A DNA stretch of 64,000 nucleotides, from the NCBI GenBank assembly GCA_022072085.1, contig JAJVII010000006.1, positions 1 through 64,000 of the forward strand. Reading direction: 5' to 3'. The position numbers and the translations under genes are program-made. The notes beneath the pieces are model-generated. The model ran no database searches and was not told the DNA's origin. It saw only the letters and a list, made by a program, of their open reading frames with translations. The DNA is from Phycisphaerae bacterium. GTDB taxonomy: Bacteria; Planctomycetota; Phycisphaerae; JAJVII01. Position 1 is the first letter of the stretch. Each line of letters begins with the position of its first letter. This document shows positions 1 through 64,000 of this stretch, in pieces.

Positions 1-237
1 TGTCCCCGTGCCGCGCGGGCCGGCGAAGCCGAACTGGTCGTAGGCGGCCCGCTTCTGCTTGTCCGAAAGCACGTCGTAGGCGGCTTGAACCTCCTTGAAC
101 TTTTCCTCGGCCTTGGGGTCGTCGCGGTTGACGTCGGGGTGATACTTGCGTGCGAGCTTGCGATAGGCCTTGCGGATGTCATCGGGCGAGGCGTTCCGCG
201 TGACTTCGAGGACCTTGTAGTAATCGCGTTCAGCCAT
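1..237 (-). CDS. dnaJ: DnaJ chaperone, N-terminal part (cut by window edge)
   Basis: This is the first 79 residues of DnaJ, the Hsp40 co-chaperone that stimulates DnaK ATPase and delivers unfolded clients in the cytoplasm. The translation begins [12 protein letters not shown] and contains the complete J domain, with the HPD motif at residues 33-35 that contacts DnaK. The start of the glycine-rich region follows ([12 protein letters not shown]). The zinc-finger and C-terminal domains lie outside the window. The ATG at 235-237 starts directly at the J domain, so the start is secure. A good promoter lies upstream on the same strand (318-346). No CIRCE element was seen between promoter and gene. 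Confidence 0.95.
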
Positions 238-317
238 GGATCGGGTTGCCTGTGGATGCAAGGGACAGTCAGCGGCCAAGCCGTGGCCTGGATTCAAGTT
301 ACGGTCCGGGTTCCCGG

Positions 318-346
318 ATTATACCAAGTCGGCCCGGGGCGGTCAC
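318..346 (-). promoter_or_regulatory. Sigma-70-like promoter for dnaJ
   Basis: Read on the minus strand, a GTGACC box (341-346) and a perfect TATAAT box (318-323) are separated by 17 bp. Transcription would start near 311, about 75 bases before the dnaJ ATG. A perfect 6-bp hairpin (TCCGGG-TT-CCCGGA, 305-318) sits at the start of the predicted leader. Confidence 0.6.
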
Positions 347-371
347 TCGCCCTGTTTGCCCGGCTGGCGGG

Positions 372-400
372 TTGAAGGGTAGTGCAGGGGGGGGTATCAT
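372..400 (+). promoter_or_regulatory. Sigma-70-like promoter for the kelch-like gene
   Basis: TTGAAG (372-377) and TATCAT (395-400) are spaced by 17 bp, with predicted transcription start near 407. This places the start of the following gene at ATG 465, not at the upstream in-frame codon at 246. Confidence 0.5.
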
Positions 401-464
401 GCGGCGTGAAGCGGCCCGGCCGCGCGGGCGGCCGACTGCGACACCTTTGAAGGGAGAGCACATC

Positions 465-3098
465 ATGCGCATCCTCTCGACCACGGTCCTGACGCTTCTG
501 CTGGCTGGATCGACCATCGCTGCGGACGAGCAGCCGCCGGCTGCGGGGCCGTCGCTGAAGGACGCCCCCGCCAACGCGTGGGTGAAGCTCGATCAGGCCA
601 AGACCGGCCGGCGCGAGCAGCCAATCTTCGTCTACGTGCCGACGATCAAGCGGTTCGTCGCGGCTGCGGGGATTCAGTCGACCGGCGGCAGGCCGCCGCG
701 GCACTACGACACGGAGGAGTTCGACCTGTCAGCGGACAAGTGGATCAACGCCTATCCCGCCGGCACAGCCGAGGGGCGGCCCGAATCCGGACCGGTCGGC
801 GAAGACTACTCCAAGGCTCGCGAGCACCAGGGCTGGAACGGGCCGGAGCCATTCTACAAGGACGGCGACTCGCTGCGGCTGGGCGCGGGCACGCAGTGGT
901 CGGGCTTCCGCACCTGTTACGAATGGTGCTATGACCCGGACAACGCAATGGTCTACGCCTACCTGGGTAACATGACGCTCCGGTACGACCCGGCCAAGCG
1001 TACGTGGGAGGACCTCAAGGCCAAGCCGCGCGCGAGCTGCGGCATCTGGGGCTCGATGTGCTACGACCCGGTGAACAAGGAGATCGTCCACGCCGGCGGC
1101 GACGGCGGCACGCTGGAGATCGGCACGTGGGTCTACAGCGTCGATAAGAACGAATGGCGGAAACTAGAACTCGGCTCGGCGGCGGCTCGTGCGCTGTGCG
1201 ACCAGGCCGACGCTCTCTGCTGGCAGGCCAAGGCTCTGTTGGGGGCGACGGTCAACCGCTTCGCGGTCAGCGAGACTGACGCCGAGGCCAAGGCGGACTT
1301 GAAGGCCAAGGCGGCCGAACTCGTCGAGGCTGGGCAGAAGCTGGCGGCGGCGATACAGTCGGCTGACCTCAAAGGCGCGGAGAAGTCCGCGGCAGCCGTG
1401 GCGGCCAAGCGCGTCGGGGCGGCCGGCGATGCTGTCAAGGCCGTCGCGGACAAGCTGGGCGGGGCCATCACGCCTGAGATCATAGGCGAGGTCCGGGCCG
1501 CACGCGTGCTGTTCGAGAAGGTAGTCGATGCCCTGGCCGTGGAGCCGACGGGGCGGGCGCGCTCACAGATCGCCTACGACCCGGCTGATCGGAAGATCGT
1601 GCTGTTCGGCGGCGATCAGCTCGACCGCGCGCTCAGCGACACGTGGGTCTACGATTGCGCGACGCGGACATGGGAGCAGCGTTTCCCCGACATCTGCCCG
1701 ACGCCGCGGGCGGGACACATCCTGGCTTGGCTGCCCAAGGCCGGCAGAATCGTGCTGGCTGGCGGCTACAGCCGTATCGCCATTCCGCAGCAGATTTGGA
1801 GCTACGACGCGAAGGCCGACCGCTGGACGCCGCTGATGAGCGCGTCGGGCGCCAACAAGGGCGCCGCTTGCCCTTACGTCGATGCGCGCGACACGCAGGT
1901 CGGCGCCGTGACCGAAGACGACCTGCTGGTCTGTGTGCAGTCCGGCAACCCCGGCCGCACCACCTGGGCGGTGAAGGTGGACCCCTCCAAGGCGCTGGCC
2001 GACGTCCAGGACGTGGCCGGAACCTCCGGCGAGTACACGTTCAACCGGATCGACCCGGCTGACTGGGAGAAGGTCGCCAACCCCGACGCGGCGGCCACGA
2101 AGAAGCTCTACGAGCAGATGCCCGCGAACCAGTGGACCTCGATGAAGTTCGCCCGCTACGCCCCCGGCGCCCGCAACCGCTGGGGCACGACGGCCTACGA
2201 CACCGACCGCCACCAGTTCCTGTTCTGGGGCGGCGGCCACGCGACCAGTCATGAGAACGACGTGGCCCACTACAGCGTGCTGAGCAACTGCTGGACGCTG
2301 GGCTATCACCCCGACGACCCGATCGAGACGGTCTATGCCAGCCAGCCGACGCCGATCAGCTTCCACAACCGGGCGCACGTGCCGGTCCATGCGTATCGGG
2401 CCTACAGCTACGATCCTTCTGTCCACAAGATGTTCTACTTCGGGCGGGCCTACGATCCGGCGGTGCGGGAGTGGGAGGCTCGGGCCTATCCCGGCCTACA
2501 GGACCGGGGCACGATGCACAGCCAGATGGAGGCGACGCCGCAGGGCGCCGTGACCTATTCCAACCGCGGGTTGTTTCGGTTCGACGGCAAGGCCAATCGA
2601 TGGGACAGCCTGCCCTGGACGGGTCCCAACCCCGGCGGCATCTGGTGTGACGGCGACACGCTGCTCTATGACAGCAAGCGGAACTGCCTCTGGTTCGCGA
2701 ACAAGAAGGACATCATCCGGTATGACCTGGCCAAGGGCGCGGCGGAGAAGGTCGCTTTCCAGAAGCCCAAGGCGCTCGGGGAGTTTACGCTCTGGTGCGA
2801 GCAGGTCTATCTGCCTGACGCGGACCTCGTGCTGCTGATGCGGCTGTTTCCCAAGCCCGATGGCAGCGTCTCGCCGGTCGTCTGGGACCCCGGCAACGCG
2901 AAGTTCTATTGGGCCTCGCTCAAGTTCGTCGAGAGCGGGAAAGAGCAGGTCTTCAAGGCAAACCCCTTCAGTTGGCACGACGCGATACGCTACGACCCGG
3001 CGCTCAAGCTGGTCCTGCTGAACAACTCCAGCGCGAGCAAGGTCTGGGTGCTCAAGTTCGACAAGGCGACGGCCGGGCTGGAGGAAGTCAAGGAGTAG
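465..3098 (+). CDS. Secreted kelch/galactose-oxidase-like beta-propeller protein
   Basis: An 877-residue protein whose exact function is unknown. It begins with a signal peptide (MRILSTTVLTLLLAGSTIAADE), so it should be exported. The rest shows kelch-like blades, for example WCYDPDNAMVYAYLGNMTLRYDP and IAYDPADRKIVLFGGDQ, followed by WVYDCATRTWEQ. Between the early and later blades (about residues 235-355) lies an Ala/Lys/Glu-rich stretch predicted to be alpha-helical, which is unusual inside a propeller. The chosen ATG follows an AAGGGAGAG ribosome-binding site and is the only start compatible with the signal peptide and the promoter at 372-400. The gene stands alone between dnaJ (divergent) and the histidine kinase. 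A role in binding or modifying extracellular carbohydrate is possible but not shown. Confidence 0.75.
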   Translation: MRILSTTVLTLLLAGSTIAADEQPPAAGPSLKDAPANAWVKLDQAKTGRREQPIFVYVPTIKRFVAAAGIQSTGGRPPRHYDTEEFDLSADKWINAYPAGTAEGRPESGPVGEDYSKAREHQGWNGPEPFYKDGDSLRLGAGTQWSGFRTCYEWCYDPDNAMVYAYLGNMTLRYDPAKRTWEDLKAKPRASCGIWGSMCYDPVNKEIVHAGGDGGTLEIGTWVYSVDKNEWRKLELGSAAARALCDQADALCWQAKALLGATVNRFAVSETDAEAKADLKAKAAELVEAGQKLAAAIQSADLKGAEKSAAAVAAKRVGAAGDAVKAVADKLGGAITPEIIGEVRAARVLFEKVVDALAVEPTGRARSQIAYDPADRKIVLFGGDQLDRALSDTWVYDCATRTWEQRFPDICPTPRAGHILAWLPKAGRIVLAGGYSRIAIPQQIWSYDAKADRWTPLMSASGANKGAACPYVDARDTQVGAVTEDDLLVCVQSGNPGRTTWAVKVDPSKALADVQDVAGTSGEYTFNRIDPADWEKVANPDAAATKKLYEQMPANQWTSMKFARYAPGARNRWGTTAYDTDRHQFLFWGGGHATSHENDVAHYSVLSNCWTLGYHPDDPIETVYASQPTPISFHNRAHVPVHAYRAYSYDPSVHKMFYFGRAYDPAVREWEARAYPGLQDRGTMHSQMEATPQGAVTYSNRGLFRFDGKANRWDSLPWTGPNPGGIWCDGDTLLYDSKRNCLWFANKKDIIRYDLAKGAAEKVAFQKPKALGEFTLWCEQVYLPDADLVLLMRLFPKPDGSVSPVVWDPGNAKFYWASLKFVESGKEQVFKANPFSWHDAIRYDPALKLVLLNNSSASKVWVLKFDKATAGLEEVKE

Positions 3099-3154
3099 GT
3101 TCGTAATCGCTCCACAAGCGTGTGAATCGCGGCGTAGGAACGGGAAGAATTCCC

Positions 3155-3185
3155 TTGTCCCCGGCCGCCCCCGGGCGGTTAATAT
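3155..3185 (+). promoter_or_regulatory. Possible promoter ahead of the hybrid histidine kinase
   Basis: TTGTCC (3155-3160) and TTAATA (3179-3184) are spaced 18 bp apart in the 283-bp gap 3099-3381. The leader to the TTG start at 3382 would be about 190 bases. A short GC hairpin (CCGCC/GGCGG, 3165-3178) within the same region could instead end the upstream transcript. I recognise nothing else in this gap. Confidence 0.3.
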
Positions 3186-3381
3186 ACGTCCCAGTCTTCC
3201 GTGAATTGAATTTGGCTGTTGGCCTCCTGCCGGCAACACATCTGTCGAATGCGGCGGGACCTGGCCGAGCCTTCTCTGATGGCGGTTCGAAACGTCGGCT
3301 ATTCCGTGCGGCTGTTGCTGTCGCCTCGTATCTGTTGTCCATCGGCCCGATCAGCTTCAGCGGCCTTGGCGCGAGGAAGAC

Positions 3382-6300
3382 TTGGGGTCCAGACGCGGTT
3401 CCATTTTGCCCTCAGGCGCGCATCCCGAACCATCACGCGCGGCTGCCGAGGCGGGTCCGCTCGGCGTCTCCGTTGCGGGAAGGGCGCATCGCGCCTTGGC
3501 GCTGACGGCGACCGTCTGCGGCGTCTGCCTGATCCTCCTCGGCTGTAGCGGCCTCGCCGCCTGGATGTCCGGCCACCTGGTCATTGCGAGTTGGCATCCC
3601 CATTCCATTCCGATGGCCCCCTCCACGGCCGTCTGCTTTCTGCTGTTGGGAACGGGACTCCTGTTTGGCAGGCGAATCCAGCCGCCGGCGGCTCGACTTG
3701 CCGAAACGCTGGCCTTTGCGTTCGGACTGCTGGTCGCGTTGTATGGCGTACTGGTGGTGGCTGCGGGAATCTGGTGCGACGCCCTGACGCTTGAGCACCT
3801 GCTGGTGTCCAGTCGGGTGGGTCCGAACGACCTCGTGCTCGGTCGCATGTCCCCGCTGACGGGGATCGGTTTCCTCCTGGGCGGCACGTCGCTGGCCCTG
3901 CTGATATACGGGCGATCGTCAGGACGGACCCGGGCCATGAGTCTGGGCGGCCTGCTGGGCATGCTCGTCGGGCTGGAAGGGGCGGTCTTTGTCATCGCCT
4001 ACATCTACGGGCAGCCGCTGCTCTACAGCCGCGGGATCATCCCGATGGCTGCGACCACCGGCGTGGGCATGCTGGTCCTGTCACTGGGGCTTGTCGCGTC
4101 GGGCAGCAGCAGGGCCTTTCCGCTGCGGCTGCTTGCGGGCCGATCCTCGCATGCCAGGCTGCTGCGGGTCTTCCTGCCGCTGACAGTGGTCATGATTGTG
4201 ATCTCGGACCTCGTGCTCCGCCTCATCCCCTCGCTGCTGGGCGTGGATGAAGCCATCGTCACGTCCGTCTCACTGGTCTGCTTCCTGGTCATCACGGCGG
4301 TCGTTGCGCTTCAGGCCTCGCGGGCCCTGGGTCGGGCGCTGGACCGATCGGAACTGGCGCGTGCCGAGTCGGAGCTGCGGCTGGCCGAACGCAACGCCCT
4401 CCTGACCGCGGTCATTGAGGACACCACCGACGCAATATACGTGAAGGACCGCCAGGGGCGATACATCCTTGCCAACTCGGCCGCCGCCACCATGATGGGG
4501 TTGAACGCGGCGGAGATGATCGGCCGAGACGACGGCGAACTGATGTCACCCGACGACGCGGCCCAGTTTATGGAGACCGACCGGCAGGTGATTGCAGGAG
4601 AAGGGCCCGTTGCGTTGGAAGAGACGGTCAGTTCCTGCGGCGAGGCGCGGTCGATCTCGACCACCAAGGCGCCGTTCCGCGGGCCGGACGGGGCGGTCCT
4701 TGGCCTGGTCGGCATTTCCCGCGACATCACCGAGCGGGTCCGGGCCCAGGAGGAGATTCGCGATCTGGCCCGGTTCCCGGCTGAGAACCCCGACCCCGTG
4801 CTTCGGTTCAGCCGGGAAGGCGTGATCCTGCACGCCAACGCCGCCAGCGAGAAGGTGCTTGCTCAATGGGGGACCGGGGTCGGCCAGCCGGCGCCGCAGG
4901 ACGTGCGGCGGCTGGTGTCCGAGGCGCTGGCCCTGGAAACGCCCACCGAGGCGGACCAGGCCATTGGCGACCGGACGCTCTGGATCCGCTATGTGCCCGT
5001 GCCTGGGCGCGGATATGTGAACGCGTACGCCCGGGACGTGACGAAACTGCGCCAGTCTGAGGCCCGCTATCGGATGCTCTTCGATTCGCTGACCGAGGGG
5101 TTCGCCCTGCACGAGATCATCCTGGACGATGCCGGCCGGCCCTGCGACTATCGCTTCCTGGAAGTCAACCCCGCGTTCGAGGGTCTGACCGGACTCAGGC
5201 CCGCCGACCTCATCGGGCGGCGGGTGAAGGAGGTCCTGCCGGACCTGGAGGACAGTTGGGTTCAGACGTACGGCAAGGTGGCGCTCACGGGTGAACCGGC
5301 CCAGTTCGAAGGGTTTTCGGCGGCGATTGGCCGGCATTTCCGCGTGCGGGCCTACTCCCCGGTCAAAGGGCGATTCGCAACCCTCTTTGTCGACATCACC
5401 GAGCAGCGCAAGGCCGAAGAGGACCGCAAGAAACTGGAGGCCCGCATCCAGCACACGCAGAAGCTGGAGAGCCTGGGCGTGCTGGCCGGCGGCATCGCAC
5501 ATGACTTCAATAACCTGCTGATGGCTATCCTGGGCTACGCGGACCTGTCGCTGGAGGAACTCTCCCCGGCGGCGCCGGCCCGGGCCAAGGTCGAGGAAAT
5601 CAAGAAGGCCTCCCTGCGGGCGGCCGACCTGACGTCGCAGATGCTGGCCTACTCGGGCAAAGGGCGTTTCGTCGTCAAGCAGGTGGACCTCAACCAACTT
5701 GTCGAGGAACTGGGCCACCTCCTGGAGGTCTCCAAGTCCAAGAAGGTTCTGCTGCGCTACGACCTGGCTGACAACATGCCCGCCGTCGAGGGCGACCCCT
5801 CGCAGCTCAGCCAGATCGTGATGAACCTGATCACCAACGCGTCGGAGGCGATCGGCGACAAGAGCGGCGTGATTTCGCTGCGGACGGGCGCGATGGAGGT
5901 GACCAACGAATACCTGGATGAACTGCGGATCGACCACGACCTGCCGCCGGGCTACTACGCTTACATCGAGGTGTCCGACACCGGCTGCGGCATGGACCGC
6001 GAGACTCAGGATCGCATCTTCGAGCCGTTCTTCACGACCAAGTTCACCGGGCGGGGCCTGGGACTGTCGGCCATTCTGGGCATCGTCCGCGGCCACAAGG
6101 GGGCGATCAAAGTCTACAGCGAGCCGGGCAAAGGCAGCACTTTCAAAGTGCTGCTCCCCTGCCTGATCGTCGGTGCGTCGGCCGCCACAACTTCGGCAGC
6201 CGGCATGCCGCCGGCCGTCCCCAAGGCAGCCAGCGGCACGATCCTGGTCGCTGACGACGAAGACGCCGTGCGTACGGTCGCCAAGATGATGCTCTCGACA

Positions 6301-6609
6301 GCTGGCTACACGGTGCTCACCGCCGCCGACGGGCTGGAGGCCGTCAACCTGTACCGCCAGCACGTCGACGAAATCGACGCCGTTCTGTTGGACATGACCA
6401 TGCCGCGTCTGAGTGGGGAAGAAACCTTCCGGGAACTGCGGCTGATCAACCCACAGGTTCGCGTCGTGCTGTGCAGCGGTTACAATGAGCAGGAGGCGAT
6501 TAACCGCTTCACGGGCAAAGGGTTGGCCGGCTTCATCCAGAAGCCGTTCGAGTTGAAGAAGCTGATCGCCCGGTTCGAGGAAGTGCTCCACGGCAATGCC
6601 GCCGAATGA
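3382..6609 (+). CDS. Membrane-bound hybrid sensor histidine kinase with PAS domains and receiver
   Basis: A 1075-residue hybrid kinase of the inner membrane. The first ~310 residues hold about eight hydrophobic segments forming a membrane sensor. PAS-like domains follow at roughly 335-440 (DAIYVKDRQGRYILANSAA), 450-550 and 560-670. The dimerisation domain has the H box GIAHDFNNLL with phospho-acceptor His707. The ATPase domain has the N box (NLITNASEAI) and FFTTK/GRGLGL motifs. A C-terminal receiver (about 945-1060) carries VADDED and phospho-acceptor Asp1004. The start is a TTG with GAGGA placed just upstream; starting later would cut off the first membrane helix. No separate response regulator or DNA-binding partner is adjacent, so the output is unknown. 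Confidence 0.85.
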   Translation: MGSRRGSILPSGAHPEPSRAAAEAGPLGVSVAGRAHRALALTATVCGVCLILLGCSGLAAWMSGHLVIASWHPHSIPMAPSTAVCFLLLGTGLLFGRRIQPPAARLAETLAFAFGLLVALYGVLVVAAGIWCDALTLEHLLVSSRVGPNDLVLGRMSPLTGIGFLLGGTSLALLIYGRSSGRTRAMSLGGLLGMLVGLEGAVFVIAYIYGQPLLYSRGIIPMAATTGVGMLVLSLGLVASGSSRAFPLRLLAGRSSHARLLRVFLPLTVVMIVISDLVLRLIPSLLGVDEAIVTSVSLVCFLVITAVVALQASRALGRALDRSELARAESELRLAERNALLTAVIEDTTDAIYVKDRQGRYILANSAAATMMGLNAAEMIGRDDGELMSPDDAAQFMETDRQVIAGEGPVALEETVSSCGEARSISTTKAPFRGPDGAVLGLVGISRDITERVRAQEEIRDLARFPAENPDPVLRFSREGVILHANAASEKVLAQWGTGVGQPAPQDVRRLVSEALALETPTEADQAIGDRTLWIRYVPVPGRGYVNAYARDVTKLRQSEARYRMLFDSLTEGFALHEIILDDAGRPCDYRFLEVNPAFEGLTGLRPADLIGRRVKEVLPDLEDSWVQTYGKVALTGEPAQFEGFSAAIGRHFRVRAYSPVKGRFATLFVDITEQRKAEEDRKKLEARIQHTQKLESLGVLAGGIAHDFNNLLMAILGYADLSLEELSPAAPARAKVEEIKKASLRAADLTSQMLAYSGKGRFVVKQVDLNQLVEELGHLLEVSKSKKVLLRYDLADNMPAVEGDPSQLSQIVMNLITNASEAIGDKSGVISLRTGAMEVTNEYLDELRIDHDLPPGYYAYIEVSDTGCGMDRETQDRIFEPFFTTKFTGRGLGLSAILGIVRGHKGAIKVYSEPGKGSTFKVLLPCLIVGASAATTSAAGMPPAVPKAASGTILVADDEDAVRTVAKMMLSTAGYTVLTAADGLEAVNLYRQHVDEIDAVLLDMTMPRLSGEETFRELRLINPQVRVVLCSGYNEQEAINRFTGKGLAGFIQKPFELKKLIARFEEVLHGNAAE

Positions 6610-6666
6610 CGGCCCATTCGCGAAGAACCCGCCGGGCCGGTCGTGGTTCAATCTCCAGAGCGAATC

Positions 6667-9561
6667 ATGCACATGCCCCGGTTTCACCATTTCCCGTTCG
6701 TGCGTTGGGCCGCTATGGCGCTGATCGTGGCTATCGGGCCGGTCGCCGCGCCGGCAGGGGCACAGGACGCGCCTGACGAGCTGAAAGTCAAGCGGCAGGA
6801 GACCTTCGAGTTCGCCGAGCGGCCGCAGGTGCAACGCGACGGCGACCGCGTCGTGATTCGCTTTGCCAGCAAGGCCCGCTGCGACGCCACGGTCGCGATT
6901 GAAAACGCCGCGGGCGACATCGTCCGCCACCTGGCCTGCGGCGTTCTGGGGCCCAATGCGCCCGAGCCCTTCAAGAAGAACTCCCTCAGTCAGACGCTGA
7001 TATGGGACGGCAAAGCCGACAACGGCCGATACGTCGAGAACGCCGACGCCCTGACCGTCCGCGTCTCGCTGGGGCTGCAGCCGCGATTCGAGCGGACGCT
7101 GTTCTGGTCACCGCAGAAGCGCGCCGGCTTCTACTATCCCATCCTCCGGGCTTCGCCCGAGGGCGTGTACTACTACGAGGGATACGCAGCCGACCGCCTC
7201 CTCCTGTTTGATCACGCCGGCGACTACCAGCGGACGGTCTATCCCTTCCCGGCTGACCGGGTGGACAAGGTCGCCGGGCTGGAAGTGCACCGCTTCGTCG
7301 AGAATGGGCTGAACCAGCCGCTCAAACGCGGGTATCACCAGGCGACGCTGCTGACCTGCGGCACGAACACGAACGACAAGTTTTCGGCGGAGGGGTTCGG
7401 CGTCAGCGCGATGGACGTGCGCGGCGGCCGCATGGCCCTGGTGCATCTGAAGCTCAACCGTCTGGCCCCGGACGGTTCGACCGGCGGGTTGCCCCTGGGG
7501 GGGCCGGACACGACGATCCTGGTCAAACGCGACGCCGGCGGGTGGGGGCACCCCGAGTGCATCTGCGCCCCGCTGAGCGTCGCCCTGAGTCCCGACGGCA
7601 AGTGGCTCTACATGGCCGGCTACCAGTTCACTGCTGGCGACACGCGGCAGCGGAGCTGGCTCAACGGCGTCGTGCGGATGCCCTATGTCGGTGATGCGAC
7701 GCCGCAGACGTTCGTCGGCAACATGGAGCCGGGCGAGAAGAACGGCGGACAGGCCGACGGCCAGTTCCGCTGCGCCACCTCCGTCGACTGCGACGCGAAG
7801 GGCCGCGTCTACGTCAGCGACTACATGAATGACCGCGTCCAGGTCTTCGAGGCCGACGGTCGCCATCTGCGGAACATACCCGTGGCCAAGCCCGCCTGCG
7901 TCCGCGTCCACCGCCGGACCGGCGACATCTACGTCTTCTCCTGGCTGCTGTGCAACCGCTGGATCACGACCGACGAGATCCAGGTCCAGCCGCACATGAC
8001 CCACTTCGGCCCGCTGGAAGACCCGAAGCTGAAGCTCTCCTGCCCCCTGCCGCTTCAGGGCCACAGCAGCAAGGCCGGGTGGAACTTCCTCGGCGGCATC
8101 CAGCACCGCGTCGAGCTGGACTCGTGGGGCGAGAAGCCCGCGATCTGGGCGGTCAACGGCTCGTCCGGCGGCATCCACTACAACGACGACGGCAGCTTCC
8201 GCAGCCTGGACGAGAACTGGGACAACGCCGGCGTGGAGATCTACGAGGAGGACGAAGGCAAGCTGGTCCTGCGGCGAAGCTTTGTCAAGGACGCGGCCCG
8301 CGCCGTGATGCGGATCAAGCCCCCGATCCTCTGGCGCCAGCGGCTCTACGTGAACCCGTCCACGCATCACCTCTACGTGGCCGAGGGCGACTGCGGCGTG
8401 ATGAAGGCGTTCAACCAGCTCGTGGACATCGACCCGGCGACGGGCAAGACCGGCCTGCTCGATCTGCCGCTGGGCTCTGAGGATCTCTGTTTCGACCAGG
8501 AGGGGCTTGCCTACCTGCGAACCGACGTGGCCGTGGCCCGATACGACAGCAAGACCTGGCGCGAAGTGCCGTGGGACTACGGCGAGGAAAAGGAGAACCA
8601 CAGCTACGGCATGGGCGCCAAGTCCGCGACGCTGGCTTCGGCGCTGGTGACGCCCGGCCACCGCTCATTCAACTTCTGGCACCTGGGCGGCATCGACGTT
8701 TCGGTCACCGGCCACCTGATCGTGACCACCTGCAACGGCGCGGGCATGGGCGACGCCGCGCCCAAGTGGACCCGCGGCGAAGCCCACTTCGACTATATCG
8801 GCGCCAAGTACACGCCGCGCATCTTCCCCGGTCGCCAGCGCTGGGGCGAAATCCACATCTGGGACAAGCACGGTCGGCCGATCGCCGAGGACGTCGTCCC
8901 CGGCATGGGCCACCTCAACGGCATCGCCATCGACGGCGACGACAATATTTACATGCTCGCGGTGGCCCGCCGCCAGATCGCCGGCCAGCCGCTTGACCCG
9001 ACGCTGCCGCGAGACGTCTCGGGCACGGTGGTCAAGGTGGCCGCCGGCAAGGCCCGGGTTCTCTCCACCGGCAGCCGTGTGCCGGTGCCGCTGCAGGCCG
9101 ACGCGCGGCCCAAGCGCCCGGGCGACATGGTCGGCTACACCAGCGGCTGGGTCGAGGGCGCCAAGTGGTTCTTCGGCGGCGTGGGGTTCTGCGTGCCCGG
9201 GGGCTGCGTCTGCTGGAACTGCCGCTTCGACGTTGACTACTTCAACCGCACCTTCGCCCCTGAGCCGCTGAGCTACTCGGTCGCGGTGCTCGACTCCAAC
9301 GGCAACGTGATCCTTCGCGTCGGCCGATACGGCAACGTGGACGACGGGCGGCCGCTGATCTCCGCCGGCGGGCCGCCGACGACGCGCTCGATCGGCGGCG
9401 ACGAGACGGCCCTGTTCCACGCATGTTACGTTGCCAGCGACACGGATCGCCGCCTTTTCATCGCCGACGCCGGCAATGCCCGCATTCTCAGCGTTCAGCT
9501 CGACTATCACGCGAGCGAGCGGGTCCCGCTCCACGACGCCCCGCGCAAGACAGGCCCGTAA
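6667..9561 (+). CDS. Secreted NHL-repeat-like protein with FlgD-type Ig domain
   Basis: A 964-residue exported protein of unknown exact function. The N terminus is a signal peptide (MHMPRFHHFPFVRWAAMALIVAIG, cleavage near APAGAQDA). Residues ~45-140 resemble a FlgD-type Ig fold (VAIENAAGDIVRHL then LIWDGKADNGRYV). The remainder has NHL-like blades such as DAKGRVYVSDYMNDRVQVFEADG and GIAIDGDDNIYMLAV, the fold often used for binding partner molecules. Several Cys pairs near residues 840-850 (FCVPGGCVCWNC) could form disulfides or bind metal. The ATG at 6667 is preferred over the GTG at 6643 because it gives a normal signal peptide. It lies 57 bases after the histidine kinase stop and may be co-transcribed with it. 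Confidence 0.75.
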   Translation: MHMPRFHHFPFVRWAAMALIVAIGPVAAPAGAQDAPDELKVKRQETFEFAERPQVQRDGDRVVIRFASKARCDATVAIENAAGDIVRHLACGVLGPNAPEPFKKNSLSQTLIWDGKADNGRYVENADALTVRVSLGLQPRFERTLFWSPQKRAGFYYPILRASPEGVYYYEGYAADRLLLFDHAGDYQRTVYPFPADRVDKVAGLEVHRFVENGLNQPLKRGYHQATLLTCGTNTNDKFSAEGFGVSAMDVRGGRMALVHLKLNRLAPDGSTGGLPLGGPDTTILVKRDAGGWGHPECICAPLSVALSPDGKWLYMAGYQFTAGDTRQRSWLNGVVRMPYVGDATPQTFVGNMEPGEKNGGQADGQFRCATSVDCDAKGRVYVSDYMNDRVQVFEADGRHLRNIPVAKPACVRVHRRTGDIYVFSWLLCNRWITTDEIQVQPHMTHFGPLEDPKLKLSCPLPLQGHSSKAGWNFLGGIQHRVELDSWGEKPAIWAVNGSSGGIHYNDDGSFRSLDENWDNAGVEIYEEDEGKLVLRRSFVKDAARAVMRIKPPILWRQRLYVNPSTHHLYVAEGDCGVMKAFNQLVDIDPATGKTGLLDLPLGSEDLCFDQEGLAYLRTDVAVARYDSKTWREVPWDYGEEKENHSYGMGAKSATLASALVTPGHRSFNFWHLGGIDVSVTGHLIVTTCNGAGMGDAAPKWTRGEAHFDYIGAKYTPRIFPGRQRWGEIHIWDKHGRPIAEDVVPGMGHLNGIAIDGDDNIYMLAVARRQIAGQPLDPTLPRDVSGTVVKVAAGKARVLSTGSRVPVPLQADARPKRPGDMVGYTSGWVEGAKWFFGGVGFCVPGGCVCWNCRFDVDYFNRTFAPEPLSYSVAVLDSNGNVILRVGRYGNVDDGRPLISAGGPPTTRSIGGDETALFHACYVASDTDRRLFIADAGNARILSVQLDYHASERVPLHDAPRKTGP

Positions 9562-9637
9562 CCCCCGCGACGAAGATTTTCCGCCCAAGGCGACTCGTTC
9601 AGGAAGGTTTCAGCTTGACGGGATACACTGGCCGCCT

Positions 9638-11443
9638 ATGACGACGGCCTCCGCGCGCGACGACTGCGATCAGCCCGCCGATTCGGCCGCTCTGTGCGGC
9701 CGGGATCCGCCGCGCCCGGATCAGTGGCGGGGCAGGGACTGGGGTTGCTTGCTGCTGCTGGCGGTGTTGCTGGTGGCGCCGACGGGCACGCGGATGCGCG
9801 ACCGGGCGCTGGACAATCACGAGGCATTCGTCGCGGTCACGGTCCGGGGCATGCTGACCAGCGGCGACTGGGTGGTCCCGCGCTTCAATGGCGAGCCGCG
9901 GCTGAACAAGACGCCGCTGCAATACTGGGCCGGGGCGCTGGCGTCCATGGCGTTCGCCGGCGGCCGCCCGACGGTGGAGATGTCGCGCCTGCCCTCGCTG
10001 CTGGGAGCGCTGCTGGCGGCGGCGATGGTCTTCGTGATCGGCCGGGACGCCTTCAGCCGACGAGCCGGGTTGATGGGCGCCGCCATCTTCGCCACCACCC
10101 TGGCGGCCATCCGTTACGGAACTTACGCCCGTCCTGAAATGCTGATGACCGGCCTGGTGACGCTCTGCTTCGCCGCGTTCTGGCTGGGCCTGCGGGCAGC
10201 GACTCTCCGCCGCCAGGTCGCCTGGTTCTCGACCTTCTGGATCAGCCTGGGCCTGGCCAACCTGGCCAAGGGCCCCGTTCCGCTGGCTGTCGTCGGCGGC
10301 ACGCTGGTCGTGTTCTTCGCGGTCAGCGGGCTGTGGCGGAAGATTCCGCGGATGCTGCCGGTCCTCGGGCCGTTGCTGACGGTCGCGGTGCTGGCGCCCT
10401 GGCCGCTGCTGCTGATGACGCGAATCGACCACCCCTTCTCGCAGATGCTTGGCGAGATCGAACTGCACGCCGGCGGCATGACCTCCGGGCGAAGCCACCA
10501 CCACGCCTTCTTCTACTACGTCAGCGCATTCGTCGTGCTCTCGACGCCCTGGTGGCTGTTCATCCCCGGGGCGATGGCGTCGCCGTTCGTGGGGGCGCTG
10601 AAGCGTTTTCGCAAGCCGCTACTGCTTTGCTGGCTGTGGCTGGTGGTCACGGTGATCGTCTTCACGCTGGGGAAGGAAAAGCGGGAGCACTACATCCTGC
10701 CGGCCATGCCGGCGGTTGCGCTGATGATGGGCCTTGTGGCCGAGGACCTGTTCTTCATGCGGCGATGGCTGACCGAGCGGACTGCCCGGTTGGTCATGGC
10801 GTTCAGCGCCGCAGCCATGGCCGTGGTCGTCGCGGTCGTGGGCGCGGCCGCCTGGCTGAGCCATGTCTGGATCGCCCGCAACTGGCAGATTGGCTACTGG
10901 GATTCGCCCCTGGTGATGCGGGCGCAACCGCTGTCCGACTGGATTCTGGCGGCGGCCGGGCTGGCGGCGGCGCTGTGCGTCACGGGCTGGGCGCTGCTGC
11001 GCGTCGGGAGGCCTCGCGGGGCGTTCGTCGCCCTGGTGCTGGCCTGCGCCGGCGGGGCGACGCTCTACATGATGGGCGACGAGCGTGTGGACATGGCCCT
11101 CGATTTCCGCACGAACGGCCTGGAGTTGAGCCGGCGCCTTCCGCCTCCTATCGAGATTTGCTTCTACGGCGATGTCGAGGAGCGGACGATCTTCTACGTC
11201 GGGCGCGACTCGCGCGTCTTCGACGAGAACAAGGAGGGGCTTGCCCGGCTACGGAGCTACCTGGCGTCGACGGACGGCCCGGTGGTCGTCGTCGGCGAGT
11301 GGCCGGTTTCGGCGGTGCTGCACAGCCAGCCGGAGTTGACGAAGATCGCCAGCCTGCCCGGCCCGCGCAAGAGCTTGTTCGAAACCCCGTCTCGCGTGGA
11401 CGTCTTCGCGAACCCGGCTGGGCGGGCCGCGGCTGTGCCGTGA
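9638..11443 (+). CDS. ArnT/PMT-type membrane glycosyltransferase
   Basis: A 601-residue multi-spanning GT-C glycosyltransferase of the ArnT/protein-mannosyltransferase fold, which moves a sugar from a polyprenyl-phosphate carrier to an envelope acceptor on the outer face of the inner membrane. After the first helix (residues ~36-50) comes the acidic loop ALDNHEAF (Asp59, Glu62), then LNKTPLQYW (Lys91), matching the D-x2-E and K-P-x-L-x-Y-W signatures of ArnT-like enzymes. About a dozen hydrophobic segments follow, then a soluble C-terminal domain. The ATG at 9638 follows a TACACT box (9624-9629) by only eight bases, so the mRNA may be leaderless. It converges with a second PMT-type gene 25 bases downstream. 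The acceptor (lipid A, other lipid or protein) cannot be told from sequence. Confidence 0.85.
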   Translation: MTTASARDDCDQPADSAALCGRDPPRPDQWRGRDWGCLLLLAVLLVAPTGTRMRDRALDNHEAFVAVTVRGMLTSGDWVVPRFNGEPRLNKTPLQYWAGALASMAFAGGRPTVEMSRLPSLLGALLAAAMVFVIGRDAFSRRAGLMGAAIFATTLAAIRYGTYARPEMLMTGLVTLCFAAFWLGLRAATLRRQVAWFSTFWISLGLANLAKGPVPLAVVGGTLVVFFAVSGLWRKIPRMLPVLGPLLTVAVLAPWPLLLMTRIDHPFSQMLGEIELHAGGMTSGRSHHHAFFYYVSAFVVLSTPWWLFIPGAMASPFVGALKRFRKPLLLCWLWLVVTVIVFTLGKEKREHYILPAMPAVALMMGLVAEDLFFMRRWLTERTARLVMAFSAAAMAVVVAVVGAAAWLSHVWIARNWQIGYWDSPLVMRAQPLSDWILAAAGLAAALCVTGWALLRVGRPRGAFVALVLACAGGATLYMMGDERVDMALDFRTNGLELSRRLPPPIEICFYGDVEERTIFYVGRDSRVFDENKEGLARLRSYLASTDGPVVVVGEWPVSAVLHSQPELTKIASLPGPRKSLFETPSRVDVFANPAGRAAAVP

Positions 11444-11468
11444 CGCCCGATGCGGCGGCCTCGTCTGG

Positions 11469-13175
11469 CTATTGCGGGCCGGGCTGCTCCGCGAACTCGG
11501 CGTGATTGGTGATCAGCCGGAACTCCTGCGGCCCGCTGGCCACCGTGTAGATCAGTGAGTCGCCCATTGCCTCGGCCAGCCGGCGCATCTGCGCATCGCT
11601 GGCGACCAGGCAGAGCACGGGCCTGTCGCCCTTGAACAGCGCGACCAGGTCCGGCAGTTCCTCAGGATTGGTAGCATCGGGGTTGGTGAATGCGATTCGG
11701 CCGGCGTAGAGGGGGAAGGAATACCGCCGCGAACCGGCGAAGGCAAGGGCGGTGTCCGGCGTGGCGATCCGTTTGGCCAGCAACCCCATGTCGCGCCGGC
11801 TGATCTGCTCGTAGACCATCGGCGCGACCCAGCCTAGCGCGAAGACCTCCAGCAGGAGCATGCAGCCGAATGCCAGTGCGGCAAACCGGCCTCGCCGTCC
11901 GCGCGCCAGCAACCAGAGCATTGCGAGGGCCGCCAGGATCAGGACGGCGGCGGCGGAGAAGTAGACCGCGTCCAGTCGGCCGAAGTAATGCTGGCACCAG
12001 CCCAAGATGGCCATGCTGACGACGAGTGCGCCGGCCATTGCCCGGGCGCCGTGCAGGTAGAGCCGGTCCGGGCGGCGGCCGGCGATCCACGCGGCCATCG
12101 GGGGGGCCATCAGCACGGCCAGCGGCGGGAAGCAGGGCAGGATGTAGTGCATCAGCTTGGTTGTGCTGATGCTGAACAGGATAAGAGGAATCGCCGCGGC
12201 CAGCCAGACCAGCCACATGGATCGACCCAGGCGGCGGTCTTCCTGTCGCCAGGGGGCGGTTCGCATCAGCCCGCCGGGCAGATAGATCGTCCACGGCCAC
12301 AGCCCGCCCAGCAGGATCGGGATGTAGAACAGGAAGTTGAGCCGGTGGCCATGGCCGCCGCTGGCGAACCGCTCCACGTTCTCGACGAAGAAGAAGTGGC
12401 CGAGGAAGCCGGGATCGTCCCTTGCGATGAGCAGCGCCGGCGGCAGCACGATCGCCAGCAGGATCGCCAAGCCGACGGGGTTGAGGAACTCCAGCACCCG
12501 CAGCGGGCGGCGTTGCACGAGCATATAGCAGCCGACGATCGCGCAGATCAGCGCCAGGGCAGCGGGGCCCTTCACCAGCACCGCCATTGCGGCCAGACCG
12601 TAGAAACCGGCCCACTGTTGCCATAGGCCCAGCGGGCGGCGGGGCCGCTGTGGCCCGGGCGCGGCGGGGCCGCGATCCTCCCACCGCCAGAACCACCAGA
12701 TGGCCGCCCACATGAACGCCGCGAAGGGCATCTCCATGCGATACCAGCGGGCGAGGAAGATGAACTCCACACCGGTCAGCAGCGTCAGCCCCGCGATCAG
12801 ACCGGCCAGCGGACCGGCCAGCCGACGGGCCATGTCCCACGTGACCAGCACCGCCAGAAGTGTTGCCAGGGCGCTGATGAGTCGGCCGGCCAGAACGAAG
12901 TTGCCGACGGCCTTCTGCGTGACGGCGACGATCCAAAAGTAGGGCGGCGGCTTGTCGACGTAGGGCTTGCCCTCCAGTTGCGGCACGGTCCAGTGCCCGT
13001 TGTGCAGGACGTCCTGGACGATCAGCGCGCACCGCGACTCGTCGGGATCCATAAGCGGCAGAGAGACAATGCGCAGGCCAGTCAGCAGGAGAGTGGCCAG
13101 CACAAGAGTGGCGACGGCGACCGCGGGCCGGGCGAGCAGTGGGACGGCGGCATGTTCGGGGGGCTCGGGCTGCAC
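11469..13175 (-). CDS. Second ArnT/PMT-type membrane glycosyltransferase
   Basis: A 568-residue GT-C enzyme, clearly related in plan to the gene at 9638 but not a close copy. After TM1 the acidic loop reads MDPDESR (Asp43, Asp45, Glu46, Arg48) and is followed by YVDKPPPYFW (Lys75), a textbook ArnT-family signature. At least ten further hydrophobic segments follow. Translation starts at GTG with AGGAG five to six bases upstream. The gene is transcribed away from the response-regulator gene at 13341 across a 165-bp intergenic region containing two palindromes, which suggests regulation by that two-component system. It likely uses a polyprenyl-phosphate sugar made by the GT2 enzyme at 15595 (inference). 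Confidence 0.88.
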   Translation of the reverse strand: MQPEPPEHAAVPLLARPAVAVATLVLATLLLTGLRIVSLPLMDPDESRCALIVQDVLHNGHWTVPQLEGKPYVDKPPPYFWIVAVTQKAVGNFVLAGRLISALATLLAVLVTWDMARRLAGPLAGLIAGLTLLTGVEFIFLARWYRMEMPFAAFMWAAIWWFWRWEDRGPAAPGPQRPRRPLGLWQQWAGFYGLAAMAVLVKGPAALALICAIVGCYMLVQRRPLRVLEFLNPVGLAILLAIVLPPALLIARDDPGFLGHFFFVENVERFASGGHGHRLNFLFYIPILLGGLWPWTIYLPGGLMRTAPWRQEDRRLGRSMWLVWLAAAIPLILFSISTTKLMHYILPCFPPLAVLMAPPMAAWIAGRRPDRLYLHGARAMAGALVVSMAILGWCQHYFGRLDAVYFSAAAVLILAALAMLWLLARGRRGRFAALAFGCMLLLEVFALGWVAPMVYEQISRRDMGLLAKRIATPDTALAFAGSRRYSFPLYAGRIAFTNPDATNPEELPDLVALFKGDRPVLCLVASDAQMRRLAEAMGDSLIYTVASGPQEFRLITNHAEFAEQPGPQ

Positions 13176-13193
13176 CGACGCTCCTGTTACATG

Positions 13194-13209
13194 GAACCGC
13201 GTACGGTTC
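13194..13209. promoter_or_regulatory. Palindromic operator candidate
   Basis: GAACCG-CGTA-CGGTTC is a perfect 6-bp inverted repeat with a 4-bp centre. It lies between the divergently transcribed PMT-type gene (minus) and the response-regulator gene (plus), just upstream of the PMT ribosome-binding site. Position and symmetry fit a site for a dimeric regulator, but OmpR-type proteins usually bind direct repeats, so the binder is uncertain. Confidence 0.35.
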
Positions 13210-13281
13210 TACGCGCCCGGGGATGAAGTCAGCCTGAGAGCGTGCGTGAAAACCCGCCGGCCCCGGCCAAAATACCTTCAG

Positions 13282-13304
13282 GGACACTTCATGTCCGATA
13301 CAAT
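13282..13304 (+). promoter_or_regulatory. Short palindrome and -10 box ahead of the two-component operon
   Basis: GGACA-CTTCA-TGTCC (13282-13296) is a perfect 5-bp inverted repeat. It is followed directly by TACAAT (13299-13304), a good -10 box 36 bases before the response-regulator ATG at 13341. No convincing -35 box is present, as expected for an activator-dependent promoter. The palindrome would occupy the spacer region. Confidence 0.4.
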
Positions 13305-13340
13305 ATACCCGCGCGTTACGCAAGCGGGAGCTTTGGGTTC

Positions 13341-14021
13341 ATGCGAGCACTGGTCATCGAAGACGAGCCGCGGCTGGCCCGCAACATCGCCCGGATGTTG
13401 CGCGAGGAGGTCGGCTATGCCGTGGACGTCTCCGGCGACGGCGAAGACGGGCTGCACATGGCCCGGACCAACCCTTACGACATCGTCATCCTCGACCTGA
13501 TGCTGCCGCGGCTGGACGGCTTGTCGCTGCTGCGGCAACTGCGGTCGGACTCGGTGACCACCCCGGTGCTGATCCTGACGGCCCGCGGCGGCACGGACGA
13601 CGTGGTCGCGGGCCTTGACGCCGGCAGCGACGACTATCTGACCAAGCCGTTTGAAGCGGCCGAATTGCTGGCCCGCTGCAAGGCGCTCGTGCGGCGCAGC
13701 TACGGGTCGGCCGACGACGCCGTCCGCGTCGGCGACCTGGTCATCGACACCGGCGCTCGTCGCGTGACGCGGGGCGGACGGCGGATCGTCCTGCCGCCGA
13801 TGGAATACCACCTGCTGGAGTACCTCGCCCGGCGGAAGAATGAGGTGGTCAGCAAGACCGAGATTCTCGAACATCTTTACGAGTTCGACTGGGAACGGTT
13901 CAGCAACGTCATCGAGGTCTACATCTCCGCGCTGCGGCGCAAGCTCGACCAGGACGGCGAGCCGGGGTTGATCGTCACCCATCGCGGAATGGGCTACATG
14001 CTCCAGGAGCCCGGCGAGTGA
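13341..14021 (+). CDS. OmpR/PhoB-family response regulator
   Basis: A 226-residue two-component response regulator. The receiver domain has the acidic pair Glu7/Asp8, phospho-acceptor Asp52 (VILDLMLP), Thr79 and Lys101 (LTKPFE). The C-terminal winged-helix domain contains the typical FSNVIEVYISALRRKLD and VTHRGMGYML segments, so it should bind DNA as a phosphorylated dimer. The ATG at 13341 begins exactly at the receiver fold, so the longer in-frame extension to 13242 is unlikely. Its stop overlaps the start of the kinase gene, showing translational coupling. Divergent to a PMT-type glycosyltransferase and upstream of glycan genes, it probably controls envelope sugar modification (inference). 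Confidence 0.93.
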   Translation: MRALVIEDEPRLARNIARMLREEVGYAVDVSGDGEDGLHMARTNPYDIVILDLMLPRLDGLSLLRQLRSDSVTTPVLILTARGGTDDVVAGLDAGSDDYLTKPFEAAELLARCKALVRRSYGSADDAVRVGDLVIDTGARRVTRGGRRIVLPPMEYHLLEYLARRKNEVVSKTEILEHLYEFDWERFSNVIEVYISALRRKLDQDGEPGLIVTHRGMGYMLQEPGE

Positions 14022-15523
14022 TCCGTCGGTCCGTCACAGTCCGGCTCGTTCTCACCGTCATGGCCCTGGAGTCGCTGCTGATAGCCTGCCTGGCGGCGAC
14101 GGTTTACGTCACGTCCAACGACTACTTTCACACGGAATTCGATGGCACGCTGGCCGCCCGCGCCGAGGCCATCGCGTCGCTCGTCGAGGCGGACGCGGCG
14201 GGAAGGCCGGCCATGGAGACGCCGCCGCTGCCCATCTCGCGGCGCTCGCCGCACTCGCAGCATCCTGATCTCTACCGCGTCTGGACCGATGAGGGCCGCG
14301 TGCTGAGCGAATCGGGCGAACTGGCCGCCGGAACGCCGACGCCATGGATACAGGGCGTCGCCCAGCCCAACCCGGGGGAGCGACAGATATTCGATTCCCG
14401 CTGGCGGGGCGAAAACTATCGCGGCATCTGGATTCGCGTTCCAGTTCCCCTGTCCGACAGTCTTTCGGGGGAGGCCCCGCACGCCCCGACCTACTGCAAC
14501 ATCGTTCTGGCCATTTCAGCACGCAAGCTGCACGACCAGTCGGAGGACATGGTAGACCGGCTGCTGATCGTGTCGGCGGTCATGCTGACGCTGTCGGCGG
14601 CATTCACGGCGCTGCTGGTGAAGTGGGCGCTGCGTCCCATCCGGCGGGCCGCCCGCGAACTCGAATCGATCGACCTGGCCAACCTGGACGCCCGCCCGGT
14701 CGGGTCGCAGGACGCCCCGCGGGAGATCGGGCCTTTCGTGCGGACGCTCAACGAGATGCTGTCTCGACTGGCAGGGGCGTTCAGGCGACAGCGGAACTTC
14801 ATCGCCAACGCGTCGCACGAACTACGGACGCCGATGGCCGTCATCAAGTCAACTGTGCAGGGGGCCCTGCGGCGGGCCCGGTCGAGCGAGGACTACCGAG
14901 CGACGCTCGACGAGGTGCTGGAGGATCTCTCGCGGATCGAGCACCTGGTGGATCAGCTCCTGTTGCTGGCGCGGCTGGACGAGGGGGCGGTGGAGACCAC
15001 GCCGGTCGGAAGCTTCTCGCTGTGGACGTTGCTGTCGGAGGTGCTCGTCCGCTACCAGGGCGAGGCGGCCGACGCCGGCGTGCGGCTGAACTGGCCACAG
15101 TTGCCCGAGGTGAAGATGATCGGCCATGCCGACCTGGCCGACCGGCTGTTCGACAATCTGGTGAGCAACGCGATCCGCTACAACCGCGAAGGCGGAGAAG
15201 TGACCGTTCGACAGTGGCAGGCCGACGGACAGGCGCGGGTGGAGGTGTTCAACACCGGCCCGCGGATACCGCAGGCTGATCTGACGCGGGTGTTCGACCG
15301 CTTCTTCCGAGTGGAGGGGTCGCGCAGCCGCGACGCCCGCCACGCTGCGACAACCGGGACGGGCCTGGGGCTGTCGATCGCCCGTGAGATCGTGCAGCGC
15401 CACGGCGGTCGGATCGAAGCCCTGAACGTCGAGGGGGGCGTTGTCTTCGCGGTGAGCCTGCCGCTGGCGCCGCCGGAGCGGACAGCCGACGGGCGGGGGC
15501 AGGATCGGCGGGACAAGGGGTAG
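14018..15523 (+). CDS. Sensor histidine kinase, partner of the OmpR-type regulator
   Basis: A 501-residue membrane kinase. TM1 (about residues 8-32) is followed by an extracytoplasmic domain (33-180), TM2 (~184-206, LLIVSAVMLTLSAAFTALLV), a HAMP linker (WALRPIRRAARELESIDLANL), a dimerisation domain with NASHELRTPMAV (phospho-acceptor His267), and an ATPase domain (DNLVSNAIRYN, FDRFFRVEGSRS, GTGLGLSIA). It starts at GTG 14018 inside the end of the regulator gene (GTGA overlap), so the two form one operon. The sensor loop has no motif I recognise. The arrangement matches PmrB/QseC-type kinases that respond to envelope signals (family knowledge); the signal here is unknown. Confidence 0.92.
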   Translation: MIRRSVTVRLVLTVMALESLLIACLAATVYVTSNDYFHTEFDGTLAARAEAIASLVEADAAGRPAMETPPLPISRRSPHSQHPDLYRVWTDEGRVLSESGELAAGTPTPWIQGVAQPNPGERQIFDSRWRGENYRGIWIRVPVPLSDSLSGEAPHAPTYCNIVLAISARKLHDQSEDMVDRLLIVSAVMLTLSAAFTALLVKWALRPIRRAARELESIDLANLDARPVGSQDAPREIGPFVRTLNEMLSRLAGAFRRQRNFIANASHELRTPMAVIKSTVQGALRRARSSEDYRATLDEVLEDLSRIEHLVDQLLLLARLDEGAVETTPVGSFSLWTLLSEVLVRYQGEAADAGVRLNWPQLPEVKMIGHADLADRLFDNLVSNAIRYNREGGEVTVRQWQADGQARVEVFNTGPRIPQADLTRVFDRFFRVEGSRSRDARHAATTGTGLGLSIAREIVQRHGGRIEALNVEGGVVFAVSLPLAPPERTADGRGQDRRDKG

Positions 15524-15555
15524 GTTGCGGCTTCACCCCGGGGGAGTCGTCTTGC

Positions 15556-15561
15556 TATAAT
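15556..15561 (+). promoter_or_regulatory. -10 box ahead of the glycan operon
   Basis: A perfect TATAAT lies 33 bases before the ATG at 15595. A weak TTCACC box sits 18 bp upstream (15532-15537). Transcription from here would start near 15568. That leaves the ATG at 15595 as a normal start and the GTG at 15571 as a possible leaderless one. Confidence 0.4.
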
Positions 15562-15594
15562 GCCCGACTTGTGCTTGATCGGGGTAACCGGGAC

Positions 15595-16635
15595 ATGCTC
15601 GACAGAGATCGCAGATCGCAATCGTCGGACGCGGCGCCGGACGTCTCCATCGTCGTGCCGCTCTACAACGAGGTCGACGCCCTGCCGCAGCTTCACGAGC
15701 GGATCGTCGCGGCCATGGCGCCGTTGGGGCGGACGTGGGAGTTGGTGATGATCAACGACGGCTCGACCGACGGCACGGGCGAGTGTCTGGCCAAGCTGGC
15801 CGCGGCGGACCCGCACATCGTTGCGGTTGAACTGGCCCGCAACGCGGGGCAGACGTCGGCCTTGTCGGCTGGCTTTGACACGGCCACTGGGCGCGTCGTC
15901 GTTGCCATGGACGGCGACCTCCAGCATGACCCGGCCGAGATTCCGAATTTTCTGGACGGCATCGACCGGGGATACGACCTGGTCAGCGGGTGGCGGAAGA
16001 ACCGCGTCGACGGTCCGCTGCGGAAGATTCCCAGCCGCATCGCCAACTGGATCATCGGGCGGATCAGCGGCGTGCAGATTCACGACTTCGGCACGACGTT
16101 CAAGGCCTACCGCCGCGAACTGCTGGACGGCCTGCGTCTGTACGGCGACATGCACCGCTACATCCCCGCGGTGGCGACGCAGCGGGGCGCCCGCATCTGC
16201 GAGGTGCCGATCAAGAACATTCCGCGTCCGCACGGCAAGAGCAACTACGGCATCGGCCGCACGTTCGGCGTGATGCTCGACCTGATCGCGTTGCGTTTCT
16301 TCCTGAAGTATCTGCACCGTCCTCTGCGATTCTTCGGCAAGCTGGCCCTTTACAGTTGGGCGATTAGCTTCCTGCTGGGCCTCTACGTTCTGGGCGACAA
16401 GTTGATCTACGGTGTGCCCATCTTCGGGAATCACGGCCCGCTGGCCGGAGCGTCATTCGTCCTACTGCTGATGGGGACGGTGTTCATCGCCACCGGCCTG
16501 ATTGGCGAGATCCTCGTCCGCATTTATCACGAGGGAACCGGGCGCACGACCTACGTGATCCGCACGGTCACGCGCCGCGAGACCCCGTCCGCCGACACCG
16601 CCGGGCCGGCCGCGCAGCAGCTCGTAAGCAAGTAG
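15595..16635 (+). CDS. ArnC/GtrB-like polyprenyl-phosphate glycosyltransferase (GT2)
   Basis: A 346-residue GT2 enzyme expected to load a sugar from a nucleotide donor onto undecaprenyl phosphate at the cytoplasmic face of the inner membrane. It shows VSIVVPLYNE (from residue 17), NDGSTDGT (Asp55), MDGDLQHDP (Asp106 and Asp108, metal and donor binding) and WRKNRVDG. Two C-terminal hydrophobic segments, SWAISFLLGLYVLGDKLI and FVLLLMGTVFIATGLIGEIL, anchor it, as in ArnC, GtrB and DPM1-like proteins. The gene heads a tight cluster with the LABN protein (10-base gap) and the deacetylase (4-base overlap). The sugar is not predictable from sequence. Confidence 0.9.
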   Translation: MLDRDRRSQSSDAAPDVSIVVPLYNEVDALPQLHERIVAAMAPLGRTWELVMINDGSTDGTGECLAKLAAADPHIVAVELARNAGQTSALSAGFDTATGRVVVAMDGDLQHDPAEIPNFLDGIDRGYDLVSGWRKNRVDGPLRKIPSRIANWIIGRISGVQIHDFGTTFKAYRRELLDGLRLYGDMHRYIPAVATQRGARICEVPIKNIPRPHGKSNYGIGRTFGVMLDLIALRFFLKYLHRPLRFFGKLALYSWAISFLLGLYVLGDKLIYGVPIFGNHGPLAGASFVLLLMGTVFIATGLIGEILVRIYHEGTGRTTYVIRTVTRRETPSADTAGPAAQQLVSK

Positions 16636-16645
16636 GAGAACCCCC

Positions 16646-16999
16646 ATGCTCATCCTGGCCGAGTCCGGCGAGACGCTGAGGCTCTTTGCCGAGCATCCCT
16701 GGTGGGTCGGCCTGGGCCTGCTGGGGGAATTGGTCTTCATGGCCCGGTTCGTCGTCCAGTGGGTCGCCAGCGAGCGGGCCAAGCGGAGTCATGTGCCGGT
16801 CGTCTTTTGGTACCTGTCACTGCTGGGCACGCTGATTGTCTTGATCTACGCCGTGTGGCGGCGCGATCCGGTCTTTATTCTCGGCCAATCGCTGCCGGTC
16901 GTCATCTACTTCCGCAACCTCGTGCTGATTTACCGCCACCAGGAGGTCGAGCCGGCCCAGGCGACCGCGGCCCCGCCCCGAGGCGGGCAGGCCTCATGA
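16646..16999 (+). CDS. LABN-domain small membrane protein
   Basis: A 117-residue membrane protein with the lipid A biosynthesis N-terminal (LABN) domain. It has three hydrophobic segments and the family pattern FVVQWVASERAKRSHVPVVFWYLSLLGTLIVLIYAVWRRDPVFILGQSLPVVIYFRNLVLI. Such proteins are known as short stand-alone genes or fusions next to GT2 and PMT-type genes; their biochemical role is not settled. The ATG at 16646 is preceded by AGGAGAACCCCC. The stop overlaps the next ATG (ATGA), so it is translated together with the deacetylase. The charged C-terminal tail (EVEPAQATAAPPRGGQAS) is probably cytoplasmic. Confidence 0.88.
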   Translation: MLILAESGETLRLFAEHPWWVGLGLLGELVFMARFVVQWVASERAKRSHVPVVFWYLSLLGTLIVLIYAVWRRDPVFILGQSLPVVIYFRNLVLIYRHQEVEPAQATAAPPRGGQAS

Positions 17000-17868
17000 G
17001 CAAGCTCCTGGTCATCAACGCCGACGACTTCGGCATGACCGACGCGATCACCGACGGCATCTGCCGGGCCGCCCGCGCCGGCGCCCTGACCAGCACCACG
17101 CTCGTCGCCGCCGGCGGGCCGAAGGCGATCCGGGCCTTGGAGTTGGCCGACGGCATCTCCTCGCTGGGCGTCGGCATTCATCTGAACCTCACGCATGGGC
17201 ACTGCACCGCCGATCCCGCAGAGGTGAGCGACCTGGTCGACGCCGACGGCCGATTCATTCACAAGGGCACGGGCCTGCTCAGGCGATCCAGTGATGCCGG
17301 CTTCCGCGATCAGGTCCGCGCTGAATGGGCCGCCCAGATCGAATGGTTTCTCGCGACGGGCCGCCGCCCCACGCACCTGGACAGCCACAAGCACGTCCAC
17401 GCCGCGCCGCGACTGTTTCGCGTCGCCTGCGAATTGGCCGACCGCTATGAGGTCCCCTTCATCCGCCGTCCGATGGAGGTCTTGTGGCGGGCGCCATGGG
17501 CCCGCCCAGGCCCGCCGCTGAAATGGTTCCGCCGTTGCCGGCAGTGGACGTCGGCCGTCGCGCTCCGGATGCTCAGCGGCCGCTCGACGCGCCGCACGCT
17601 CGCCCGCAGCCGCGTGCGATCGACCGACCGGTTCTACGGCATCGCTGACACCGGCGGCTGGTCGGTGACGATGGTTCGCCGCCTCGTCAGCCGCCTGCGC
17701 CCCGGCCTGTCGGAACTGATGGTCCACCCCGGCCTGTTCGACTCCGACGCGCCGGGCCGCCTGGGCCGATCGCATCCGATGGAACTCGCCTGCCTGCTCG
17801 AGTCCGACCTGCCAGCGTTGGCCCGCGAGCACGGCGTCCGTCTCGTGAACTTCAGGCAGCTTGGCTGA
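16996..17868 (+). CDS. ChbG/HpnK-like carbohydrate deacetylase (YdjC family)
   Basis: A 290-residue member of the YdjC/ChbG/HpnK family of metal-dependent deacetylases acting on N-acetylated sugars. The N terminus LLVINADDFGMTDAITDGI supplies the metal-binding Asp (Asp10/Asp11). GIHLNLTHG gives His62, and THLDSHKHVH (residues 126-135) gives the second metal-binding histidine cluster. Length matches the family. It overlaps the LABN gene by four bases. In this setting it may deacetylate or deformylate a polyprenyl-linked aminosugar before transfer, a job done in the Arn pathway by the unrelated ArnD (inference). Processing of a free oligosaccharide or hopanoid sugar remains possible. Confidence 0.85.
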   Translation: MSKLLVINADDFGMTDAITDGICRAARAGALTSTTLVAAGGPKAIRALELADGISSLGVGIHLNLTHGHCTADPAEVSDLVDADGRFIHKGTGLLRRSSDAGFRDQVRAEWAAQIEWFLATGRRPTHLDSHKHVHAAPRLFRVACELADRYEVPFIRRPMEVLWRAPWARPGPPLKWFRRCRQWTSAVALRMLSGRSTRRTLARSRVRSTDRFYGIADTGGWSVTMVRRLVSRLRPGLSELMVHPGLFDSDAPGRLGRSHPMELACLLESDLPALAREHGVRLVNFRQLG

Positions 17869-18050
17869 CGCGTTCCGCGTCGCCTGCCCACCGCCTCGTC
17901 AAGAATTCACAGTTTCCTTGCACTCCAGCAATGGGGCGGCTGCATGCCGCCGTGAGGCTGAGGGCGCGTCGGGCGTCCGCGGTTGGGTCTCAGGGTTTTC
18001 CCCATGTGGCATCAGTGAAAGCCGGATCACATTTCGAGGTTTCGCTCCGA

Positions 18051-18079
18051 TTGTTTCCGGGCCGCGCGACACGTCTAAT
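18051..18079 (+). promoter_or_regulatory. Sigma-70-like promoter for the sigma-factor gene
   Basis: TTGTTT (18051-18056) and TCTAAT (18074-18079) are spaced by 17 bp, 51 bases before the GTG start at 18130. The rest of the 261-bp gap 17869-18129 holds nothing I recognise. Confidence 0.5.
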
Positions 18080-18129
18080 CGCTGAATGACGGGACGAATC
18101 CTGACTCAAGGACGTAAGAGAGGTGGACC

Positions 18130-19086
18130 GTGGTAGCGCAAAGCAAAGGGGGTCGGCTGAGGACCCGGTCGCGCACCCTGGCCTCGCTGACGGAGCAGGA
18201 ACGCGGCCTTCTCGAACAGATGAATCGCGAGCCGCTGGAGTTCGTCGATCATCCCGACTTCCGCGGCGACGACGCCGAGGCGCGAATCATGAGGCCGCGC
18301 CTGGCCGGCGGCGAGATTCCCGTTCAGCGTTTCATCCCCGCTGTCGCGGATCCCATTGGGGACCCCGAGCATCTGCACGTCCGGCGGGGTGTGGTCCTGA
18401 AAACCCGGCAGGAACGCACCCTTTTCATGCAGTATAACTACTCCCGCCGCCGCTGGGTGCAGTCGATGCGGTGGCGGGGCGGGCGTCAGATCGGCGTGCG
18501 ACGGCTGCGCCAGGCGATGCACTGGTTCCGCACGATGCTCGACCGCCGGGACATGCTGGCCAACGCGAACATGCCACTGGTCCTGGCGATGGCCAAGCGC
18601 ACACGGCTGACCAACCTCGACTTCCCCGAGCTGGTCAGCGAGGGCAACATGGCCCTGCTGCGGGCGATCGCGAAGTTTGACGTCAGCCGCGGCTTCAAGT
18701 TCTCCACCTACGCCTGCCGGGCGATCCTCAAGGGGTTCAGCCGCGCGTCGATGCGCCTGAGCAGGCTGCGCGAGCGGTTCCCCGCCGAGTTCGACCCGGC
18801 GATGGAGCAGAGCGACTTCATCCAGATGCGTCGGGACGAGGTCGAAGCCGACTGCGTCGCCCAGTTGCGGTCGATCATCACTGCCAATGCAGCGGAACTG
18901 ACGGCTGTGGAGGAGGTCGTCATCCGCAAGCGATTCGCGTTGGACCACGCCGCCGCCGCTGCGCCCCAGACCCTCGACGAAGTCGGCGAGATGATCGGCG
19001 TGACGAAGGAACGCGTCCGCCAGATACAGAACAAGGCCCTGGCGAAGATCAAGGAGGCCCTGGAACGCGAACTGCTGGTAGCGTGA
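18130..19086 (+). CDS. RNA polymerase sigma-70 family factor with N-terminal extension
   Basis: A 318-residue sigma factor. Region 2 is clear at about residues 150-220 (NMPLVLAMAKRTRLTNLDFPELVSEGNMALLRAIAKFDVSRGFKFSTYA). Region 4 with its helix-turn-helix is at ~265-316 (TLDEVGEMIGVTKERVRQIQNKALAKIKEAL). The first ~140 residues form a basic extension (ERTLFMQYNYSRRRWVQSMRW) reminiscent of the segment preceding region 2 in other planctomycete sigma factors. Region 3 looks short, as in group 3/4-like factors, but the full-size region 4 fits the sigma-70 type. No anti-sigma gene is adjacent. It starts at GTG behind AGAGGTGG. Target promoters cannot be inferred. Confidence 0.87.
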   Translation: MVAQSKGGRLRTRSRTLASLTEQERGLLEQMNREPLEFVDHPDFRGDDAEARIMRPRLAGGEIPVQRFIPAVADPIGDPEHLHVRRGVVLKTRQERTLFMQYNYSRRRWVQSMRWRGGRQIGVRRLRQAMHWFRTMLDRRDMLANANMPLVLAMAKRTRLTNLDFPELVSEGNMALLRAIAKFDVSRGFKFSTYACRAILKGFSRASMRLSRLRERFPAEFDPAMEQSDFIQMRRDEVEADCVAQLRSIITANAAELTAVEEVVIRKRFALDHAAAAAPQTLDEVGEMIGVTKERVRQIQNKALAKIKEALERELLVA

Positions 19087-19267
19087 GATTCGGTCTTGAG
19101 AGACGACATGTTAGCCGCGACGCGACGGGGAGCGCGCCCGTACGTAAGGGTCAGACCGCTCGCCTTTCCCCGGCGTCCCGCCCCGCTGCCCTTGCCGGTT
19201 CTCTTCTCTCTCTTCTTCTCCTATCATGATGCAAGCGGGCGAATGCGGCCGGAAAGGAGCCGGGGTC

Positions 19268-20569
19268 TTGAAGATCGCCATCCTCGCCGCCGGGGCGGGC
19301 GGCATGTACTGCGGCAGTTGCATGCGTGACAACACGCTGGCGGCGGCCCTGATCCGCGCCGGCCACGACGTCGCACTCGTGCCGCTCTACACGCCCCTGC
19401 GCACCGACGAGCAGGACGTCAGCATCGGCCACGTGTTCTTCGGCGGCGTCAACGTCTACCTTCAGCATGCAACGCGGCTGTTCCGCCGCACGCCGCGGTT
19501 CGTGGATTGGGTCTTCGATCGCCGCTGGCTGCTCAACCTCGCAGGGCGACGCGGCGCGTCCACCGACCCGGCCCGCCTCGGTCCGCTCACCGTCAGTACG
19601 CTCCGCGGCGACCGCGGCCCGCAGGTAAAGGAAGTCCGCCGCCTCGTCCGCTTCCTGGCCGACTCGGTCCAGCCGCAGGTTGTCACGTTGCCCAACGCAC
19701 TGTTCATCGGCGTGGCCGGGGCTCTGCGCCGCGGGCTGGGCTGCCCGGTCGTCTGCGAGTTGACCGGCGAGGACATCTTCATCGACGCGCTGCCGCAGCC
19801 CTGGCGTGACGAGGCGCTGGGGATGATCCGCGACGCGACCGGGCAGGTGGACCGCTTCGTCGCGTCCAGCCGGTACTACGCCGACCGCATGGCCGACTAC
19901 CTGGCCGTCCCGCGCGAGCGGATTGCCGTTGTCTACCCCGGCATCGCAGCCGACAGCGCGGGCATGACCCCACCGCGACCGGCGAACCGCCCGCCGACCG
20001 TCGGGTACCTCGCCCGGATCTGCGAGGAAAAGGGCTTCGACCGTCTGCTGGCGGCGATGGTGCGTCTGCGCGGTCGGCCCGGGTTCGAGTCGGCCCAACT
20101 CCGATCAGCCGGCTGGCTGGGGGCGGCCCAGCGGGAGTGGTACGATCGGCTGACTCGCCAGGCTGCCGCCGGCCCGCTCTCGGGAGGCTACCATCATCAC
20201 GGCGAGGTGGACCGCGCCGGCAAGATCGCATTCCTGCACGAACTCGACCTGTTGAGCGTTCCCACCGCCTACGCCGAGCCCAAAGGCATCTATCTGCTGG
20301 AGGCATGGGCCGCCGGCGTGCCCGCGGTGCAGGTTGCACACGGCGCGTTCCCCGAACTGATCGAGGCCACCGGCGGGGGCGTGCTCGTGCCCCCCGGCGA
20401 CGAGACCGCGCTGGCCGACGCCTTGGCTGACCTGCTGACCGACCACGACCGCCGCCTCCGCCTCGGCCAGGCCGCCCGGTCGGCCGTCCTGGCCCGCTTC
20501 ACCGACGCCCACATGGCCGGCGCGATGTTGAAAGTTTTCGAGGAGGCCATCGCGCCTGCGGGGGAATGA
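19268..20569 (+). CDS. GT4-family glycosyltransferase
   Basis: A 433-residue cytoplasmic retaining glycosyltransferase of the GT4 (GT-B fold) type. The N-terminal domain starts MKIAILAAGAGGMYCGSCMRDN, a glycine-rich loop typical of the acceptor-domain start. The C-terminal domain has the GT4 E-x7-E signature in AEPKGIYLLEAWAAGVPAVQ, followed by GGGVLVPPGDETALADAL. A TTG start at 19268 is chosen because AAGGAG lies nine bases upstream and the protein then begins at the fold. The ATGs at 19226 and 19229 overlap a possible -10 box (TATCAT, 19222-19227). The gene stands alone, so substrate and product are unknown. Confidence 0.82.
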   Translation: MKIAILAAGAGGMYCGSCMRDNTLAAALIRAGHDVALVPLYTPLRTDEQDVSIGHVFFGGVNVYLQHATRLFRRTPRFVDWVFDRRWLLNLAGRRGASTDPARLGPLTVSTLRGDRGPQVKEVRRLVRFLADSVQPQVVTLPNALFIGVAGALRRGLGCPVVCELTGEDIFIDALPQPWRDEALGMIRDATGQVDRFVASSRYYADRMADYLAVPRERIAVVYPGIAADSAGMTPPRPANRPPTVGYLARICEEKGFDRLLAAMVRLRGRPGFESAQLRSAGWLGAAQREWYDRLTRQAAAGPLSGGYHHHGEVDRAGKIAFLHELDLLSVPTAYAEPKGIYLLEAWAAGVPAVQVAHGAFPELIEATGGGVLVPPGDETALADALADLLTDHDRRLRLGQAARSAVLARFTDAHMAGAMLKVFEEAIAPAGE

Positions 20570-20608
20570 TCTACACGAAGGGGGGAGAAGGGCCACGATG
20601 GCGGGGAG

Positions 20609-20639
20609 AATGTGAAATGCGCAATGATCAATGTGAAAT
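20609..20639. repeat. Direct repeat with 21-bp period upstream of the ABC transporter
   Basis: AATGTGAAAT occurs at 20609-20618 and again at 20630-20639, exactly 21 bp apart, so both copies face the same side of the helix. This AT-rich patch lies 107 bp upstream of the ABC ATPase start in an otherwise GC-rich region. It could be a tandem operator or part of a dispersed intergenic repeat. Confidence 0.45.
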
Positions 20640-20745
20640 CACCTCCGAGCCACTCCTCTCGCGGGGAGCACAGTTTTCCATCGTGCCCCGGGGCGCGTAG
20701 AAGTATAACAATCAGGCGGCCAACCTCTGCTGGCAGGGCACGTCG

Positions 20746-21438
20746 ATGAGCGGAACGCCGGACTCGCTGGTGGTCGATCAGGTCACGCGGGACTACCCCA
20801 CGGCGGGTGAGCCCCTGCGTGTGCTGCGCGGGGTGTCGTTGCGGATGACGCCGGGCGATCGCGTCGCGGTTGTCGGGCCCTCCGGGTCGGGCAAGAGCAC
20901 GCTGCTGAATATCCTGGGCACGCTGGATCGGCCGACGACGGGGAGCGTCCGGCTGGGGGCGACCGACCCGTTTGCGCTGGGCGCGAGAGAACTGGCTGCC
21001 TTCCGGGCGTCGCGGATCGGTTTCGTATTCCAGGAGCATCACCTGCTGGGCCAGTGCACTGCACTGGAGAACGTGCTGCTGGCGCCGTTGGCTCGCGGCC
21101 GCGTGGACGACGCGGCGCGGAATCGGGCGGCGGCGCTGCTGGAGCGGGTCGGCCTCACAGACAGGGCCGGCCACCTGCCCAGCGAACTGAGCGGCGGCGA
21201 GCGGCAGCGGGTGGCCATCGTGCGTGCGCTGATGAACGAGCCATCGCTGCTGCTGGCCGACGAGCCGACGGGCAACCTGGATGCCCAGTCCGGCCGCCGC
21301 GTCGGCGACCTGTTTCTGGAACTGGCCCGCGAGTCCGGCGCGATCCTGGTCGTCGTCACCCACAGCGCCGCGCTGGCCGAGCAGGTTGGTCGCTCGCTGC
21401 GGCTGGAAGGTGGCGTGCTGACCGATGGGACGCAGTGA
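20746..21438 (+). CDS. ABC transporter ATPase, LolD/MacB type
   Basis: A 230-residue ATPase that powers the large FtsX-type permease encoded next. Walker A is GPSGSGKST (residues 44-52), the Q-loop is FQEHHLLGQ, the signature is LSGGERQRVAIVRAL, Walker B is SLLLADEP with the following TGNLD, and the switch histidine is in VVTHSAAL. The GQCTALENVLLAPL segment is characteristic of the LolD/MacB/FtsE class, which drives mechanotransmission rather than substrate passage through the membrane. The 120-base gap to the permease carries an AT-rich imperfect inverted repeat (21449-21505). Likely roles are lipoprotein release, envelope remodelling or peptide efflux; sequence alone cannot choose. Confidence 0.92.
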   Translation: MSGTPDSLVVDQVTRDYPTAGEPLRVLRGVSLRMTPGDRVAVVGPSGSGKSTLLNILGTLDRPTTGSVRLGATDPFALGARELAAFRASRIGFVFQEHHLLGQCTALENVLLAPLARGRVDDAARNRAAALLERVGLTDRAGHLPSELSGGERQRVAIVRALMNEPSLLLADEPTGNLDAQSGRRVGDLFLELARESGAILVVVTHSAALAEQVGRSLRLEGGVLTDGTQ

Positions 21439-21448
21439 CGGGTGTGGA

Positions 21449-21505
21449 GTTTGAAGTTTCAAGTTGAAGAAGCATGGTTCCCCTCTTTCACTTGACACTC
21501 GAAAC
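21449..21505. repeat. AT-rich imperfect inverted repeat between ABC ATPase and permease
   Basis: The left arm at 21449-21469 and right arm at 21485-21505 match as inverted copies at 16 of 21 positions, separated by 15 bases. The left arm also contains TTGAA-GT-TTCAA. The segment is far poorer in G+C than its surroundings and resembles a small palindromic intergenic repeat. As RNA it could fold between the two operon genes. Confidence 0.4.
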
Positions 21506-21558
21506 CTGTAGCTCGCAACTGCTTCGCTGGCGGTCGGCTCATTAGAGAGATTCCCGGC

Positions 21559-24500
21559 ATGACGTCGTTGGGTCTCATCCTGCGGAACCTCTGGCACTTT
21601 CGCCGCCAGAACCTGGCGATTGCGGCCGGGATGGCCGTCGCCACCGCGGCGCTGGCTGGGGCGCTGATGGTCGGCGACAGCGTCCGCGTCAGCTTGCGCG
21701 ACCTGGCGATCCGACGGCTGGGGCCTGTCGACCACGCGATGAGCACGGCAGCGCCGTTCGACGCTGACCTGGGCGAGCGGCTGGCGGCCGACCCGGCATT
21801 CGCAGCCCACTTCAAACGATGCATCGCAGGGCTTTCGGTCAGGGGCGGGGCGTCCAACCGCAAGAGCGGCGCGCAGGCGGCCCAAACTGCTGGCGTCAGC
21901 ATTCTTGCGCTGGACGGCTGGATGGACGTTGCCCCCGGGCGATGCGTGATCAACCGCACGCTGGCCGAGGACCTGAACGTTGCTGTTGGCGATCCCATCG
22001 ACCTGACGGTGCCGATGCTGTCGGACCTGCCGCTGGATTCGCTGATGGCCCGGCGGCAGCGGCAGAACCGGGCGGCGGTCCTCCGCGTGACGGTCGGGAC
22101 TATCGCCGACGGCGACGGTTGGGAGGCGACGTTCAGCCTCCAGAGCAGCCAGCGGGCCGAGCGGCTGGCGTGGGTGAACGCAGGCGACCTGCGGGCGAAG
22201 GTCGTCCGTCGTCCTCGGGGCCGGGCGACGAGTCAGCCGGCGGTGGCGCGGGTGTGCAATCTGCTACTGGTTCAGGCTCGCGCCGACAGCGCCGGCAAGG
22301 AAGGCGCGGTAACGCTGAACGAGGCGCTCGGCCGGGCGATGAACCTGGGCGACCTGGGGCTGGAGATCGCGCCGGTCGAGCCGGGCACGGCTGCGCTGAC
22401 CTCGCGGCGCACCTATCTGGGGCCGGGCATCGAGCAGGCGGCCCGCGACGCGGCGGAGGCGGCCGGGGTCCAGCCGCAACTGGTGAGTGTCTACCTGGCC
22501 AATGCGGTGAACCGCGCGGCCGCCGACGGCAGGCCGGCTGCGAGCATCCACTACGCCGTCGTGGCCGGGCTGAGCGAGCCACCTGGCGGGGCCGTCGGCC
22601 CGGACGAGATCGTGCTGAACGAGTGGGCGGCCGGCGCCGATCGGCTGAACGCGCGGGTCGGGGACACGGTGCGGCTGTCCTACTACCGCCGCGGGCCGGG
22701 CGGGGAGTTGGTCGAGCAGTCGTCGGCCGATGCGCCGAGCACGTCGGCGGGGCAGGGGTTCCGCGTGGCGCGGATCGTGCCAATGGCGGGGCTGGGCGCG
22801 GACCGTAAGCTCACGCCGTCGTTCGAGGGGATGACCGATGCGGCGACGATCGGGCAGTGGGACCCTCCGGCCGGCATGCACATCGATCGCAAACTCGCCG
22901 ACGAAGCCTACTGGGATCGCTACGGGCCGGCGCCCCAGGTGTTCGTGAACGTCCGGACGGCGGAGCGCCTGTGGGGCGATGTCTTCGGCGACCTGACCAG
23001 CGTGCGTGTGCCGGCGGCGTCGGCTGAGGCGTTCGCGGCGGAACTGCGGCGACGCGTGACGCCGATGATGGGGGGCATGTTCTTCCGGCCGGTGAAGGCT
23101 CAGAACGTGGCGGCGGCGGACGGACCGACGGATTTCGGGCAGATATTCATCGGGATGAGCTTCTACCTGATCGCGGCGGCGGGCCTGCTCGTGGCGCTGC
23201 TGTTCGGACTGGGCATCGAGCAGCGAAGCCGGCAGATCGGTCTGCTGGGGGCGCTGGGGTTCGGCCGCGGGCGCGTGCGGCGGCTGGCGCTGGCGGAGGC
23301 GGCGGCGCTTGCGGTCGTCGGGGCGAGCGTGGGGCTCGCGGGGGCGGCGGGCTACTCGTGGCTGGTCATGGCCGGCCTGCGGACGTGGTGGGTGGCGGCG
23401 GTGGGGACGACGCAGTTGCACTTGGCCGTGACGCCTGCGACGGTCGCGACGGGTTGGGCGGCGGGTGTGGCCGTCGCGCTGCTGGCGGTGTCCGGCGCGG
23501 TGTGGAGGCTCGGGCGGGCCGAGGCGGCGGCGTTGCTGGCCGGTGCGTGGGGAGTGCCCACGATGGCCCGCCGTCGGGGTGGCCGGGTGGGCCGGGTGGC
23601 CGGGGTCTTGATGGCTGCGGGAACCGTGGGGCTCTTTGTCGCGCCGATGGCAGGCGGCCTGTCGCCTCAGGCCGGGTTCCTGTCCGGCGGCGGGCTGCTG
23701 CTGGCGGCGGCGCTGGTTCTCCTGGCAACTCGGTGGCGGGCCGGTCGCGGCAGCCGGAAGGTCGGCGCAGCGGTCGTGAGCCTGGGACTGGCCAACGCGT
23801 CGCGCAACCCCGGTCGCAGCGTGCTGGCGGTGGGGCTCCTGGCGCTGGCGGCGTTCAGCCTCGTGACGGTCGCGGCATTTCGCGAGGGGGAGGTGAGCGA
23901 CACGTCGCGCAAGACGAGCGGGGCTGGCGGGTTCACGGCCATCCTTCAGGCGGACATCCCCCTGGCGGGCGACTTGAACACCGCCGACGGGCGCCTGGCG
24001 CTGGGGCTGGATGCGAACGATCCGATCTGGAGCGACGCCACGTACGTCGGCATGCGCCTCGCGCCTGGGCAGGACATCAGTTGCCTGAACCTCACCCGCC
24101 CGACGCATCCGGCGATCCTGGGGGTGCCGGAGGCGATGATCCTGCGCGGCGGTTTTGCGTTTGCCCGCAACATTGACACGCAGCAGGAGAACCGTTGGTT
24201 GCTGCTCACCGACGCCTCGGCCGACGACGCAATTCCCGTCATCGCCGACGACGACACGGCCACCTACCTGCTCAAGCTGGCGCCGGGCGACACGATGTCC
24301 GTCGCGGATGCGGGTGGCCACGCACACACGCTGCGGCTGGTCGCGACGCTCAAGGGCAGCATCTTTCAGGGCCAGCTTCTGATGGCCGACGCCCGCTTCC
24401 GCAGCCTGTTCCCGGCCGACGCCGGCGACGGGGTCGTGCTGATCGAGCCCAAGGCCGGCGTGACGCCCGCCGGCATGGCTGAGCTTCGGCGTCGCCTCTC

Positions 24501-24957
24501 CGCGTCGCTGGCTGACTTCGCCGTGCGCGTCGAGCCCACCGCCGACCGCCTCGCACGCTACCAGGAGGTGGCCAACACCTACCTGGCCACCTTCCAACTG
24601 CTGGGCGCCCTGGGCCTGCTGCTGGGCACGGCCGGCCTGGCCGTCGTGCTCGTCCGGTCGCTGATCGAGCGTCGCAGCGAACTGGCGTTGCTGGCGGCGA
24701 TGGGTTTCGCGCCCGGACGGCGTCTCCTGCTTGTCGTGGCAGAGAACGCGTGGCTGCTCCTGCTGGGCGTGCTGCTGGGGACGGTCACTGCCGGCCTGGG
24801 CGTCGCGCCGACAGTTGCGACGGGTGCGCACCCGCTCAATTTCGCCGCTCTGGCCGCCAGCCTCGGCGGCGTGCTGCTGGTCGGCCTGCTGGCCCTGGTC
24901 GTGGCCGCGCGGTTGGCCGCCCGTCACTACACCCCAGCCGACCTGCGCCGGGAGTAA
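21559..24957 (+). CDS. Large FtsX/MacB-type ABC permease
   Basis: A 1132-residue inner-membrane permease, partner of the ATPase at 20746. A single N-terminal helix (LAIAAGMAVATAALAGALMVGDSV) is followed by a large extracytoplasmic domain of about 460 residues. Next come a first FtsX core around residues 530-660 (GLGIEQRSRQIGLLGALGFGRGRVRRL), further hydrophobic segments, a helix near 755 (SVLAVGLLALAAFSLVTVAAF), a second soluble domain, and a second FtsX core at the C terminus (IERRSELALLAAMGFAPGRRLLL). This is the ten-helix double-FtsX architecture. The C terminus TPADLRRE is a normal permease ending. The bases right after the stop encode a PEP-CTERM-like tail in the same frame. Confidence 0.87.
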   Translation: MTSLGLILRNLWHFRRQNLAIAAGMAVATAALAGALMVGDSVRVSLRDLAIRRLGPVDHAMSTAAPFDADLGERLAADPAFAAHFKRCIAGLSVRGGASNRKSGAQAAQTAGVSILALDGWMDVAPGRCVINRTLAEDLNVAVGDPIDLTVPMLSDLPLDSLMARRQRQNRAAVLRVTVGTIADGDGWEATFSLQSSQRAERLAWVNAGDLRAKVVRRPRGRATSQPAVARVCNLLLVQARADSAGKEGAVTLNEALGRAMNLGDLGLEIAPVEPGTAALTSRRTYLGPGIEQAARDAAEAAGVQPQLVSVYLANAVNRAAADGRPAASIHYAVVAGLSEPPGGAVGPDEIVLNEWAAGADRLNARVGDTVRLSYYRRGPGGELVEQSSADAPSTSAGQGFRVARIVPMAGLGADRKLTPSFEGMTDAATIGQWDPPAGMHIDRKLADEAYWDRYGPAPQVFVNVRTAERLWGDVFGDLTSVRVPAASAEAFAAELRRRVTPMMGGMFFRPVKAQNVAAADGPTDFGQIFIGMSFYLIAAAGLLVALLFGLGIEQRSRQIGLLGALGFGRGRVRRLALAEAAALAVVGASVGLAGAAGYSWLVMAGLRTWWVAAVGTTQLHLAVTPATVATGWAAGVAVALLAVSGAVWRLGRAEAAALLAGAWGVPTMARRRGGRVGRVAGVLMAAGTVGLFVAPMAGGLSPQAGFLSGGGLLLAAALVLLATRWRAGRGSRKVGAAVVSLGLANASRNPGRSVLAVGLLALAAFSLVTVAAFREGEVSDTSRKTSGAGGFTAILQADIPLAGDLNTADGRLALGLDANDPIWSDATYVGMRLAPGQDISCLNLTRPTHPAILGVPEAMILRGGFAFARNIDTQQENRWLLLTDASADDAIPVIADDDTATYLLKLAPGDTMSVADAGGHAHTLRLVATLKGSIFQGQLLMADARFRSLFPADAGDGVVLIEPKAGVTPAGMAELRRRLSASLADFAVRVEPTADRLARYQEVANTYLATFQLLGALGLLLGTAGLAVVLVRSLIERRSELALLAAMGFAPGRRLLLVVAENAWLLLLGVLLGTVTAGLGVAPTVATGAHPLNFAALAASLGGVLLVGLLALVVAARLAARHYTPADLRRE

Positions 24958-25035
24958 CCGGCGTCGCTGGGGCTGCTGGCGCTGGGCGGGATCGGCCTGA
25001 TCGGCCGGGCAGCTCGACGCCGCTGGCAGCGGTGA
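24958..25035 (+). pseudogene. PEP-CTERM-like sorting-signal remnant after the permease stop
   Basis: Directly after the permease TAA, in the same frame, 25 codons read PASLGLLALGGIGLIGR then AARRRWQR and a stop. This matches the PEP-CTERM sorting signal in order: a PAS element, a glycine/leucine-rich membrane helix, and an arginine cluster. The permease sequence just before the stop ends ...RRE, so only the E of a P-E-P could be present. No start codon or upstream PEP-CTERM protein body is present. The simplest reading is the surviving 3' end of a deleted PEP-CTERM gene. Chance similarity in GC-rich DNA is possible but the length of match argues against it. Confidence 0.5.
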
Positions 25036-25060
25036 ATCTCCCTTCAAGTCGATCCCTCCT

Positions 25061-25090
25061 GACGCCGGGCGGCTGACACCGTCCGGCGTC
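25061..25090 (+). terminator. Hairpin downstream of the ABC operon
   Basis: GACGCCGG (25061-25068) and CCGGCGTC (25083-25090) form a perfect 8-bp stem. Only a short TCCTC tract follows, so it may end or stabilise the transcript rather than act as a classic terminator. Confidence 0.4.
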
Positions 25091-25222
25091 TCCTCAGTGG
25101 CATTCAAGGCCTGCCGACGGCGATGACTGGGCGCGAGCCGGGGGCGGTCTCCCGAGTGAACCCCGGCGCGGGTTCTCGTCGATAGTTCTCTGGGGGCAGC
25201 ACTAGCCGCCAGGGAGCACGCC

Positions 25223-26662
25223 ATGCAGACGAGTCCGGGATACAGCATCACCGTTCGACTGGAAATCCGGGACCGGCCCGGGACGTTTGCGAAGATTGCG
25301 TCGGCCATCGGCGAGCAGGAGGGCAACCTGGACGCCGTGGATCTGGTGGGCACCGCCAAAGGGGTGAAACTCCGCGACGTGACGGTGGAGTGTCGCGACG
25401 AGGCCCACGCCGGGCGGATCCTCGACGCCCTGCGCCGGATCGACGGCGTCAAGCTGGTCCGCTGGCAGGACCAGGTGTTCCGCATCCACATGGGCGGGAA
25501 GATTCACATCGCCAACAAGATGCCGGTGACCTCGCGGGCTGCGCTGAGCATGGCCTATACGCCGGGCGTGGCCCGGGTCTGCCGGGCCATCGCGGCCGCG
25601 CCGCAGCGGGCGTGGAACCTGACGATCAAGAAGAACAGCGTCGCGGTGGTGACCAACGGGACGGCCGTCCTGGGCTTGGGCGACATCGGCCCGGCGGCGG
25701 CGCTGCCGGTGATGGAAGGCAAGGCGATGCTCTTCAAGGAATTCGGCCACGTCGATGCCTATCCCATCTGCCTGGACTGCCGCGAGAGCGACGAGTTGGT
25801 GCGCATCGTCAAGGCCATCTCACCGCAATTCGGCGGGATCAACCTGGAGGACATCGCTGCGCCGCAGTGCTTCGAGGTCGAGGCCCGACTCAAAAGCGAG
25901 TTGGACATTCCCGTCTTCCACGACGACCAGCACGGCACAGCCGTTGTGGTGACCGCGGCGCTGACCAACGCGCTCAAGCTGCTCGGCCGCAGTTTCGCGG
26001 ACCTGCGGATCGTGATGACCGGCGTGGGGGCAGCCGGCGTGGCCTGCGCGAAGATGCTGCTGGCGATGGGCGCGGGCCACCTGGTCGGCGTGGATCGCGC
26101 GGGGGCCGTTTACGAGGGGCGGACCGAGCACATGAACCCGGCCAAGGAGTGGTTCGCCCGCAACACCAACCAGGAGCGGCTTCGCGGCGGGCTGGCTGAG
26201 GTGTGCGAGGGGGCGAACATGTTCCTGGGCCTCTCTGCGCCGGGCCTGCTGGCGGCCGATCACCTGGCGCGGATGGCGGAGGGGCCGATCGTCTTTGCGC
26301 TGGCAAACCCCGACCCGGAGATCGACCCGGCTGAGGCCGAGAAGTACGCCAGCGTCGTCGCGACCGGCCGAAGCGACTATCCCAACCAGATCAACAACGT
26401 GCTCTGCTTCCCGGGCCTGTTCCGCGGCTGCCTGGACGCGCGGGCCAGCGACATCAACCAGGAGATGCTGCTGGCGGCGGCCGGAGCAATTGCCGCCCTG
26501 GTGGACGACGACCACCTCTCCAGCGACTACATCATTCCCAGCCCGTTCGACCGGCGGGTCGCGCGCGACGTGTCCCGGGCCGTGTCAGCGGCGGCCGTCA
26601 AGACCGGCGTTGCCCGCGGCTGGGAAAGCGAGGAGGCCGTCCTTCACCACTGGGTGGAGTAG
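25223..26662 (+). CDS. NAD(P)-dependent malic enzyme with N-terminal ACT domain
   Basis: A 479-residue malic enzyme that oxidatively decarboxylates malate to pyruvate in the cytoplasm. Residues ~1-85 form an ACT domain ([31 protein letters not shown]), expected to bind a small effector, often an amino acid. The catalytic part follows with [39 protein letters not shown] and HDDQHGTA, then the dinucleotide fold [17 protein letters not shown]. The C-terminal [17 protein letters not shown] is diagnostic of the short prokaryotic malic enzymes. ACT fusions of this kind are known in several phyla. It appears to be a single-gene unit. Coenzyme preference is not obvious. Confidence 0.93.
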
Positions 26663-26693
26663 GCGGGCGGCTGCGATCGCACACACCACGTCC

Positions 26694-26722
26694 CTGACAC
26701 CGGGCCGCCGGGCCGGTATGAT
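26694..26722 (+). promoter_or_regulatory. Strong promoter placed almost on the PQQ-propeller start codon
   Basis: CTGACA (26694-26699) and TATGAT (26717-26722) have a 17-bp spacer. Transcription should begin near 26729, only about five bases before the ATG at 26734. No ribosome-binding site is present, so the mRNA is predicted to be leaderless or nearly so. Confidence 0.6.
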
Positions 26723-26733
26723 TGCTCACGATC

Positions 26734-27979
26734 ATGCGAGCCCGCAGGTTCACCATTATCGCGGGGGTCGGCGGCGTCATCCTGGCAGCCGGGATGCTGC
26801 TGGTGGCGCTGCGCTACACGCGGGATGGGGGCGACGAGACGCCGCATCCGCCCGGGCCGCCGCGCGTGCTCCGGCCGTTGACACGCGACGCCGACTGGCC
26901 GGCGTTTCATCGCGGCGGGCGGCTGCTGGGCCAGGGCGACGTCATCGGCCCGCCGCCTATGGAGCTGCGATGGAGCTTCAAGAGCGACGGCGGCGGCTTC
27001 ATGCAGTGCTCGGCCGCCGTCGTCGGCCGAACGGCCTATGTCGGCGACGATGCCGGCGTGCTGTGGGCGATCGACCTGAACGACGGCACGGTCCGCTGGC
27101 GATACAAGGCCGAGACGACGCTTCAGTGCACGCCGCTGGTGGCCGGCGGGCGGGTCTTCTTCGGCGACACGCACGGCCTGTTCTATGCCCTATCGGCGGA
27201 CACCGGCGAGAGACTATGGACGGCCGACTGCGAGAAGGAGATCGTCTCGTCGCCCAACCTCGTCGGCGGGAACGTCGTCTTCTGCAACAGTGGCGGGTGG
27301 GGGTTCTGCTACACGCCGGAGGGGACGCGGGTCTGGGCGACGGAACTGGCCAACCGCGTCAACGGAACGGCCGCCGTCGAGGGCGAACTGCTCTGGATCG
27401 GCGCGTGCGACGGAACATTGCGCGTCGTGGACTCGTCGGACGGCGGTGAGTGGATGCAGATCGACACGGGGGAGTACCTGGCGGCGGCCCCGGCCGTCAC
27501 GCCCGACGGGGTCATCCTCGGCGGCTTCGACGGCAAGGTGTTCTGCTACGACCCTGACACGACGCGGCTGAAATGGACGTATGACGGCATCGGCAGGGAG
27601 AGACTGGTCTACGCGTCGGCGGCGTGGGCCGAGGGTGTCGCGGTCGTCGGGGCGCAGGACCATTGCGTCCACGGCATCAGCGGGCGAACGGGCGAGCGAC
27701 TGTGGCGGTTCGCGACTGGCGGGGATGTAGACGGCTCGCCGGCAATCGCCAGCGGCCGCGTCTACGTGGGCAGCAGGGACGGCCGGTTCTACGTGCTGGA
27801 CCTGCACAGCGGCGGCGAACTCTGGAGCTACCGGGCCGAGGCGGCGATTTCGTTCAGTCCGGTCGTGACGGCCGGCCTGGTGATCGTCGGCGACGAGGAC
27901 GGCCGCCTCTACTGTTTTGAGTCGGAGTCGCCCGCGACGACGCAGCCCGACGTCGCGACACGACCGGCGGACCGGCCGG

Positions 27980-27993
<14 letters not shown>
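26734..27993 (+). CDS. Membrane-anchored PQQ-type beta-propeller protein
   Basis: A 419-residue protein with an N-terminal hydrophobic anchor (FTIIAGVGGVILAAGMLLVALRY) and a seven-to-eight-bladed PQQ/quinoprotein-like propeller. Repeats include VLWAIDLNDGTVRWRYKAETTLQCTPLVAGGRVFFGD, FYALSADTGERLWTAD and FYVLDLHSGGELWSYRAEAAISFSPVV. No PQQ ligands or catalytic aspartate can be identified, so it is more likely a structural or binding propeller (BamB-like) than a dehydrogenase. The ATG at 26734 is preferred over TTG 26722 because the latter lies inside the -10 box. Its 3' end overlaps the convergent cstA gene by 14 bases. Confidence 0.8.
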
Positions 27994-29947
<1,954 letters not shown>

Positions 29948-29997
29948 CTCGTTGATCCTTGGGACTTGGGGACATGGAAAGGCCCAAACCGCGGGCA

Positions 29998-30026
29998 ATT
30001 ATAGGCCGGGCGGCGGGCAGGTTAAA
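29998..30026 (-). promoter_or_regulatory. Strong sigma-70-like promoter for cstA
   Basis: On the minus strand TTTAAC (30021-30026) and TATAAT (29998-30003) are spaced by 17 bp, giving a leader of about 40 bases. No CRP-type site is obvious upstream. Confidence 0.65.
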
Positions 30027-30046
30027 GCCCGTTTGCCTCCAGCCCA

Positions 30047-30075
30047 TTGCCCGCCCGCGGCGGCGCGGGTAGAGT
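30047..30075 (+). promoter_or_regulatory. Promoter of the UPF0145-PrsW operon
   Basis: TTGCCC (30047-30052) and TAGAGT (30070-30075) are spaced by 17 bp. Transcription would start near 30082, about 43 bases before the ATG at 30125. The box is only 20 bp from the divergent cstA -35 element. Confidence 0.5.
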
Positions 30076-30124
30076 CTGTGCATCCGGCGACGCGGGTCGT
30101 CGCCCCTATCCGAGGCCCAACCGC

Positions 30125-30514
30125 ATGATCGTCGTCAACACCGAATGGATTCCGGGATATCGCATCGTCCGCACGCTGGGCCTGGTGATGGGCAACACCG
30201 TCCGGGCCAAGCACCTCGGCCGCGACATCGCCGCGGGGTTCAAGAACCTCGTCGGCGGCGAGTTGAAGGGCTACACCGAACTGCTCACCGAGAGCCGCCG
30301 CCAGGCGATCGAACGCATGATGGCCCAGGCCCAGCAACTGGGCGCCAACGCCGTGGTCAACGTGCGGTTCTCCACCAGCGCCGTCACGCAGGGGGCAGCC
30401 GAACTCTACGCCTACGGCACGGCCGTCGTCGCGCAGGCCGACACCCGCGAGGCCGTGCCTGTGGAGGATCCGTCATCGGCCGTTCCGCCCGGCGGCGGGG
30501 AGGGCCAGGCGTGA
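30125..30514 (+). CDS. UPF0145/YbjQ-family protein, soluble copy
   Basis: A 129-residue cytoplasmic protein of the YbjQ/UPF0145 (DUF74) family, sometimes called heavy-metal-binding on structural grounds but without proven function. The family pattern is complete: GYRIVRTLGLVMGNTVRAKHLGRDIAAGFKNLVGGELKGYTELLTESRRQAIERMMAQAQQLGANAVVNVRF. YbjQ proteins form symmetric pentamers (family knowledge). The ATG at 30125 begins at the fold, followed by a short Asp/Glu/Pro-rich tail of ~30 residues. Its stop overlaps the GTG of the next gene (GTGA), so the two paralogues are translated in step. Confidence 0.88.
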   Translation: MIVVNTEWIPGYRIVRTLGLVMGNTVRAKHLGRDIAAGFKNLVGGELKGYTELLTESRRQAIERMMAQAQQLGANAVVNVRFSTSAVTQGAAELYAYGTAVVAQADTREAVPVEDPSSAVPPGGGEGQA

Positions 30515-30999
30515 CGCTCGACCTGGCCATGTCGCTGATCGCCTCCGTCGGCGTGCCGGCGGCGCTGCTGCTGCTGGGCTGGTTGGCCGGGCGATGGACC
30601 GAGGGCTCGCACCTGCGGCGGCTGGCGGCGGCGGAGGCGGAGCTGGCGGGCCTGTTCCTAAGCGATGTCAAGTCGTTCCCGCCGTCGCCCGAGGCGACGG
30701 GCGGGGCCACGCTGGTCATCGCCGAAGTCGTGATGGGCGTGGACTACCTCAAGCATTTCACCGCCCGCATCCGCAAGATCTTCGGCGGCGAGGTTCGCAG
30801 CTACTCGTCGATGATGGCCCGCGCCCGGCGCGAGGCCGTGGTCCGCCTGCTCGCCCAGGTCCACGCCCAGGGCTACGATGCCGTCTGCAACGTGCGGCTG
30901 GAGATGGCCGACATCGGCGGCTCGGTCGGCCCGCGATCCATGCCGCTGGCCGCCATCCTCGCCAGCGGGACCGCCTACCGGCGACGGCCCCAGCCATGA
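30511..30999 (+). CDS. UPF0145/YbjQ-family protein with N-terminal membrane anchor
   Basis: A 162-residue paralogue of the preceding gene. Residues ~7-27 (MSLIASVGVPAALLLLGWLAG) form a membrane anchor, so this copy should sit at the inner membrane. The YbjQ domain follows from about residue 60 (FGGEVRSYSSMMARARREAVVRLLAQVHAQGYDAVCNVRLE) and is more divergent than the first copy. The GTG start at 30511 and the end at 30999 overlap the neighbouring genes by four bases on both sides. This coupling and the soluble/anchored pairing suggest a mixed complex that brings the YbjQ ring to the membrane next to the PrsW-type protease (inference). Confidence 0.82.
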   Translation: MTLDLAMSLIASVGVPAALLLLGWLAGRWTEGSHLRRLAAAEAELAGLFLSDVKSFPPSPEATGGATLVIAEVVMGVDYLKHFTARIRKIFGGEVRSYSSMMARARREAVVRLLAQVHAQGYDAVCNVRLEMADIGGSVGPRSMPLAAILASGTAYRRRPQP

Positions 31000-31772
31000 C
31001 CGGACCCCAACATGACCCCTCGGTGAACAACGAGCCGCACTTCCGGGCCGGCCCGCTTCTGCCGGACCCCAGCGAATCGCAAGCGGCACACGATCTTAAC
31101 CAGGTGGTCGGGCGCCCGCCGCGGTTGGGCGACCCGGACCAGAGCGCGTGGGATGAGCCAACGCTTTCGCGTGAGCTGGTCGGCGATCAGCCGGCGGACG
31201 CGCAGACCTGGGCCGGCCGGCTGGAGGGGCAGCGGGCGCGGACCTCTGCGCTGCGGACTTGGGCGGCGACGCTGCTGATGGCGCTGGCAGCCGGTCCGTG
31301 GGCGATCGCCGGGGCGCTGTGGGCCTCCGCGGGGCAGGGAGTGGGCGGGTTGCTGCTGCTGGCTGTACTGGGTCCGATGATCGAGGAGACGATGAAGGTT
31401 GCGGCGGCCCTCTACGTCGTGGAGCGGCGGCCGTGGCTGTTCCGCTCGCCGCTCCAACTCGCGCTGTGCGCCCTGGCGGGCGGGCTGATCTTCGCGGCCA
31501 TCGAGAACCTGCTCTACCTGCACGTCTACGTGCCCGACCCGTCGGCGGCGCTGGTCCGCTGGCGTTGGACGGTCTGCGTGGCGCTGCACACGACCTGCTC
31601 GTTCGTCACGGGCCTGGGGCTGATCCGCATCTGGTCGGACGTGTGGCGCCGGCACGACCGCCCGCGGACCGAACTGATGCTGCCGATGTGGATCGCGGCG
31701 GTGGCGCTGCATGGCCTCTACAACGCCGCCGTGACGCTGGTCCCCGCGCTTCAGCAGATGTTCAGCCGTTGA
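30996..31772 (+). CDS. PrsW-type intramembrane glutamic protease
   Basis: A 258-residue membrane protein with the motifs of the PrsW family in order: EETMK (Glu130, Glu131, Lys134), AAIENLLY (Glu170, Asn171), LHTTCSF (His198) and ALHGLYNA (His239, Asn243). B. subtilis PrsW cleaves the anti-sigma factor RsiW to release a sigma factor. The ~85-residue N terminus is soluble and hydrophilic, followed by about six membrane segments. No anti-sigma gene is adjacent, so the substrate is unknown; the membrane-anchored UPF0145 protein just upstream is a candidate substrate or regulator. The ATG overlaps the previous stop (ATGA). Confidence 0.85.
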   Translation: MTGPQHDPSVNNEPHFRAGPLLPDPSESQAAHDLNQVVGRPPRLGDPDQSAWDEPTLSRELVGDQPADAQTWAGRLEGQRARTSALRTWAATLLMALAAGPWAIAGALWASAGQGVGGLLLLAVLGPMIEETMKVAAALYVVERRPWLFRSPLQLALCALAGGLIFAAIENLLYLHVYVPDPSAALVRWRWTVCVALHTTCSFVTGLGLIRIWSDVWRRHDRPRTELMLPMWIAAVALHGLYNAAVTLVPALQQMFSR

Positions 31773-31779
31773 TCCGGGG

Positions 31780-32964
31780 CTAGTCGACGATCTGCGTCCG
31801 CTCGCCGTCGGTGCGGATGGACATGCAGGGCGGCGCGGGCAGGTCGCCGGGCGGCGGGCCCTGGAGCTTGCTCAGGTCGTAGTCGCGGGCCATCTCGTAG
31901 AAGGCGACGACGTTCTGGACGGGGCAGTCGAACCCGACCACGTTGGACGCGCGGAAGACGTAGCCCCCGTCGTAGGCGCAGTAGCGCATCAGGAAATCCA
32001 CTTCGCGTTTCACGTCGGCCAGTGTGCCCAGAGGTAGTGTCCTTTGAATGCTCCCGCCGCCGTCGAGGGTGACGCGGCTGCCGAACTGGCGCTTGAGCAG
32101 GGCCGGGTTCACGCACTCCGGCTGAAGCGGGTTGATGATGTCGAAGCCGACCTCGATGAGGTCCGGGATGATCGGCGTGATGTCGCCGTCGCTATGGAAG
32201 AAGAAGCGGACATCGGGGTTCACCTTGCGGGTCTCGTCGATCATTCGCTTCCAGACTTGCTTGTCCAGCCGCCGCCACTGCGCCGGCGGAACGATCATGC
32301 GGTCCTGCATGGCCACGTCGCCCCAGAAAGCGACAAGGTCCGCACCGGCCGCAGCGAGCCGCCGCAGGATCGGCAGGTTGTAGGCCAGTATCCGCTCGTA
32401 GATCGCCTCGACCCACTCGGGGTTGGCGACGTAGTCGCACAGGAAATTCTCGAAGCCCCGCATGTGCCAAGCCTGCTTGAACGGGTGCACGCAGCCGCCG
32501 CCCTCGACCATGTAGCCGGCCGCCTTGTGGGCCGCGACCTTGTCGGCCAGTTGCGGGTCGTCGACGATCACCGACTCGTCGGGCCAGTCGAACGCGTCCA
32601 GGTCGTCTGTGGCGGCGAAGGGGCCGGTGACCCATTCGAGATACTTGCCCGTGCTGCCGATCCGCTCGACGTAGCCCCAGCGGTTCTGGAATGTCCGCTC
32701 GTCCAGCAGCACCGTTCGGCCGACATGGCCGAAGGGCCCGCTCAACTCGCCATTGATCCGCTTCTCGTATTCGGGCCAGCGGGTCTTGACGCCGGCCCCG
32801 CGGAAAAGGTCGGCTTCGAGGATCTGCTCGACCTCGCGGGCCGTCTCGACGCGGTAGTGCTTGCGAACGGCGTCCATGACCTCGTCGCGCCAGCCGAGTT
32901 GGATCGGGACGATGTCGGGGGTGCGATGGTCCAGGGCAGCCAGCAGGCGTTCACGCGGGGTCAT
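31780..32964 (-). CDS. Uroporphyrinogen decarboxylase-like protein (URO-D superfamily)
   Basis: A 394-residue TIM-barrel protein of the URO-D superfamily. It starts MTPRERLLAALDHRTPDIVPIQLGWRDEVMDAVRKHY, the usual opening of these proteins. A conserved core follows (FFFHSDGDITPIIPDLIEVGFDIINPLQPECVNPALLKRQFGSRVTLDGGGSIQRTLPLGT). Unlike heme-pathway HemE it lacks the N-terminal FMRQAGRY-type motif. It therefore more likely belongs with the corrinoid-linked methyltransferase or unknown branches that are abundant in PVC genomes. ATG 32964 has GGGAG at correct distance. It lies 45 bases downstream of the fused oxoprolinase-like gene on the same strand, so it is probably co-transcribed. The methyl donor or substrate is unknown. 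Confidence 0.8.
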   Translation of the reverse strand: MTPRERLLAALDHRTPDIVPIQLGWRDEVMDAVRKHYRVETAREVEQILEADLFRGAGVKTRWPEYEKRINGELSGPFGHVGRTVLLDERTFQNRWGYVERIGSTGKYLEWVTGPFAATDDLDAFDWPDESVIVDDPQLADKVAAHKAAGYMVEGGGCVHPFKQAWHMRGFENFLCDYVANPEWVEAIYERILAYNLPILRRLAAAGADLVAFWGDVAMQDRMIVPPAQWRRLDKQVWKRMIDETRKVNPDVRFFFHSDGDITPIIPDLIEVGFDIINPLQPECVNPALLKRQFGSRVTLDGGGSIQRTLPLGTLADVKREVDFLMRYCAYDGGYVFRASNVVGFDCPVQNVVAFYEMARDYDLSKLQGPPPGDLPAPPCMSIRTDGERTQIVD

Positions 32965-33009
32965 GTGCAACTCCCAGGCAGTGGCGGTGTCGGGTCCGTG
33001 GGCAACAGC

Positions 33010-36000
33010 TTAACGAATTTCCGCTGGCATGCCATACCCGCCGCCACCGGGCGTTTCCAGGATCAGCCGGTCGCCGGGGCCGACGTCGCAGCCGTCGACC
33101 GGGCCCAGCATTTGCTCGCGGCCATCGGCCCGCACGATGCGGTTGACGCCGGTTGCCCCAGGTTGTCCGCCGGCCAGTCCGTAGGGCCGCTGCACGCGGT
33201 GCTGGGTCAGGAGCGAGAGGCTCAGCGGCGCGAGGAATGTGTATTCGCGGACCACCCCGTCGCCGCCACGATGTCGGCCGGCTCCGCCGCTGCCGAGCCG
33301 GATCGCGAACCGCTCCAGCCGCACCGGGTAGCGGTGCTCGATGACCTCTGGATCGGTAATGCGGGTGTTGGTCATGTGGCTGTGGACGGCCGACGCCCCG
33401 TCGAAATCCGGTCCAGCGCCGCAGCCGCCGCAGACGGTCTCGTAGTATCCGAACCCCGGCCCGCCAAACAGCACGTTGTTCATCGTCCCCTGACTGCACG
33501 CCGCGACGCCGAAGGCCTTAAGCAGCGTGTCGACGATCCGCTGACTGGTCTCGACGTTGCCGCCGACGACGGCCGGGCAGGCCCCCGGGTCGTCGGGGAA
33601 ATCGGGATTCAGCAGCCCCGGCGGGACGCGGACCTCAACCGCCTGCATGATGCCTTCGTTCAGCGGCAGAGGCTGGCGCACGAGCAGTCGCAGGACGTAG
33701 ATGACCGCGCTGCGGACGATGGCCGGCGTGGCATTCAGGTTGCCCGGGTGCACGCCGCCGCTGCCGGCAAAGTCGATGACCGCCGGCTCATCCCCCGCCA
33801 GTTCGATTGTTACGCGGATCGGCGTGCCGTCGTCGAGGTGTTCGACGGCCTCGCGTCGGCCCGTGGGCAGGGCAGCCAGGGCGGCCCGCGTGTGCCGCGC
33901 AGCCAGCGACTTGAGGGCGACCATGTAGTGTGCGACAGTGTCGGTTCCGTGCTCAGCGACCATGGCCGACAGGGCGGCAGCGCCGCGATGGTTGGCAGCC
34001 ACCGCCGCCGCGAGGTCTGCCAGGTTGTCCTCTACCGCCCGCGTCGGACATGGGCCGGTCGTCAACAGTTCCCGCATCGCCTCCCACCGCTCCTGTCCAG
34101 CGCGGACGAGAAGCGTGGGAGGAACGACCACGCCTTCCTCAGCCAGCGACCGGGCCGCCGGGGGCATGGAACCCGGACGCGAGCCGCCGATCTCGGCGTG
34201 GTGCGCCCGGCTGGCGACGTAGCCGACGAGGCGGCCGCCGACGTGAACCGGCGTTACGACCGTCATGTCGGGCAGGTGCGAGCCGCCGCAGGCCGGGTGA
34301 TTGGTGACCGCGACGTCGCCCGGCTTCAGGTCCAGCCGCCGCGCCAGATCGCGCACGCACAGGCCGATCGCCCCGAGGTGCACGGGGATGTGCGGTGCGT
34401 TGACGACCAACTCGCCGCCGGCGTCCAGCAGGGCGCAGGAGAAGTCCAGCCGCTCCTTGACGTTCACCGAGAGGGCGGTCCGCTGAAGCATCGCGCCCAT
34501 TTGCTCGGCGATGGCCCGGAAGCGGTTGGTGAACAACTCGAGCATCACGGCCTCGGGCCGATCGGCGGCCGCGGCGGTGGCCGCGGCAGCCTGCCTCATC
34601 CGCCGCAGGACAATCGCTCCGGCGCCGTCGACGTGGGCCGCCCAACCCGGTGGGATGACGGTGGCGCTATGGGCCTCGAAGACGAGGGCTGGTCCGTTGA
34701 TGCGGGCGCCGTGGCGAAGTTGGTCGCGCTCGAACGTCGCGGCCTCCACCCAGTCGCCGTCGAAACAGGCAGACTGGCAGCCGGCCGGCGACGGCGTGTG
34801 TTCAGCCGCCGTGACGGCTGGCTGGACCGCGTCGCAAACCTGGCCGGAGGCGATGACGCGGAGCGACTCGACTTCGATTGCGCGGGCGGCAGGCCGGTGG
34901 CCGTAGACCTCGCGGTAGCGGGCGTCGAATGCGTCGGCCAGGGCGGGACCGGCGGGGTCGCAGTCGATGGCCAGCGAGAAGTCCTGGCCGACGAAGCGCA
35001 GGTTGGCGATCCGGCGGCGGATCGCGACCTCGTCGGCTGGGACGCCCTCATCACGCAGGGCCGCGACGGCCTGGGTCGCCAGTTCGGCGAACGCAGCGTC
35101 GATTTCTCCGGTCACGTCGTCCAGCCGGGCGAGGACCTGGCGTTCGGCGAACCGCTCGATTGGCGCATGGCCGATGCCCATCGCGCTGAGCAGCCCGGCG
35201 TCGGGAGGCACGACGATGGTGGCGATGCCCAGGCGGTCGGCCACCGGGCAGGCGTGCTGCGCGCCGGCGCCGCCAAAGGCGACCAGGGCGTAGTCGTTGG
35301 GGTCGTAGCCGCGAGCGACGGAAATTCGGCTGATCGCGTCGGCCATGCGTTCGTTGGCGATGTCGAGTAAGCCGGCCAGCAGGGCGTCGGGGTCGGGCGA
35401 TTCGCCCGTGGCGGCTTGCAGGGCGTCGCGGAGTTCGTCCAACCGGGCGCGGGCGGCAGCCGGGTCGATGGGAATCTCAAAACGCGAGCCGTCCAGTCGG
35501 CCGAGCAGCAGGTTGGCGTCGGTAATCGTGAGCGGCCCGCCGGCGCCGTAACAGGCCGGCCCGGGCCGGGCGCCGGCCGACTCGGGTCCGACCCGAAGGC
35601 GTTGGCCGTCGAAGCGGCAGATCGATCCTCCGCCGGCGGCGACGCTCTCGATCGCGAGCGCCGGGGCAACCAAGCGGGCGTCGCCGACGCTGTGCTCGAA
35701 GACGTATTCGTAATCGCCGTCGATGCGGGCGACGTCGGTGCTGGTGCCGCCCATGTCAAACGCGATGACCCGCTGAAACCCTGAACGCCGCCCGCTGACG
35801 GCCGCCCCGGCGACGCCGCCGGCCGGTCCCGAGAGCAAACTATCCTTGGCGTGATAGTTCGCGGCCCGGACCAGCCCGCCGGCGCTGGTCATAACGTGCA
35901 GCGTCGAAAAGTGAACCTGGTCAACTCTTTCCTTGGCGATGGCCGCGGCGACGGCGTGCAGGTAGTCGTCGATCACCGGCGAAAGAAAGGCGTCGACGAC

Positions 36001-36846
36001 GGCCGTTTGGGTCCGCGGCAACAGCTTGATGAAGGGGGCCAGGTCGGCTGAGCAGGAGACGTGCTCGAAGCCGCGGGCGAGCAGGAACTGGGCGACCCGC
36101 CGCTCGTGCGCGTCGTTGCGGTAGCTGTGCATCAGGGCGACGGCGGCGGATCGGACGCCGCGCGCCAACAGGGCGTCGGCCGGCCCGGCCAGCACATCCA
36201 GGTCGAGCGGGCGGAGGACCGAGCCGTCGTTGGCCAGGCGTTCGTCGACCTCGATTACGGCGGCGTGCAGCGGCGGCGACTTGACGACGTTGAGCGCGAA
36301 CAGATCCGGCCGGGCCTGCGTGCCGATCGCCGGCAGGTCTGCGAAGCCGCGCGTGATCAGCAGCGCGGTCGGCGCCCCGCGGCGCTGGAGCAGGGCGTTG
36401 GTGCCGCGCGTCGTGCCCAGCCGCATGGCCAACGGTGGCAACGGACGCTCGGCGGCGGCGCCGGTGGCCAGCCGGGCGGCCATGATGGGGGCCTCCTCCG
36501 GGCTGACGACCTCGAAGGCCTGTCCGGGGCGGGCGTTGGCCTCCAGCGGCTCAGCCAGCGTGATGATCGACGCGAACGGGTCGAAGCCCACGACCTCCGC
36601 ATCATCGTGGGGCACGCCCAGGAGGCGAAAGGCGAAACCGCGGATGAAGTCATCGGGGGCCGACCACTTCTGCTCCACGCGCAGGCGCGTGGGACTCAGC
36701 CGCATGGCGACCGTGCCGCGCAGGGAGGAACTGGAGAGCACCTTCGCGCGGCGGAGGTTGCCGTTGGGATCGCGGGTCAGGCAGTCGGTGAACGTGCCGC
36801 CTGTGTCGATCCAAACCTGCCAGGTTGATGCGGGCATTTCACTCAC
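33010..36846 (-). CDS. Fused hydantoinase/oxoprolinase (HyuA-HyuB)
   Basis: A 1278-residue cytoplasmic enzyme joining the two halves that are separate hyuA and hyuB genes in many bacteria. The HyuA half (about 1-750) has the ATP-binding motif [12 protein letters not shown] at residues ~12-23, [14 protein letters not shown], and [12 protein letters not shown]. The HyuB half (from ~768) has [42 protein letters not shown] and [15 protein letters not shown]. The full length matches eukaryotic-type 5-oxoprolinases, which open 5-oxoproline to glutamate with ATP. Related enzymes use hydantoins or acetone, so the substrate is uncertain. The GTG at 36846 has GGAG eight bases upstream. It is the upstream partner of the URO-D-like gene. 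Confidence 0.9.
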
Positions 36847-36975
36847 TGCGGGCTCTCCGTGCGACGAGGCAAGGGTACGTCCACAGGCGGGAAAAACAAG
36901 GGCGATGCGGACCGGACGTGCAGAAGTGGCCCGATCGCGGACCGCGAAGGCGGCGCAACACGTACAGCCGAGTAT

Positions 36976-36995
36976 CCCTGAGCTTCCGCTCAGGG
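36976..36995. repeat. Perfect 8-bp hairpin between PcRGLX-like and oxoprolinase genes
   Basis: CCCTGAGC-TTCC-GCTCAGGG forms a perfect stem with a four-base loop in the 204-bp gap 36847-37050. There is no T-run on either strand, so it is more likely an RNA stability element or small palindromic repeat than a terminator. Confidence 0.45.
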
Positions 36996-37050
36996 CTCGA
37001 CGGAGGGGGCGGAGTTCAACGACGCGGCGGTTGCGGACGGTAAGGAGAAG

Positions 37051-39807
37051 CTACTTCACCTCCGCCTTGGCCACGTTGCTGATGGGACTTTCGTTGTTGC
37101 ACTCGTCGCGGGCCTTGAGAGCGAAATAATAGGTTCCGGGCTTGAGGCCCTTGACGGTGAAGGTCTGCTTCGTGCCGGCCTTGGCGGGGGTCGGCTCGCC
37201 GGTGCAGTTGATTGCTGCCCAGAAGTTGACGTTCTTCTTCGATCCGTCAGCCGTCTCGACCAGCGGCAGGTCGTCGTACTTCACCTGGTAAAGGGCGGCT
37301 GTGCCGGCGTTCGCGTCGTCGCCGGGGGCGGTCCAGGTCAGCGTGACCTCGCCGGCGCCGGCCGCGGCGGCCAGGTCGGCGACGGCGGCTGGGGCGGCCT
37401 TGTCGGGGCGAGGCTTGGCCCACAGGTAGCCGGCGCAGGCGGGGAAGTAGCCTCCCAGGCGGGCGTAGCTGGCGGCCTGCTCGCTGTAGTATTCCTCCAA
37501 GCCGGTCTGGTCCCAGCAGAACGCAGTCATGGTCGGCCAGGCGCCCTTGCTCTTGTGGCGGTCGCGGTCCAGGCCGATCACCAGGTCGCGAATCCGCTCG
37601 TCGCCGGTAAGGTCATAGGCCATCACCGCGGCGCGGCTGAAAACGTCCATGAACCAGTTGTTGTCATACTTGATCATTTGCACGCTGCGGTTGCGGCGGG
37701 CGACGTCCCAGAAGTTGTCCAGCGCCGGGTTGAGATACTTGAGGGCCTCCTTGTCGCCGGTCAGTTCGTAGTAGCGGACCAGGGCGCGGAGGGCCCAGCC
37801 GGTGTGTCGGCCGATGTCCACCTTGCGCAGGCCAACCAGGGCGCCGCCGTAGCTGGCGATGTTGGCCATGCCTTCGCGGGCCCGCTCATCGCCGAAGAGG
37901 AGGTAGAGGTCATTGAGTTCGTCGAGGTTGGCGTGCTCGGGATTCGGTCCGAACCAGCCGCGACGGGCGTAGCGACCGGCGGAATATTTAGCGATCTCGT
38001 CGCCCTTGGGCTCCAGGCCCTTGCGGCTGCACCACTCTTCGGCGACGTTGTTGCCGGAGTAGCCCTTCCAGTCCTTGTAGTCCCACAGGTCCGTGCCGTC
38101 GATCTTGTAGGCCCGCAGGTCGCGGAAGTGGCGGAATCGCCGCAGGCCGTATTCCAGGAAGTTCGGCCCGCCGGTGTTGACGTAGTTGAAGAGGAAGTAG
38201 CTGCTGCCGATCGGCTCGTAGTTCCACGGCGAATGGCCGGCGTATTCCTCCCAGCGGCAGCCGAAGACCTGCCAGCCGAACGCGTTGCCCTTGAGGTAGT
38301 CGGTCATAAAGTAGCGCCGCTCGGTGACGGGCAGTGGGAAGTCGCCGGTGACGGTGTGGACCGGCTCGTTCTCCAGCGTGACGTCGTCCTGGCCGCCGAT
38401 GGTCAGGTAGGGCCCGAGGTCGGCCAGCGCCCCGCAGGCGGCGTAATGGGCGGGCGCGCAGCGGGCGAACAGCGTCGGAGTGACCATCATGTCGTCGATC
38501 ACGTGCGGCCATGGCCGCTTGAGCGGGTCGGCGGCATATTGCGGCTTCTGCGCGGTCGAGTAGAAGTGCAGCCAGATCTCCTGGCCCGACGCTGACGCGT
38601 CCTCGATCCAGTGAACGCCCTTATACTCCGCGGGGAACAGCGACACGCGGACCGTGCCGTCGCCGCTGACCTCGACGGCCTTGGGGAACAGTTCCCAGAA
38701 ATGCCGCGGGACGATGACGACGCCGACGTTCTTGTCGCCGAACTCGACCAGTCCGCGGGCGTGGTCGCCCTGGGCCACCTCGTTCTCCTTGCCGTCGGCC
38801 CGGTGGATGATCTTGTAGCCGCGGAAACTGGACAGGTCGCGGACGTTGGGGCCTTCCAGGCCGGGGTTGATCTTCCAGTTCTCCGAGCCGACGGAGTCCT
38901 GGTAGAGCAGGGCGCTCTGGTTGTCGGCCACGGAGACATCGACCGGCGCGACGCCGTAGATCTTCGCGACGCGGCCGCTGTGGCCGATCTTGAGCTGAGT
39001 GATCAGCGAGCAGTCCTCGAAGGTGGGCGAGCCGTTGGGCTGCGGGCCGTTGTTGGTGATCAGGGCGTCCAGGCGGACCGTGTTGAGCCCGGCGAAGAAG
39101 TCCATGCGAATCTCGAAGCCGTACATCCCCAGGCCGTAGCCCTTGCCGTCGCGGGCGCGATGCGTGCCCTTGGCGACGATGCGGACGCGCTGCGGGCCGG
39201 CCTCTTCAACGTGCACGTCGGTCGTGCCCTCGCCGGAGAGATACTTGGTGCCGAAGGTGTCGGTGACGACGCTCCCGCTGTCGACGCCGGGAACCAGAAT
39301 GGCCTCATCGTCGGTGAACTGGCCGTCGTTGTTGGCGTCCAGGCGGACCTGCTCGAAGAGGTTGAACTTCTTTCGGCTGATCGTGAACTCGGCGGGCCCG
39401 GTGTTGACGGTGATCCGGTCGTCGGCGACCTGCACCTTCAGAGGCGAGGCGGCGGCCGGCTTGGCGCCGCTGTCGGTCAGGGTGTACGTGGCCAGGCCGT
39501 AGCTCGGCACGTCGGCTTTGAAGTCCAGCAGAACCCATCGGATGGAGTTGTCTCCGCGCCACCAGCGGGCAAGCGGGCGGAACTGGCAGGGCACGACGTT
39601 GCCCTTGGCGTCCAAAAGGGCCAGCTTGTTCAGGTCGCTGCATTGGCCGGGCAGCAGCGGCACGCCGGAGGTGATCGGCAGACCCGCGCGGCCGCAACCG
39701 CCGGTCTCCTGGATCGTCAGCGGGATGCGGACCTCGGCACTGGCCGAGACGGTGGCGAGCAGGACCAGGGCCGACAGCGACAGGACGACGGAGCGCGTGC
39801 GGGACAT
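37051..39807 (-). CDS. Secreted PcRGLX/YetA-family protein with C-terminal FN3-like domain
   Basis: A 918-residue exported protein of the PcRGLX/YetA type, the fold of exo-rhamnogalacturonan lyases (PL26). A signal peptide (MSRTRSVVLSLSALVLLATVSASA) precedes an N-terminal barrel domain with the family pattern IPLTIQETGGCGRAGLPITSGVPLLPGQ and QFRPLARWWRGDNSIRWVLLDF. A central beta domain follows, then an alpha/alpha toroid with GRHTGWALRALVRYYELTGDKEAL. Residues ~800-918 form a fibronectin-III-like domain (AVADLAAAAGAGEVTLTWTAPGDD ... LKPGTYYFALKARDECNNESPISNVAKAEV). ATG 39807 has GAGGAGG at ideal spacing. Activity on rhamnogalacturonan is inferred from fold only; other uronic-acid polymers are possible. 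Confidence 0.8.
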   Translation of the reverse strand: MSRTRSVVLSLSALVLLATVSASAEVRIPLTIQETGGCGRAGLPITSGVPLLPGQCSDLNKLALLDAKGNVVPCQFRPLARWWRGDNSIRWVLLDFKADVPSYGLATYTLTDSGAKPAAASPLKVQVADDRITVNTGPAEFTISRKKFNLFEQVRLDANNDGQFTDDEAILVPGVDSGSVVTDTFGTKYLSGEGTTDVHVEEAGPQRVRIVAKGTHRARDGKGYGLGMYGFEIRMDFFAGLNTVRLDALITNNGPQPNGSPTFEDCSLITQLKIGHSGRVAKIYGVAPVDVSVADNQSALLYQDSVGSENWKINPGLEGPNVRDLSSFRGYKIIHRADGKENEVAQGDHARGLVEFGDKNVGVVIVPRHFWELFPKAVEVSGDGTVRVSLFPAEYKGVHWIEDASASGQEIWLHFYSTAQKPQYAADPLKRPWPHVIDDMMVTPTLFARCAPAHYAACGALADLGPYLTIGGQDDVTLENEPVHTVTGDFPLPVTERRYFMTDYLKGNAFGWQVFGCRWEEYAGHSPWNYEPIGSSYFLFNYVNTGGPNFLEYGLRRFRHFRDLRAYKIDGTDLWDYKDWKGYSGNNVAEEWCSRKGLEPKGDEIAKYSAGRYARRGWFGPNPEHANLDELNDLYLLFGDERAREGMANIASYGGALVGLRKVDIGRHTGWALRALVRYYELTGDKEALKYLNPALDNFWDVARRNRSVQMIKYDNNWFMDVFSRAAVMAYDLTGDERIRDLVIGLDRDRHKSKGAWPTMTAFCWDQTGLEEYYSEQAASYARLGGYFPACAGYLWAKPRPDKAAPAAVADLAAAAGAGEVTLTWTAPGDDANAGTAALYQVKYDDLPLVETADGSKKNVNFWAAINCTGEPTPAKAGTKQTFTVKGLKPGTYYFALKARDECNNESPISNVAKAEVK

Positions 39808-39982
39808 GCGAGCCTCCTCAGGGTGAAACGGCAGGAATCTTCCATCAGGCATAACCGACCCGCGGGGGCGATGTTCCGGCCGGCCGCGTGAGCCTGCCAC
39901 TTTGACGCGCGGGGGCCGACAAGTCCATAGTCTGCCCGGCAATGGGCTGATAGACTGGCGGCCGGCTCAGGAAAGGGCGCCG

Positions 39983-41041
39983 ATGAGCTACCAGGACGGA
40001 TGGTCCGCGATTCACCTTCAAATGCCGCCGCGCGTGCCGCGGACCGAGTATTCCGCCGAGTCGCATTGGGACCTGCTGCAGGCGGCGACGGGAATGGAAG
40101 TTGACGCGGACAGCCCGCCCGCCCAGCGGCTGGCGGCGCGGCGGGAGTTCTTCCGGCGGTGGAACTTCGGCCTGGTCTGGTCGACACTGGTCGGCGGCGG
40201 GGTGCTGGAGGCCTGCCGGAGCTACATGGGTCACGACGAATACGCCGCCGGCGGGACTGACCGGAGCGACCGGGTCAGTTGCCCGTTCACCGGCGTCGAT
40301 CAGATACTGCGGTTCGACCCGTGGGAGGCCTACGGGCCGATCGATCGCCGTGAATGGATCGGCCGGTTCGAGCGGCACTACGCGGCCCAGTGCGACGCCT
40401 GGCCGGACTGCGTGAACATGACCGGCGTTTACATCACGCTGGTGTCCGGGCTGATCGACATCTTCGGCTGGCAGATGCTCCTGACGGCGCTGGGCGAGGA
40501 CCCGGCCGGGTTCGGCCGGGTGGCCGAGCGGTACGCGTCCTGGGTGGAGCAGTTCTTCCATGCCCTGGGCGAGGCCGACGTCCCGGTGGTGATGGTGCAT
40601 GACGACATCGTCTGGACCGGCGGGCCGTTCGTGCACCCGGACTGGTATCGGCGGTTCGTTTTTCCCGCCTACCGCCGCCTGTTCGAGCCGCTGGTTGGCT
40701 CGGGCAAGCGGATCGCATTCACCAGCGACGGGAACTGGACGCAGTTCATAGACGACGTGGCGGCGGCCGGGGTGCACGGTTTCGTGATGGAGCCGATGAC
40801 CGACATGGCCTGCGTGGCGCGGCGGTACGGGCGGACGCACTTCTTCGTGGGCAACGCGGACACGCGAGTGCTGCTGGGCGGCTCGCATGCCGACATCCGC
40901 GCCGAGGTCGAGCGGTGCATGGCCATCGGGAAGGAGTGCCCGGGGTTCTTCATGGCTGTAGGCAACCACATTCCGCCCAACACGCCGGTCGAAAGCGCCC
41001 TGTACTACAACGAGGTCTACGAGCGGCTCAGCCGGCGTTGA
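39983..41041 (+). CDS. Second URO-D superfamily protein
   Basis: A 352-residue TIM-barrel protein of the URO-D superfamily, distinct from the 394-residue copy at 31780. The C-terminal half is typical: VMVHDDIVWTGGPFVHPDWYRRFVFPAYRRLFEPLVGSGKRIAFTSDGNWTQFIDDVAAAGVHGFVMEPM, then FFMAVGNHIPPNTPVESALYYNEVY. The second, non-overlapping block is the usual end of MtaA/CmuA-like methyltransferase relatives. It begins an operon with two epimerase-like genes (28- and 65-base gaps). A TTGACG box lies at 39902-39907 with a plausible -10 box (CATAGT) 18 bp on. The operon context suggests sugar metabolism rather than heme synthesis, for instance methyl-group removal from a sugar (inference). Confidence 0.78.
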   Translation: MSYQDGWSAIHLQMPPRVPRTEYSAESHWDLLQAATGMEVDADSPPAQRLAARREFFRRWNFGLVWSTLVGGGVLEACRSYMGHDEYAAGGTDRSDRVSCPFTGVDQILRFDPWEAYGPIDRREWIGRFERHYAAQCDAWPDCVNMTGVYITLVSGLIDIFGWQMLLTALGEDPAGFGRVAERYASWVEQFFHALGEADVPVVMVHDDIVWTGGPFVHPDWYRRFVFPAYRRLFEPLVGSGKRIAFTSDGNWTQFIDDVAAAGVHGFVMEPMTDMACVARRYGRTHFFVGNADTRVLLGGSHADIRAEVERCMAIGKECPGFFMAVGNHIPPNTPVESALYYNEVYERLSRR

Positions 41042-41069
41042 GGCGGCTGGGGAACCGAGGGAAACGAAA

Positions 41070-42404
41070 ATGGCTCCGGGCGATTACAGCAACTACGCGC
41101 CGCTGCTGCTGGGCGACGGCTTGACGGTCGATCGGCTCAGGCGAGACGACTATCGCGCATTCATCCATTCGGCGTCGATCGAGCCCGGCGTGCGGTTGCT
41201 AGTGGCGCGGCGGCGGGCAAGGCCCGACTGGCCGCTGATCGACACAAAGTTCAACCCCAACACCGGCGAAGAACGCGGCGAAGCGGCGTACGGCGTTGTC
41301 TATGGCTGGTTCCTCGGCCGGGGCATCGAGGCGCTGGCCGGGCATCTGCCGGTTCTGGATCGCCTGGCGGGGCTCAAGCCCGATGAGCGGCGGCGGGCGC
41401 GGGAGGATTTCGGCGAGATGTCGGCCAACACGGTCGAGGCGATCGCGGCCGCCCGCGAGGTGAACGGCGGGCGGATTCCATTTCGCATGAACCGGGACTT
41501 TGCGGCAATCGGTCCGCATGGCGAAATGCTGAAACTGGCCCTGGCCCTGCGAAGCGACACAGACCTGTTCTGCGGCAAGGGGCTGATAGCCGCGGGCGGG
41601 CAGGTGAACGTCTCCCGCGGCCTGACGCTGCTGCTGGAGTGTGCGAAGGAACTGGAAGCGAACCGGTTCGTCTCCGAGCCGTCCGCCGAGCCGGATGGCC
41701 GGATCGAGCAGGGCAGCCGGATGCTGATGCACGGGGCGGCCGGCACGCTGTTCGGCGTGACGAAAGATGCAGCGCTGCGCCGGCGGATGCTCGGCATCTG
41801 CGCGGCGTTCCTCAACTTCACGCTGGATCATCACTACGACTCCGCGTCGGCCGACTTCAGCGAATGGTTCGACGCGTCGACGGGCGATCGCGGGCCGCAC
41901 CTGGACCCGGGCCACGCGAATGAGTTGGCCGGCCTGGGCCTTGGGGCGGTTGCCTGCATGGAGGCGTTTGACGTGGCCGGCTACGCGGCGACCATCGAAC
42001 GGGGGCGGCGCGAACTTCCGCGGCTGCTGGCCCGCAGCACTGCGCTGGGCTGGAACGCCAGATACGAAGGCCTGCACAAGGCGGTCGATCCGTTCACCGG
42101 CCGGGTGATCAATGAGGACATGCCGTGGTGGAACTTGCCCGAGACGATGCGGGCGATCGTCCGGGCGCTGGCGGTCTGCGGCGACGAAGCCGTGCGGGCG
42201 ACGCTGCTGGGCCAGTTCGCCCGCTGCCACAACGCGTATTTCGCGCACTACCTCAACCGCGGGTTGATGCTTTTCCCGTTCCAGACGCGCAGCGGCGGGA
42301 CCGGCCGCGTGGTCGACCGTGTGCCGGCCGTGCCCGAGGGCGACCCGCTCTATCACAGCAACCTGAGCTTCCTGGAGATGCTGGAGGAGATCGATCTGTT
42401 GTGA
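41070..42404 (+). CDS. Epimerase-like (alpha/alpha)6 barrel protein, copy 1
   Basis: A 444-residue cytoplasmic protein without signal peptide. I do not recognise the family with certainty. The helical repeat pattern and the motif LDPGHANELAGLGLGA resemble N-acylglucosamine 2-epimerase/cellobiose epimerase barrels, whose H-P-G-H-x2-E segment is catalytic. Other blocks shared with the next gene are IEPGVRL, DTKFNP, GWFLGRG, LFCGKGLIAAG, MPWWNLPETMRA and VPEGDPLYHSNL. It follows the URO-D-like gene by 28 bases and precedes a tandem paralogue. It may interconvert or hydrolyse a sugar released by the nearby PcRGLX-like lyases. An unsaturated-glycuronyl hydrolase (GH88/GH105) is an alternative with the same fold. 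Confidence 0.6.
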   Translation: MAPGDYSNYAPLLLGDGLTVDRLRRDDYRAFIHSASIEPGVRLLVARRRARPDWPLIDTKFNPNTGEERGEAAYGVVYGWFLGRGIEALAGHLPVLDRLAGLKPDERRRAREDFGEMSANTVEAIAAAREVNGGRIPFRMNRDFAAIGPHGEMLKLALALRSDTDLFCGKGLIAAGGQVNVSRGLTLLLECAKELEANRFVSEPSAEPDGRIEQGSRMLMHGAAGTLFGVTKDAALRRRMLGICAAFLNFTLDHHYDSASADFSEWFDASTGDRGPHLDPGHANELAGLGLGAVACMEAFDVAGYAATIERGRRELPRLLARSTALGWNARYEGLHKAVDPFTGRVINEDMPWWNLPETMRAIVRALAVCGDEAVRATLLGQFARCHNAYFAHYLNRGLMLFPFQTRSGGTGRVVDRVPAVPEGDPLYHSNLSFLEMLEEIDLL

Positions 42405-42469
42405 CGCGGCCTTGCTTTGGCTGCCCGGTTCGGGTAGTCAGGCGGCATTCTCCTGTGAAAGGACCGACC

Positions 42470-43813
42470 ATGCGAGTGAAGCATTACGACGGGTACCGTC
42501 CGCTGCTGCTGGACGAGGCATTGACCGTCGAGCGGCTGAAGTGCGATGACTACCGCGCGTTTGTCCTGGGGGCGTGCATCGAGCCGGGGGTGCGGCTGAT
42601 CGTGCTGCGCGACGCGAAGAACGCGAACTGGCCATACGTCGATACGAAGTTCAATCCGGGCCTGGGCGCGGACCTGGCGCCGGAGAGCTATCACATCGTT
42701 CACTCGTGGTTCCTGGGCCGCGGCAGTCAGGCGTTGGACGGACACCTGCCCTGGCTGGACAAGCTGGAAGGGCTGGACGGCGTGGAGCGGTCGGAGGCGG
42801 GCAGCGTCTTCGGGCGACTGGTCGCGACGATGACCGAGGCCATCGAGGTGATGATGGCGCGGAACAACGGGCGATGCCCGTTCCGGACGAATCTTCGGCT
42901 GAAGGAAATCGATGAGGCCGGGCGCGAGATCGAGTCCGACACGAAGCAGGCCGGGGCCGGCGACCTGTTCTGCGCCAAGGGGCTGATTGCGTCCGGGCGG
43001 AAGCCCATGATCGAACTGGGCGTGAAGGCGCTGCTGGATGCGGCGGCGAAGATTCGCGCCGGCAGCTACGGCCACGACCAGTTCAAGGAGCAGCCAAAGG
43101 AACTGGGGCACGGGCCCAAGATGCTCTTCCAGGACGCGGTGAGCCTGCTCTACGCCAAGAGCGACGACGCGCGGCTGCGCGGGCAGATCGCCGACGTGGC
43201 GACCGAGTTCCTGGCGTTCGTGCTGGACAAGCATTGCGACCCGCAGACCGGCGTGTTCAGCGAATACATCGACTACAAGACTCACGCCCGCGGGACGCAA
43301 CTGGACCCGGGGCACTGCAACGAGTTCGTCGGCCTGGGGCTGGGGGCGATCGCAACGGTAGAGGCCGGCCAGCCCGCACCCGACGCGGGGCGGCGCAAGC
43401 TGCTCGCCCGCGCCAAGGCCGAGATGCCCCGGCTGCTGATCCGCAGCACCCGGTTCGGCTACAACCCGGCGCACCCGGGAATGTATAAGCTGCTGGACAC
43501 CGCCACGGGCAAGCCGATCAACCCGGAGATGCCCTGGTGGAATTTGCCCGAGACGCTGCGAGCGGTCGTACGGTGCCTGCAAGTCAGCGACGACGGGGCG
43601 ACGCGGGCGGAACTGCTGGAACTCTACCGGCTCTGCCACAACGCATACTTTGCGAACTATCTCAACCGCGGCAACATGCTGTTCCCGTTCCAGACGATCA
43701 GCGGGCTGACGGGCAAGGTGATCGACGTGGCCCCTGCGGTGCCCGAGGGCGACCCGCTCTATCACACGAACCTGGCGATGCTCGAGACGCTGGAAGTGAT
43801 CGAGGCGCTGTGA
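42470..43813 (+). CDS. Epimerase-like (alpha/alpha)6 barrel protein, copy 2
   Basis: A 447-residue tandem paralogue of the preceding gene, similar along its whole length. The shared signatures are IEPGVRL, VDTKFNP, SWFLGRG, LFCAKGLIASG, QLDPGHCNEFVGLGLGA, MPWWNLPETLRAV and VPEGDPLYHTNL. GAAAGGACC precedes the ATG at good distance. Both copies keep the presumed His and Glu of the D-P-G-H-x-N-E motif, so both are probably active, perhaps on different sugars or as a heterodimer. The gene converges with ppk2, seven bases away. Annotation as an N-acylglucosamine-2-epimerase relative is tentative. Confidence 0.6.
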   Translation: MRVKHYDGYRPLLLDEALTVERLKCDDYRAFVLGACIEPGVRLIVLRDAKNANWPYVDTKFNPGLGADLAPESYHIVHSWFLGRGSQALDGHLPWLDKLEGLDGVERSEAGSVFGRLVATMTEAIEVMMARNNGRCPFRTNLRLKEIDEAGREIESDTKQAGAGDLFCAKGLIASGRKPMIELGVKALLDAAAKIRAGSYGHDQFKEQPKELGHGPKMLFQDAVSLLYAKSDDARLRGQIADVATEFLAFVLDKHCDPQTGVFSEYIDYKTHARGTQLDPGHCNEFVGLGLGAIATVEAGQPAPDAGRRKLLARAKAEMPRLLIRSTRFGYNPAHPGMYKLLDTATGKPINPEMPWWNLPETLRAVVRCLQVSDDGATRAELLELYRLCHNAYFANYLNRGNMLFPFQTISGLTGKVIDVAPAVPEGDPLYHTNLAMLETLEVIEAL

Positions 43814-43820
43814 TCGCAGC

Positions 43821-44624
43821 CTATCGCACGACCACGTTCTCCAGGTCCGGGGCCGCGGGCGGGAAGGCCATGTTCAGTTTCCGCAGGGCCCGCGTGACGT
43901 GGTGGGCGATCACGAGATTGCGGTACCACTTGTGGTCGGAGGGGACCACGATCCAGGGGGCCCACGGTGTGCTTGTCTTCGACAGCGCGTCCTGGTAGGC
44001 CTCCACGTATTTCGACCAGAGCTTCCGCTCGGCCAGGTCGCCCACGTTGAACTTCCAGTTCTTCTGCTTGTCATCCAGCCGCTCCTGGAGCCGCTGCCGC
44101 TGTTCCTCCTTGCTGATGTGCAGGAAGAACTTCAGGACCGTCGTGCCGGTGTCGGCCAGCAGTTTCTCGAACGCGTTGATGTGGTCGTATCGCTTCTTCC
44201 AGACGGCCGGCGGAACCAGGCCGTGCACTCGGACCACGAGCACGTCCTCGTAGTGGCTGCGGTTGAAAATGACCAGTTCGCCGGCGCCGGGGACCTGCTG
44301 ATGAACCCGCCAGAGGTAGTCGTGGGCCAGTTCGGTCAACGTAGGAACCTTGAAGTTGGCTACGCGGCAGCCCTGCGGGTTGACGTAGCCGAAGACGTGG
44401 CGGATCGTGCCGTCCTTGCCCGCGGTGTCCATGCCCTGAAGCACGATGAGCAGGCGATGGCGCTGCCCGGCCCAGAGCAGTTCCTGGAGGTCCGCCAGTT
44501 TCTCTGAGAGCTTGAGCAGCCGCTTCTGGCCGCGGGCCTTGTCGCCGTCGAACGCGGAGGTGTCAGCCGGGTCAAAGCGGTCGAGCCGGACCTTGTGGCC
44601 GGGCTTGATGCGGTATCGGTCCAT
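43821..44624 (-). CDS. ppk2: Polyphosphate kinase 2 family protein
   Basis: A 267-residue PPK2-type kinase that transfers phosphate between polyphosphate and nucleotides in the cytoplasm. The Walker A-like loop is GMDTAGKDG (residues 64-72), and the partner motif is NRSHYEDVLVVRVH (from residue 121). The NRSHYEDV form and single-domain length fit the class I group (nucleoside diphosphate to triphosphate), although class cannot be fixed by eye. ATG 44624 with GAGGTG upstream is preferred over GTG 44633. A good promoter (44652-44679) gives a leader of about 20 bases. Confidence 0.93.
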   Translation of the reverse strand: MDRYRIKPGHKVRLDRFDPADTSAFDGDKARGQKRLLKLSEKLADLQELLWAGQRHRLLIVLQGMDTAGKDGTIRHVFGYVNPQGCRVANFKVPTLTELAHDYLWRVHQQVPGAGELVIFNRSHYEDVLVVRVHGLVPPAVWKKRYDHINAFEKLLADTGTTVLKFFLHISKEEQRQRLQERLDDKQKNWKFNVGDLAERKLWSKYVEAYQDALSKTSTPWAPWIVVPSDHKWYRNLVIAHHVTRALRKLNMAFPPAAPDLENVVVR

Positions 44625-44651
44625 GGGGGTCACCTCAATCGTGCGTCAGCG

Positions 44652-44679
44652 ATTATACGTCGCCGGCGGCGCGTGTCGA
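44652..44679 (-). promoter_or_regulatory. Sigma-70-like promoter for ppk2
   Basis: On the minus strand TCGACA (44674-44679) and a perfect TATAAT (44652-44657) are spaced by 16 bp. Confidence 0.6.
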
Positions 44680-44689
44680 GGCGTACGGA

Positions 44690-44805
44690 GAAACGCGGAT
44701 TACACGGGCGGGAAGGATCGCACGGATGAAGATGCAGCGGGGCTCGTCATCACGGTCGTTTCGTCCGTGAAATCCGTATGCTCGGTGCAATCCGTGTTCC
44801 GTCCC
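44690..44805. repeat. REP-like intergenic repeat between pntB and ppk2
   Basis: Variants of the word AATCCGTG occur several times in both orientations: GGATTACACGG near 44697, then TCCGTGAAATCCGT (44763-44776) and GCAATCCGTGTTCC (44787-44800). The outer copies are inverted relative to each other and could fold into a long imperfect hairpin. The composition is lower in G+C than the genes. Similar words are common in intergenic repeats of environmental genomes; whether this one is dispersed in the genome cannot be seen here. Confidence 0.45.
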
Positions 44806-44815
44806 GGTGGGCCGT

Positions 44816-46273
44816 TCAGCCTTGCTTGACGGCTGCGACGATGTCGAGGATCGCCTTCTTGCCGTCGGCGAAATACATCAGGCAGTTGTCGGCGGCGAAC
44901 AGGGGGTTGGGAATGCCCGCGAAGCCCGGGCTCAGCGACCGCTTGATCATGACCACCGTGCGGGCCTTGTCCACGTCCAGGATCGGCATGCCGGCGATGG
45001 GGCTCTTGGGGTCGGTGCGGGCGACGGGGTTGACCACGTCGTTGGCGCCGATCACGATGGCCACGTCGGTCTGCGGGAACGTGGGGTTGATCTCATCCAT
45101 TTCCTTGAGCTTGTCGTAGGGCACGTCGGCCTCGGCCAGCAGGACGTTCATGTGGCCCGGCATGCGGCCGGCGACGGGGTGGATGGCGTACTCGACCTCG
45201 ATGCCTTTCTCCTCCAGCATCTTGCCCAGGTCGCGGACGGCGTGCTGGCACTGGGCGACGGCCATGCCATAGCCGGGCACGAAGACGACGCGCTGGGCGC
45301 CGTCGAAGAGCATGGCGATCTCCTCGGCGCTGGTGGCCTTGATCTTGCCGCCGTAGACCTCGTCGGCCGACGGGCCGGCCACCGGCGTGCCGGTCCCCAG
45401 CCCGCCGAACAGGACGTTGGTCAGCGAGCGGTTCATGGCCTTGCACATGATCTGCGTCAGGATGATGCCCGACGCCCCGACCAGCGAGCCGGCGATGATG
45501 AGCACGGTGTTCTCGATCACGAAACCTGTGGCGCAGGCGGCCAGGCCGCTGTAGCTGTTCAGCAGGGCGATGACCACAGGCATGTCGGCGCCGCCGATGG
45601 GCAGCACGAGCATAACGCCCAACGCCAGAGAGAAGACGCAGAGAATCCAGTAGAACGTGTTCCACGGGATGAACATGCCCAGGACGGCGAACACCACCGA
45701 CGCGGCCAGCAGGCCGATCGTGATGAACTGCCGTGCGGGAATGCGGCTCCAGGAATCCTTGACGATGCCCTGAAGTTTGCCGAAGGCGACCAGCGATCCG
45801 GTGAAGGTCACGGCGCCGATCAAGCCGGCAAGCATCGTGGCGGTCGTGAACGGGAGGATGTCGGCGTGAGACAGATACCCGACGTCGATCCCACGCTGTA
45901 TGCCGTCGGCCTTGTCGAACATCTCGGCGGCGGCGACGAGCATGGACGCCAGCCCGCCGAAGCCATTGAGCAGGCCGACCATCTGCGGCATCGCCGTCAT
46001 CTGGATCTTCAGGGCCAGAACCGAGCCCACAACCGAGCCGACCAGCAGGGCGACCAGAACGACCCACCAGTGACTCGAGTCGATCACCGGACCGCCGCCC
46101 TCGGCGACGGGGTTCTTTCCCAGCAGGACGGCAAGTATTGCCAGCAACATGGCGACCGACGACATGAGATTGCCGCGGACGGCCTTGCGCGGATGCGTCA
46201 GGCCCTTCAGGCCATAGAGGAACAGCACCGAGGCCACGAGGAAGACGACATTCTGCCAATTCTCAGAGAGCAT
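44816..46273 (-). CDS. pntB: NAD(P) transhydrogenase subunit beta
   Basis: A 485-residue inner-membrane subunit carrying the proton channel part (dII) and the NADP(H)-binding domain dIII. About nine hydrophobic segments precede dIII, which shows VVFVPGYGMAVAQCQHAVRDL and IVIGANDVVNPVA. Together with the alpha subunits it couples the proton gradient to hydride transfer from NADH to NADP+, supplying NADPH. It follows the small alpha-2 gene by four bases, completing a three-gene operon. Confidence 0.96.
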   Translation of the reverse strand: MLSENWQNVVFLVASVLFLYGLKGLTHPRKAVRGNLMSSVAMLLAILAVLLGKNPVAEGGGPVIDSSHWWVVLVALLVGSVVGSVLALKIQMTAMPQMVGLLNGFGGLASMLVAAAEMFDKADGIQRGIDVGYLSHADILPFTTATMLAGLIGAVTFTGSLVAFGKLQGIVKDSWSRIPARQFITIGLLAASVVFAVLGMFIPWNTFYWILCVFSLALGVMLVLPIGGADMPVVIALLNSYSGLAACATGFVIENTVLIIAGSLVGASGIILTQIMCKAMNRSLTNVLFGGLGTGTPVAGPSADEVYGGKIKATSAEEIAMLFDGAQRVVFVPGYGMAVAQCQHAVRDLGKMLEEKGIEVEYAIHPVAGRMPGHMNVLLAEADVPYDKLKEMDEINPTFPQTDVAIVIGANDVVNPVARTDPKSPIAGMPILDVDKARTVVMIKRSLSPGFAGIPNPLFAADNCLMYFADGKKAILDIVAAVKQG

Positions 46274-46277
46274 AGGT

Positions 46278-46553
46278 TCAGTCTTTCTTGCGGAACATGC
46301 CGAGCATGCGGTGGGTGACCAGGTAACCGCCGACCACGTTGATCATCGCGAACATCACGGCCAGGAAACCGAGCGTCGTGGCGAACCACTGGTTCCCGGC
46401 GCCGGCCGCCACGAGCGCCCCGACCACCGTGATGCCGCTGATGGCATTGGAGCCCGACATCAGAGGCGTGTGCAGCGTGGGCGGCACCTTCGTGATGATT
46501 TCGCTGCCCAGGAACATGGCCAGCACGAACACAACCAGTAGCAACATCATCAT
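46278..46553 (-). CDS. pntAB: NAD(P) transhydrogenase subunit alpha, part 2
   Basis: A 91-residue membrane subunit with the pattern FVLAMFLGSEIITKVPPTLHTPLMSGSNAISGITVVGAL, diagnostic of the C-terminal membrane part of PntA. The split of PntA into a soluble and a membrane protein is known from Rhodospirillum rubrum and many other bacteria. Three ATG codons in a row form the start; the first (46553) overlaps the previous stop by four bases and has GGGAG upstream. Confidence 0.95.
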   Translation of the reverse strand: MMMLLLVVFVLAMFLGSEIITKVPPTLHTPLMSGSNAISGITVVGALVAAGAGNQWFATTLGFLAVMFAMINVVGGYLVTHRMLGMFRKKD

Positions 46554-47824
46554 GGCTGCTTGCTCCCTTCTGTGGACGACCGCGGGGCTGCGCCTTCCAG
46601 GGGAATCTTCGTTTCGTCGGCGTTCTGCTGGGCGGCCAGTTCCGCCGCCGTCCTGTGCCTGGGCAGGGCGGGCAGGCCCAGCAGCTCGCGCTGGCGGGCG
46701 TTGTAGACCTCGCCGTCGCGAGTCATCAGCGTCTCGCGGATGATCTCGTCGTCCAGGTTCAGGTTGAGCTGGCCGCCCTTGACCATGTTGGCCAGGAAGG
46801 TGGCGACGTTCTTGGCGAACATCTGGCTGGCGTGATAGGGGATCGTGGCCGGCAGGTTGCCCGGGCCAAGAATCGTCACGCCGTTGTCGGTCGTCACGAC
46901 CTCGTCGAGCCGGGTCAGTTCGCAGTTCCCGCCGCGCTCAGCCGCCAGGTCCACGATGACCGACCCCGGCGCCATCCGGGCGACCATGGCTGCGGTCACC
47001 AGCACCGGCGACTTCTTGCCCGGGATGGCCGCGGTCGTAATGACCACGTCGTTGCGGGCGACCACCTCGGCCATCTGCTCCTGCTGGCGGCGGATGAAGT
47101 CGGCGCTCTGCTCCTTGGCGTAGCCGCCGGCGCCCTCAGCGGACTCCAGGTTGAACTGCACGAACTTGCCGCCGAGGCTCTCGATCTGCTCCTTCACCGC
47201 GGCCCGCACGTCGTAGGCCTCGACCACCGCGCCCAGCCGCTTGGCCGACGCGATCGCCTGGAGACCGGCAACCCCGGCGCCGATGACGAACACGTGGGCC
47301 GGCGTGATCGTGCCGGCGGCGGTCATCATCATCGGGAACATCCGCGGCAGGTGGTCGGCAGCCATCAGAACGGCCTTGTAGCCGCTGATCGTGGCCATCG
47401 AACTGAGGATGTCCATGCTCTGGGCGCGGGTGATGCGGGGGATCAGTTCCAGCGCGAAACTCGCCGCGCCGGTCGCCGCCAGGGCCTTCACCTGCTCCAG
47501 GGCCGTCAGGGGGTCGGATGCGCCGATGACCAACTGACCCTTGCGGATGAGCTTGAGGTCGTCGCGACCGGCGACGGGGTTGGCCCCGACGGTCCGGACC
47601 TGACAGATGATGTCGGCCTGGGCGAAGACGTCGGCCCGCGTGGGGGCGATCTTCGCGCCGCGCTTCTCGAACTCGGCGTCGGGGAAGCCCGCGTCGACTC
47701 CGGCGCCGGCCTGGACCAGCACTTCGAGGCCGGCCTTGGCCAGGGCGGGCAGCGACGCCGGCGCCATCGCGACGCGTTTCTCGCCTGGATACGTCTCTTT
47801 GGGGATTCCAACGATCATGGTCAT
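46550..47824 (-). CDS. pntAA: NAD(P) transhydrogenase subunit alpha, part 1
   Basis: A 424-residue soluble subunit (dI) that binds NAD(H). It starts MTMIVGIPKETYPGEKRVAMAPASLPALAKAGLEVLVQAGAG, as in alanine dehydrogenase/PntA proteins. It contains the Rossmann motif VIGAGVAGLQAIASAKRLGAVVEAYDVR and the RQQEQMAEVVARNDVVITTAAIPGKKSPVLV segment. A short Pro/Ser-rich tail follows residue ~400, where the membrane part would continue in fused PntA. First gene of the pnt operon; a symmetric divergent promoter region lies upstream at 47860-47891. Confidence 0.96.
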   Translation of the reverse strand: MTMIVGIPKETYPGEKRVAMAPASLPALAKAGLEVLVQAGAGVDAGFPDAEFEKRGAKIAPTRADVFAQADIICQVRTVGANPVAGRDDLKLIRKGQLVIGASDPLTALEQVKALAATGAASFALELIPRITRAQSMDILSSMATISGYKAVLMAADHLPRMFPMMMTAAGTITPAHVFVIGAGVAGLQAIASAKRLGAVVEAYDVRAAVKEQIESLGGKFVQFNLESAEGAGGYAKEQSADFIRRQQEQMAEVVARNDVVITTAAIPGKKSPVLVTAAMVARMAPGSVIVDLAAERGGNCELTRLDEVVTTDNGVTILGPGNLPATIPYHASQMFAKNVATFLANMVKGGQLNLNLDDEIIRETLMTRDGEVYNARQRELLGLPALPRHRTAAELAAQQNADETKIPLEGAAPRSSTEGSKQP

Positions 47825-47859
47825 GCCGTCCGTGTCAGTGAGGGCGTATTGCGACTGAT

Positions 47860-47891
47860 CACTTTACCATTTGTCCGGGGATGGTAGAGTG
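47860..47891. promoter_or_regulatory. Palindromic divergent promoter region between pnt operon and PcRGLX-like gene
   Basis: CACTTTACCAT (47860-47870) and ATGGTAGAGTG (47881-47891) are inverted copies matching at 10 of 11 positions around a 10-bp centre. On the plus strand TTTACC and TAGAGT have a 16-bp spacer; on the minus strand the mirror pair TCTACC and TAAAGT has the same spacing. The palindrome could therefore hold two overlapping face-to-face promoters, or be an operator shared by both. Confidence 0.4.
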
Positions 47892-48038
47892 AAAGCACCA
47901 AAGGATAAGGATTCGTCTGGTCCTGTCAAGTCCGAGATGGAATTGAGCGGCGCCGCCGGAAGGTCCACCGCCACTCCCGGCCGGCACGCGGGTTGAACAA
48001 CGGAGTCGTGCGGTACACCTGCTACTTGGAGAATCTGC

Positions 48039-50255
48039 ATGTTCAGCTTCAAAGTCGTTGCCTCGGTGCTGCTGGTGGGCCTGCTCGGCGGCGTGGCGTT
48101 GGCCGCCGATGCCATCTGCGACCTGACGCTGGCTGAGCGATTCGGCATCGCCCGCCAGAACGAGCCCGTCCGTATGGGCGTGCCGCTGGCCGAGGGCGTC
48201 GCCAAGGACGCCGCCCAACTGGCCCTGACCGACGCAAGCGGCCAGCCGATCCCCGTGCAGATCGACCCGGCCATGACCTGGCCGGACGGCAGCCTGCGGT
48301 GGGTGCACGTCAACTTCGTCGCCAGCGTGCCGGCCAACGGCAAGACGGTGGTCCATCTGGTCAACGGCGCCCCGGCGCGCAGCGACAGCCAGGCTGACGC
48401 GACCAGCGCCTTTGACGCTGGGAGTCCGAAGGTGGCTCTGATGGCGATGATCGGCGGAAAGCCCTACACCAGCTTCGCCGATAAGGCCGCCAAGGCGGAG
48501 GTGGTCGTCAAGGGGCCCGAGCGTGTCATTCTTCGACGGGCGGGGCGGCTGACCAGTGCGGACGGCGGCGAGCAAAGCCTGAACTTCACCATCTACGAGA
48601 CGCGCTACGCGGGCAGCCCGCGGGTCGATCTGTCGGTCTCCTACACCAACGAAATGGGCAAGGCGGCGGCTGACCATGTGGAGATTCAGGATTTAACCCT
48701 GGTGGTCGAAAGTGGCCTGAAGCAGGCCCGGTTTGCGATCGGCGGCGAGAAGGGCGCCCAGGCGGGCCAACTCGGCGACGGCGAGTCGGCTTCGGTTCAG
48801 GCGACGGCCAGCAAGAGCGTGGTCATCAAGAAGGGCGACACGCAGCTTGAGCAGTTTGACCCGATCCTGTCCAAGCCGCTGACCGTCGGCTGGGCGGCGC
48901 TGAGCAACGACAAGGGCGGACTGGCCGTCGGCTGCCGCTGGTTCTGGCAGATGTGGCCGAAGGATATCACTGTCAGCGGGGACGGGATGATCCGCGTGGG
49001 GCTCTACTCGGCGGCTGCTTCCGGCGGCAAGGCGCTGGACTGCTACATGGGCCAGGGACGCACGCATTACGTCACGGTCCAGCCCTTCGCCGCGGGCGAC
49101 GCCGACAAGGTGGCCTCCGCGATGACTGCCTGGCAGGTTCCCCTGCGGGCGGTCGCGACGCCGGCCTACTACTGCCGCACGGCGGCGGGTTTCGGCCTGG
49201 TGGGCGACAACGACCCGGCCATCTACCCGGCGGACCTCAAGCCGGTGCTGGCGGGCTACGACGCGACGCTCCGCAAGTCGCTCGATTACATCGTCAAGAA
49301 GAAGGACGGATGCACCTACGGCGGGGTCACCAAGGACAGCTACGGCTACAACTACTGGGGCGACGTCTTCCACTGGGCCAACATCAGCGGCGACCCGGAC
49401 CCGCGATGGACGCTGTGGGAGAGCAACTACTACGACTTCCCCTTCGCCTGCATGCTCCAGTTCGCCCGCACCGGCGACGAGGCCTACCTCGACGTGGCCG
49501 ACCCGCACGGCCTGCACCTGGCCGACGTGTTCATGTGCAAGTGGGATCCGCAGCCGATGTACCGCGGCGCCTGCCGCTACAGCCCGCCGGCTGACGAGGT
49601 GGGCAATGACATGGGCAAGGAGAAGGCGTTCCAGCCCTATCGTTCCGTCGAGTTCAATCACCACAAGGCCCAGTCGATCGTCTATCGCTACCTGCTGTTG
49701 GGCGACCTGCGGGCCAAGGACGACTTCCTCCTGGCCCTCAACAACGCCTTGCTGAACCCCGAGGAGAGCTGGCGGCAGTGCCGCGGGCCCGGGGCCAAGC
49801 TGGCTACGCTCTACGAGGGCTACAAGCTCACGCACGACAAGGCCTGCCTGGACGTGATGAAGCGCATCATGACCAAGGCCGAGGCCCTGACCGACAACCC
49901 CAAGGGCTTCAGCAAGCAGGGCAAGAGCGGATACTTCATGATGGGCATCGCCCGCGAGGGCATGCTCGACTGGTGGCAGCTCACCAAGGACGACAAGGCG
50001 GTCGCCGTGGTCAAGTCGATCACCGACTTCCTGCTCACCGGAGGCGGCGGGCTCCAGGGCGCCCAGGACGCCTACCCGTTGGCCTACTGCTATCGCAGCA
50101 CCGGCGAGCAGGCCTATCGCGACGCGGCCGTCAAGCTGCTGACCAGGACGGGCACGGAACAGCGGCCCAAGGGCTTCGGCATGAGCTGGCGCAGCACCCC
50201 CTATGCGTGGTATTACCTCTCGGACCTGGCGGCCAAGGACAAGGCTGGCAAATAG
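48039..50255 (+). CDS. Secreted PcRGLX/YetA-like protein, shortest copy
   Basis: A 738-residue exported protein. Signal peptide MFSFKVVASVLLVGLLGGVALA is followed by the N-terminal barrel pattern (NEPVRMGVPLAEGVAKDAAQLALTDASGQPIPVQI ... TWPDGSLRWVHVNF). The central domain and an alpha/alpha toroid follow (YNYWGDVFHWANISGDPDPRWTLWESNYYDFPFACMLQFARTGDEAYLDVADPHGLHLADV). Compared with the other three copies it lacks ~80-150 residues and has its own toroid motifs, so substrate range probably differs. It is the first of three consecutive family members on the plus strand and is separated from the next by a 17-bp perfect hairpin. Predicted periplasmic or extracellular; exo-lyase activity is inferred from family. 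Confidence 0.75.
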   Translation: MFSFKVVASVLLVGLLGGVALAADAICDLTLAERFGIARQNEPVRMGVPLAEGVAKDAAQLALTDASGQPIPVQIDPAMTWPDGSLRWVHVNFVASVPANGKTVVHLVNGAPARSDSQADATSAFDAGSPKVALMAMIGGKPYTSFADKAAKAEVVVKGPERVILRRAGRLTSADGGEQSLNFTIYETRYAGSPRVDLSVSYTNEMGKAAADHVEIQDLTLVVESGLKQARFAIGGEKGAQAGQLGDGESASVQATASKSVVIKKGDTQLEQFDPILSKPLTVGWAALSNDKGGLAVGCRWFWQMWPKDITVSGDGMIRVGLYSAAASGGKALDCYMGQGRTHYVTVQPFAAGDADKVASAMTAWQVPLRAVATPAYYCRTAAGFGLVGDNDPAIYPADLKPVLAGYDATLRKSLDYIVKKKDGCTYGGVTKDSYGYNYWGDVFHWANISGDPDPRWTLWESNYYDFPFACMLQFARTGDEAYLDVADPHGLHLADVFMCKWDPQPMYRGACRYSPPADEVGNDMGKEKAFQPYRSVEFNHHKAQSIVYRYLLLGDLRAKDDFLLALNNALLNPEESWRQCRGPGAKLATLYEGYKLTHDKACLDVMKRIMTKAEALTDNPKGFSKQGKSGYFMMGIAREGMLDWWQLTKDDKAVAVVKSITDFLLTGGGGLQGAQDAYPLAYCYRSTGEQAYRDAAVKLLTRTGTEQRPKGFGMSWRSTPYAWYYLSDLAAKDKAGK

Positions 50256-50273
50256 GCGGACTTCCGGCCGCCC

Positions 50274-50311
50274 CCCGAAAGCCCGGGCATTGCCATGCCC
50301 GGGCTTTCGGG
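50274..50311 (+). terminator. Perfect 17-bp hairpin after the first of three PcRGLX-like genes
   Basis: The arms 50274-50290 and 50295-50311 are perfectly complementary around the loop TGCC. The downstream bases are TTATTAC, not a real T-run. It may be a terminator of limited efficiency or an mRNA 3'-end stabiliser separating the first gene from the next pair. Confidence 0.6.
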
Positions 50312-50352
50312 TTATTACGGCAGGGCATTCTTACCCTTGCGGAGGCACTTCG

Positions 50353-52788
50353 ATGCGTATGACTCGGATGTTCTTGGCGGCGCTGGCGATGTCGGCGGGC
50401 CTGGCGGCGACTCGGGCGGGCGCAGAGGGGCCGGCCGTCCCGTTCACGGTGTCCGAACCCGCCGGCGTCGCTCGCACAGGCGAGTGGGCCAGCGGCGGCG
50501 TCCCGTTCATGGCTGGCCAGATGCAGGATGCGGACCTGAGCAACCTGGTCGTCACGGACGCGGCCGGAAAGAGCGTGCCCGCCTGCTTCAGCAGGCTGGC
50601 GAGCTATCCCGACGGCTCGGTCCAGTGGGCCCTGTGCGACCTGCTGGCCGACCTGCCGGCCGGCGGCAAGGCCGCGTTCAAGATTGCACCGGGCAAGTCG
50701 GTCGACCCCGCCCGGCCGCTGCGGATCACCGAGGCCGGCGACGAGATCGTCGTTGATACGGGCGTGGCCAGGTTCACGGTGAGCCGGAAGCTGGGCGCGG
50801 GCATTGAGTCGGCGGAGTTGGGCGGGACGAAACTGGCCGGCCCGGCGGCAATGCAGGTGACCGCGGCAGACGGCAATGCCTGCCCGGCTGCGCCGCCGAC
50901 CCGCGTGGCCTGGGAGTATCGCAACACCATACGGGCGACGCTCCGGCTGGACGGCTCGTTTGTCGACCCGGCGGGCAAGCCCTTCATCGACTACACGGTG
51001 CGGCTGACCTTCGTCGCCGGCGGCCCGACGGTGCGCATGGTGCAGAGCCTGCGCAACAGCCGACCGGCCGACGGTTTCGATGCGAAGATCAGAAACGCGT
51101 CGGTGGCGTTCACGCTGGGCGTTGGGGGCGAATCCGCCGGCACCGCCGACTGGAACAGCGTCCGCGACGGCAAGGGCGGCGTCCTGGTGGCGCATCGGCA
51201 CAGCGGGGGATGCTTCCCCGGCGGGGGGCGAAACGCCGTCGTCAAGCAGGCGATCGCCAATGGGACCGCGACCGTTTGGACCGTGCCCGATGGCGGCAAG
51301 GGCCCGGGCTACGGGGCCGATCATTTCGCTCTGGCCGACCAGGCCCACAAGGACACGGAGGTATGGCTGCAACTGATCGCCGGAGGCGACGCGTCGGCCG
51401 ACGCCGTCGCGGTCAGGGCCTTGCGCGAGCCGCTTCACGTGCTGGCCGATCCGACGTGGATCAGCAGGACCCAGGCGTTGGGCGTCGGGCATTTCGGGAC
51501 GCTCCAGGACGAGATCGACACCTACAAGCTGTGGGGCTGGAAAGGCTGGGACAATGCGAAAAAGTATCCGCGCGCTGCCGTCCAGCCGGACGCCTACGTG
51601 CCTCGCGTGGACGTGCACGACGAGAGCGAGAGCGACTCGGTCGAGTGCTTCCTGCTGATGTATCTGAGAACAGGCGAGGCGGGCTTCTTCGACCAGGCCC
51701 GCGCCTGGGCCGGCTTCTACAAGACCCACTACGCCTATAGGACCGATGGCTACGTCTTTGGCACGGGGCGCAAGAGCAGCGCTCTGAAAGTCGGCTGGTA
51801 CGGGCCGAAGGAGTACGGCTGGAGCGACAGCCGCTCGGAATATTGTCACTTCTACGGGCGCGGCATTTTCGACTGGTACTGCCTGACCGGCGACGTGGAC
51901 GCCCTGGAGGCCGGCAAGGACATGGTCGAGGAGGTGGCTGAGTGGGCCAGGAAGTATAAGGCCGGCGGGGCGGTGGGCTACTACGGCTGCCGCGGTTTCG
52001 CCCGCATCTGGCTGGGGGCGATCCGCCTGGGCCAACTCGGCGACGCCGCGGGCCGGAAGCTTGCCGACGAGATGGGCCAGATCGCACTGCACGCCAGCGA
52101 CTGGGACGACCGCGGCTTCTTCTTCTGGGGCGCCGGTCCGTCCTACATGGCCGGCAGCGCGCGGTGGATGAAGCCCGACAGTTGGCCGGAGAAGGTGAAG
52201 GCGTACTGCGCCGCCCACGGCATCGCGATGGACGCGCAGGGCATCCTGACCGACAAGGCCGGCAACAAGTGGCCGATCCGCTCCGACGGCGGCACGTGGC
52301 AGCAGGCGACGTTCCAGATGGCGTTCGAGCGATGGTATCGCATGGGCGGCAACGAGCAGGCCCGGGCCCGGGCGATCCGGATGGCCGAGTTTGCCCGCGA
52401 CTGTCAGTTCTCCGTCAAGTGCCAACAGACCGCCTACTACACGATCATCGACTTCCCGGAGAAGGGCAAGGTCTACGATCCGGGGGTCTGGCTGCCCGCC
52501 CACGCCAACTGTCCGGGCGACGGGGCGGTGCACGACGGGCATTACACGCGGTTCACGGTGGACGTTGCCGCCCGGGCCTACACGCTCACCGGCGACGCCA
52601 AGTGGCTCGACTTCGCCAAGACCTGCTGGAACCGCGGCAGCAAGCGCGGCTATCAGGCCGCGAAGCAGTCGGCGCCAGACGACGAGGTCTACGTCTTCGC
52701 CTATTACATCGCACCGAAGGACGATACGGTGCTTTCCTCGGCACGGCTCTTCTACGAATATCCGCGAATGATGAAGGGAGGCAGGTAA
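50353..52788 (+). CDS. Secreted PcRGLX/YetA-like protein, tandem copy A
   Basis: An 811-residue exported protein with signal peptide MRMTRMFLAALAMSAGLAATRAGA. The barrel domain shows VPFTVSEPAGVARTGEWASGGVPFMAGQ and FSRLASYPDGSVQWALCDLL. The toroid carries EYCHFYGRGIFDWYCLTGDVDALEAGKDM and WNRGSKRGYQAAKQSAPDDEV, motifs shared nearly word for word with the next gene. GGAGG lies seven bases before ATG 50353. The stop codon overlaps the next start by one base (TAATG), so copies A and B are translationally coupled and arose by tandem duplication. Likely a polysaccharide exo-lyase or relative; catalytic residues were not assigned. Confidence 0.77.
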   Translation: MRMTRMFLAALAMSAGLAATRAGAEGPAVPFTVSEPAGVARTGEWASGGVPFMAGQMQDADLSNLVVTDAAGKSVPACFSRLASYPDGSVQWALCDLLADLPAGGKAAFKIAPGKSVDPARPLRITEAGDEIVVDTGVARFTVSRKLGAGIESAELGGTKLAGPAAMQVTAADGNACPAAPPTRVAWEYRNTIRATLRLDGSFVDPAGKPFIDYTVRLTFVAGGPTVRMVQSLRNSRPADGFDAKIRNASVAFTLGVGGESAGTADWNSVRDGKGGVLVAHRHSGGCFPGGGRNAVVKQAIANGTATVWTVPDGGKGPGYGADHFALADQAHKDTEVWLQLIAGGDASADAVAVRALREPLHVLADPTWISRTQALGVGHFGTLQDEIDTYKLWGWKGWDNAKKYPRAAVQPDAYVPRVDVHDESESDSVECFLLMYLRTGEAGFFDQARAWAGFYKTHYAYRTDGYVFGTGRKSSALKVGWYGPKEYGWSDSRSEYCHFYGRGIFDWYCLTGDVDALEAGKDMVEEVAEWARKYKAGGAVGYYGCRGFARIWLGAIRLGQLGDAAGRKLADEMGQIALHASDWDDRGFFFWGAGPSYMAGSARWMKPDSWPEKVKAYCAAHGIAMDAQGILTDKAGNKWPIRSDGGTWQQATFQMAFERWYRMGGNEQARARAIRMAEFARDCQFSVKCQQTAYYTIIDFPEKGKVYDPGVWLPAHANCPGDGAVHDGHYTRFTVDVAARAYTLTGDAKWLDFAKTCWNRGSKRGYQAAKQSAPDDEVYVFAYYIAPKDDTVLSSARLFYEYPRMMKGGR

Positions 52789-55451
52789 TGAGACGCACGC
52801 TCCTGAAGGCGATGGCAATTCTGGCGATTGCAGGACTGGCGCCGGTCGTTGCCCCGGTGGCCTGGGCAGACGACGCAAAGATCAGCGTTCCGGTGACGGT
52901 CGCCGAGCCGATAGGCGTGGCCCGCGCGGCGTTCCCGGCCAGCGGGGGCATCCCCTTCAAACCAGGCCAGGTGAAGGACGTCGCCGACCTGACGCTGTTG
53001 GACGCCGCGGGCAAGTCCGTTCCCGCCCAGTTCAGCAAGCTCGCGGGTTACGAGGACGGTTCCGTCCAGTGGGCGTTGTGCGACGTGCTGGTGGACGCAC
53101 CCGCGGGCGGTGAGGCGAAGTATACCATCGCCGGGGGCATGGCTACGGCGCCGGCCAGTCCGCTGAAGATCAGCGAGACCGCGGATGCGGTGACCCTCGA
53201 CACCGGCGCAGTTGAACTGGTGGTCGGCAAACGCGACTTCAACCTGTTCGACAGCGTGAAGGTGGCCGGGCGGCCGGTGGTCGTTGGGGGTGAGGCCGGC
53301 GTCACCGGCGGCAAAGGCCGCTGGTACGTCCAGGACCGCAAGACCAAGCAGTGGGAAGAGAAGGTCGATGCCAGCCACGAGGGCAAGGAATATTCAGCCG
53401 GCGCACCGACGCGTGTGAATTGGGAATACCGCGGTCCGCTGCGGGCGACGCTGCGCATCGACGGCGACTACCTGAGCGCCGACGGCAAGGAGCGGTGGCT
53501 GAGTTACACGGCGCGGATTACCGCCTGGGCCGGCAGCGGCCTGGTCCGCGTCGCGTTCTCCGTGCGCAACAGCAACCCGGCCGAAGGCAACGACGCCTTC
53601 ATCACCCGCGCGCCGCTGACGCTGAAACTGTCAGCGAACCTTGCAGGGCAGGGCAGCGGCGCTGACTTCGCAGCCGGCGGCGACGGCCAGGTCGGCCTGC
53701 TCGTCCAGAACCGCCACACCGCCGGCACCTACGCCGGGCCGGCGACCTACCTTATCAGCAAGTTCAGCTCGGTCGGATACCACGACACGCAGAAGTGGAC
53801 GCCGCTTTACGGGCAGAAGGTCGACGGCCAGTCGGCGTACGTCGAGATCGTGAGCCCCGGGCCCAGGCAGGGCAAGGAGGGCAAGCCGAACAACGGCGAC
53901 CACGGTTTCACCTGCGACGGCGTCTTCGCGCTGGCGGATCGCGCCCACAAGGAGAGCGAAGTCTGGTTCGATTTCTACAGCGGCCCGCGCGACGCCGCAG
54001 CGAATGCCGCCCGCGCCAAGGCCGTCCGCTCCAAGCTGCTGGTGGTCGCTCCCGGCGAGTGGTACAGCGAGACGCAGGCGATGGGCATCGGTCATTTTGG
54101 CACGTTGGCAGACGAGGTGGCCACCTACAGGAAGTGGGGCTGGAAGGGCGCAGATGACTCATCCAAGTGGCCCAAGGACCCGCACGAGCCCTACGCCTTC
54201 GTGCCGGCGGAGATGATGCACAACACGACCGAGGACGACTCGGTGCAGTCCTACCTGCTCCAGTTCCTGCGAACCGGGCAGCGCGGCTGCTTCGACTGGG
54301 GCGAGGCATACTGTGGCTTCTACCGCGGCCAATCGATCTGCCGCAGTGACTGGGGGTCGCGCTGGGGCGTCGCGGGCCCGACGGGCAAGCGAGAGAACAA
54401 GGGGCAGGGGTTCGACTGGTACGGTCCGCACGTCTTCGAGTGGGCCGACACGCGAATGCACGGCTGCCACCATTACGGCAGGGGAATCTTCGACTATTAC
54501 TGCCTCACCGGCGACACCGACGCGCTGGAAGCGGGTCTGGACCTGGCCGACGAGGTGACGGCCGGGTCGGCTGATTTCAAGCCCGGCTACTTCAGCTTCG
54601 GGCGCGAGTTCGGGCGTGAGTTCCTGACGGCCCTGCGGGCATGGCAGGTGACGCGCGATCCGAAGTGGAAGAAGGTCTGCGACGCGTATGCCGGGCAGAT
54701 ACTCGGCGGCAAGAACTGGGCGCCCGAGCTGGGGGTCTATCACCAGTCGCTGGGCATCAAGAACAGCTACTTCGCGAGGCCTTGGACGAAGGGCCATTTC
54801 GACGTGGCCTCCAATCCGAGCTGGGCCAAGATACTCGAACGCGAGAAACCCCTGCCGGCCAAGCTGGAGAAATATCTTGCCGACAACCAGCTCACGGCCT
54901 ACTACGACCGCGGCAAGGTCATGGCCCGCAAGGGCGAGGGGAAGGACGCACCGACCTGGGAGGTGACCTACCTCACGCAGGTCTTCGAACTGAGCCCCTG
55001 CCACCTGGCCATGGACCGTTACGCCGCGTTCTTCGACTCGGCCCCGATGCGGCAGCGTCTGATCGAGGTGACCGAAGGTGTCGCGAGGAACTACTGGTCG
55101 CCCGTGGTGGAATACATGATCGGCTCGCCGTGGTTCGGCTGGCCCGATAAGGACAAGACGCTCGACCCCTACGCCTGGATGGACTCGACCGAGGGCATCG
55201 CGATCAGCGGCTACGCGACGCGCTACACCGCCGACATGTTCGCGCGGGCTTACGAGTTCAGTCGCGATCCGAAGCTGCTCGAACTGGCCAAGCGAAGCTG
55301 GGACCGCGGCAGCAAGCGCGGCTACGAGACCCGGGCCCCGTCGGCCGGCCCCGACGAGGTGGGTGGGTTCGCGTACACCTACGGATGCAAGAACGACACG
55401 ATCCTGGAGTGCTCGGCGCGGCTGTTCTATGTGGTGACACACGAGAAGTGA
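52788..55451 (+). CDS. Secreted PcRGLX/YetA-like protein, tandem copy B
   Basis: An 887-residue exported protein with signal peptide MRRTLLKAMAILAIAGLAPVVAPVAWA. The barrel domain reads ISVPVTVAEPIGVARAAFPASGGIPFKPGQ and FSKLAGYEDGSVQWALCDVL. The toroid has GCHHYGRGIFDYYCLTGDTDALEAGLDL and SWDRGSKRGYETRAPSAGPDEVG. It is about 75 residues longer than copy A because of an enlarged central domain (~residues 150-330). AAGGGAGG stands seven bases before the ATG, which overlaps the stop of copy A. Secretion and tight coupling suggest the two proteins act on the same substrate, perhaps on opposite linkages or as a complex (inference). Confidence 0.77.
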   Translation: MRRTLLKAMAILAIAGLAPVVAPVAWADDAKISVPVTVAEPIGVARAAFPASGGIPFKPGQVKDVADLTLLDAAGKSVPAQFSKLAGYEDGSVQWALCDVLVDAPAGGEAKYTIAGGMATAPASPLKISETADAVTLDTGAVELVVGKRDFNLFDSVKVAGRPVVVGGEAGVTGGKGRWYVQDRKTKQWEEKVDASHEGKEYSAGAPTRVNWEYRGPLRATLRIDGDYLSADGKERWLSYTARITAWAGSGLVRVAFSVRNSNPAEGNDAFITRAPLTLKLSANLAGQGSGADFAAGGDGQVGLLVQNRHTAGTYAGPATYLISKFSSVGYHDTQKWTPLYGQKVDGQSAYVEIVSPGPRQGKEGKPNNGDHGFTCDGVFALADRAHKESEVWFDFYSGPRDAAANAARAKAVRSKLLVVAPGEWYSETQAMGIGHFGTLADEVATYRKWGWKGADDSSKWPKDPHEPYAFVPAEMMHNTTEDDSVQSYLLQFLRTGQRGCFDWGEAYCGFYRGQSICRSDWGSRWGVAGPTGKRENKGQGFDWYGPHVFEWADTRMHGCHHYGRGIFDYYCLTGDTDALEAGLDLADEVTAGSADFKPGYFSFGREFGREFLTALRAWQVTRDPKWKKVCDAYAGQILGGKNWAPELGVYHQSLGIKNSYFARPWTKGHFDVASNPSWAKILEREKPLPAKLEKYLADNQLTAYYDRGKVMARKGEGKDAPTWEVTYLTQVFELSPCHLAMDRYAAFFDSAPMRQRLIEVTEGVARNYWSPVVEYMIGSPWFGWPDKDKTLDPYAWMDSTEGIAISGYATRYTADMFARAYEFSRDPKLLELAKRSWDRGSKRGYETRAPSAGPDEVGGFAYTYGCKNDTILECSARLFYVVTHEK

Positions 55452-55547
55452 GACGCGTCGCCCTCCCTGGCGATCGCTGCTGAACGATTGGCGGCCTCGT
55501 CCGCGAGTGTGCTGCGGGTTGCGCGCAGAATCGGCCTGGGGTTCGGA

Positions 55548-56468
55548 TCAGGCGAACAGGCCCATCGCCAGTTCCACCTGGCCGGGCAGGTCGCGGCGGA
55601 TCAGGTCGAGTTGCCGGTCGGTGAGCTGGAGATCGTCCAGGATGCCCGGATCGACGTCGTGGTCGTCGACCGCCAGCACCGCGCCGACGCCGACCTGGGC
55701 GCAGAGGGCGTCGGCGGTGTGGACCACCTGCGTGAGCAGCCGGTTGTCGTTGGCCAGCAGCGAAGGCCGGTGATGGCAGCCGGTGACATACTGGAAGGAT
55801 CGGGGGAATTTCCATCGCCGCGCCAGCCCGCCGCCGAACGCCTCGTGCGACGCCCCGAACAGCCGGGCCTCGGTCGCGACGAACAGGTCGGCCATCGCTG
55901 CCTTGTCGGGGTTCTCGCCCGCATGGTCCTGGGCCAGTTCGACGCCGCGCATCAGTTCCTGCATCCGCTGCGGATCGCACTGGAGCATGACGACCAGGCC
56001 CATGTCGTGGATGAGCCCGGCGACGAACGCCTCGTCCGGCAGGGCCATCTTCAGCCGCTCGATAATCATCTTGCTGGCTGAGCCGACCGCCAGGCTGTGG
56101 ACCCACAGGTCGCGGGCCGTCCAGCGTCGGCTGATCCGCCCGCCGCGGAACACGCGCGACAGGCTGGCGGCGATGGCGATGTTCTTAACCGCGTTGAGCC
56201 CCAGCAGCACGATCGCCCGGTCGATGCTGGCGATCTGCCCGGGCAGCCCGTAGAACGCCGAGTTGACCACGCGCAGGATGCGGGCCGAAAGGGCCAGGTC
56301 GTGCGTGACGATTTCGTGCAGGTCGCGGGCGGTCGAGTCGGGATCTTCGACCGTCTCGATGATCTTGAGCGTGACTTCCGGCAGGGTGGAGATTTCGCCG
56401 AGCCGGTCCAGGGCGCGTTCCACGGCCTCGGCGGATGCGGCGTCGTCCGCTGCGGGTTTGATGTCCAC
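55548..56468 (-). CDS. HDOD-domain signalling protein
   Basis: A 306-residue cytoplasmic protein formed by one HDOD domain. Signatures are STLPEVTLKIIETVEDPDSTARDLHEIVTHDLALSARILRVVNSAFYGLPGQIASIDRAIVLLGLNAVKNIAIA and AFVAGLIHDMGLVVMLQ. HDOD proteins are catalytically incomplete relatives of HD-GYP phosphodiesterases used as signalling scaffolds. His-Asp is present in LIHDMG, but the other HD metal ligands cannot all be placed. GTG start with GGGAG six bases upstream. No receiver or GGDEF partner is adjacent; it is divergent to the M42 peptidase gene. Confidence 0.9.
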   Translation of the reverse strand: MDIKPAADDAASAEAVERALDRLGEISTLPEVTLKIIETVEDPDSTARDLHEIVTHDLALSARILRVVNSAFYGLPGQIASIDRAIVLLGLNAVKNIAIAASLSRVFRGGRISRRWTARDLWVHSLAVGSASKMIIERLKMALPDEAFVAGLIHDMGLVVMLQCDPQRMQELMRGVELAQDHAGENPDKAAMADLFVATEARLFGASHEAFGGGLARRWKFPRSFQYVTGCHHRPSLLANDNRLLTQVVHTADALCAQVGVGAVLAVDDHDVDPGILDDLQLTDRQLDLIRRDLPGQVELAMGLFA

Positions 56469-56605
56469 GATGATCTCCCGGCCCGAGGCCTGGCTTGGTA
56501 TACGCGGTCGGGTGGCTCAGTCTCGGTGTAAGTCTTCGGACAGGCGGCGGTACGACTTGAGAACTGAGAGCGGCTGTCAATTTTGCCGTCCGGGCCGTCT
56601 TGCTA

Positions 56606-56634
56606 TTGATGTTCCCCGCCGCCGGCGATAGTAA
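56606..56634 (+). promoter_or_regulatory. Promoter for the M42 peptidase operon
   Basis: TTGATG (56606-56611) and TAGTAA (56629-56634) are spaced 17 bp apart, 37 bases before the ATG at 56671. Confidence 0.5.
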
Positions 56635-56670
56635 TTAGGTTCCATACCCAGGAACGCAAAGGAGCAAGGC

Positions 56671-57762
56671 ATGGATTTCCTCCGCAAGCTGGTCGAGACT
56701 CCGGGAGTGCCCGGTCGCGAAGAGCGTATCCGCCAGGTTATCCACGACGAGGTCGCGGGCCTGTTCGACACGATTCAGACCGACGCGATGGGCAACCTGA
56801 TCTGCACGCGCGAGCCGCGCGGCAAGGCCCCGGACGGCGGGAGTTCCGGCGAGCATCACAAGACCGTCGCGATGCACGCCCATCACGAGCATCCGACCAC
56901 CGTGCTGCTCTGCTGCCACATGGACGAGATCGGGTTCATCGTCAGCCACGTGGACGAGAGCACGGGCTACCTGCGGGTGATGAACCTCGGCGGGTTCGAC
57001 GCGCGGACGCTGCTGGCCCGGCGGGTGCTGGTGCAGGCCGAGGACGGCGACCTGCTGGGCGTGATGAACGCCGCCAAACCCATCCACATCATGAGCGACG
57101 AGGAGAAGAAGCGGATCCCCGAAATTCCCGACGTCTACGTCGACCTCATGATGGAGCCCCGGAAGGTCCGCAAGAAGGTCCGCGTCGGCGACCCGGTGAC
57201 GCTCTGGCAGCCGCTGGCAGAGATCGGCGACTGCTGCGTCTGCAAGGCGATGGACAACCGCATCGCCACCTGGGTCGCGGTCAACGCCGTACGGAAACTG
57301 GAGGGCAAGAGCCATTCCTGCCGAATCGTTTATGTGGCGGCGGCGCAGGAGGAAGTCGGCCTGCGCGGGGCGTCGGCTGTGGTTCACGCGGTCAAGCCGG
57401 ACATCGGCATCGCGATCGACGTGACCATCGCCGCGGACACGCCCGGCGTCGAGGGCGCCAGGCAGGTCACTCGCCTGGGCGAAGGCGTTGCGCTGAAGGT
57501 CATGGACTCGGCCAGCATTACCCACCGCGGGCTGCTGGACGAGTGGATCGCGATCGCCCGCAAGAAGAAGATCAAGCACCAGCTCGAAGTCCTGCCGCGC
57601 GGCGGGACCGACGCCGGGGCGATCCAGCGGGCCGCCGGCAGCGTGAAGACCGGCACGATTTCCGTCCCGTGCCGCTACGTGCACACGGTCACCGAAACGG
57701 TGCACCGCAAAGACCTCAAGGCCGCCGTGGACCTGCTGGCGGCCTACCTCCAGCAGGCCTGA
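56671..57762 (+). CDS. M42-family aminopeptidase (FrvX/TET-like)
   Basis: A 363-residue cytoplasmic metallo-aminopeptidase of the M42 family, which forms large tetrahedral complexes that trim peptides. Metal and catalytic residues are visible: CHMDEIGF (His83, Asp85), AAAQEEVGLRGA with general base Glu227 and metal ligand Glu228, the Asp in AIDVT, and LPRGGTDAGAIQ. A loop around residues 58-76 (GGSSGEHHKTVAMHAHHEHP) is longer and richer in histidine than usual, which may affect metal loading or assembly. GGAGC-type spacing before ATG 56671 is good. Followed after 24 bases by a lipoprotein gene. Confidence 0.92.
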   Translation: MDFLRKLVETPGVPGREERIRQVIHDEVAGLFDTIQTDAMGNLICTREPRGKAPDGGSSGEHHKTVAMHAHHEHPTTVLLCCHMDEIGFIVSHVDESTGYLRVMNLGGFDARTLLARRVLVQAEDGDLLGVMNAAKPIHIMSDEEKKRIPEIPDVYVDLMMEPRKVRKKVRVGDPVTLWQPLAEIGDCCVCKAMDNRIATWVAVNAVRKLEGKSHSCRIVYVAAAQEEVGLRGASAVVHAVKPDIGIAIDVTIAADTPGVEGARQVTRLGEGVALKVMDSASITHRGLLDEWIAIARKKKIKHQLEVLPRGGTDAGAIQRAAGSVKTGTISVPCRYVHTVTETVHRKDLKAAVDLLAAYLQQA

Positions 57763-57786
57763 GCGAGGTATCGCAGGAGCGAACGG

Positions 57787-58245
57787 ATGAATCGCACCAC
57801 CGTGCTGCTGGCGTCGCTGATCGGCGCGATCGCGTTGGCCGGCTGCGAGCCGGCGCCGTTCGAGCACAACGTGAAGCAACTGCCCGCCGATCCGCATGGC
57901 GTGCGCTCGCACGTCTGGGTCACGGTCCAGCAGCGCGGGGCGGCGGCCGGTGGACCCAGCGAGCTGATCCTGCTGGTCCGCAATCCGCTTCCGGTCGAGG
58001 TGGACTTCGGCTTCGGCTGGCGGGCCGCGGACCAGTCGGCCTACCGGCTGGACCCGCTGGCCGGCGTGCTGCACCTCCAGCCCGGCCAGACCCAGCCGCT
58101 TAAGGCGCGGGCCAATCTGCCGCGGTCCGGACAGGCCGACCTGGTCCAACTCAACTATCGCATTCATGGAACGTGGCTGGACGGCAGCCCGTTCGACACG
58201 CCCGGCAGCGAGCGGCTGCAACTGGTCGGAGCCGCGTCACCGTAG
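57787..58245 (+). CDS. Small lipoprotein of unknown function
   Basis: A 152-residue protein with a type II signal peptide and clear lipobox (MNRTTVLLASLIGAIALAGCEPAP, cysteine at residue 20). The mature part has a beta-rich pattern (HVWVTVQQRGAAAGGPSELILLVRNPLPVEVDFGFGWRAADQSAYRLDPLAGVLHLQPGQTQPLKARA), suggestive of an immunoglobulin-like or DUF1425-like domain as in YcfL. It probably sits at the outer or inner membrane. AGGAG lies eight bases before the ATG. It is likely co-transcribed with the peptidase and the 642-residue protein. Confidence 0.75.
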   Translation: MNRTTVLLASLIGAIALAGCEPAPFEHNVKQLPADPHGVRSHVWVTVQQRGAAAGGPSELILLVRNPLPVEVDFGFGWRAADQSAYRLDPLAGVLHLQPGQTQPLKARANLPRSGQADLVQLNYRIHGTWLDGSPFDTPGSERLQLVGAASP

Positions 58246-58290
58246 CCCCGACCGCACGGAAGGGCCCCCGCCCGGGGGAGGACCAACGGA

Positions 58291-60219
58291 ATGGCATCGT
58301 CCTTCAGCAATGTTCAGGTCTACACCGCCGGCCGACCGGCTGACGCGGCGCGGGCGGATCTGCTCCAGGCCATCCGCCGACGCTTGCTGGGCGACGGCCG
58401 GTTCGAGGAAGTCCCCGCCGACGCCAACGCCGACGTGCGGATTGCGGTTGCGCCATCCGGCACGCGGCCCTGGATCGCGGTCTACGCCGAGGCGACCGAG
58501 TCCGGCGAGCCCGAAGCGCTTGCCCGCGCGGCGGCAGAGTTTTCCGAAGACGCGGGCATGCCGGCCGTCGGCATTCTCGGCGATGGCGACGGGCTGACCC
58601 TCGTGCTCTGCGCCTCAGGTCGATGCGCTGACGTCTACTACAGCGATACCGATGCCGCGGACGACTCGGCCGACGACGGCGTGCCGTCCGCTCTGGCCGG
58701 CCAGCCGGCGGAGTGGTCGCGGCTGTTCACGCATGTTCCGGGGCACGAGTTCGCCCGGTCCGTCGCCGACGCCGAGCGGCTTGGCGAGTCGGCGGTTCCG
58801 CGTCGGCTGGCTGACCTGCTCAAGTGGGACCCCGCGCTCTGCACGCTGGGCTTCGACACGTTGGCTGGCGCGAAGATCGAAGGTCTGACGCGGCTGGCGT
58901 TCCGATACTGCGAGAAGGCGGCAGCGGTGCGGCCGGCTGCGCTGGACGTCTCGCTGACGCCGCCTGCCCGGCGGCCGCACGCGGGGGGGCCATTCGAGGC
59001 ATCGATCCATGTGACCAGTCTCGGCGGCCGATCGACCGGGCTCGACGTCGCCTTCTGGGGGCCGGCGATCGACTCTGGCCTGCTTCGCGTGGACTCGGTC
59101 CGGCTGGGCGCGGGTGGCGCGGCCCAGACGGCCGACGTTCAGCCGACCAACACGGACGACAGCCAGCGATTGCTGGTGGCCGAGTTCCCCGACGCGGCCA
59201 TCCCCGCGGAAGGCAGGCCCGGCGCGGGCGAAGCAGAGGAGGGGATCGAGATCGCCCTGCGAGGCCTCATCCAGCGGGCCGGCCGGGAGGAGTTGCTGAT
59301 CGGCGTCGCCCCGCGCGCCAACCCCGAGGGCGGGCAGGGGGCGTCCCTGGTCATCGACGCCGGCGGGGCCCCGGCGGCCAAACCGATGCACGCGTCGTCC
59401 GACGAGTCCTGCGCCCTGAGCATCGAGGCGCTCCAGTCGCCGGAGGTGCTGTTCGGCTTCGTCGTGTTCGGCGACGACGCGACGGGGCGATCGGCGGCCC
59501 TGGCTGACGGCTTCCGCCGCTGGCACGGCCTGTTGGCCGGCGGCGCGGCAGCCACCTGGCGGCTGGGCAGCGCCCGGCATGACCGGCGGAACAAGCCGCG
59601 TCAGTTCAACTGCCGGCCTGGCGGCGATCCGCCGGCCGGCCTGATGGAGCACTTCGACTCCTGCTGCGTCCTGTCGATCCAGAAGCTTGGCGGCGAGGAC
59701 GGCATGGACTACGCGGACGCCGGGGCCCGCGAGTCGCGCAAGTCCGACGAGCCCGACGAGGCCCCGCATGCCGTCTTTCGCGTCCGGCTGGACGGCGAGG
59801 GATCGCCCACGCACGCGGCTGCGGAGGAACTTCTCGCGTCGGTCCTGGACGACCTGGCCGGCCGATGCGACGTGGTCCAGGCGTTCGTGGGTTGCTGGGG
59901 CGTCGCCCCGGCGATCCGCGGGAATCTCTACGAGCAGGCCTGCGACGTCGGATCGACTGTCGTGGCATCGCGGCAGTGGGCGCGGCAGCACGTCCGGGCG
60001 GTCACTCCGACGATGTGGCTGGGCCCGGCGCTACTGGGCCAGCTGCCCTCACAGGTCGGGCTGGAGCGAGTGGCCGACGTTCACCCGATCGGCCGATGCA
60101 AGCGACTGCGGCTCCGCCGCGGGGCGACGCTGGGCGAACTGGAAAACGTCCTGGAGGCCCTGCTGCCGACGCCGGACCAGGAATCGCGTGTGCAGGGGAG
60201 TCTGTCCGGAGGGGACTAG
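58291..60219 (+). CDS. Unknown 642-residue cytoplasmic protein
   Basis: I do not recognise this protein. It has no signal peptide or membrane segment. The N-terminal ~130 residues alternate strands and helices (MASSFSNVQVYTAGRPADAARADLLQAIRRRLLG ... VLCASGRCADVYYSDTDA). A beta-sandwich-like middle follows (PFEASIHVTSLGGRSTGLDVAFWGP). The C-terminal ~170 residues (VVQAFVGCWGVAPAI ... TPTMWLGPALLGQLPSQVGLERVADVHPIGRCKRLRLRRGATLGELENVLEALLPT) loosely recall the layout of DUF3396/Imm52-type immunity proteins; this is a weak visual impression. Twelve or so cysteines, partly in pairs, are unusual for a cytoplasmic protein. The gene follows the lipoprotein by 45 bases with a GGGGAGG ribosome site. 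Confidence 0.65.
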   Translation: MASSFSNVQVYTAGRPADAARADLLQAIRRRLLGDGRFEEVPADANADVRIAVAPSGTRPWIAVYAEATESGEPEALARAAAEFSEDAGMPAVGILGDGDGLTLVLCASGRCADVYYSDTDAADDSADDGVPSALAGQPAEWSRLFTHVPGHEFARSVADAERLGESAVPRRLADLLKWDPALCTLGFDTLAGAKIEGLTRLAFRYCEKAAAVRPAALDVSLTPPARRPHAGGPFEASIHVTSLGGRSTGLDVAFWGPAIDSGLLRVDSVRLGAGGAAQTADVQPTNTDDSQRLLVAEFPDAAIPAEGRPGAGEAEEGIEIALRGLIQRAGREELLIGVAPRANPEGGQGASLVIDAGGAPAAKPMHASSDESCALSIEALQSPEVLFGFVVFGDDATGRSAALADGFRRWHGLLAGGAAATWRLGSARHDRRNKPRQFNCRPGGDPPAGLMEHFDSCCVLSIQKLGGEDGMDYADAGARESRKSDEPDEAPHAVFRVRLDGEGSPTHAAAEELLASVLDDLAGRCDVVQAFVGCWGVAPAIRGNLYEQACDVGSTVVASRQWARQHVRAVTPTMWLGPALLGQLPSQVGLERVADVHPIGRCKRLRLRRGATLGELENVLEALLPTPDQESRVQGSLSGGD

Positions 60220-60794
60220 CGGGCAGGGCCGGAGCGACTGCTCGGGGGGCCTGTCCAAATCACAGAATGCGTTCTAAGGGGGTTGGGCTTGCGCAGGATC
60301 GACGGGGCCGATTTGATCGACCCCCGAGTCGAGGCGGACCGGCCGAAGGGCTGTAATCGCAACGGCCGGGCTGTTTTGTAACGCGTTGCCTATCAACAGC
60401 TTGCGATGCAGGAAAATACAGGCTTTCGCAGGCGAATGCAGAGCGTGAAGCCGCCGCATGGTTCAACTCCGCGCGACGGCGGCGGCGTGATGGCTGCGGC
60501 CGCGAGCGTGCGACGGCAGCGATAGATGACGCCGGCGAATCGCTTGCGGCTTTGCGGAGCCCTTGCCTGCAAGTCAGCGTCCCGCGAAGCGACACAAGTC
60601 GGCGGCCGCAGAGGTCGGCATTGCGTTCGCGGGACTCGGCGAGGGGCTTGATCCCCCTGTCTCCGTCTGCGGTTCACGGGACGCGGGGCGGGCTCAAATC
60701 CCTCTTGTCGGGACAGGGGGCGTCGCTATACTGAACCCCCTCGACGGATCGTCCGACACGTAACGCTTGCAACAGGAAGCGGAAAGGACAGGGC
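60220..60794. other. 575-bp region without a recognised gene
   Basis: No ORF here has credible coding character: the short ORFs on both strands lack ribosome sites and family motifs. The last 90 bases hold the promoter of the EF-G-like gene. The middle part (60370-60450) is less GC-rich and includes the words TTTTGTAACGCGTTGCC and GGAAAATACAGGC, which might belong to a non-coding RNA or a decayed gene. I could not find a terminator or a conserved RNA motif. Confidence 0.5.
60705..60732 (+). promoter_or_regulatory. Promoter candidate for the EF-G-like gene
   Basis: CTTGTC (60705-60710) and TATACT (60727-60732) are spaced by 16 bp, giving a leader of about 55 bases to the ATG at 60795. The -35 box overlaps the short symmetric word TGTCGGGACA. 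Confidence 0.45.
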
Positions 60795-62840
60795 ATGCCA
60801 GTCAGCAAACCCGAGGAGCTTCGCAACATCTGCCTGGTCGGTCACGGCGGCGTCGGCAAGACAACGCTGCTGGAGAACCTGCTCGGCCTGTGCAGCAGCG
60901 TCAGCCGCATCGGGACCGTCGAGGAAGGCAACACGGTCAGCGACTTCGACGACGAGGAAAAGGAACGCGGGCACAGCATCTCGGCCGGCGTGGCCTATTT
61001 CGCTCACAACGGTGTCGAGGTGAACGTCATCGACACGCCGGGCTATCCGGACTTCATCGGGCCTGCGCTGGCGTCGCTGGGGGCGGTGGAGACGGCGATC
61101 ACTGTCATCTCCGCGGCCGCGGGCATCGAAGTGAACACGCGGCGGCTGTTCGAGGCTGCCGGCCGCGAGGGGCTGGCCCGGGCGATCGTCGTCAGCAAGA
61201 TCAGCAGCGAGAACCTCGACCTGCCCGCGCTGGTTGCGATCATCCAGGAGACTTTCGGCAACAACTGCCTGCCGATCAACCTGCCGACCGGCGGCTGCAA
61301 GGATGTCGTGGACGTGTTGACGAAGGAAACGGGCGAAGCCGATTTCGGCGACCCGGCCTCCGCCCACACCGCGCTGATGGAAGCCGTCATCGAGGCCGAC
61401 GAGGCCATGATGGAACGCTACCTCGGCGGCGAGGCGATCGAGCAGGCCGAACTGGGCGCGGCCCTGGGCAAGGCCATGGCGGCCGGCTCGGTCGTGCCGA
61501 TCTTCTTCGTCGATGCGCGCGACAAGGTCGGGCTGGCCGCCCTGCGCGACGCGATCGTCAACTACTTTCCCACGCCCGTAACGGGCAAGCCGCGCGTCGT
61601 TGTGACCGGCGAGGGCGAGTCGGCCAAGGAGACCTCCGTCGAAGCCAGGGCCGACGGCCCGCTGGTCGCGCAGGTCTTCAAGGTGGCCGCCGACCCGTTC
61701 GTCGGCAAGCTCTGCGTCTTCCGCCTGCTCTCGGGCACGCTGAAGAACGACCTGCCGTTCGCGGTTGACGACGAGCGCGGCAGCCACAAGGCCGGCCACC
61801 TCTTCAAGGTGTTCGGCAAGGACCACCGCGAGGTGTCCGCCCTGGTGGCCGGCGACCTGGGCGCAGTGGCCAAGGTCGAAGACCTGGTCTATGGCTCGAT
61901 CATCCATGCCCCCAACAGCGATTCGGGGGAGGTGGGCACGCCCGCGATGCCGACGCCGATGTATTCGCTGGCCATCGCCCCAAAGACCCGCGGCGACGAG
62001 GGTAAGATTTCCGAGGCCCTGGCCAAGCTGGTCGAGGAGGACCAGACCCTCCGCGCGACCCACGATGCCCAGACAGCCGAACTGGTCATCAGCGGCCTGG
62101 GCGATCTGCACCTCCGCGTCGTGCTTGCGAAGATGAAGCGGCGTTTCAACCTCGAAGTCGAAACGAAGTCTCCGAAGATTCCCTATCGCGAGACCATCAG
62201 CGCCAAGGCCGATGGCCATTACCGCCACAAGAAGCAGACCGGCGGCGCCGGGCAGTTCGGCGAAGTCTATCTCCGCGTCGAGCCGATGGACCGCGGCGGC
62301 GGCTTCGAGTTCGTCGACGACATCTTCGGCGGGTCGATCCCCAGCCAGTTTCTCCCGGCCGTCGAGAAGGGCGTCCGCGACTGCATGGATCAGGGCGTCG
62401 TCGCCGGTTACCCGCTCCAGGACGTCCGCGTGGTCGTCTACGACGGCAAGTACCACCCGGTGGACAGCAAGGAAGTCGCCTTCCGCACCGCCGGCCGCGG
62501 CGCGATGCGCGACGCCATCGCCAAGGCCAAACCCGTCCTGCTCGAGCCGATTGTGAACCTGGAAGTCGTCGTGCCGGCCCAGTTCATGGGTGACATCACC
62601 GGCGACATGAACGGCCGGCGCGGCCGCATCCAGGGCATGGACCAACTCCCGGGCAACTTGAGCGTCATCAAGGCCCAGGTCCCGCTGGCCGAGGTGACCA
62701 CCTACAACAGCCAGCTCCGCTCGGTCACCGGCGGGCAGGGCAGCTACAGCATGGAGTTCAGCCACTACGAACCCGTGCCGGGCAACGTCCAGCAGCAGAT
62801 CGTCGCGATGTCGACCAAGCCGAAGGACGAGGAGGAGTAG
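60795..62840 (+). CDS. EF-G-like translational GTPase with altered G motifs
   Basis: A 681-residue elongation factor G paralogue (EF-G2 type), with all EF-G domains recognisable. G1 is intact: GHGGVGKT (residues 16-23). The switch I region reads ERGHSIS where EF-G has ERGITI. G3 reads DTPGYPDF (80-87), with Tyr84 replacing the catalytic histidine of canonical EF-G. The G4 position reads SKIS (134-137), not N/T-K-x-D, so the guanine-specifying aspartate is missing. Domain IV contains KKQTGGAGQFGEVYLRVEP and the C-terminal domain MDQLPGNLSVIKAQVPLAEV. It may be a slow or nucleotide-altered factor acting under stress. AAAGGA precedes the ATG. A GC-rich hairpin follows the stop. Confidence 0.88.
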   Translation: MPVSKPEELRNICLVGHGGVGKTTLLENLLGLCSSVSRIGTVEEGNTVSDFDDEEKERGHSISAGVAYFAHNGVEVNVIDTPGYPDFIGPALASLGAVETAITVISAAAGIEVNTRRLFEAAGREGLARAIVVSKISSENLDLPALVAIIQETFGNNCLPINLPTGGCKDVVDVLTKETGEADFGDPASAHTALMEAVIEADEAMMERYLGGEAIEQAELGAALGKAMAAGSVVPIFFVDARDKVGLAALRDAIVNYFPTPVTGKPRVVVTGEGESAKETSVEARADGPLVAQVFKVAADPFVGKLCVFRLLSGTLKNDLPFAVDDERGSHKAGHLFKVFGKDHREVSALVAGDLGAVAKVEDLVYGSIIHAPNSDSGEVGTPAMPTPMYSLAIAPKTRGDEGKISEALAKLVEEDQTLRATHDAQTAELVISGLGDLHLRVVLAKMKRRFNLEVETKSPKIPYRETISAKADGHYRHKKQTGGAGQFGEVYLRVEPMDRGGGFEFVDDIFGGSIPSQFLPAVEKGVRDCMDQGVVAGYPLQDVRVVVYDGKYHPVDSKEVAFRTAGRGAMRDAIAKAKPVLLEPIVNLEVVVPAQFMGDITGDMNGRRGRIQGMDQLPGNLSVIKAQVPLAEVTTYNSQLRSVTGGQGSYSMEFSHYEPVPGNVQQQIVAMSTKPKDEEE

Positions 62841-62875
62841 ACCTCCCCGGCCTCGCGATGCAGGCAACCCCAGGG

Positions 62876-62910
62876 CGCCCGCGGAATCGGCCGCGGGCGT
62901 CTTGCTTGTA
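62876..62910 (+). terminator. Intrinsic terminator-like hairpin after the EF-G-like gene
   Basis: CGCCCGCGG (62876-62884) pairs perfectly with CCGCGGGCG (62891-62899) around AATCGG. It is followed by the T-rich stretch TCTTGCTTGT. Confidence 0.6.
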
Positions 62911-62926
62911 CCGCGTGCGGTGGGTC

Positions 62927-62955
62927 TTGGCCGATTGGACGGCCCGAGGTACACT
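62927..62955 (+). promoter_or_regulatory. Promoter for the coiled-coil protein gene
   Basis: TTGGCC (62927-62932) and TACACT (62950-62955) are spaced by exactly 17 bp, about 62 bases of leader before ATG 63025. Confidence 0.5.
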
Positions 62956-63024
62956 ATGAGGGGTTTAATAGGAGTGGTGCGAGTGGCGAACGGCCGCGGA
63001 CAATTATGCGACGGAGGAGCCGCG

Positions 63025-63738
63025 ATGAAACGGACCGCGATCGGCGTGGCGATGGGCCTGGCGTTGGCGGTGCTGCTCGGGGCCGCGGGCGACGAGGCCC
63101 TTGAAAAGCGAGTCAAGTCGCTGGAGACCCAGATCGTGGTTTATCAGAACCAGATCGGCCGGGCCAACTCGCGCGTGGACGCGCTGGAGACGCGGGTCAA
63201 GGCGCTGGAGTCCAAGGTCGGCGTCGGCGGAGCGGTCGCACCGGCCGGGGAGAACAAGCCCGTGACCGACCCGGCTGCCGGCGACGACCCCGCGACCGGC
63301 GACCTGCCGGCGATCGACGACTCCGGCGGCGACGCCAAGGAGCGGGCCTACAAGCTGAAGATACGGGGCCTGACCACGAAGGGCTACCTCGAGGTCGACG
63401 GCCCCGCCGGCATCAAGGACGTATGGGTTGCGCCGATCACGACGCGCCCGGGTCCCAAGAACGACGTCGAGTCGACCGGCCAGATGCGTTACATCGGCGA
63501 GGAAGACCTGAGCGAATACGACCTCACATTCAAGGTGGTCTACCGCGACATCAAGGACAACCCCGTCGGCTATGCGGAGTTCAAGGTGGCCGGCAAGCTG
63601 CTCAAGGACGACCGTGACTATGTCTTCCGCACGCCGGTGACGCTGAGCGGGCGGGCGGCGAACAAGCCTCCGGAAATCCACCTGATGAAGAAGGAGCCGG
63701 CGTCCAAGAGCGGCTCATCCACGATCCATCACTACTAG
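63025..63738 (+). CDS. Secreted coiled-coil protein of unknown function
   Basis: A 237-residue protein with a signal peptide (MKRTAIGVAMGLALAVLLGAAG). A heptad-patterned coiled coil at about residues 24-68 follows (LEKRVKSLETQIVVYQNQIGRANSRVDALETRVKALESKV), then a flexible Ala/Gly/Asp/Pro linker (70-108). The C-terminal beta-rich domain reads AYKLKIRGLTTKGYLEVDGPAGIKDVWVAPITTRPGPKNDVESTG and ends with a Lys/Ser tail. The coiled coil probably forms a trimer or tetramer in the periplasm. ATG 63025 with GGAGGAG at good spacing is preferred over the upstream start at 62902, which would place the signal peptide internally. No family is recognised. Confidence 0.72.
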   Translation: MKRTAIGVAMGLALAVLLGAAGDEALEKRVKSLETQIVVYQNQIGRANSRVDALETRVKALESKVGVGGAVAPAGENKPVTDPAAGDDPATGDLPAIDDSGGDAKERAYKLKIRGLTTKGYLEVDGPAGIKDVWVAPITTRPGPKNDVESTGQMRYIGEEDLSEYDLTFKVVYRDIKDNPVGYAEFKVAGKLLKDDRDYVFRTPVTLSGRAANKPPEIHLMKKEPASKSGSSTIHHY

Positions 63739-63777
63739 AATCTCGTGGAGGGCAACCGGTTTGCGTCGCGAATTCAC

Positions 63778-63807
63778 TTGACCGGGCGACTTGGACGACT
63801 ATATAAA
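63778..63807 (+). promoter_or_regulatory. Strong sigma-70-like promoter of the attenuator leader
   Basis: TTGACC (63778-63783) is followed by TATATAAA (63800-63807). TATATA gives a 16-bp and TATAAA an 18-bp spacer. Transcription should start near 63814, about 50 bases before the leader ORF. It is one of the closest matches to consensus in the window. Confidence 0.75.
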
Positions 63808-63862
63808 GTCGGATCACGCGATTAACGGAACGGCCGCCTGTCGGCCGATGTTGGAGCGAATC

Positions 63863-63925
63863 ATGGATAGCCGGACCCGCTATGAGCGACTGCTGGGGCT
63901 GCGGCTATCCTGCGCGCTACCGTAG
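63863..63925 (+). CDS. Leucine-rich leader peptide (20 residues)
   Basis: An ORF of 20 codons reading MDSRTRYERLLGLRLSCALP, with GGAG six bases before its ATG. Leucine occupies positions 10, 11, 13, 15 and 19. Two of the five codons are CTA, uncommon in such GC-rich DNA and suited to sensing charged leucyl-tRNA. Its stop codon lies inside the 5' arm of a predicted antiterminator, and its first bases pair with the later Leu codons in a 9-bp hairpin (63865-63873 with 63902-63910). Both features match amino-acid biosynthetic leader peptides such as those of leu and ilv operons. The controlled gene is outside the window. Arginine (four residues) is a less likely signal because its codons are spread out. 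Confidence 0.7.
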   Translation: MDSRTRYERLLGLRLSCALP

Positions 63926-63968
63926 GGTTCTCTCCACGCGTGTTCGAAACGAACGATGGGACCCTGCG
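63921..63968 (+). promoter_or_regulatory. Antiterminator helix of the leader
   Basis: Bases 63921-63930 can pair with 63959-63968 over ten positions (two G-U pairs). The 3' arm overlaps the 5' half of the terminator at 63960-63985, so the two folds exclude each other. The enclosed segment contains a further hairpin, GTTCG-AAA-CGAAC. A competing hairpin pairs 63909-63914 with 63921-63926 and would block the antiterminator when no ribosome stalls at the Leu codons. Confidence 0.6.
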
Positions 63969-63995
63969 AAGTGCTTCGTGGGGTCTTTTTCTTTT
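63960..63995 (+). terminator. Intrinsic terminator (attenuator)
   Basis: Bases 63960-63970 pair with 63975-63985 in an 11-bp stem (two G-U pairs) with the tetraloop GTGC. TTTTTCTTTT (63986-63995) follows at once. It is the strongest terminator in the window and ends no annotated gene except the 20-codon leader ORF, as expected for an attenuator. Confidence 0.85.
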
Positions 63996-64000
63996 CGCTG

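What the first reader, a model, noticed from the sequence alone, without database searches (positions are those of the whole stretch)
39983..43813. Operon of a URO-D-like protein with two tandem epimerase-like barrels
A URO-D superfamily protein is fused by operon structure to two paralogous (alpha/alpha)6 proteins carrying D-P-G-H-x-N-E and M-P-W-W-N-L-P-E-T motifs. I cannot match the pair to a known enzyme. URO-D relatives of the MtaA/CmuA type move methyl groups with corrinoids, so a route for demethylating and then epimerising methylated sugars is conceivable.
Basis: inference. Interest (0 to 1): 0.55.

Follow-up and report, generated by a model that had tools for sequence, protein, structure and literature searches.

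The report
URO-D-like gene with two sugar-epimerase-like genes
Three neighbouring genes in an uncultured bacterium encode a protein related to methyl-moving enzymes and two copies of an unnamed branch of the sugar 2-epimerases; they probably process unusual sugars, but the trio was not found in the other genomes examined.

Summary
Three genes at 39983-43813 (+) form a closed unit: a URO-D-superfamily protein and two paralogues 48% identical to each other. The paralogues are assignable: N-acylglucosamine 2-epimerase (AGE) superfamily, in a clade that Pfam often misses. Profile-profile comparison with AGEs gives 99.4%, E 1.1e-21, and the AGE Arg/His/Glu/His motifs are aligned and conserved. The URO-D protein is neither HemE nor MtaA/CmuA; it is one of 34 URO-D-family hits in this genome. 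At 34 loci of its subfamily (35-68% identical) there is no barrel; two hold alpha-L-fucosidases, two hold aldehyde-dehydrogenase and microcompartment-shell genes, and two (one of them the same) a class II aldolase. All 15 class genomes with a close orthologue also encode a corrinoid-protein reactivase (180 of 397 overall). This genome has a free corrinoid protein and CODH/ACS, but no AcsE- or MtrH-type methyltransferase was found. Corrinoid-linked sugar O-demethylation is therefore possible but unproven. The three-gene unit did not recur; other, distant URO-D genes lie near 5 of 24 other barrel loci. First reading: partly supported.

The parts
39983..41041 (+). URO-D-superfamily protein, 352 aa; subfamily with invariant H206-D207-D208-x-x-W211, R223, D249, E270, D293, R295, N333 and nearly invariant H84, H329 (34 of 35 each)
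   Evidence: Pfam PF01208 5.4e-23; far below HemE and MtaA/CmuA cut-offs; 35-member subfamily set
41070..42404 (+). AGE-superfamily (alpha/alpha)6-type barrel B1, 444 aa
   Evidence: PF07221 3.5e-4 (20.4 bits, below the 23.4 cut-off); hhalign of eight family members against nine AGE-like proteins 99.4%, E 1.1e-21, these nine being AGEs by PDB profile search; weak structure model, best 20 VIA-align rows all AGE superfamily
42470..43813 (+). AGE-superfamily barrel B2, 447 aa, 48% identical to B1; R84, H282, E361, H432 aligned with the AGE motifs
39808..39982 (.). divergent intergenic region, presumed control region of the unit; one weak sigma-70-like match at 39902-39931 (+)
   Evidence: gene calls; consensus scan of 39700-44000: 1 found, 0.3 expected; not evidence of function

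Best explanation
The three genes are a small, lineage-specific sugar-catabolism unit. The two paralogous barrels are AGE-superfamily enzymes that most likely epimerise or isomerise a free aldose (or reducing-end sugar) by proton abstraction at C2, using the AGE active-site set Arg/His/Glu/His. The URO-D protein most likely removes a methyl group from an O-methylated sugar or sugar derivative (a 6-deoxyhexose such as a methyl-fucose or methyl-rhamnose is the best guess) and hands it to the free corrinoid protein encoded elsewhere, as the UroD-superfamily O-demethylases of acetogens do. The unblocked sugar would then be epimerised or isomerised by B1/B2. Shown here: family assignments, active-site conservation, presence of corrinoid protein, reactivases and CODH/ACS in the genome. 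Inferred: co-transcription, epimerase activity, methyl transfer, substrate, and the order of steps.
For: Barrels: 9 of 10 family members match PF07221 at E <= 0.1, best 1.4e-10. Profile-profile against nine AGE-like proteins of the same class: 99.4%, E 1.1e-21, aligning W-x-Q-x-R, PGHxxE, WWxxxE and DPxH; those nine hit solved AGEs at up to 2.4e-58. In 24 relatives R84, H282 and E361 are 24/24, and H432 is 21 of 22 with a residue there. Counting along the HMMER alignment puts PGH and WWxxxE on His239 and Glu308 of chain 2gz6. Barrel contexts: NagA-like deacetylase, below cut-off (L098, L108), GH94 + symporter-like gene + URO-D (L050), Gfo/Idh (L104, L108), DapA and sugar-isomerase-like (L049). 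URO-D subfamily: GH29 fucosidase within two genes (L148, L188), aldehyde dehydrogenase and microcompartment-shell genes (L155, L156), class II aldolase (L155, L158). Invariant Asp249 stands at a zinc-Cys position; a paper reports Cys-to-carboxylate changes in UroD O-methyltransferases (PMC10418091, passages). MtvB, OdmB, VdmB and MtoB are placed in the UroD superfamily and CdmB works without zinc (PMC13222342, passages). Reactivase in 15 of 15 genomes with a close orthologue and 17 of 17 with a strong barrel; any match to the URO-D query 160 of 199, without 20 of 198. Free corrinoid protein in 14 of 15. Both families in 5 genomes, 0.64 expected.
Against: No recurrence: 0 of 34 subfamily loci hold a barrel; in the nearest relative (G001, same family) the two genes are on different contigs and the barrel gene starts beside a divergent gene. 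No methyl-transfer gene on the window's contig among the families sought; Pterin_bind hits are a FolP-like protein and MetH, MtrH none. The profile of the subfamily matches HemE structures better than MtaA (9e-10 against 1e-5), and the weak structure model ranks HemE entries (Z 14.3-15.5) above MtaA (13.3, 12.7). The first His of H-x-[CD]-G is Thr in 23 of 35 members. Co-occurrence is not corrected for relatedness and may only mark anaerobic lifestyle. Both models are weak (pLDDT 52 and 57), and helical models can reach Z about 14 by chance (note). Only 5 of 34 subfamily loci show the deoxyhexose-type contexts; many of the rest look unrelated. PhyH oxygenase genes overlap the gene in two genomes (L193, L203), which does not fit a strictly anaerobic route.
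Confidence: 0.4

Rival explanations
1. Same unit, but the URO-D protein is not a methyltransferase: it does another step of deoxyhexose catabolism (for example C-C bond or decarboxylation chemistry, or handling a lactaldehyde-type product), and the barrels are AGE-type epimerases/isomerases.
For: Subfamily members sit among aldehyde dehydrogenase, class II aldolase and microcompartment-shell genes (L155, L156, L158). The subfamily lacks the His-Cys-Cys site and has its own invariant H206-D-D/D249/D293/R295 set; HemE structures match it better than MtaA. Overlap with PhyH genes in L193 and L203.
Against: Beside the decarboxylase, the UroD-superfamily members named in the passage read are MetE, the epoxide:CoM transferase and corrinoid methyltransferases (PMC10418091, passages); strong co-occurrence of the wider family with the corrinoid reactivase.
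Confidence: 0.3
2. Accidental neighbourhood: the URO-D gene and the two barrels are both scattered genes that happen to lie together; no shared pathway.
For: 0 of 34 subfamily loci hold a barrel. The URO-D tree groups the window copy with genomes of other families rather than with G001 of the same family. The genome has 34 URO-D-family hits, so chance adjacency is not rare.
Against: Co-directional with 28- and 65-base gaps and closed by a divergent and a convergent gene. URO-D-family genes of other subfamilies lie near barrels at 5 of 24 other loci, all on the barrel's strand (L050, L051, L054 and L055 of one genus, L109). A rough Poisson estimate gives P 0.002-0.012 for four independent cases.
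Confidence: 0.25
3. The barrels are unsaturated glycuronyl hydrolases (GH88/GH105) rather than AGE-type enzymes.
For: GH88/GH105 structures appear in the structural list for the B1 model (Z 11.4-12.9); a PcRGLX-like (rhamnogalacturonan-lyase-like) gene is next door.
Against: AGE-superfamily entries fill the top 20 rows (Z 13.2-16.2). No GH88 or GH105 Pfam hit for B1 or B2; PF07221 is the only family that more than one of the ten members match. AGE motifs align over most of the length.
Confidence: 0.04
4. The URO-D gene is the genome's uroporphyrinogen decarboxylase (HemE).
For: Pfam name; HemE chains are the best structure hits by sequence and by model.
Against: HemE model 17.4 bits against a cut-off of 303. 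The sequence match to HemE structures starts only at about residue 164. The HemE Arg motif RQAGR (recalled) is not in the protein.
Confidence: 0.01

Closest known systems
AGE superfamily (N-acylglucosamine 2-epimerase, cellobiose 2-epimerase, mannose isomerase, YihS; PF07221)
   Same: profile match over most of the length, Arg/His/Glu/His motifs, fold of the weak model
   Different: 444-447 aa against about 390-440 for the AGEs of the class; B1 falls just below and B2 misses Pfam's cut-off; Lys340 (24 of 24) and the QT...PA.P..DP block set the family apart; substrate unknown
UroD-superfamily corrinoid methyltransferases I (MtvB, OdmB, VdmB, MtoB, CdmB)
   Same: superfamily; an Asp at a zinc-Cys position; corrinoid protein and reactivase in the genome
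   Different: no methyltransferase partners on the window's contig among families sought; no AcsE- or MtrH-type second methyltransferase found; sequence closeness to these named proteins not tested (their sequences were not in hand)
MtaA/MtbA/CmuA (methylcobamide:CoM methyltransferases and relatives)
   Same: distant homology; alignment to 4ay7 covers profile positions 190-341
   Different: 34.9 bits against 244; His-Cys-Cys replaced by Thr-x-Asp and Asn-His
PVM-type (Planctomycetes/Verrucomicrobia) fucose/rhamnose microcompartment loci
   Same: two subfamily members lie among aldehyde dehydrogenase and shell genes, one with class II aldolase, one with acetate kinase
   Different: no shell or aldolase gene in the window's unit; the terms uroporphyrinogen, URO-D and PF01208 do not occur in the main text of the BMC taxonomy PMC4207490 (term search)

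Membership tests
AGE superfamily (PF07221) | sequence profile above Pfam's cut-off | tested here: inconclusive
   B1 20.4 bits (cut-off 23.4), B2 no hit; 9 of 10 family members hit at E <= 0.1, best 1.4e-10; of three further relatives L105 scores 30.8 bits, L098 and L108 no hit at E <= 0.01
AGE superfamily (PF07221) | profile-profile homology over most of the length | tested here: met
   hhalign 99.4%, E 1.1e-21, 342 columns, against nine proteins that are AGEs by PDB profile search (best 2.4e-58)
AGE superfamily (PF07221) | (alpha/alpha)6 barrel fold | tested here: inconclusive
   AF2 model of B1 weak, pLDDT 52, pTM 0.52; VIA-align rows 1-20 all AGE superfamily, Z 13.2-16.2, rmsd 4.3-5.1, 274-301 aligned, but helical models can reach about 14 by chance; Foldseek no match at E <= 0.001
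AGE superfamily (PF07221) | active-site Arg, His, Glu, His | tested here: met
   R84, H282, E361 in 24 of 24 relatives, H432 in 21 of 22 with a residue there; aligned with AGE motifs; that these four are the active site is recalled
AGE superfamily (PF07221) | C2 epimerase or isomerase activity | not testable with these tools
   needs enzyme assay
GH88/GH105 | sequence profile | tested here: not met
   no GH88 or GH105 hit for B1 or B2 at E <= 1
URO-D superfamily (PF01208) | sequence profile | tested here: met
   82 bits against 23.9
HemE | equivalog score TIGR01464 | tested here: not met
   17.4 bits against 302.95
MtaA/CmuA | subfamily score | tested here: not met
   34.9 against 244 and 22.5 against 235.4
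MtaA/CmuA | zinc ligands His-x-Cys ... Cys | tested here: not met
   Thr247-Ser-Asp249 and Asn328-His329 in their place
corrinoid MT-I O-demethylase | cognate corrinoid protein and reactivase in the genome | tested here: inconclusive
   a free corrinoid protein at C1:218735 and two reactivases are present; that they are cognate to this enzyme is not shown
corrinoid MT-I O-demethylase | corrinoid protein, MT-II or reactivase encoded next to the gene | tested here: not met
   the genome's hits for B12-binding_2, RACo_C_ter, Pterin_bind and MtrH are on other contigs or absent
corrinoid MT-I O-demethylase | second methyltransferase to tetrahydrofolate (pterin-binding or MtrH type) | tested here: not met
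   Pterin_bind: a FolP-like protein (by eye) and MetH only; MtrH none; assembly 96.95% complete, so absence is not certain
corrinoid MT-I O-demethylase | methyl transfer from an O-methyl substrate to cob(I)alamin | not testable with these tools
   needs enzyme assay

The most novel reading that the evidence does not exclude
An anaerobic route that strips methyl groups from methylated sugars with a zinc-Cys-free UroD-type methyltransferase and a corrinoid protein shared by many such enzymes in one cell, coupled here to AGE-type epimerases and, in relatives, placed among fucose/rhamnose-type microcompartment genes. The 34 URO-D-family hits of this genome would then be a library of substrate-specific demethylases feeding one corrinoid protein.
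Probability: 0.22. Interest if true: 0.75.

Novelty: new variant of a known kind. Interest (0 to 1): 0.42.

Why it matters
Methylated sugars are common in plant and algal polysaccharides (recalled), and the listings seen in the paper searches made here showed no corrinoid route for demethylating them. If the URO-D subfamily does this, it would give a function to part of a large unexplained expansion (34 family hits in this genome; matches in 199 of 397 genomes of the class sample) and link sugar breakdown to C1 metabolism. Even without that, the barrels define a clade of the AGE superfamily that Pfam often misses, and the microcompartment and fucosidase contexts give a concrete substrate class to test.

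Tried and rejected
Rejected: HemE. MtaA/CmuA membership. GH88/GH105 for the barrels. A recurring three-gene unit. Scans of viral contigs gave no relative of either protein. PDB sequence search with B2 alone gave only weak, unrelated hits. Foldseek with the B1 model had no match at E <= 0.001; its nine best rows are AGE-superfamily. Paper searches: in the listings seen (15 of 54, 12 of 191, 5 of 5, 0 of 0, 8 of 39 and 10 of 17 papers) no title or abstract start links the UroD family to sugar demethylation; one search was for AGE enzymes. One genome-contig scan found a single partial Lentisphaeria relative (L047).

Rows dropped: the G150/G179 hits (E about 1e-5) were left out as weak; gene calls there were unreliable. 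Of the 36 class genomes, 17 count as strong (E < 1e-40); of the other 19, ten loci were looked at, nine gave frames of 388-439 aa (the AGE set) and L086 was dropped as partial; the G539 fragment and the remaining eight were not examined.

My own errors: loci from the genome search keep contig orientation. In some searches I translated minus-strand matches on the wrong strand, so the URO-D profile, part of the AGE set and part of the query set were wrong. One search showed this and one search repeated the work; counts quoted are. Automatic gene calls were wrong in several GC-rich loci; six loci were repeated with the window's codon model, and presence or absence was taken from six-frame searches.
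Full report
What is there. Gene calling on the window gives three co-directional genes: URO-D-like 39983-41041, barrel B1 41070-42404, barrel B2 42470-43813. The gaps are 28 and 65 bases. The gene upstream (37051-39807) points away and the gene downstream (43821-44624, PPK2) converges, so exactly three genes can share a transcript; this is inference from spacing. Pfam gives URO-D at 5.4e-23 for the first gene, a sub-threshold GlcNAc_2-epim hit for B1 and nothing for B2. B1 and B2 are 48% identical.

The barrels are AGE-superfamily proteins. With B1+B2 as query, 10 of 294 genomes of the phylum sample match at E <= 0.001, with 12 matches. Ten of these 12, B1 and B2 included, make alignment A2; the two weakest (G150, G179) were left out. 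9 of the 10 members match PF07221, best 1.4e-10. Against solved structures the profile's best hits are two AGEs (E 0.002 and 0.004); counting along the alignment puts the invariant His of DPGH on His239 and the Glu of PWWxxPE on Glu308 of chain 2gz6. A profile comparison of eight members with nine AGE-like proteins of the same class gives 99.4%, E 1.1e-21 over 342 columns, and also aligns the W-x-x-GR Arg and the DPxYH His with the AGE motifs. Those nine are AGEs: their profile hits Pedobacter, Nostoc and Anabaena AGE structures at 2.4e-58 to 2.2e-56, and one of them, L087, aligns over its length with the Nostoc AGE. In 24 relatives R84, H282 and E361 are invariant, and H432 is His in 21 of the 22 that have a residue there. 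That these four positions form the AGE active site is recalled (His239/His372/Arg57/Glu308 of the Anabaena enzyme). PMC6333288 (passages) describes acid/base chemistry at C2, first ascribed to two His and later to an Arg and a Gln/Glu. The AF2 model of B1 is weak (pLDDT 52). The 20 best VIA-align rows are all AGE-superfamily structures, Z 13.2-16.2, but helical models can reach about 14 by chance. The clade has features of its own: Lys340 is 24 of 24 and the QT/PA.P..DP block nearly invariant.

Where the barrels occur. With A2 as query, 36 of 397 class genomes have a match at E <= 0.001, 17 of them strong (E < 1e-40). Neighbours are carbohydrate genes in several cases: NagA-like deacetylase (below the curated cut-off) in L098 and L108; GH94 with a symporter-like gene and a URO-D gene in L050; Gfo/Idh in L104 and L108; DapA and a sugar-isomerase-like protein in L049. 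In others (L052, L100, L105, L107) the neighbours look unrelated by eye. L048 holds a corrinoid reactivase gene about 3.7 kb upstream. No other genome shows two matches side by side, but several barrels lie at contig ends, among them that of G001.

The URO-D protein. It scores far below HemE and MtaA/CmuA models, MtaA-type models scoring higher than HemE (34.9 and 17.4 bits). Against PDB sequences the order is the reverse: HemE 9e-10, MtaA 1e-5; the weak structure model (pLDDT 57) also ranks HemE entries (Z 14.3-15.5) above MtaA (13.3, 12.7). So the nearest branch of the superfamily is not settled. The alignment to MtaA chain 4ay7 shows that the His-x-Cys and second Cys positions hold Thr-Ser-Asp and Asn-His. 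Over 35 subfamily members D249, H206, D207, D208, W211, R223, E270, D293, R295 and N333 are invariant, H84 and H329 are 34 of 35. PMC10418091 (passages) states that in UroD-superfamily O-methyltransferases one or both zinc Cys are replaced by carboxylates or non-coordinating residues. PMC13222342 (passages) places the O-demethylases MtvB, OdmB, VdmB and MtoB and the zinc-free chloromethane enzyme CdmB in the same superfamily. So loss of the Cys ligands does not speak against methyl transfer from oxygen, but it does not prove it.

Its subfamily. 15 of 397 class genomes have a match at E < 1e-100 and 23 of 392 phylum genomes at E <= 1e-40. I read 34 loci, whose proteins are 35-68% identical to the window copy. 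None contains a barrel (0 of 34, 499 kb; the same queries recover all 24 barrel loci). Two have a GH29 fucosidase within two genes (L148, L188). Two lie among aldehyde dehydrogenase and microcompartment-shell genes: L155, which also has a class II aldolase, and L156, which also has an acetate kinase. One lies beside a class II aldolase and an arabinofuranosidase (L158). Two are overlapped by a PhyH oxygenase gene (L193, L203). L142 follows another URO-D gene, and L143 has the same order by eye. The rest are mixed or look unrelated. The tree scatters the gene over families; the window copy groups with L188 and L142/L143 (97/93), its nearest fork being weak (87/50), and not with G001 of its own family, whose copy pairs with L156 (100/100).

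Genome context. PF01208 hits number 34, of which 33 reach the cut-off. The best one (L003) is MtaA-like, just under the cut-offs (224.7 against 244), with His-x-Cys and a Cys at the second site. None of the eight paralogues scanned with NCBIfam scored near HemE (eight of 34). The genome has one free corrinoid protein close to MtbC/MtgC models, all below cut-off, and MetH, two RACo/AcsV-type reactivases, and a CODH/ACS operon with a fused ACS-delta protein. Pterin_bind finds a FolP-like protein and MetH only, MtrH none. Thus a methyl group could be taken up by a corrinoid protein, but the usual onward transfer to tetrahydrofolate is not accounted for.

Co-occurrence. The reactivase is in 180 of 397 class genomes, in 15 of 15 with the close orthologue and in 17 of 17 with a strong barrel. 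Genomes with any match to the URO-D query have it in 160 of 199 cases, those without in 20 of 198. Barrel and close orthologue co-occur in 5 genomes, 0.64 expected. In the phylum samples 6 of the 10 barrel-matching genomes (G000, G128, G011, G099, G209, G220) are also among the 23; the two samples may differ, so no test was made. None of this is corrected for relatedness (G000/G001 share a family, G382/G474 a genus), and the reactivase may simply mark anaerobes. URO-D-family genes of other subfamilies lie on the barrel's strand within about 4.2 kb at 5 of 24 other barrel loci (L050, L051, L054, L055, L109). L109 is found by my own profile only; Pfam gives nothing. Counting L054/L055 once, the rough Poisson P for four is 0.002-0.012.

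Verdict. The barrels are a clade of a known superfamily that Pfam often misses. The URO-D protein belongs to an uncharacterised subfamily for which corrinoid-linked O-demethylation of deoxy sugars is my best, unproven reading. The three-gene unit itself was not found elsewhere in what was searched, which is against a conserved dedicated pathway made of just these three genes.

Noticed in passing
window 31780-32964 (-) and 33010-36837 (-): A second URO-D-family gene lies 45 bases behind a hydantoinase/oxoprolinase A+B fusion (1275 aa), which in turn follows a PcRGLX-like gene: another URO-D/sugar-type neighbourhood 7 kb away.
   Followed up: partly
window 37051-39807 (-), 48039-50255, 50368-52788, 52788-55451 (+): Four PcRGLX-like (rhamnogalacturonan-lyase-like) proteins in one window, three of them in a row; another PcRGLX-like gene sits beside the genome's free corrinoid protein (L059 6158-8542).
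   Followed up: partly
L064 and L204 (G000 contig C42): CODH/ACS operon with a fused ACS-delta protein and AcsV-type reactivase but no AcsE-type pterin methyltransferase found in the genome; a 359-aa protein that looks MetE-like by eye lies between two CooC-like genes, yet no Pfam or NCBIfam hit supports it. A GH29 fucosidase gene lies beside this operon.
   Followed up: partly
L155 1794-2837 and L156 9468-10517: The URO-D subfamily among aldehyde dehydrogenase and microcompartment-shell genes in two genomes of different families; the URO-D terms do not occur in the main text of the BMC taxonomy paper PMC4207490 (term search).
   Followed up: partly
L193 4319-5233/5230-6294 and L203 8100-9044/9041-10078: A PhyH-type oxygenase gene overlaps the start of the URO-D gene by 4 bases in two genomes of one family: a possible oxygen-dependent partner.
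   Followed up: no
L048 3259-5085 and 8789-10168: A RACo-type corrinoid reactivase gene (Pfam RACo_C_ter 248 bits) lies about 3.7 kb upstream of the single barrel gene of genome G209.
   Followed up: no
L103 2956-4158, L110 10386-11585, L053 16994-18190: About 400-aa proteins that look alike by eye lie near the barrel, convergent with it in L103 and L110; the L110 one has weak GH88/GH127-type Pfam hits, the L103 one none, the L053 one was not scanned.
   Followed up: no
G000 whole genome: No HemE-like protein stood out among the URO-D-family hits (best hit MtaA-like; eight of 34 scanned), so the heme route may be unusual or HemE may be in the missing 3%.
   Followed up: partly

Follow-up and report, generated by a model that had tools for sequence, protein, structure and literature searches.

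A probable ribosome-mediated attenuator with a leucine-rich leader peptide upstream of leuA in a Phycisphaerae bacterium

The leuA gene of a Phycisphaerae bacterium, a member of the Planctomycetota, is preceded by an element that is very probably a ribosome-mediated transcription attenuator of this gene. A first-pass annotation, made from the letters of the sequence, had read the element in this way, and the reading is supported by the presence of leuA downstream, by the conservation of leucine codons and terminator, and by covariation of the antiterminator. Ribosome-mediated attenuation is a classical, textbook mechanism. In the leu attenuator (leuL) of Salmonella typhimurium and E. coli, a Leu-rich leader peptide and a terminator precede leuA, and an antiterminator and the terminator are mutually exclusive. 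Here, we describe a computational analysis that establishes the parts of the planctomycetal element, the identity of leuA, the conservation of the arrangement, the covariation of the antiterminator, the enrichment of rare codons in the leader, and the dependence of leader folding on ribosome position.

The leader locus and its downstream gene

The window, that is, the whole stretch of 64,000 nucleotides that was analysed, covers the opening 64 kb of a contig of 143 kb, and the element lies at its end on the forward strand. Sequence and promoter scoring predict a promoter at 63778-63807, with a -35 box TTGACC (63778-63783) and a -10 box TATAAA (63802-63807) separated by a spacer of 18. A Shine-Dalgarno sequence, GGAG (63853-63856), lies 6 nt 5' of the ATG of an open reading frame (ORF) of 20 codons (63863-63925) with the translation MDSRTRYERLLGLRLSCALP. 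Five of these codons specify leucine (CTG at 63890, 63893 and 63899; CTA at 63905 and 63917), such that a short Leu-rich ORF, predicted to be translated, stands 5' of the gene. The leader RNA folds more stably than its shuffled counterparts (z -2.76; 1 of 200 shuffles).

Four helices can be drawn in this region. An early hairpin within the leader ORF has arms 63865-63873/63902-63910 (9/9 pairs, all Watson-Crick) and is possibly a pause hairpin. A proposed competing hairpin has arms 63909-63914/63921-63926 (6/6 pairs, one G-U). The antiterminator, which is identified by covariation and masked folding as well as by inspection, pairs 63921-63930 with 63959-63968 (10/10 pairs, two G-U). Its 5' arm holds the UAG stop codon of the leader (63923-63925), UAGGG pairing with CCCU of the terminator 5' arm, and its 3' arm is common to that same terminator arm. 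The intrinsic terminator spans 63960-63995, with arms 63960-63970/63975-63985 (11/11 pairs, two G-U) followed by TTTTTCTTTT. All of the parts claimed by the first-pass annotation are thus confirmed in the sequence, with nearly every coordinate correct.

The annotation had proposed to look for leuA, ilvB or another branched-chain gene beyond position 64,000, and the first gene past the window edge is indeed leuA, encoding 2-isopropylmalate synthase, with its ATG at contig position 64015. The product scores 714.7 bits against the NCBIfam model TIGR00973 (leuA_bact), over the cut-off of 598.7, and 779 bits against NF002086. The regulated gene therefore belongs to the pathway of the amino acid that dominates the leader. 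The genes aroDE, argG, aroK and aroC are located further 3' of leuA. On the 5' side, positions 62902-63735, directly upstream of the attenuator, encode a predicted secreted or coiled-coil protein without an NCBIfam match, and an EF-G-like translation factor (NF009381, 837.9 bits; cut-off 583) is encoded at 60795-62837, two genes 5' of leuA.

Conservation of the element in the class and the phylum

The nearest relative (locus L005) belongs to the same family, and its LeuA is 76% identical. Its leuA is preceded by the leader MDSSYNARHIARLLGLLLSCALR and by the same terminator as in the window, with a promoter at a comparable position and a Shine-Dalgarno-like GGAGAGG before the leader ATG. The two leaders differ in length in frame, by whole codons. 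The early hairpin is retained as GGATAGCAG/CTGCTATCC with one compensatory change from C-G to A-T, a weak indication from two sequences.

The leuA upstream regions of the class, 109 in number, were compared under a fixed rule: an ATG-started ORF of 10-45 codons with at least four leucines and 18% Leu, its stop codon at most 70 nt from a terminator. A Leu-rich ORF and an intrinsic terminator satisfying this rule are present in 74 of the 109 regions, distributed over families f1, f2, f5-f8, f10-f12, f15, f18, f24 and f27, and a terminator of similar sequence is found 5' of leuA in most members of the class. By the same rule, families f9, f16, f19 and f20 are without the element before leuA. The LeuA proteins of the f9, f16 and f20 members that have no attenuator (L191, L192, L194-L206) are more diverged, at about 53-58% identity. 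A named Phycisphaeraceae genome, whose LeuA is closest to that of f18, carries the same element, which makes Phycisphaerae the most probable identity of the class.

Of 40 genomes taken from other families in the phylum, 13 satisfy the rule with an ATG start when the terminator and distance limits are slightly looser, and many families of other classes in this set are without the element before leuA. Leu-rich leaders and terminators were also recognised by eye before leuA in named Gemmataceae, Planctomycetaceae, Pirellulales and Verrucomicrobia. Homologous regions, which the first-pass annotation had proposed to align, retain Leu codons and terminator together with an antiterminator that covaries. 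Both of the refuting checks that it had set out, on the downstream gene and on these regions, left its reading standing.

Covariation of the antiterminator arms

Sequences were aligned by anchoring on the stop codon (TAGG) and the terminator CCCT only, and hence not on pairing. In 43 loci, columns -2 to -5 before the stop show 86-91% pairing with the 5' arm of the terminator, a share that is 57-61% in shuffled data (0 of 1000 shuffles). Column pair -5:6 is formed in 88% of the sequences in the antiterminator; this pairing is not explicable by the terminator, because the partner is paired there in only 21%. A second test limited the effect of relatedness by taking one sequence per family, after 12 loci from further families had been included. 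In these 12 families, columns -1 to -5 are 75-100% paired as against 37-72% when shuffled, the observed value being reached by 2 to 29 of 2000 shuffles, and the covarying pairs include some within the terminator loop.

The arm holding the stop codon covaries with the 5' arm of the terminator, and the antiterminator, which excludes the terminator, covaries across relatives. The helix takes different forms in different families, for example UCGUAGGG/CCCUGCGA in f7 and f8, GGAUAGGG/CCCUGUCC in f18 and f15, GGCGUAGGG/CCCUACGC in f6, and GGUCUUAGG/CCCUGAGACC in f50. The leader stop codon lies inside the antiterminator arm in many families, and its U stands opposite G or A in 53 of 55 loci. The leader pairs better with its own terminator arm than, on average, with the arms of other families (75 of 85 loci). 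In most members of f12 the arm lies within the ORF, 5' of the stop codon, where it would still be covered by a ribosome at the stop. One observation counts against the assignment in the window itself: its helix stops at 63921 with no extension upstream, and most relatives extend.

Antiterminator formation and ribosome position

Folding was computed at equilibrium with positions -18 to +14 relative to the A-site codon masked, an assumed ribosome footprint. When the RNA ends at 63972, with the 3' arm of the terminator still unmade, the probability of the antiterminator is 0.88-0.97 either without a ribosome (0.96) or with the A site at the Leu codons 63890, 63893, 63899 or 63905. It is 0.00 when the last CUA (63917) or the stop codon occupies the A site. 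The same pattern is seen in 68 of 85 loci, scored as a mean probability above 0.5 over Leu codons at least six codons before the stop and below 0.2 at the stop. Masked folding thus agrees with the earlier proposal that a ribosome at the stop favours termination and that one stalled at Leu codons favours read-through. In the model, the latter holds for Leu codons 10-15, at 63890-63905, and fails for the last CUA, where the probability is 0.00; this codon (63917-63919) is predicted to be unable to sense leucine because it is too close to the stop.

The competing hairpin fares differently. Its pairs exist, as the first-pass annotation had noted, and its role as a protector finds no support, its probability being 0.00 in every ribosome state that was folded in RNA up to 63972. 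A search of the 85 loci for a conserved leader segment that pairs with the antiterminator arm gave a weak mean z of -0.54; individual loci of f5, f7, f11, f12 and f18 gave clearer signals. A protector (1:2) hairpin causing termination without translation, a trp-type feature that is optional and absent from some attenuators, was therefore not found here. The folding model predicts that termination needs translation and that untranslated RNA reads through.

Once the RNA has its full length, the terminator prevails at equilibrium whatever the ribosome state. This counts against the reading, and the decision would have to be kinetic, as it is in known attenuators.

We propose that transcription starts near 63815 and that a ribosome would translate the 20-codon Leu-rich leader behind RNA polymerase. 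When leucyl-tRNA is ample, the ribosome would reach the UAG at 63923 and cover the antiterminator 5' arm, allowing the terminator at 63960-63985 to form and transcription to stop before leuA. When leucyl-tRNA is scarce, the ribosome would slow at Leu codons 10-15, chiefly at the rare CUA at 63905. The free segment 63921-63930 could then pair with 63959-63968 before the terminator 3' arm is made, and polymerase would enter leuA at 64015. In this way the element would respond to leucine.

Control codons and alternative explanations

The choice of leucine codons in the leaders differs from that in the genes they precede. CTA accounts for 70 and CTT for 156 of 552 leader Leu codons, as opposed to 5 and 152, respectively, of 1898 in leuA itself at these loci; the nominal p values are 8e-41 for CTA and 2e-31 for CTT, the sequences being related. 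CTA is absent among 157 Leu codons in four genes of the window's own genome. The rare CUA codon is also chosen in the Salmonella leu leader (PMC1183508).

These codons bear on the possibility that the ORF encodes a nascent-chain arrest peptide resembling TnaC, which, from within the ribosome tunnel, would detect free leucine or some other small molecule rather than the charging of tRNA-Leu. The terminator and antiterminator would work alike whatever stalls the ribosome, and the peptide tail LSCAL is kept in the nearest relative. Across families, however, it is the richness in leucine that is kept and not the peptide sequence, and a bias toward CUA and CUU is unneeded for arrest by peptide sequence; we consider this explanation improbable.

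The terminator might instead be governed by a riboswitch, a T-box or an RNA-binding protein, with the ORF incidental, for riboswitches also have such terminator/antiterminator pairs. Rfam gave no match in the region up to an E value of 10, apart from one chance hit inside leuA; its leader and attenuator families, leucine leaders included, and the T-box were all without a match near the element at that limit. The arms covary, yet no further conserved RNA is visible, whereas the Leu content and rare codons of the ORF are conserved and, in many families, the arm encloses its stop codon. Regulation of this kind is accordingly still less probable than an arrest peptide.

That the locus is a chance mixture of an ORF, GC-rich hairpins and the terminator of the upstream gene is the least credible explanation and is refuted by the controls, because 74 of 109 leuA regions pass the fixed rule and none did among shuffled sequences, reverse complements or random stretches of the window (0 of 400), and because the arrangement is kept upstream of leuA both across the class and in further families of the phylum, even though many hairpins arise in GC-rich sequence and the terminator could also end upstream transcripts.

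Promoter arrangement and leaderless leaders

The attenuator leaders display two promoter ARRANGEMENTS, one with the -10 box near the leader ATG and one with a 5' UTR and a Shine-Dalgarno sequence. The -10 box lies at most 11 nt from the leader ATG in 40 of the 78 leaders with a good promoter, mostly without a Shine-Dalgarno sequence; a -10 box within 11 nt of the ATG occurs in 16 of 1700 shuffled upstream sequences. In f7, f15, f18, most of f11 and part of f5 and f12, the box is 6-11 nt before the ATG and there is no Shine-Dalgarno sequence. Judging from these positions, the leader mRNA of those families, about half of the relatives, looks leaderless. In the window itself, the leader has a Shine-Dalgarno sequence and a predicted 5' UTR of roughly 50 nt.

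Comparison with known systems

The element resembles the leuL attenuator of Salmonella typhimurium and E. coli in its Leu-rich leader, rare CUA codon (PMC1183508), terminator and mutually exclusive antiterminator. It differs in that the UAG stop is itself paired in the antiterminator, that a protector hairpin is without support, that no Rfam leader family matches, and that it belongs to a different phylum. The actinobacterial LEU element likewise has an upstream ORF with Leu codons before leuA and is described as a pseudoknot in which the Leu codon run pairs with the leuA Shine-Dalgarno sequence (PMC1262725), whereas the present element has an intrinsic terminator separating the leader from leuA. 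In the leaderless trpL attenuator of Sinorhizobium meliloti (PMC7298713) the mRNA starts at the ATG, a start also predicted in roughly half of the related leuA leaders; that system concerns Trp rather than Leu, and the leader of the window has a 5' UTR and a Shine-Dalgarno sequence. A statement of 2010 restricted the known leader peptides to Proteobacteria and Actinobacteria, to which Firmicutes were then added (PMC2965389). The hisS/hisZ attenuators of Firmicutes (PMC2965389) also lie outside those two groups, with a different amino acid, gene and phylum. We found no description of a leu attenuator in Planctomycetota in the open-licence PMC literature, and within that literature the first-pass remark that little had been described for this phylum is borne out.

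The element extends classical leader-peptide attenuation to the Planctomycetota, a phylum whose transcription regulation is little studied, and offers a testable leucine sensor for it. Planctomycetota cells were once suspected of separating transcription and translation. Because ribosome-mediated attenuation needs the two processes to be coupled, the element implies close coupling in this phylum. The leaderless leaders of the relatives, if truly so, would mean that, in Planctomycetota, a switch of this type can run on leaderless initiation. Stop-codon pairing, a missing protector and leaderless leaders may be variations on classical attenuation. We suggest, tentatively, that the Planctomycetota share an old leuA design in which the UAG is paired in the antiterminator, many members have no protector so that untranslated RNA reads through, the leader is leaderless in about half of the class, and leuS is controlled as well.

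Leaders before other genes

Reading of the chorismate-binding genes (trpE/pabB) of the same genome revealed no obvious Trp leader in the stretch inspected. In other families, six loci (L209, L210, L212, L213, L214, L218) have, some 200 nt 5' of ilvB, G+C-rich, partly similar and possibly structured RNA (GGCGGGACG..., ACCACGCCGG...); Rfam gave no match to it, and alignment and folding gave no clear structure. By eye, leuS of the same genome (L226, G000:C43, upstream of 16223) is preceded by the leader MATSRTPMPLRLSRGSRCARGQ and a terminator, and relatives in families f1 and f10 (L239, L241) have the leuS leaders MQPLRFLSRISQLNS (G001) and MVRQSTTLSRLTLPDSLRRSLGLLGLLLR (G049, f10). One ilvB gene (L145 on the reverse strand, G000:C14, upstream of 104945; L208) has, also by eye, a GTG-started leader rich in Val and Ile, VRTSLLAMRTRDRRFTRPVVVCAAAVRAGIIERTDNV, and a terminator, with a counterpart in G001. 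Similar leaders at leuS and ilvB of the same genome count in favour of the leuA attenuator. Three loci of family f10 (L215, L217, L219) have Val/Leu-rich leaders too.
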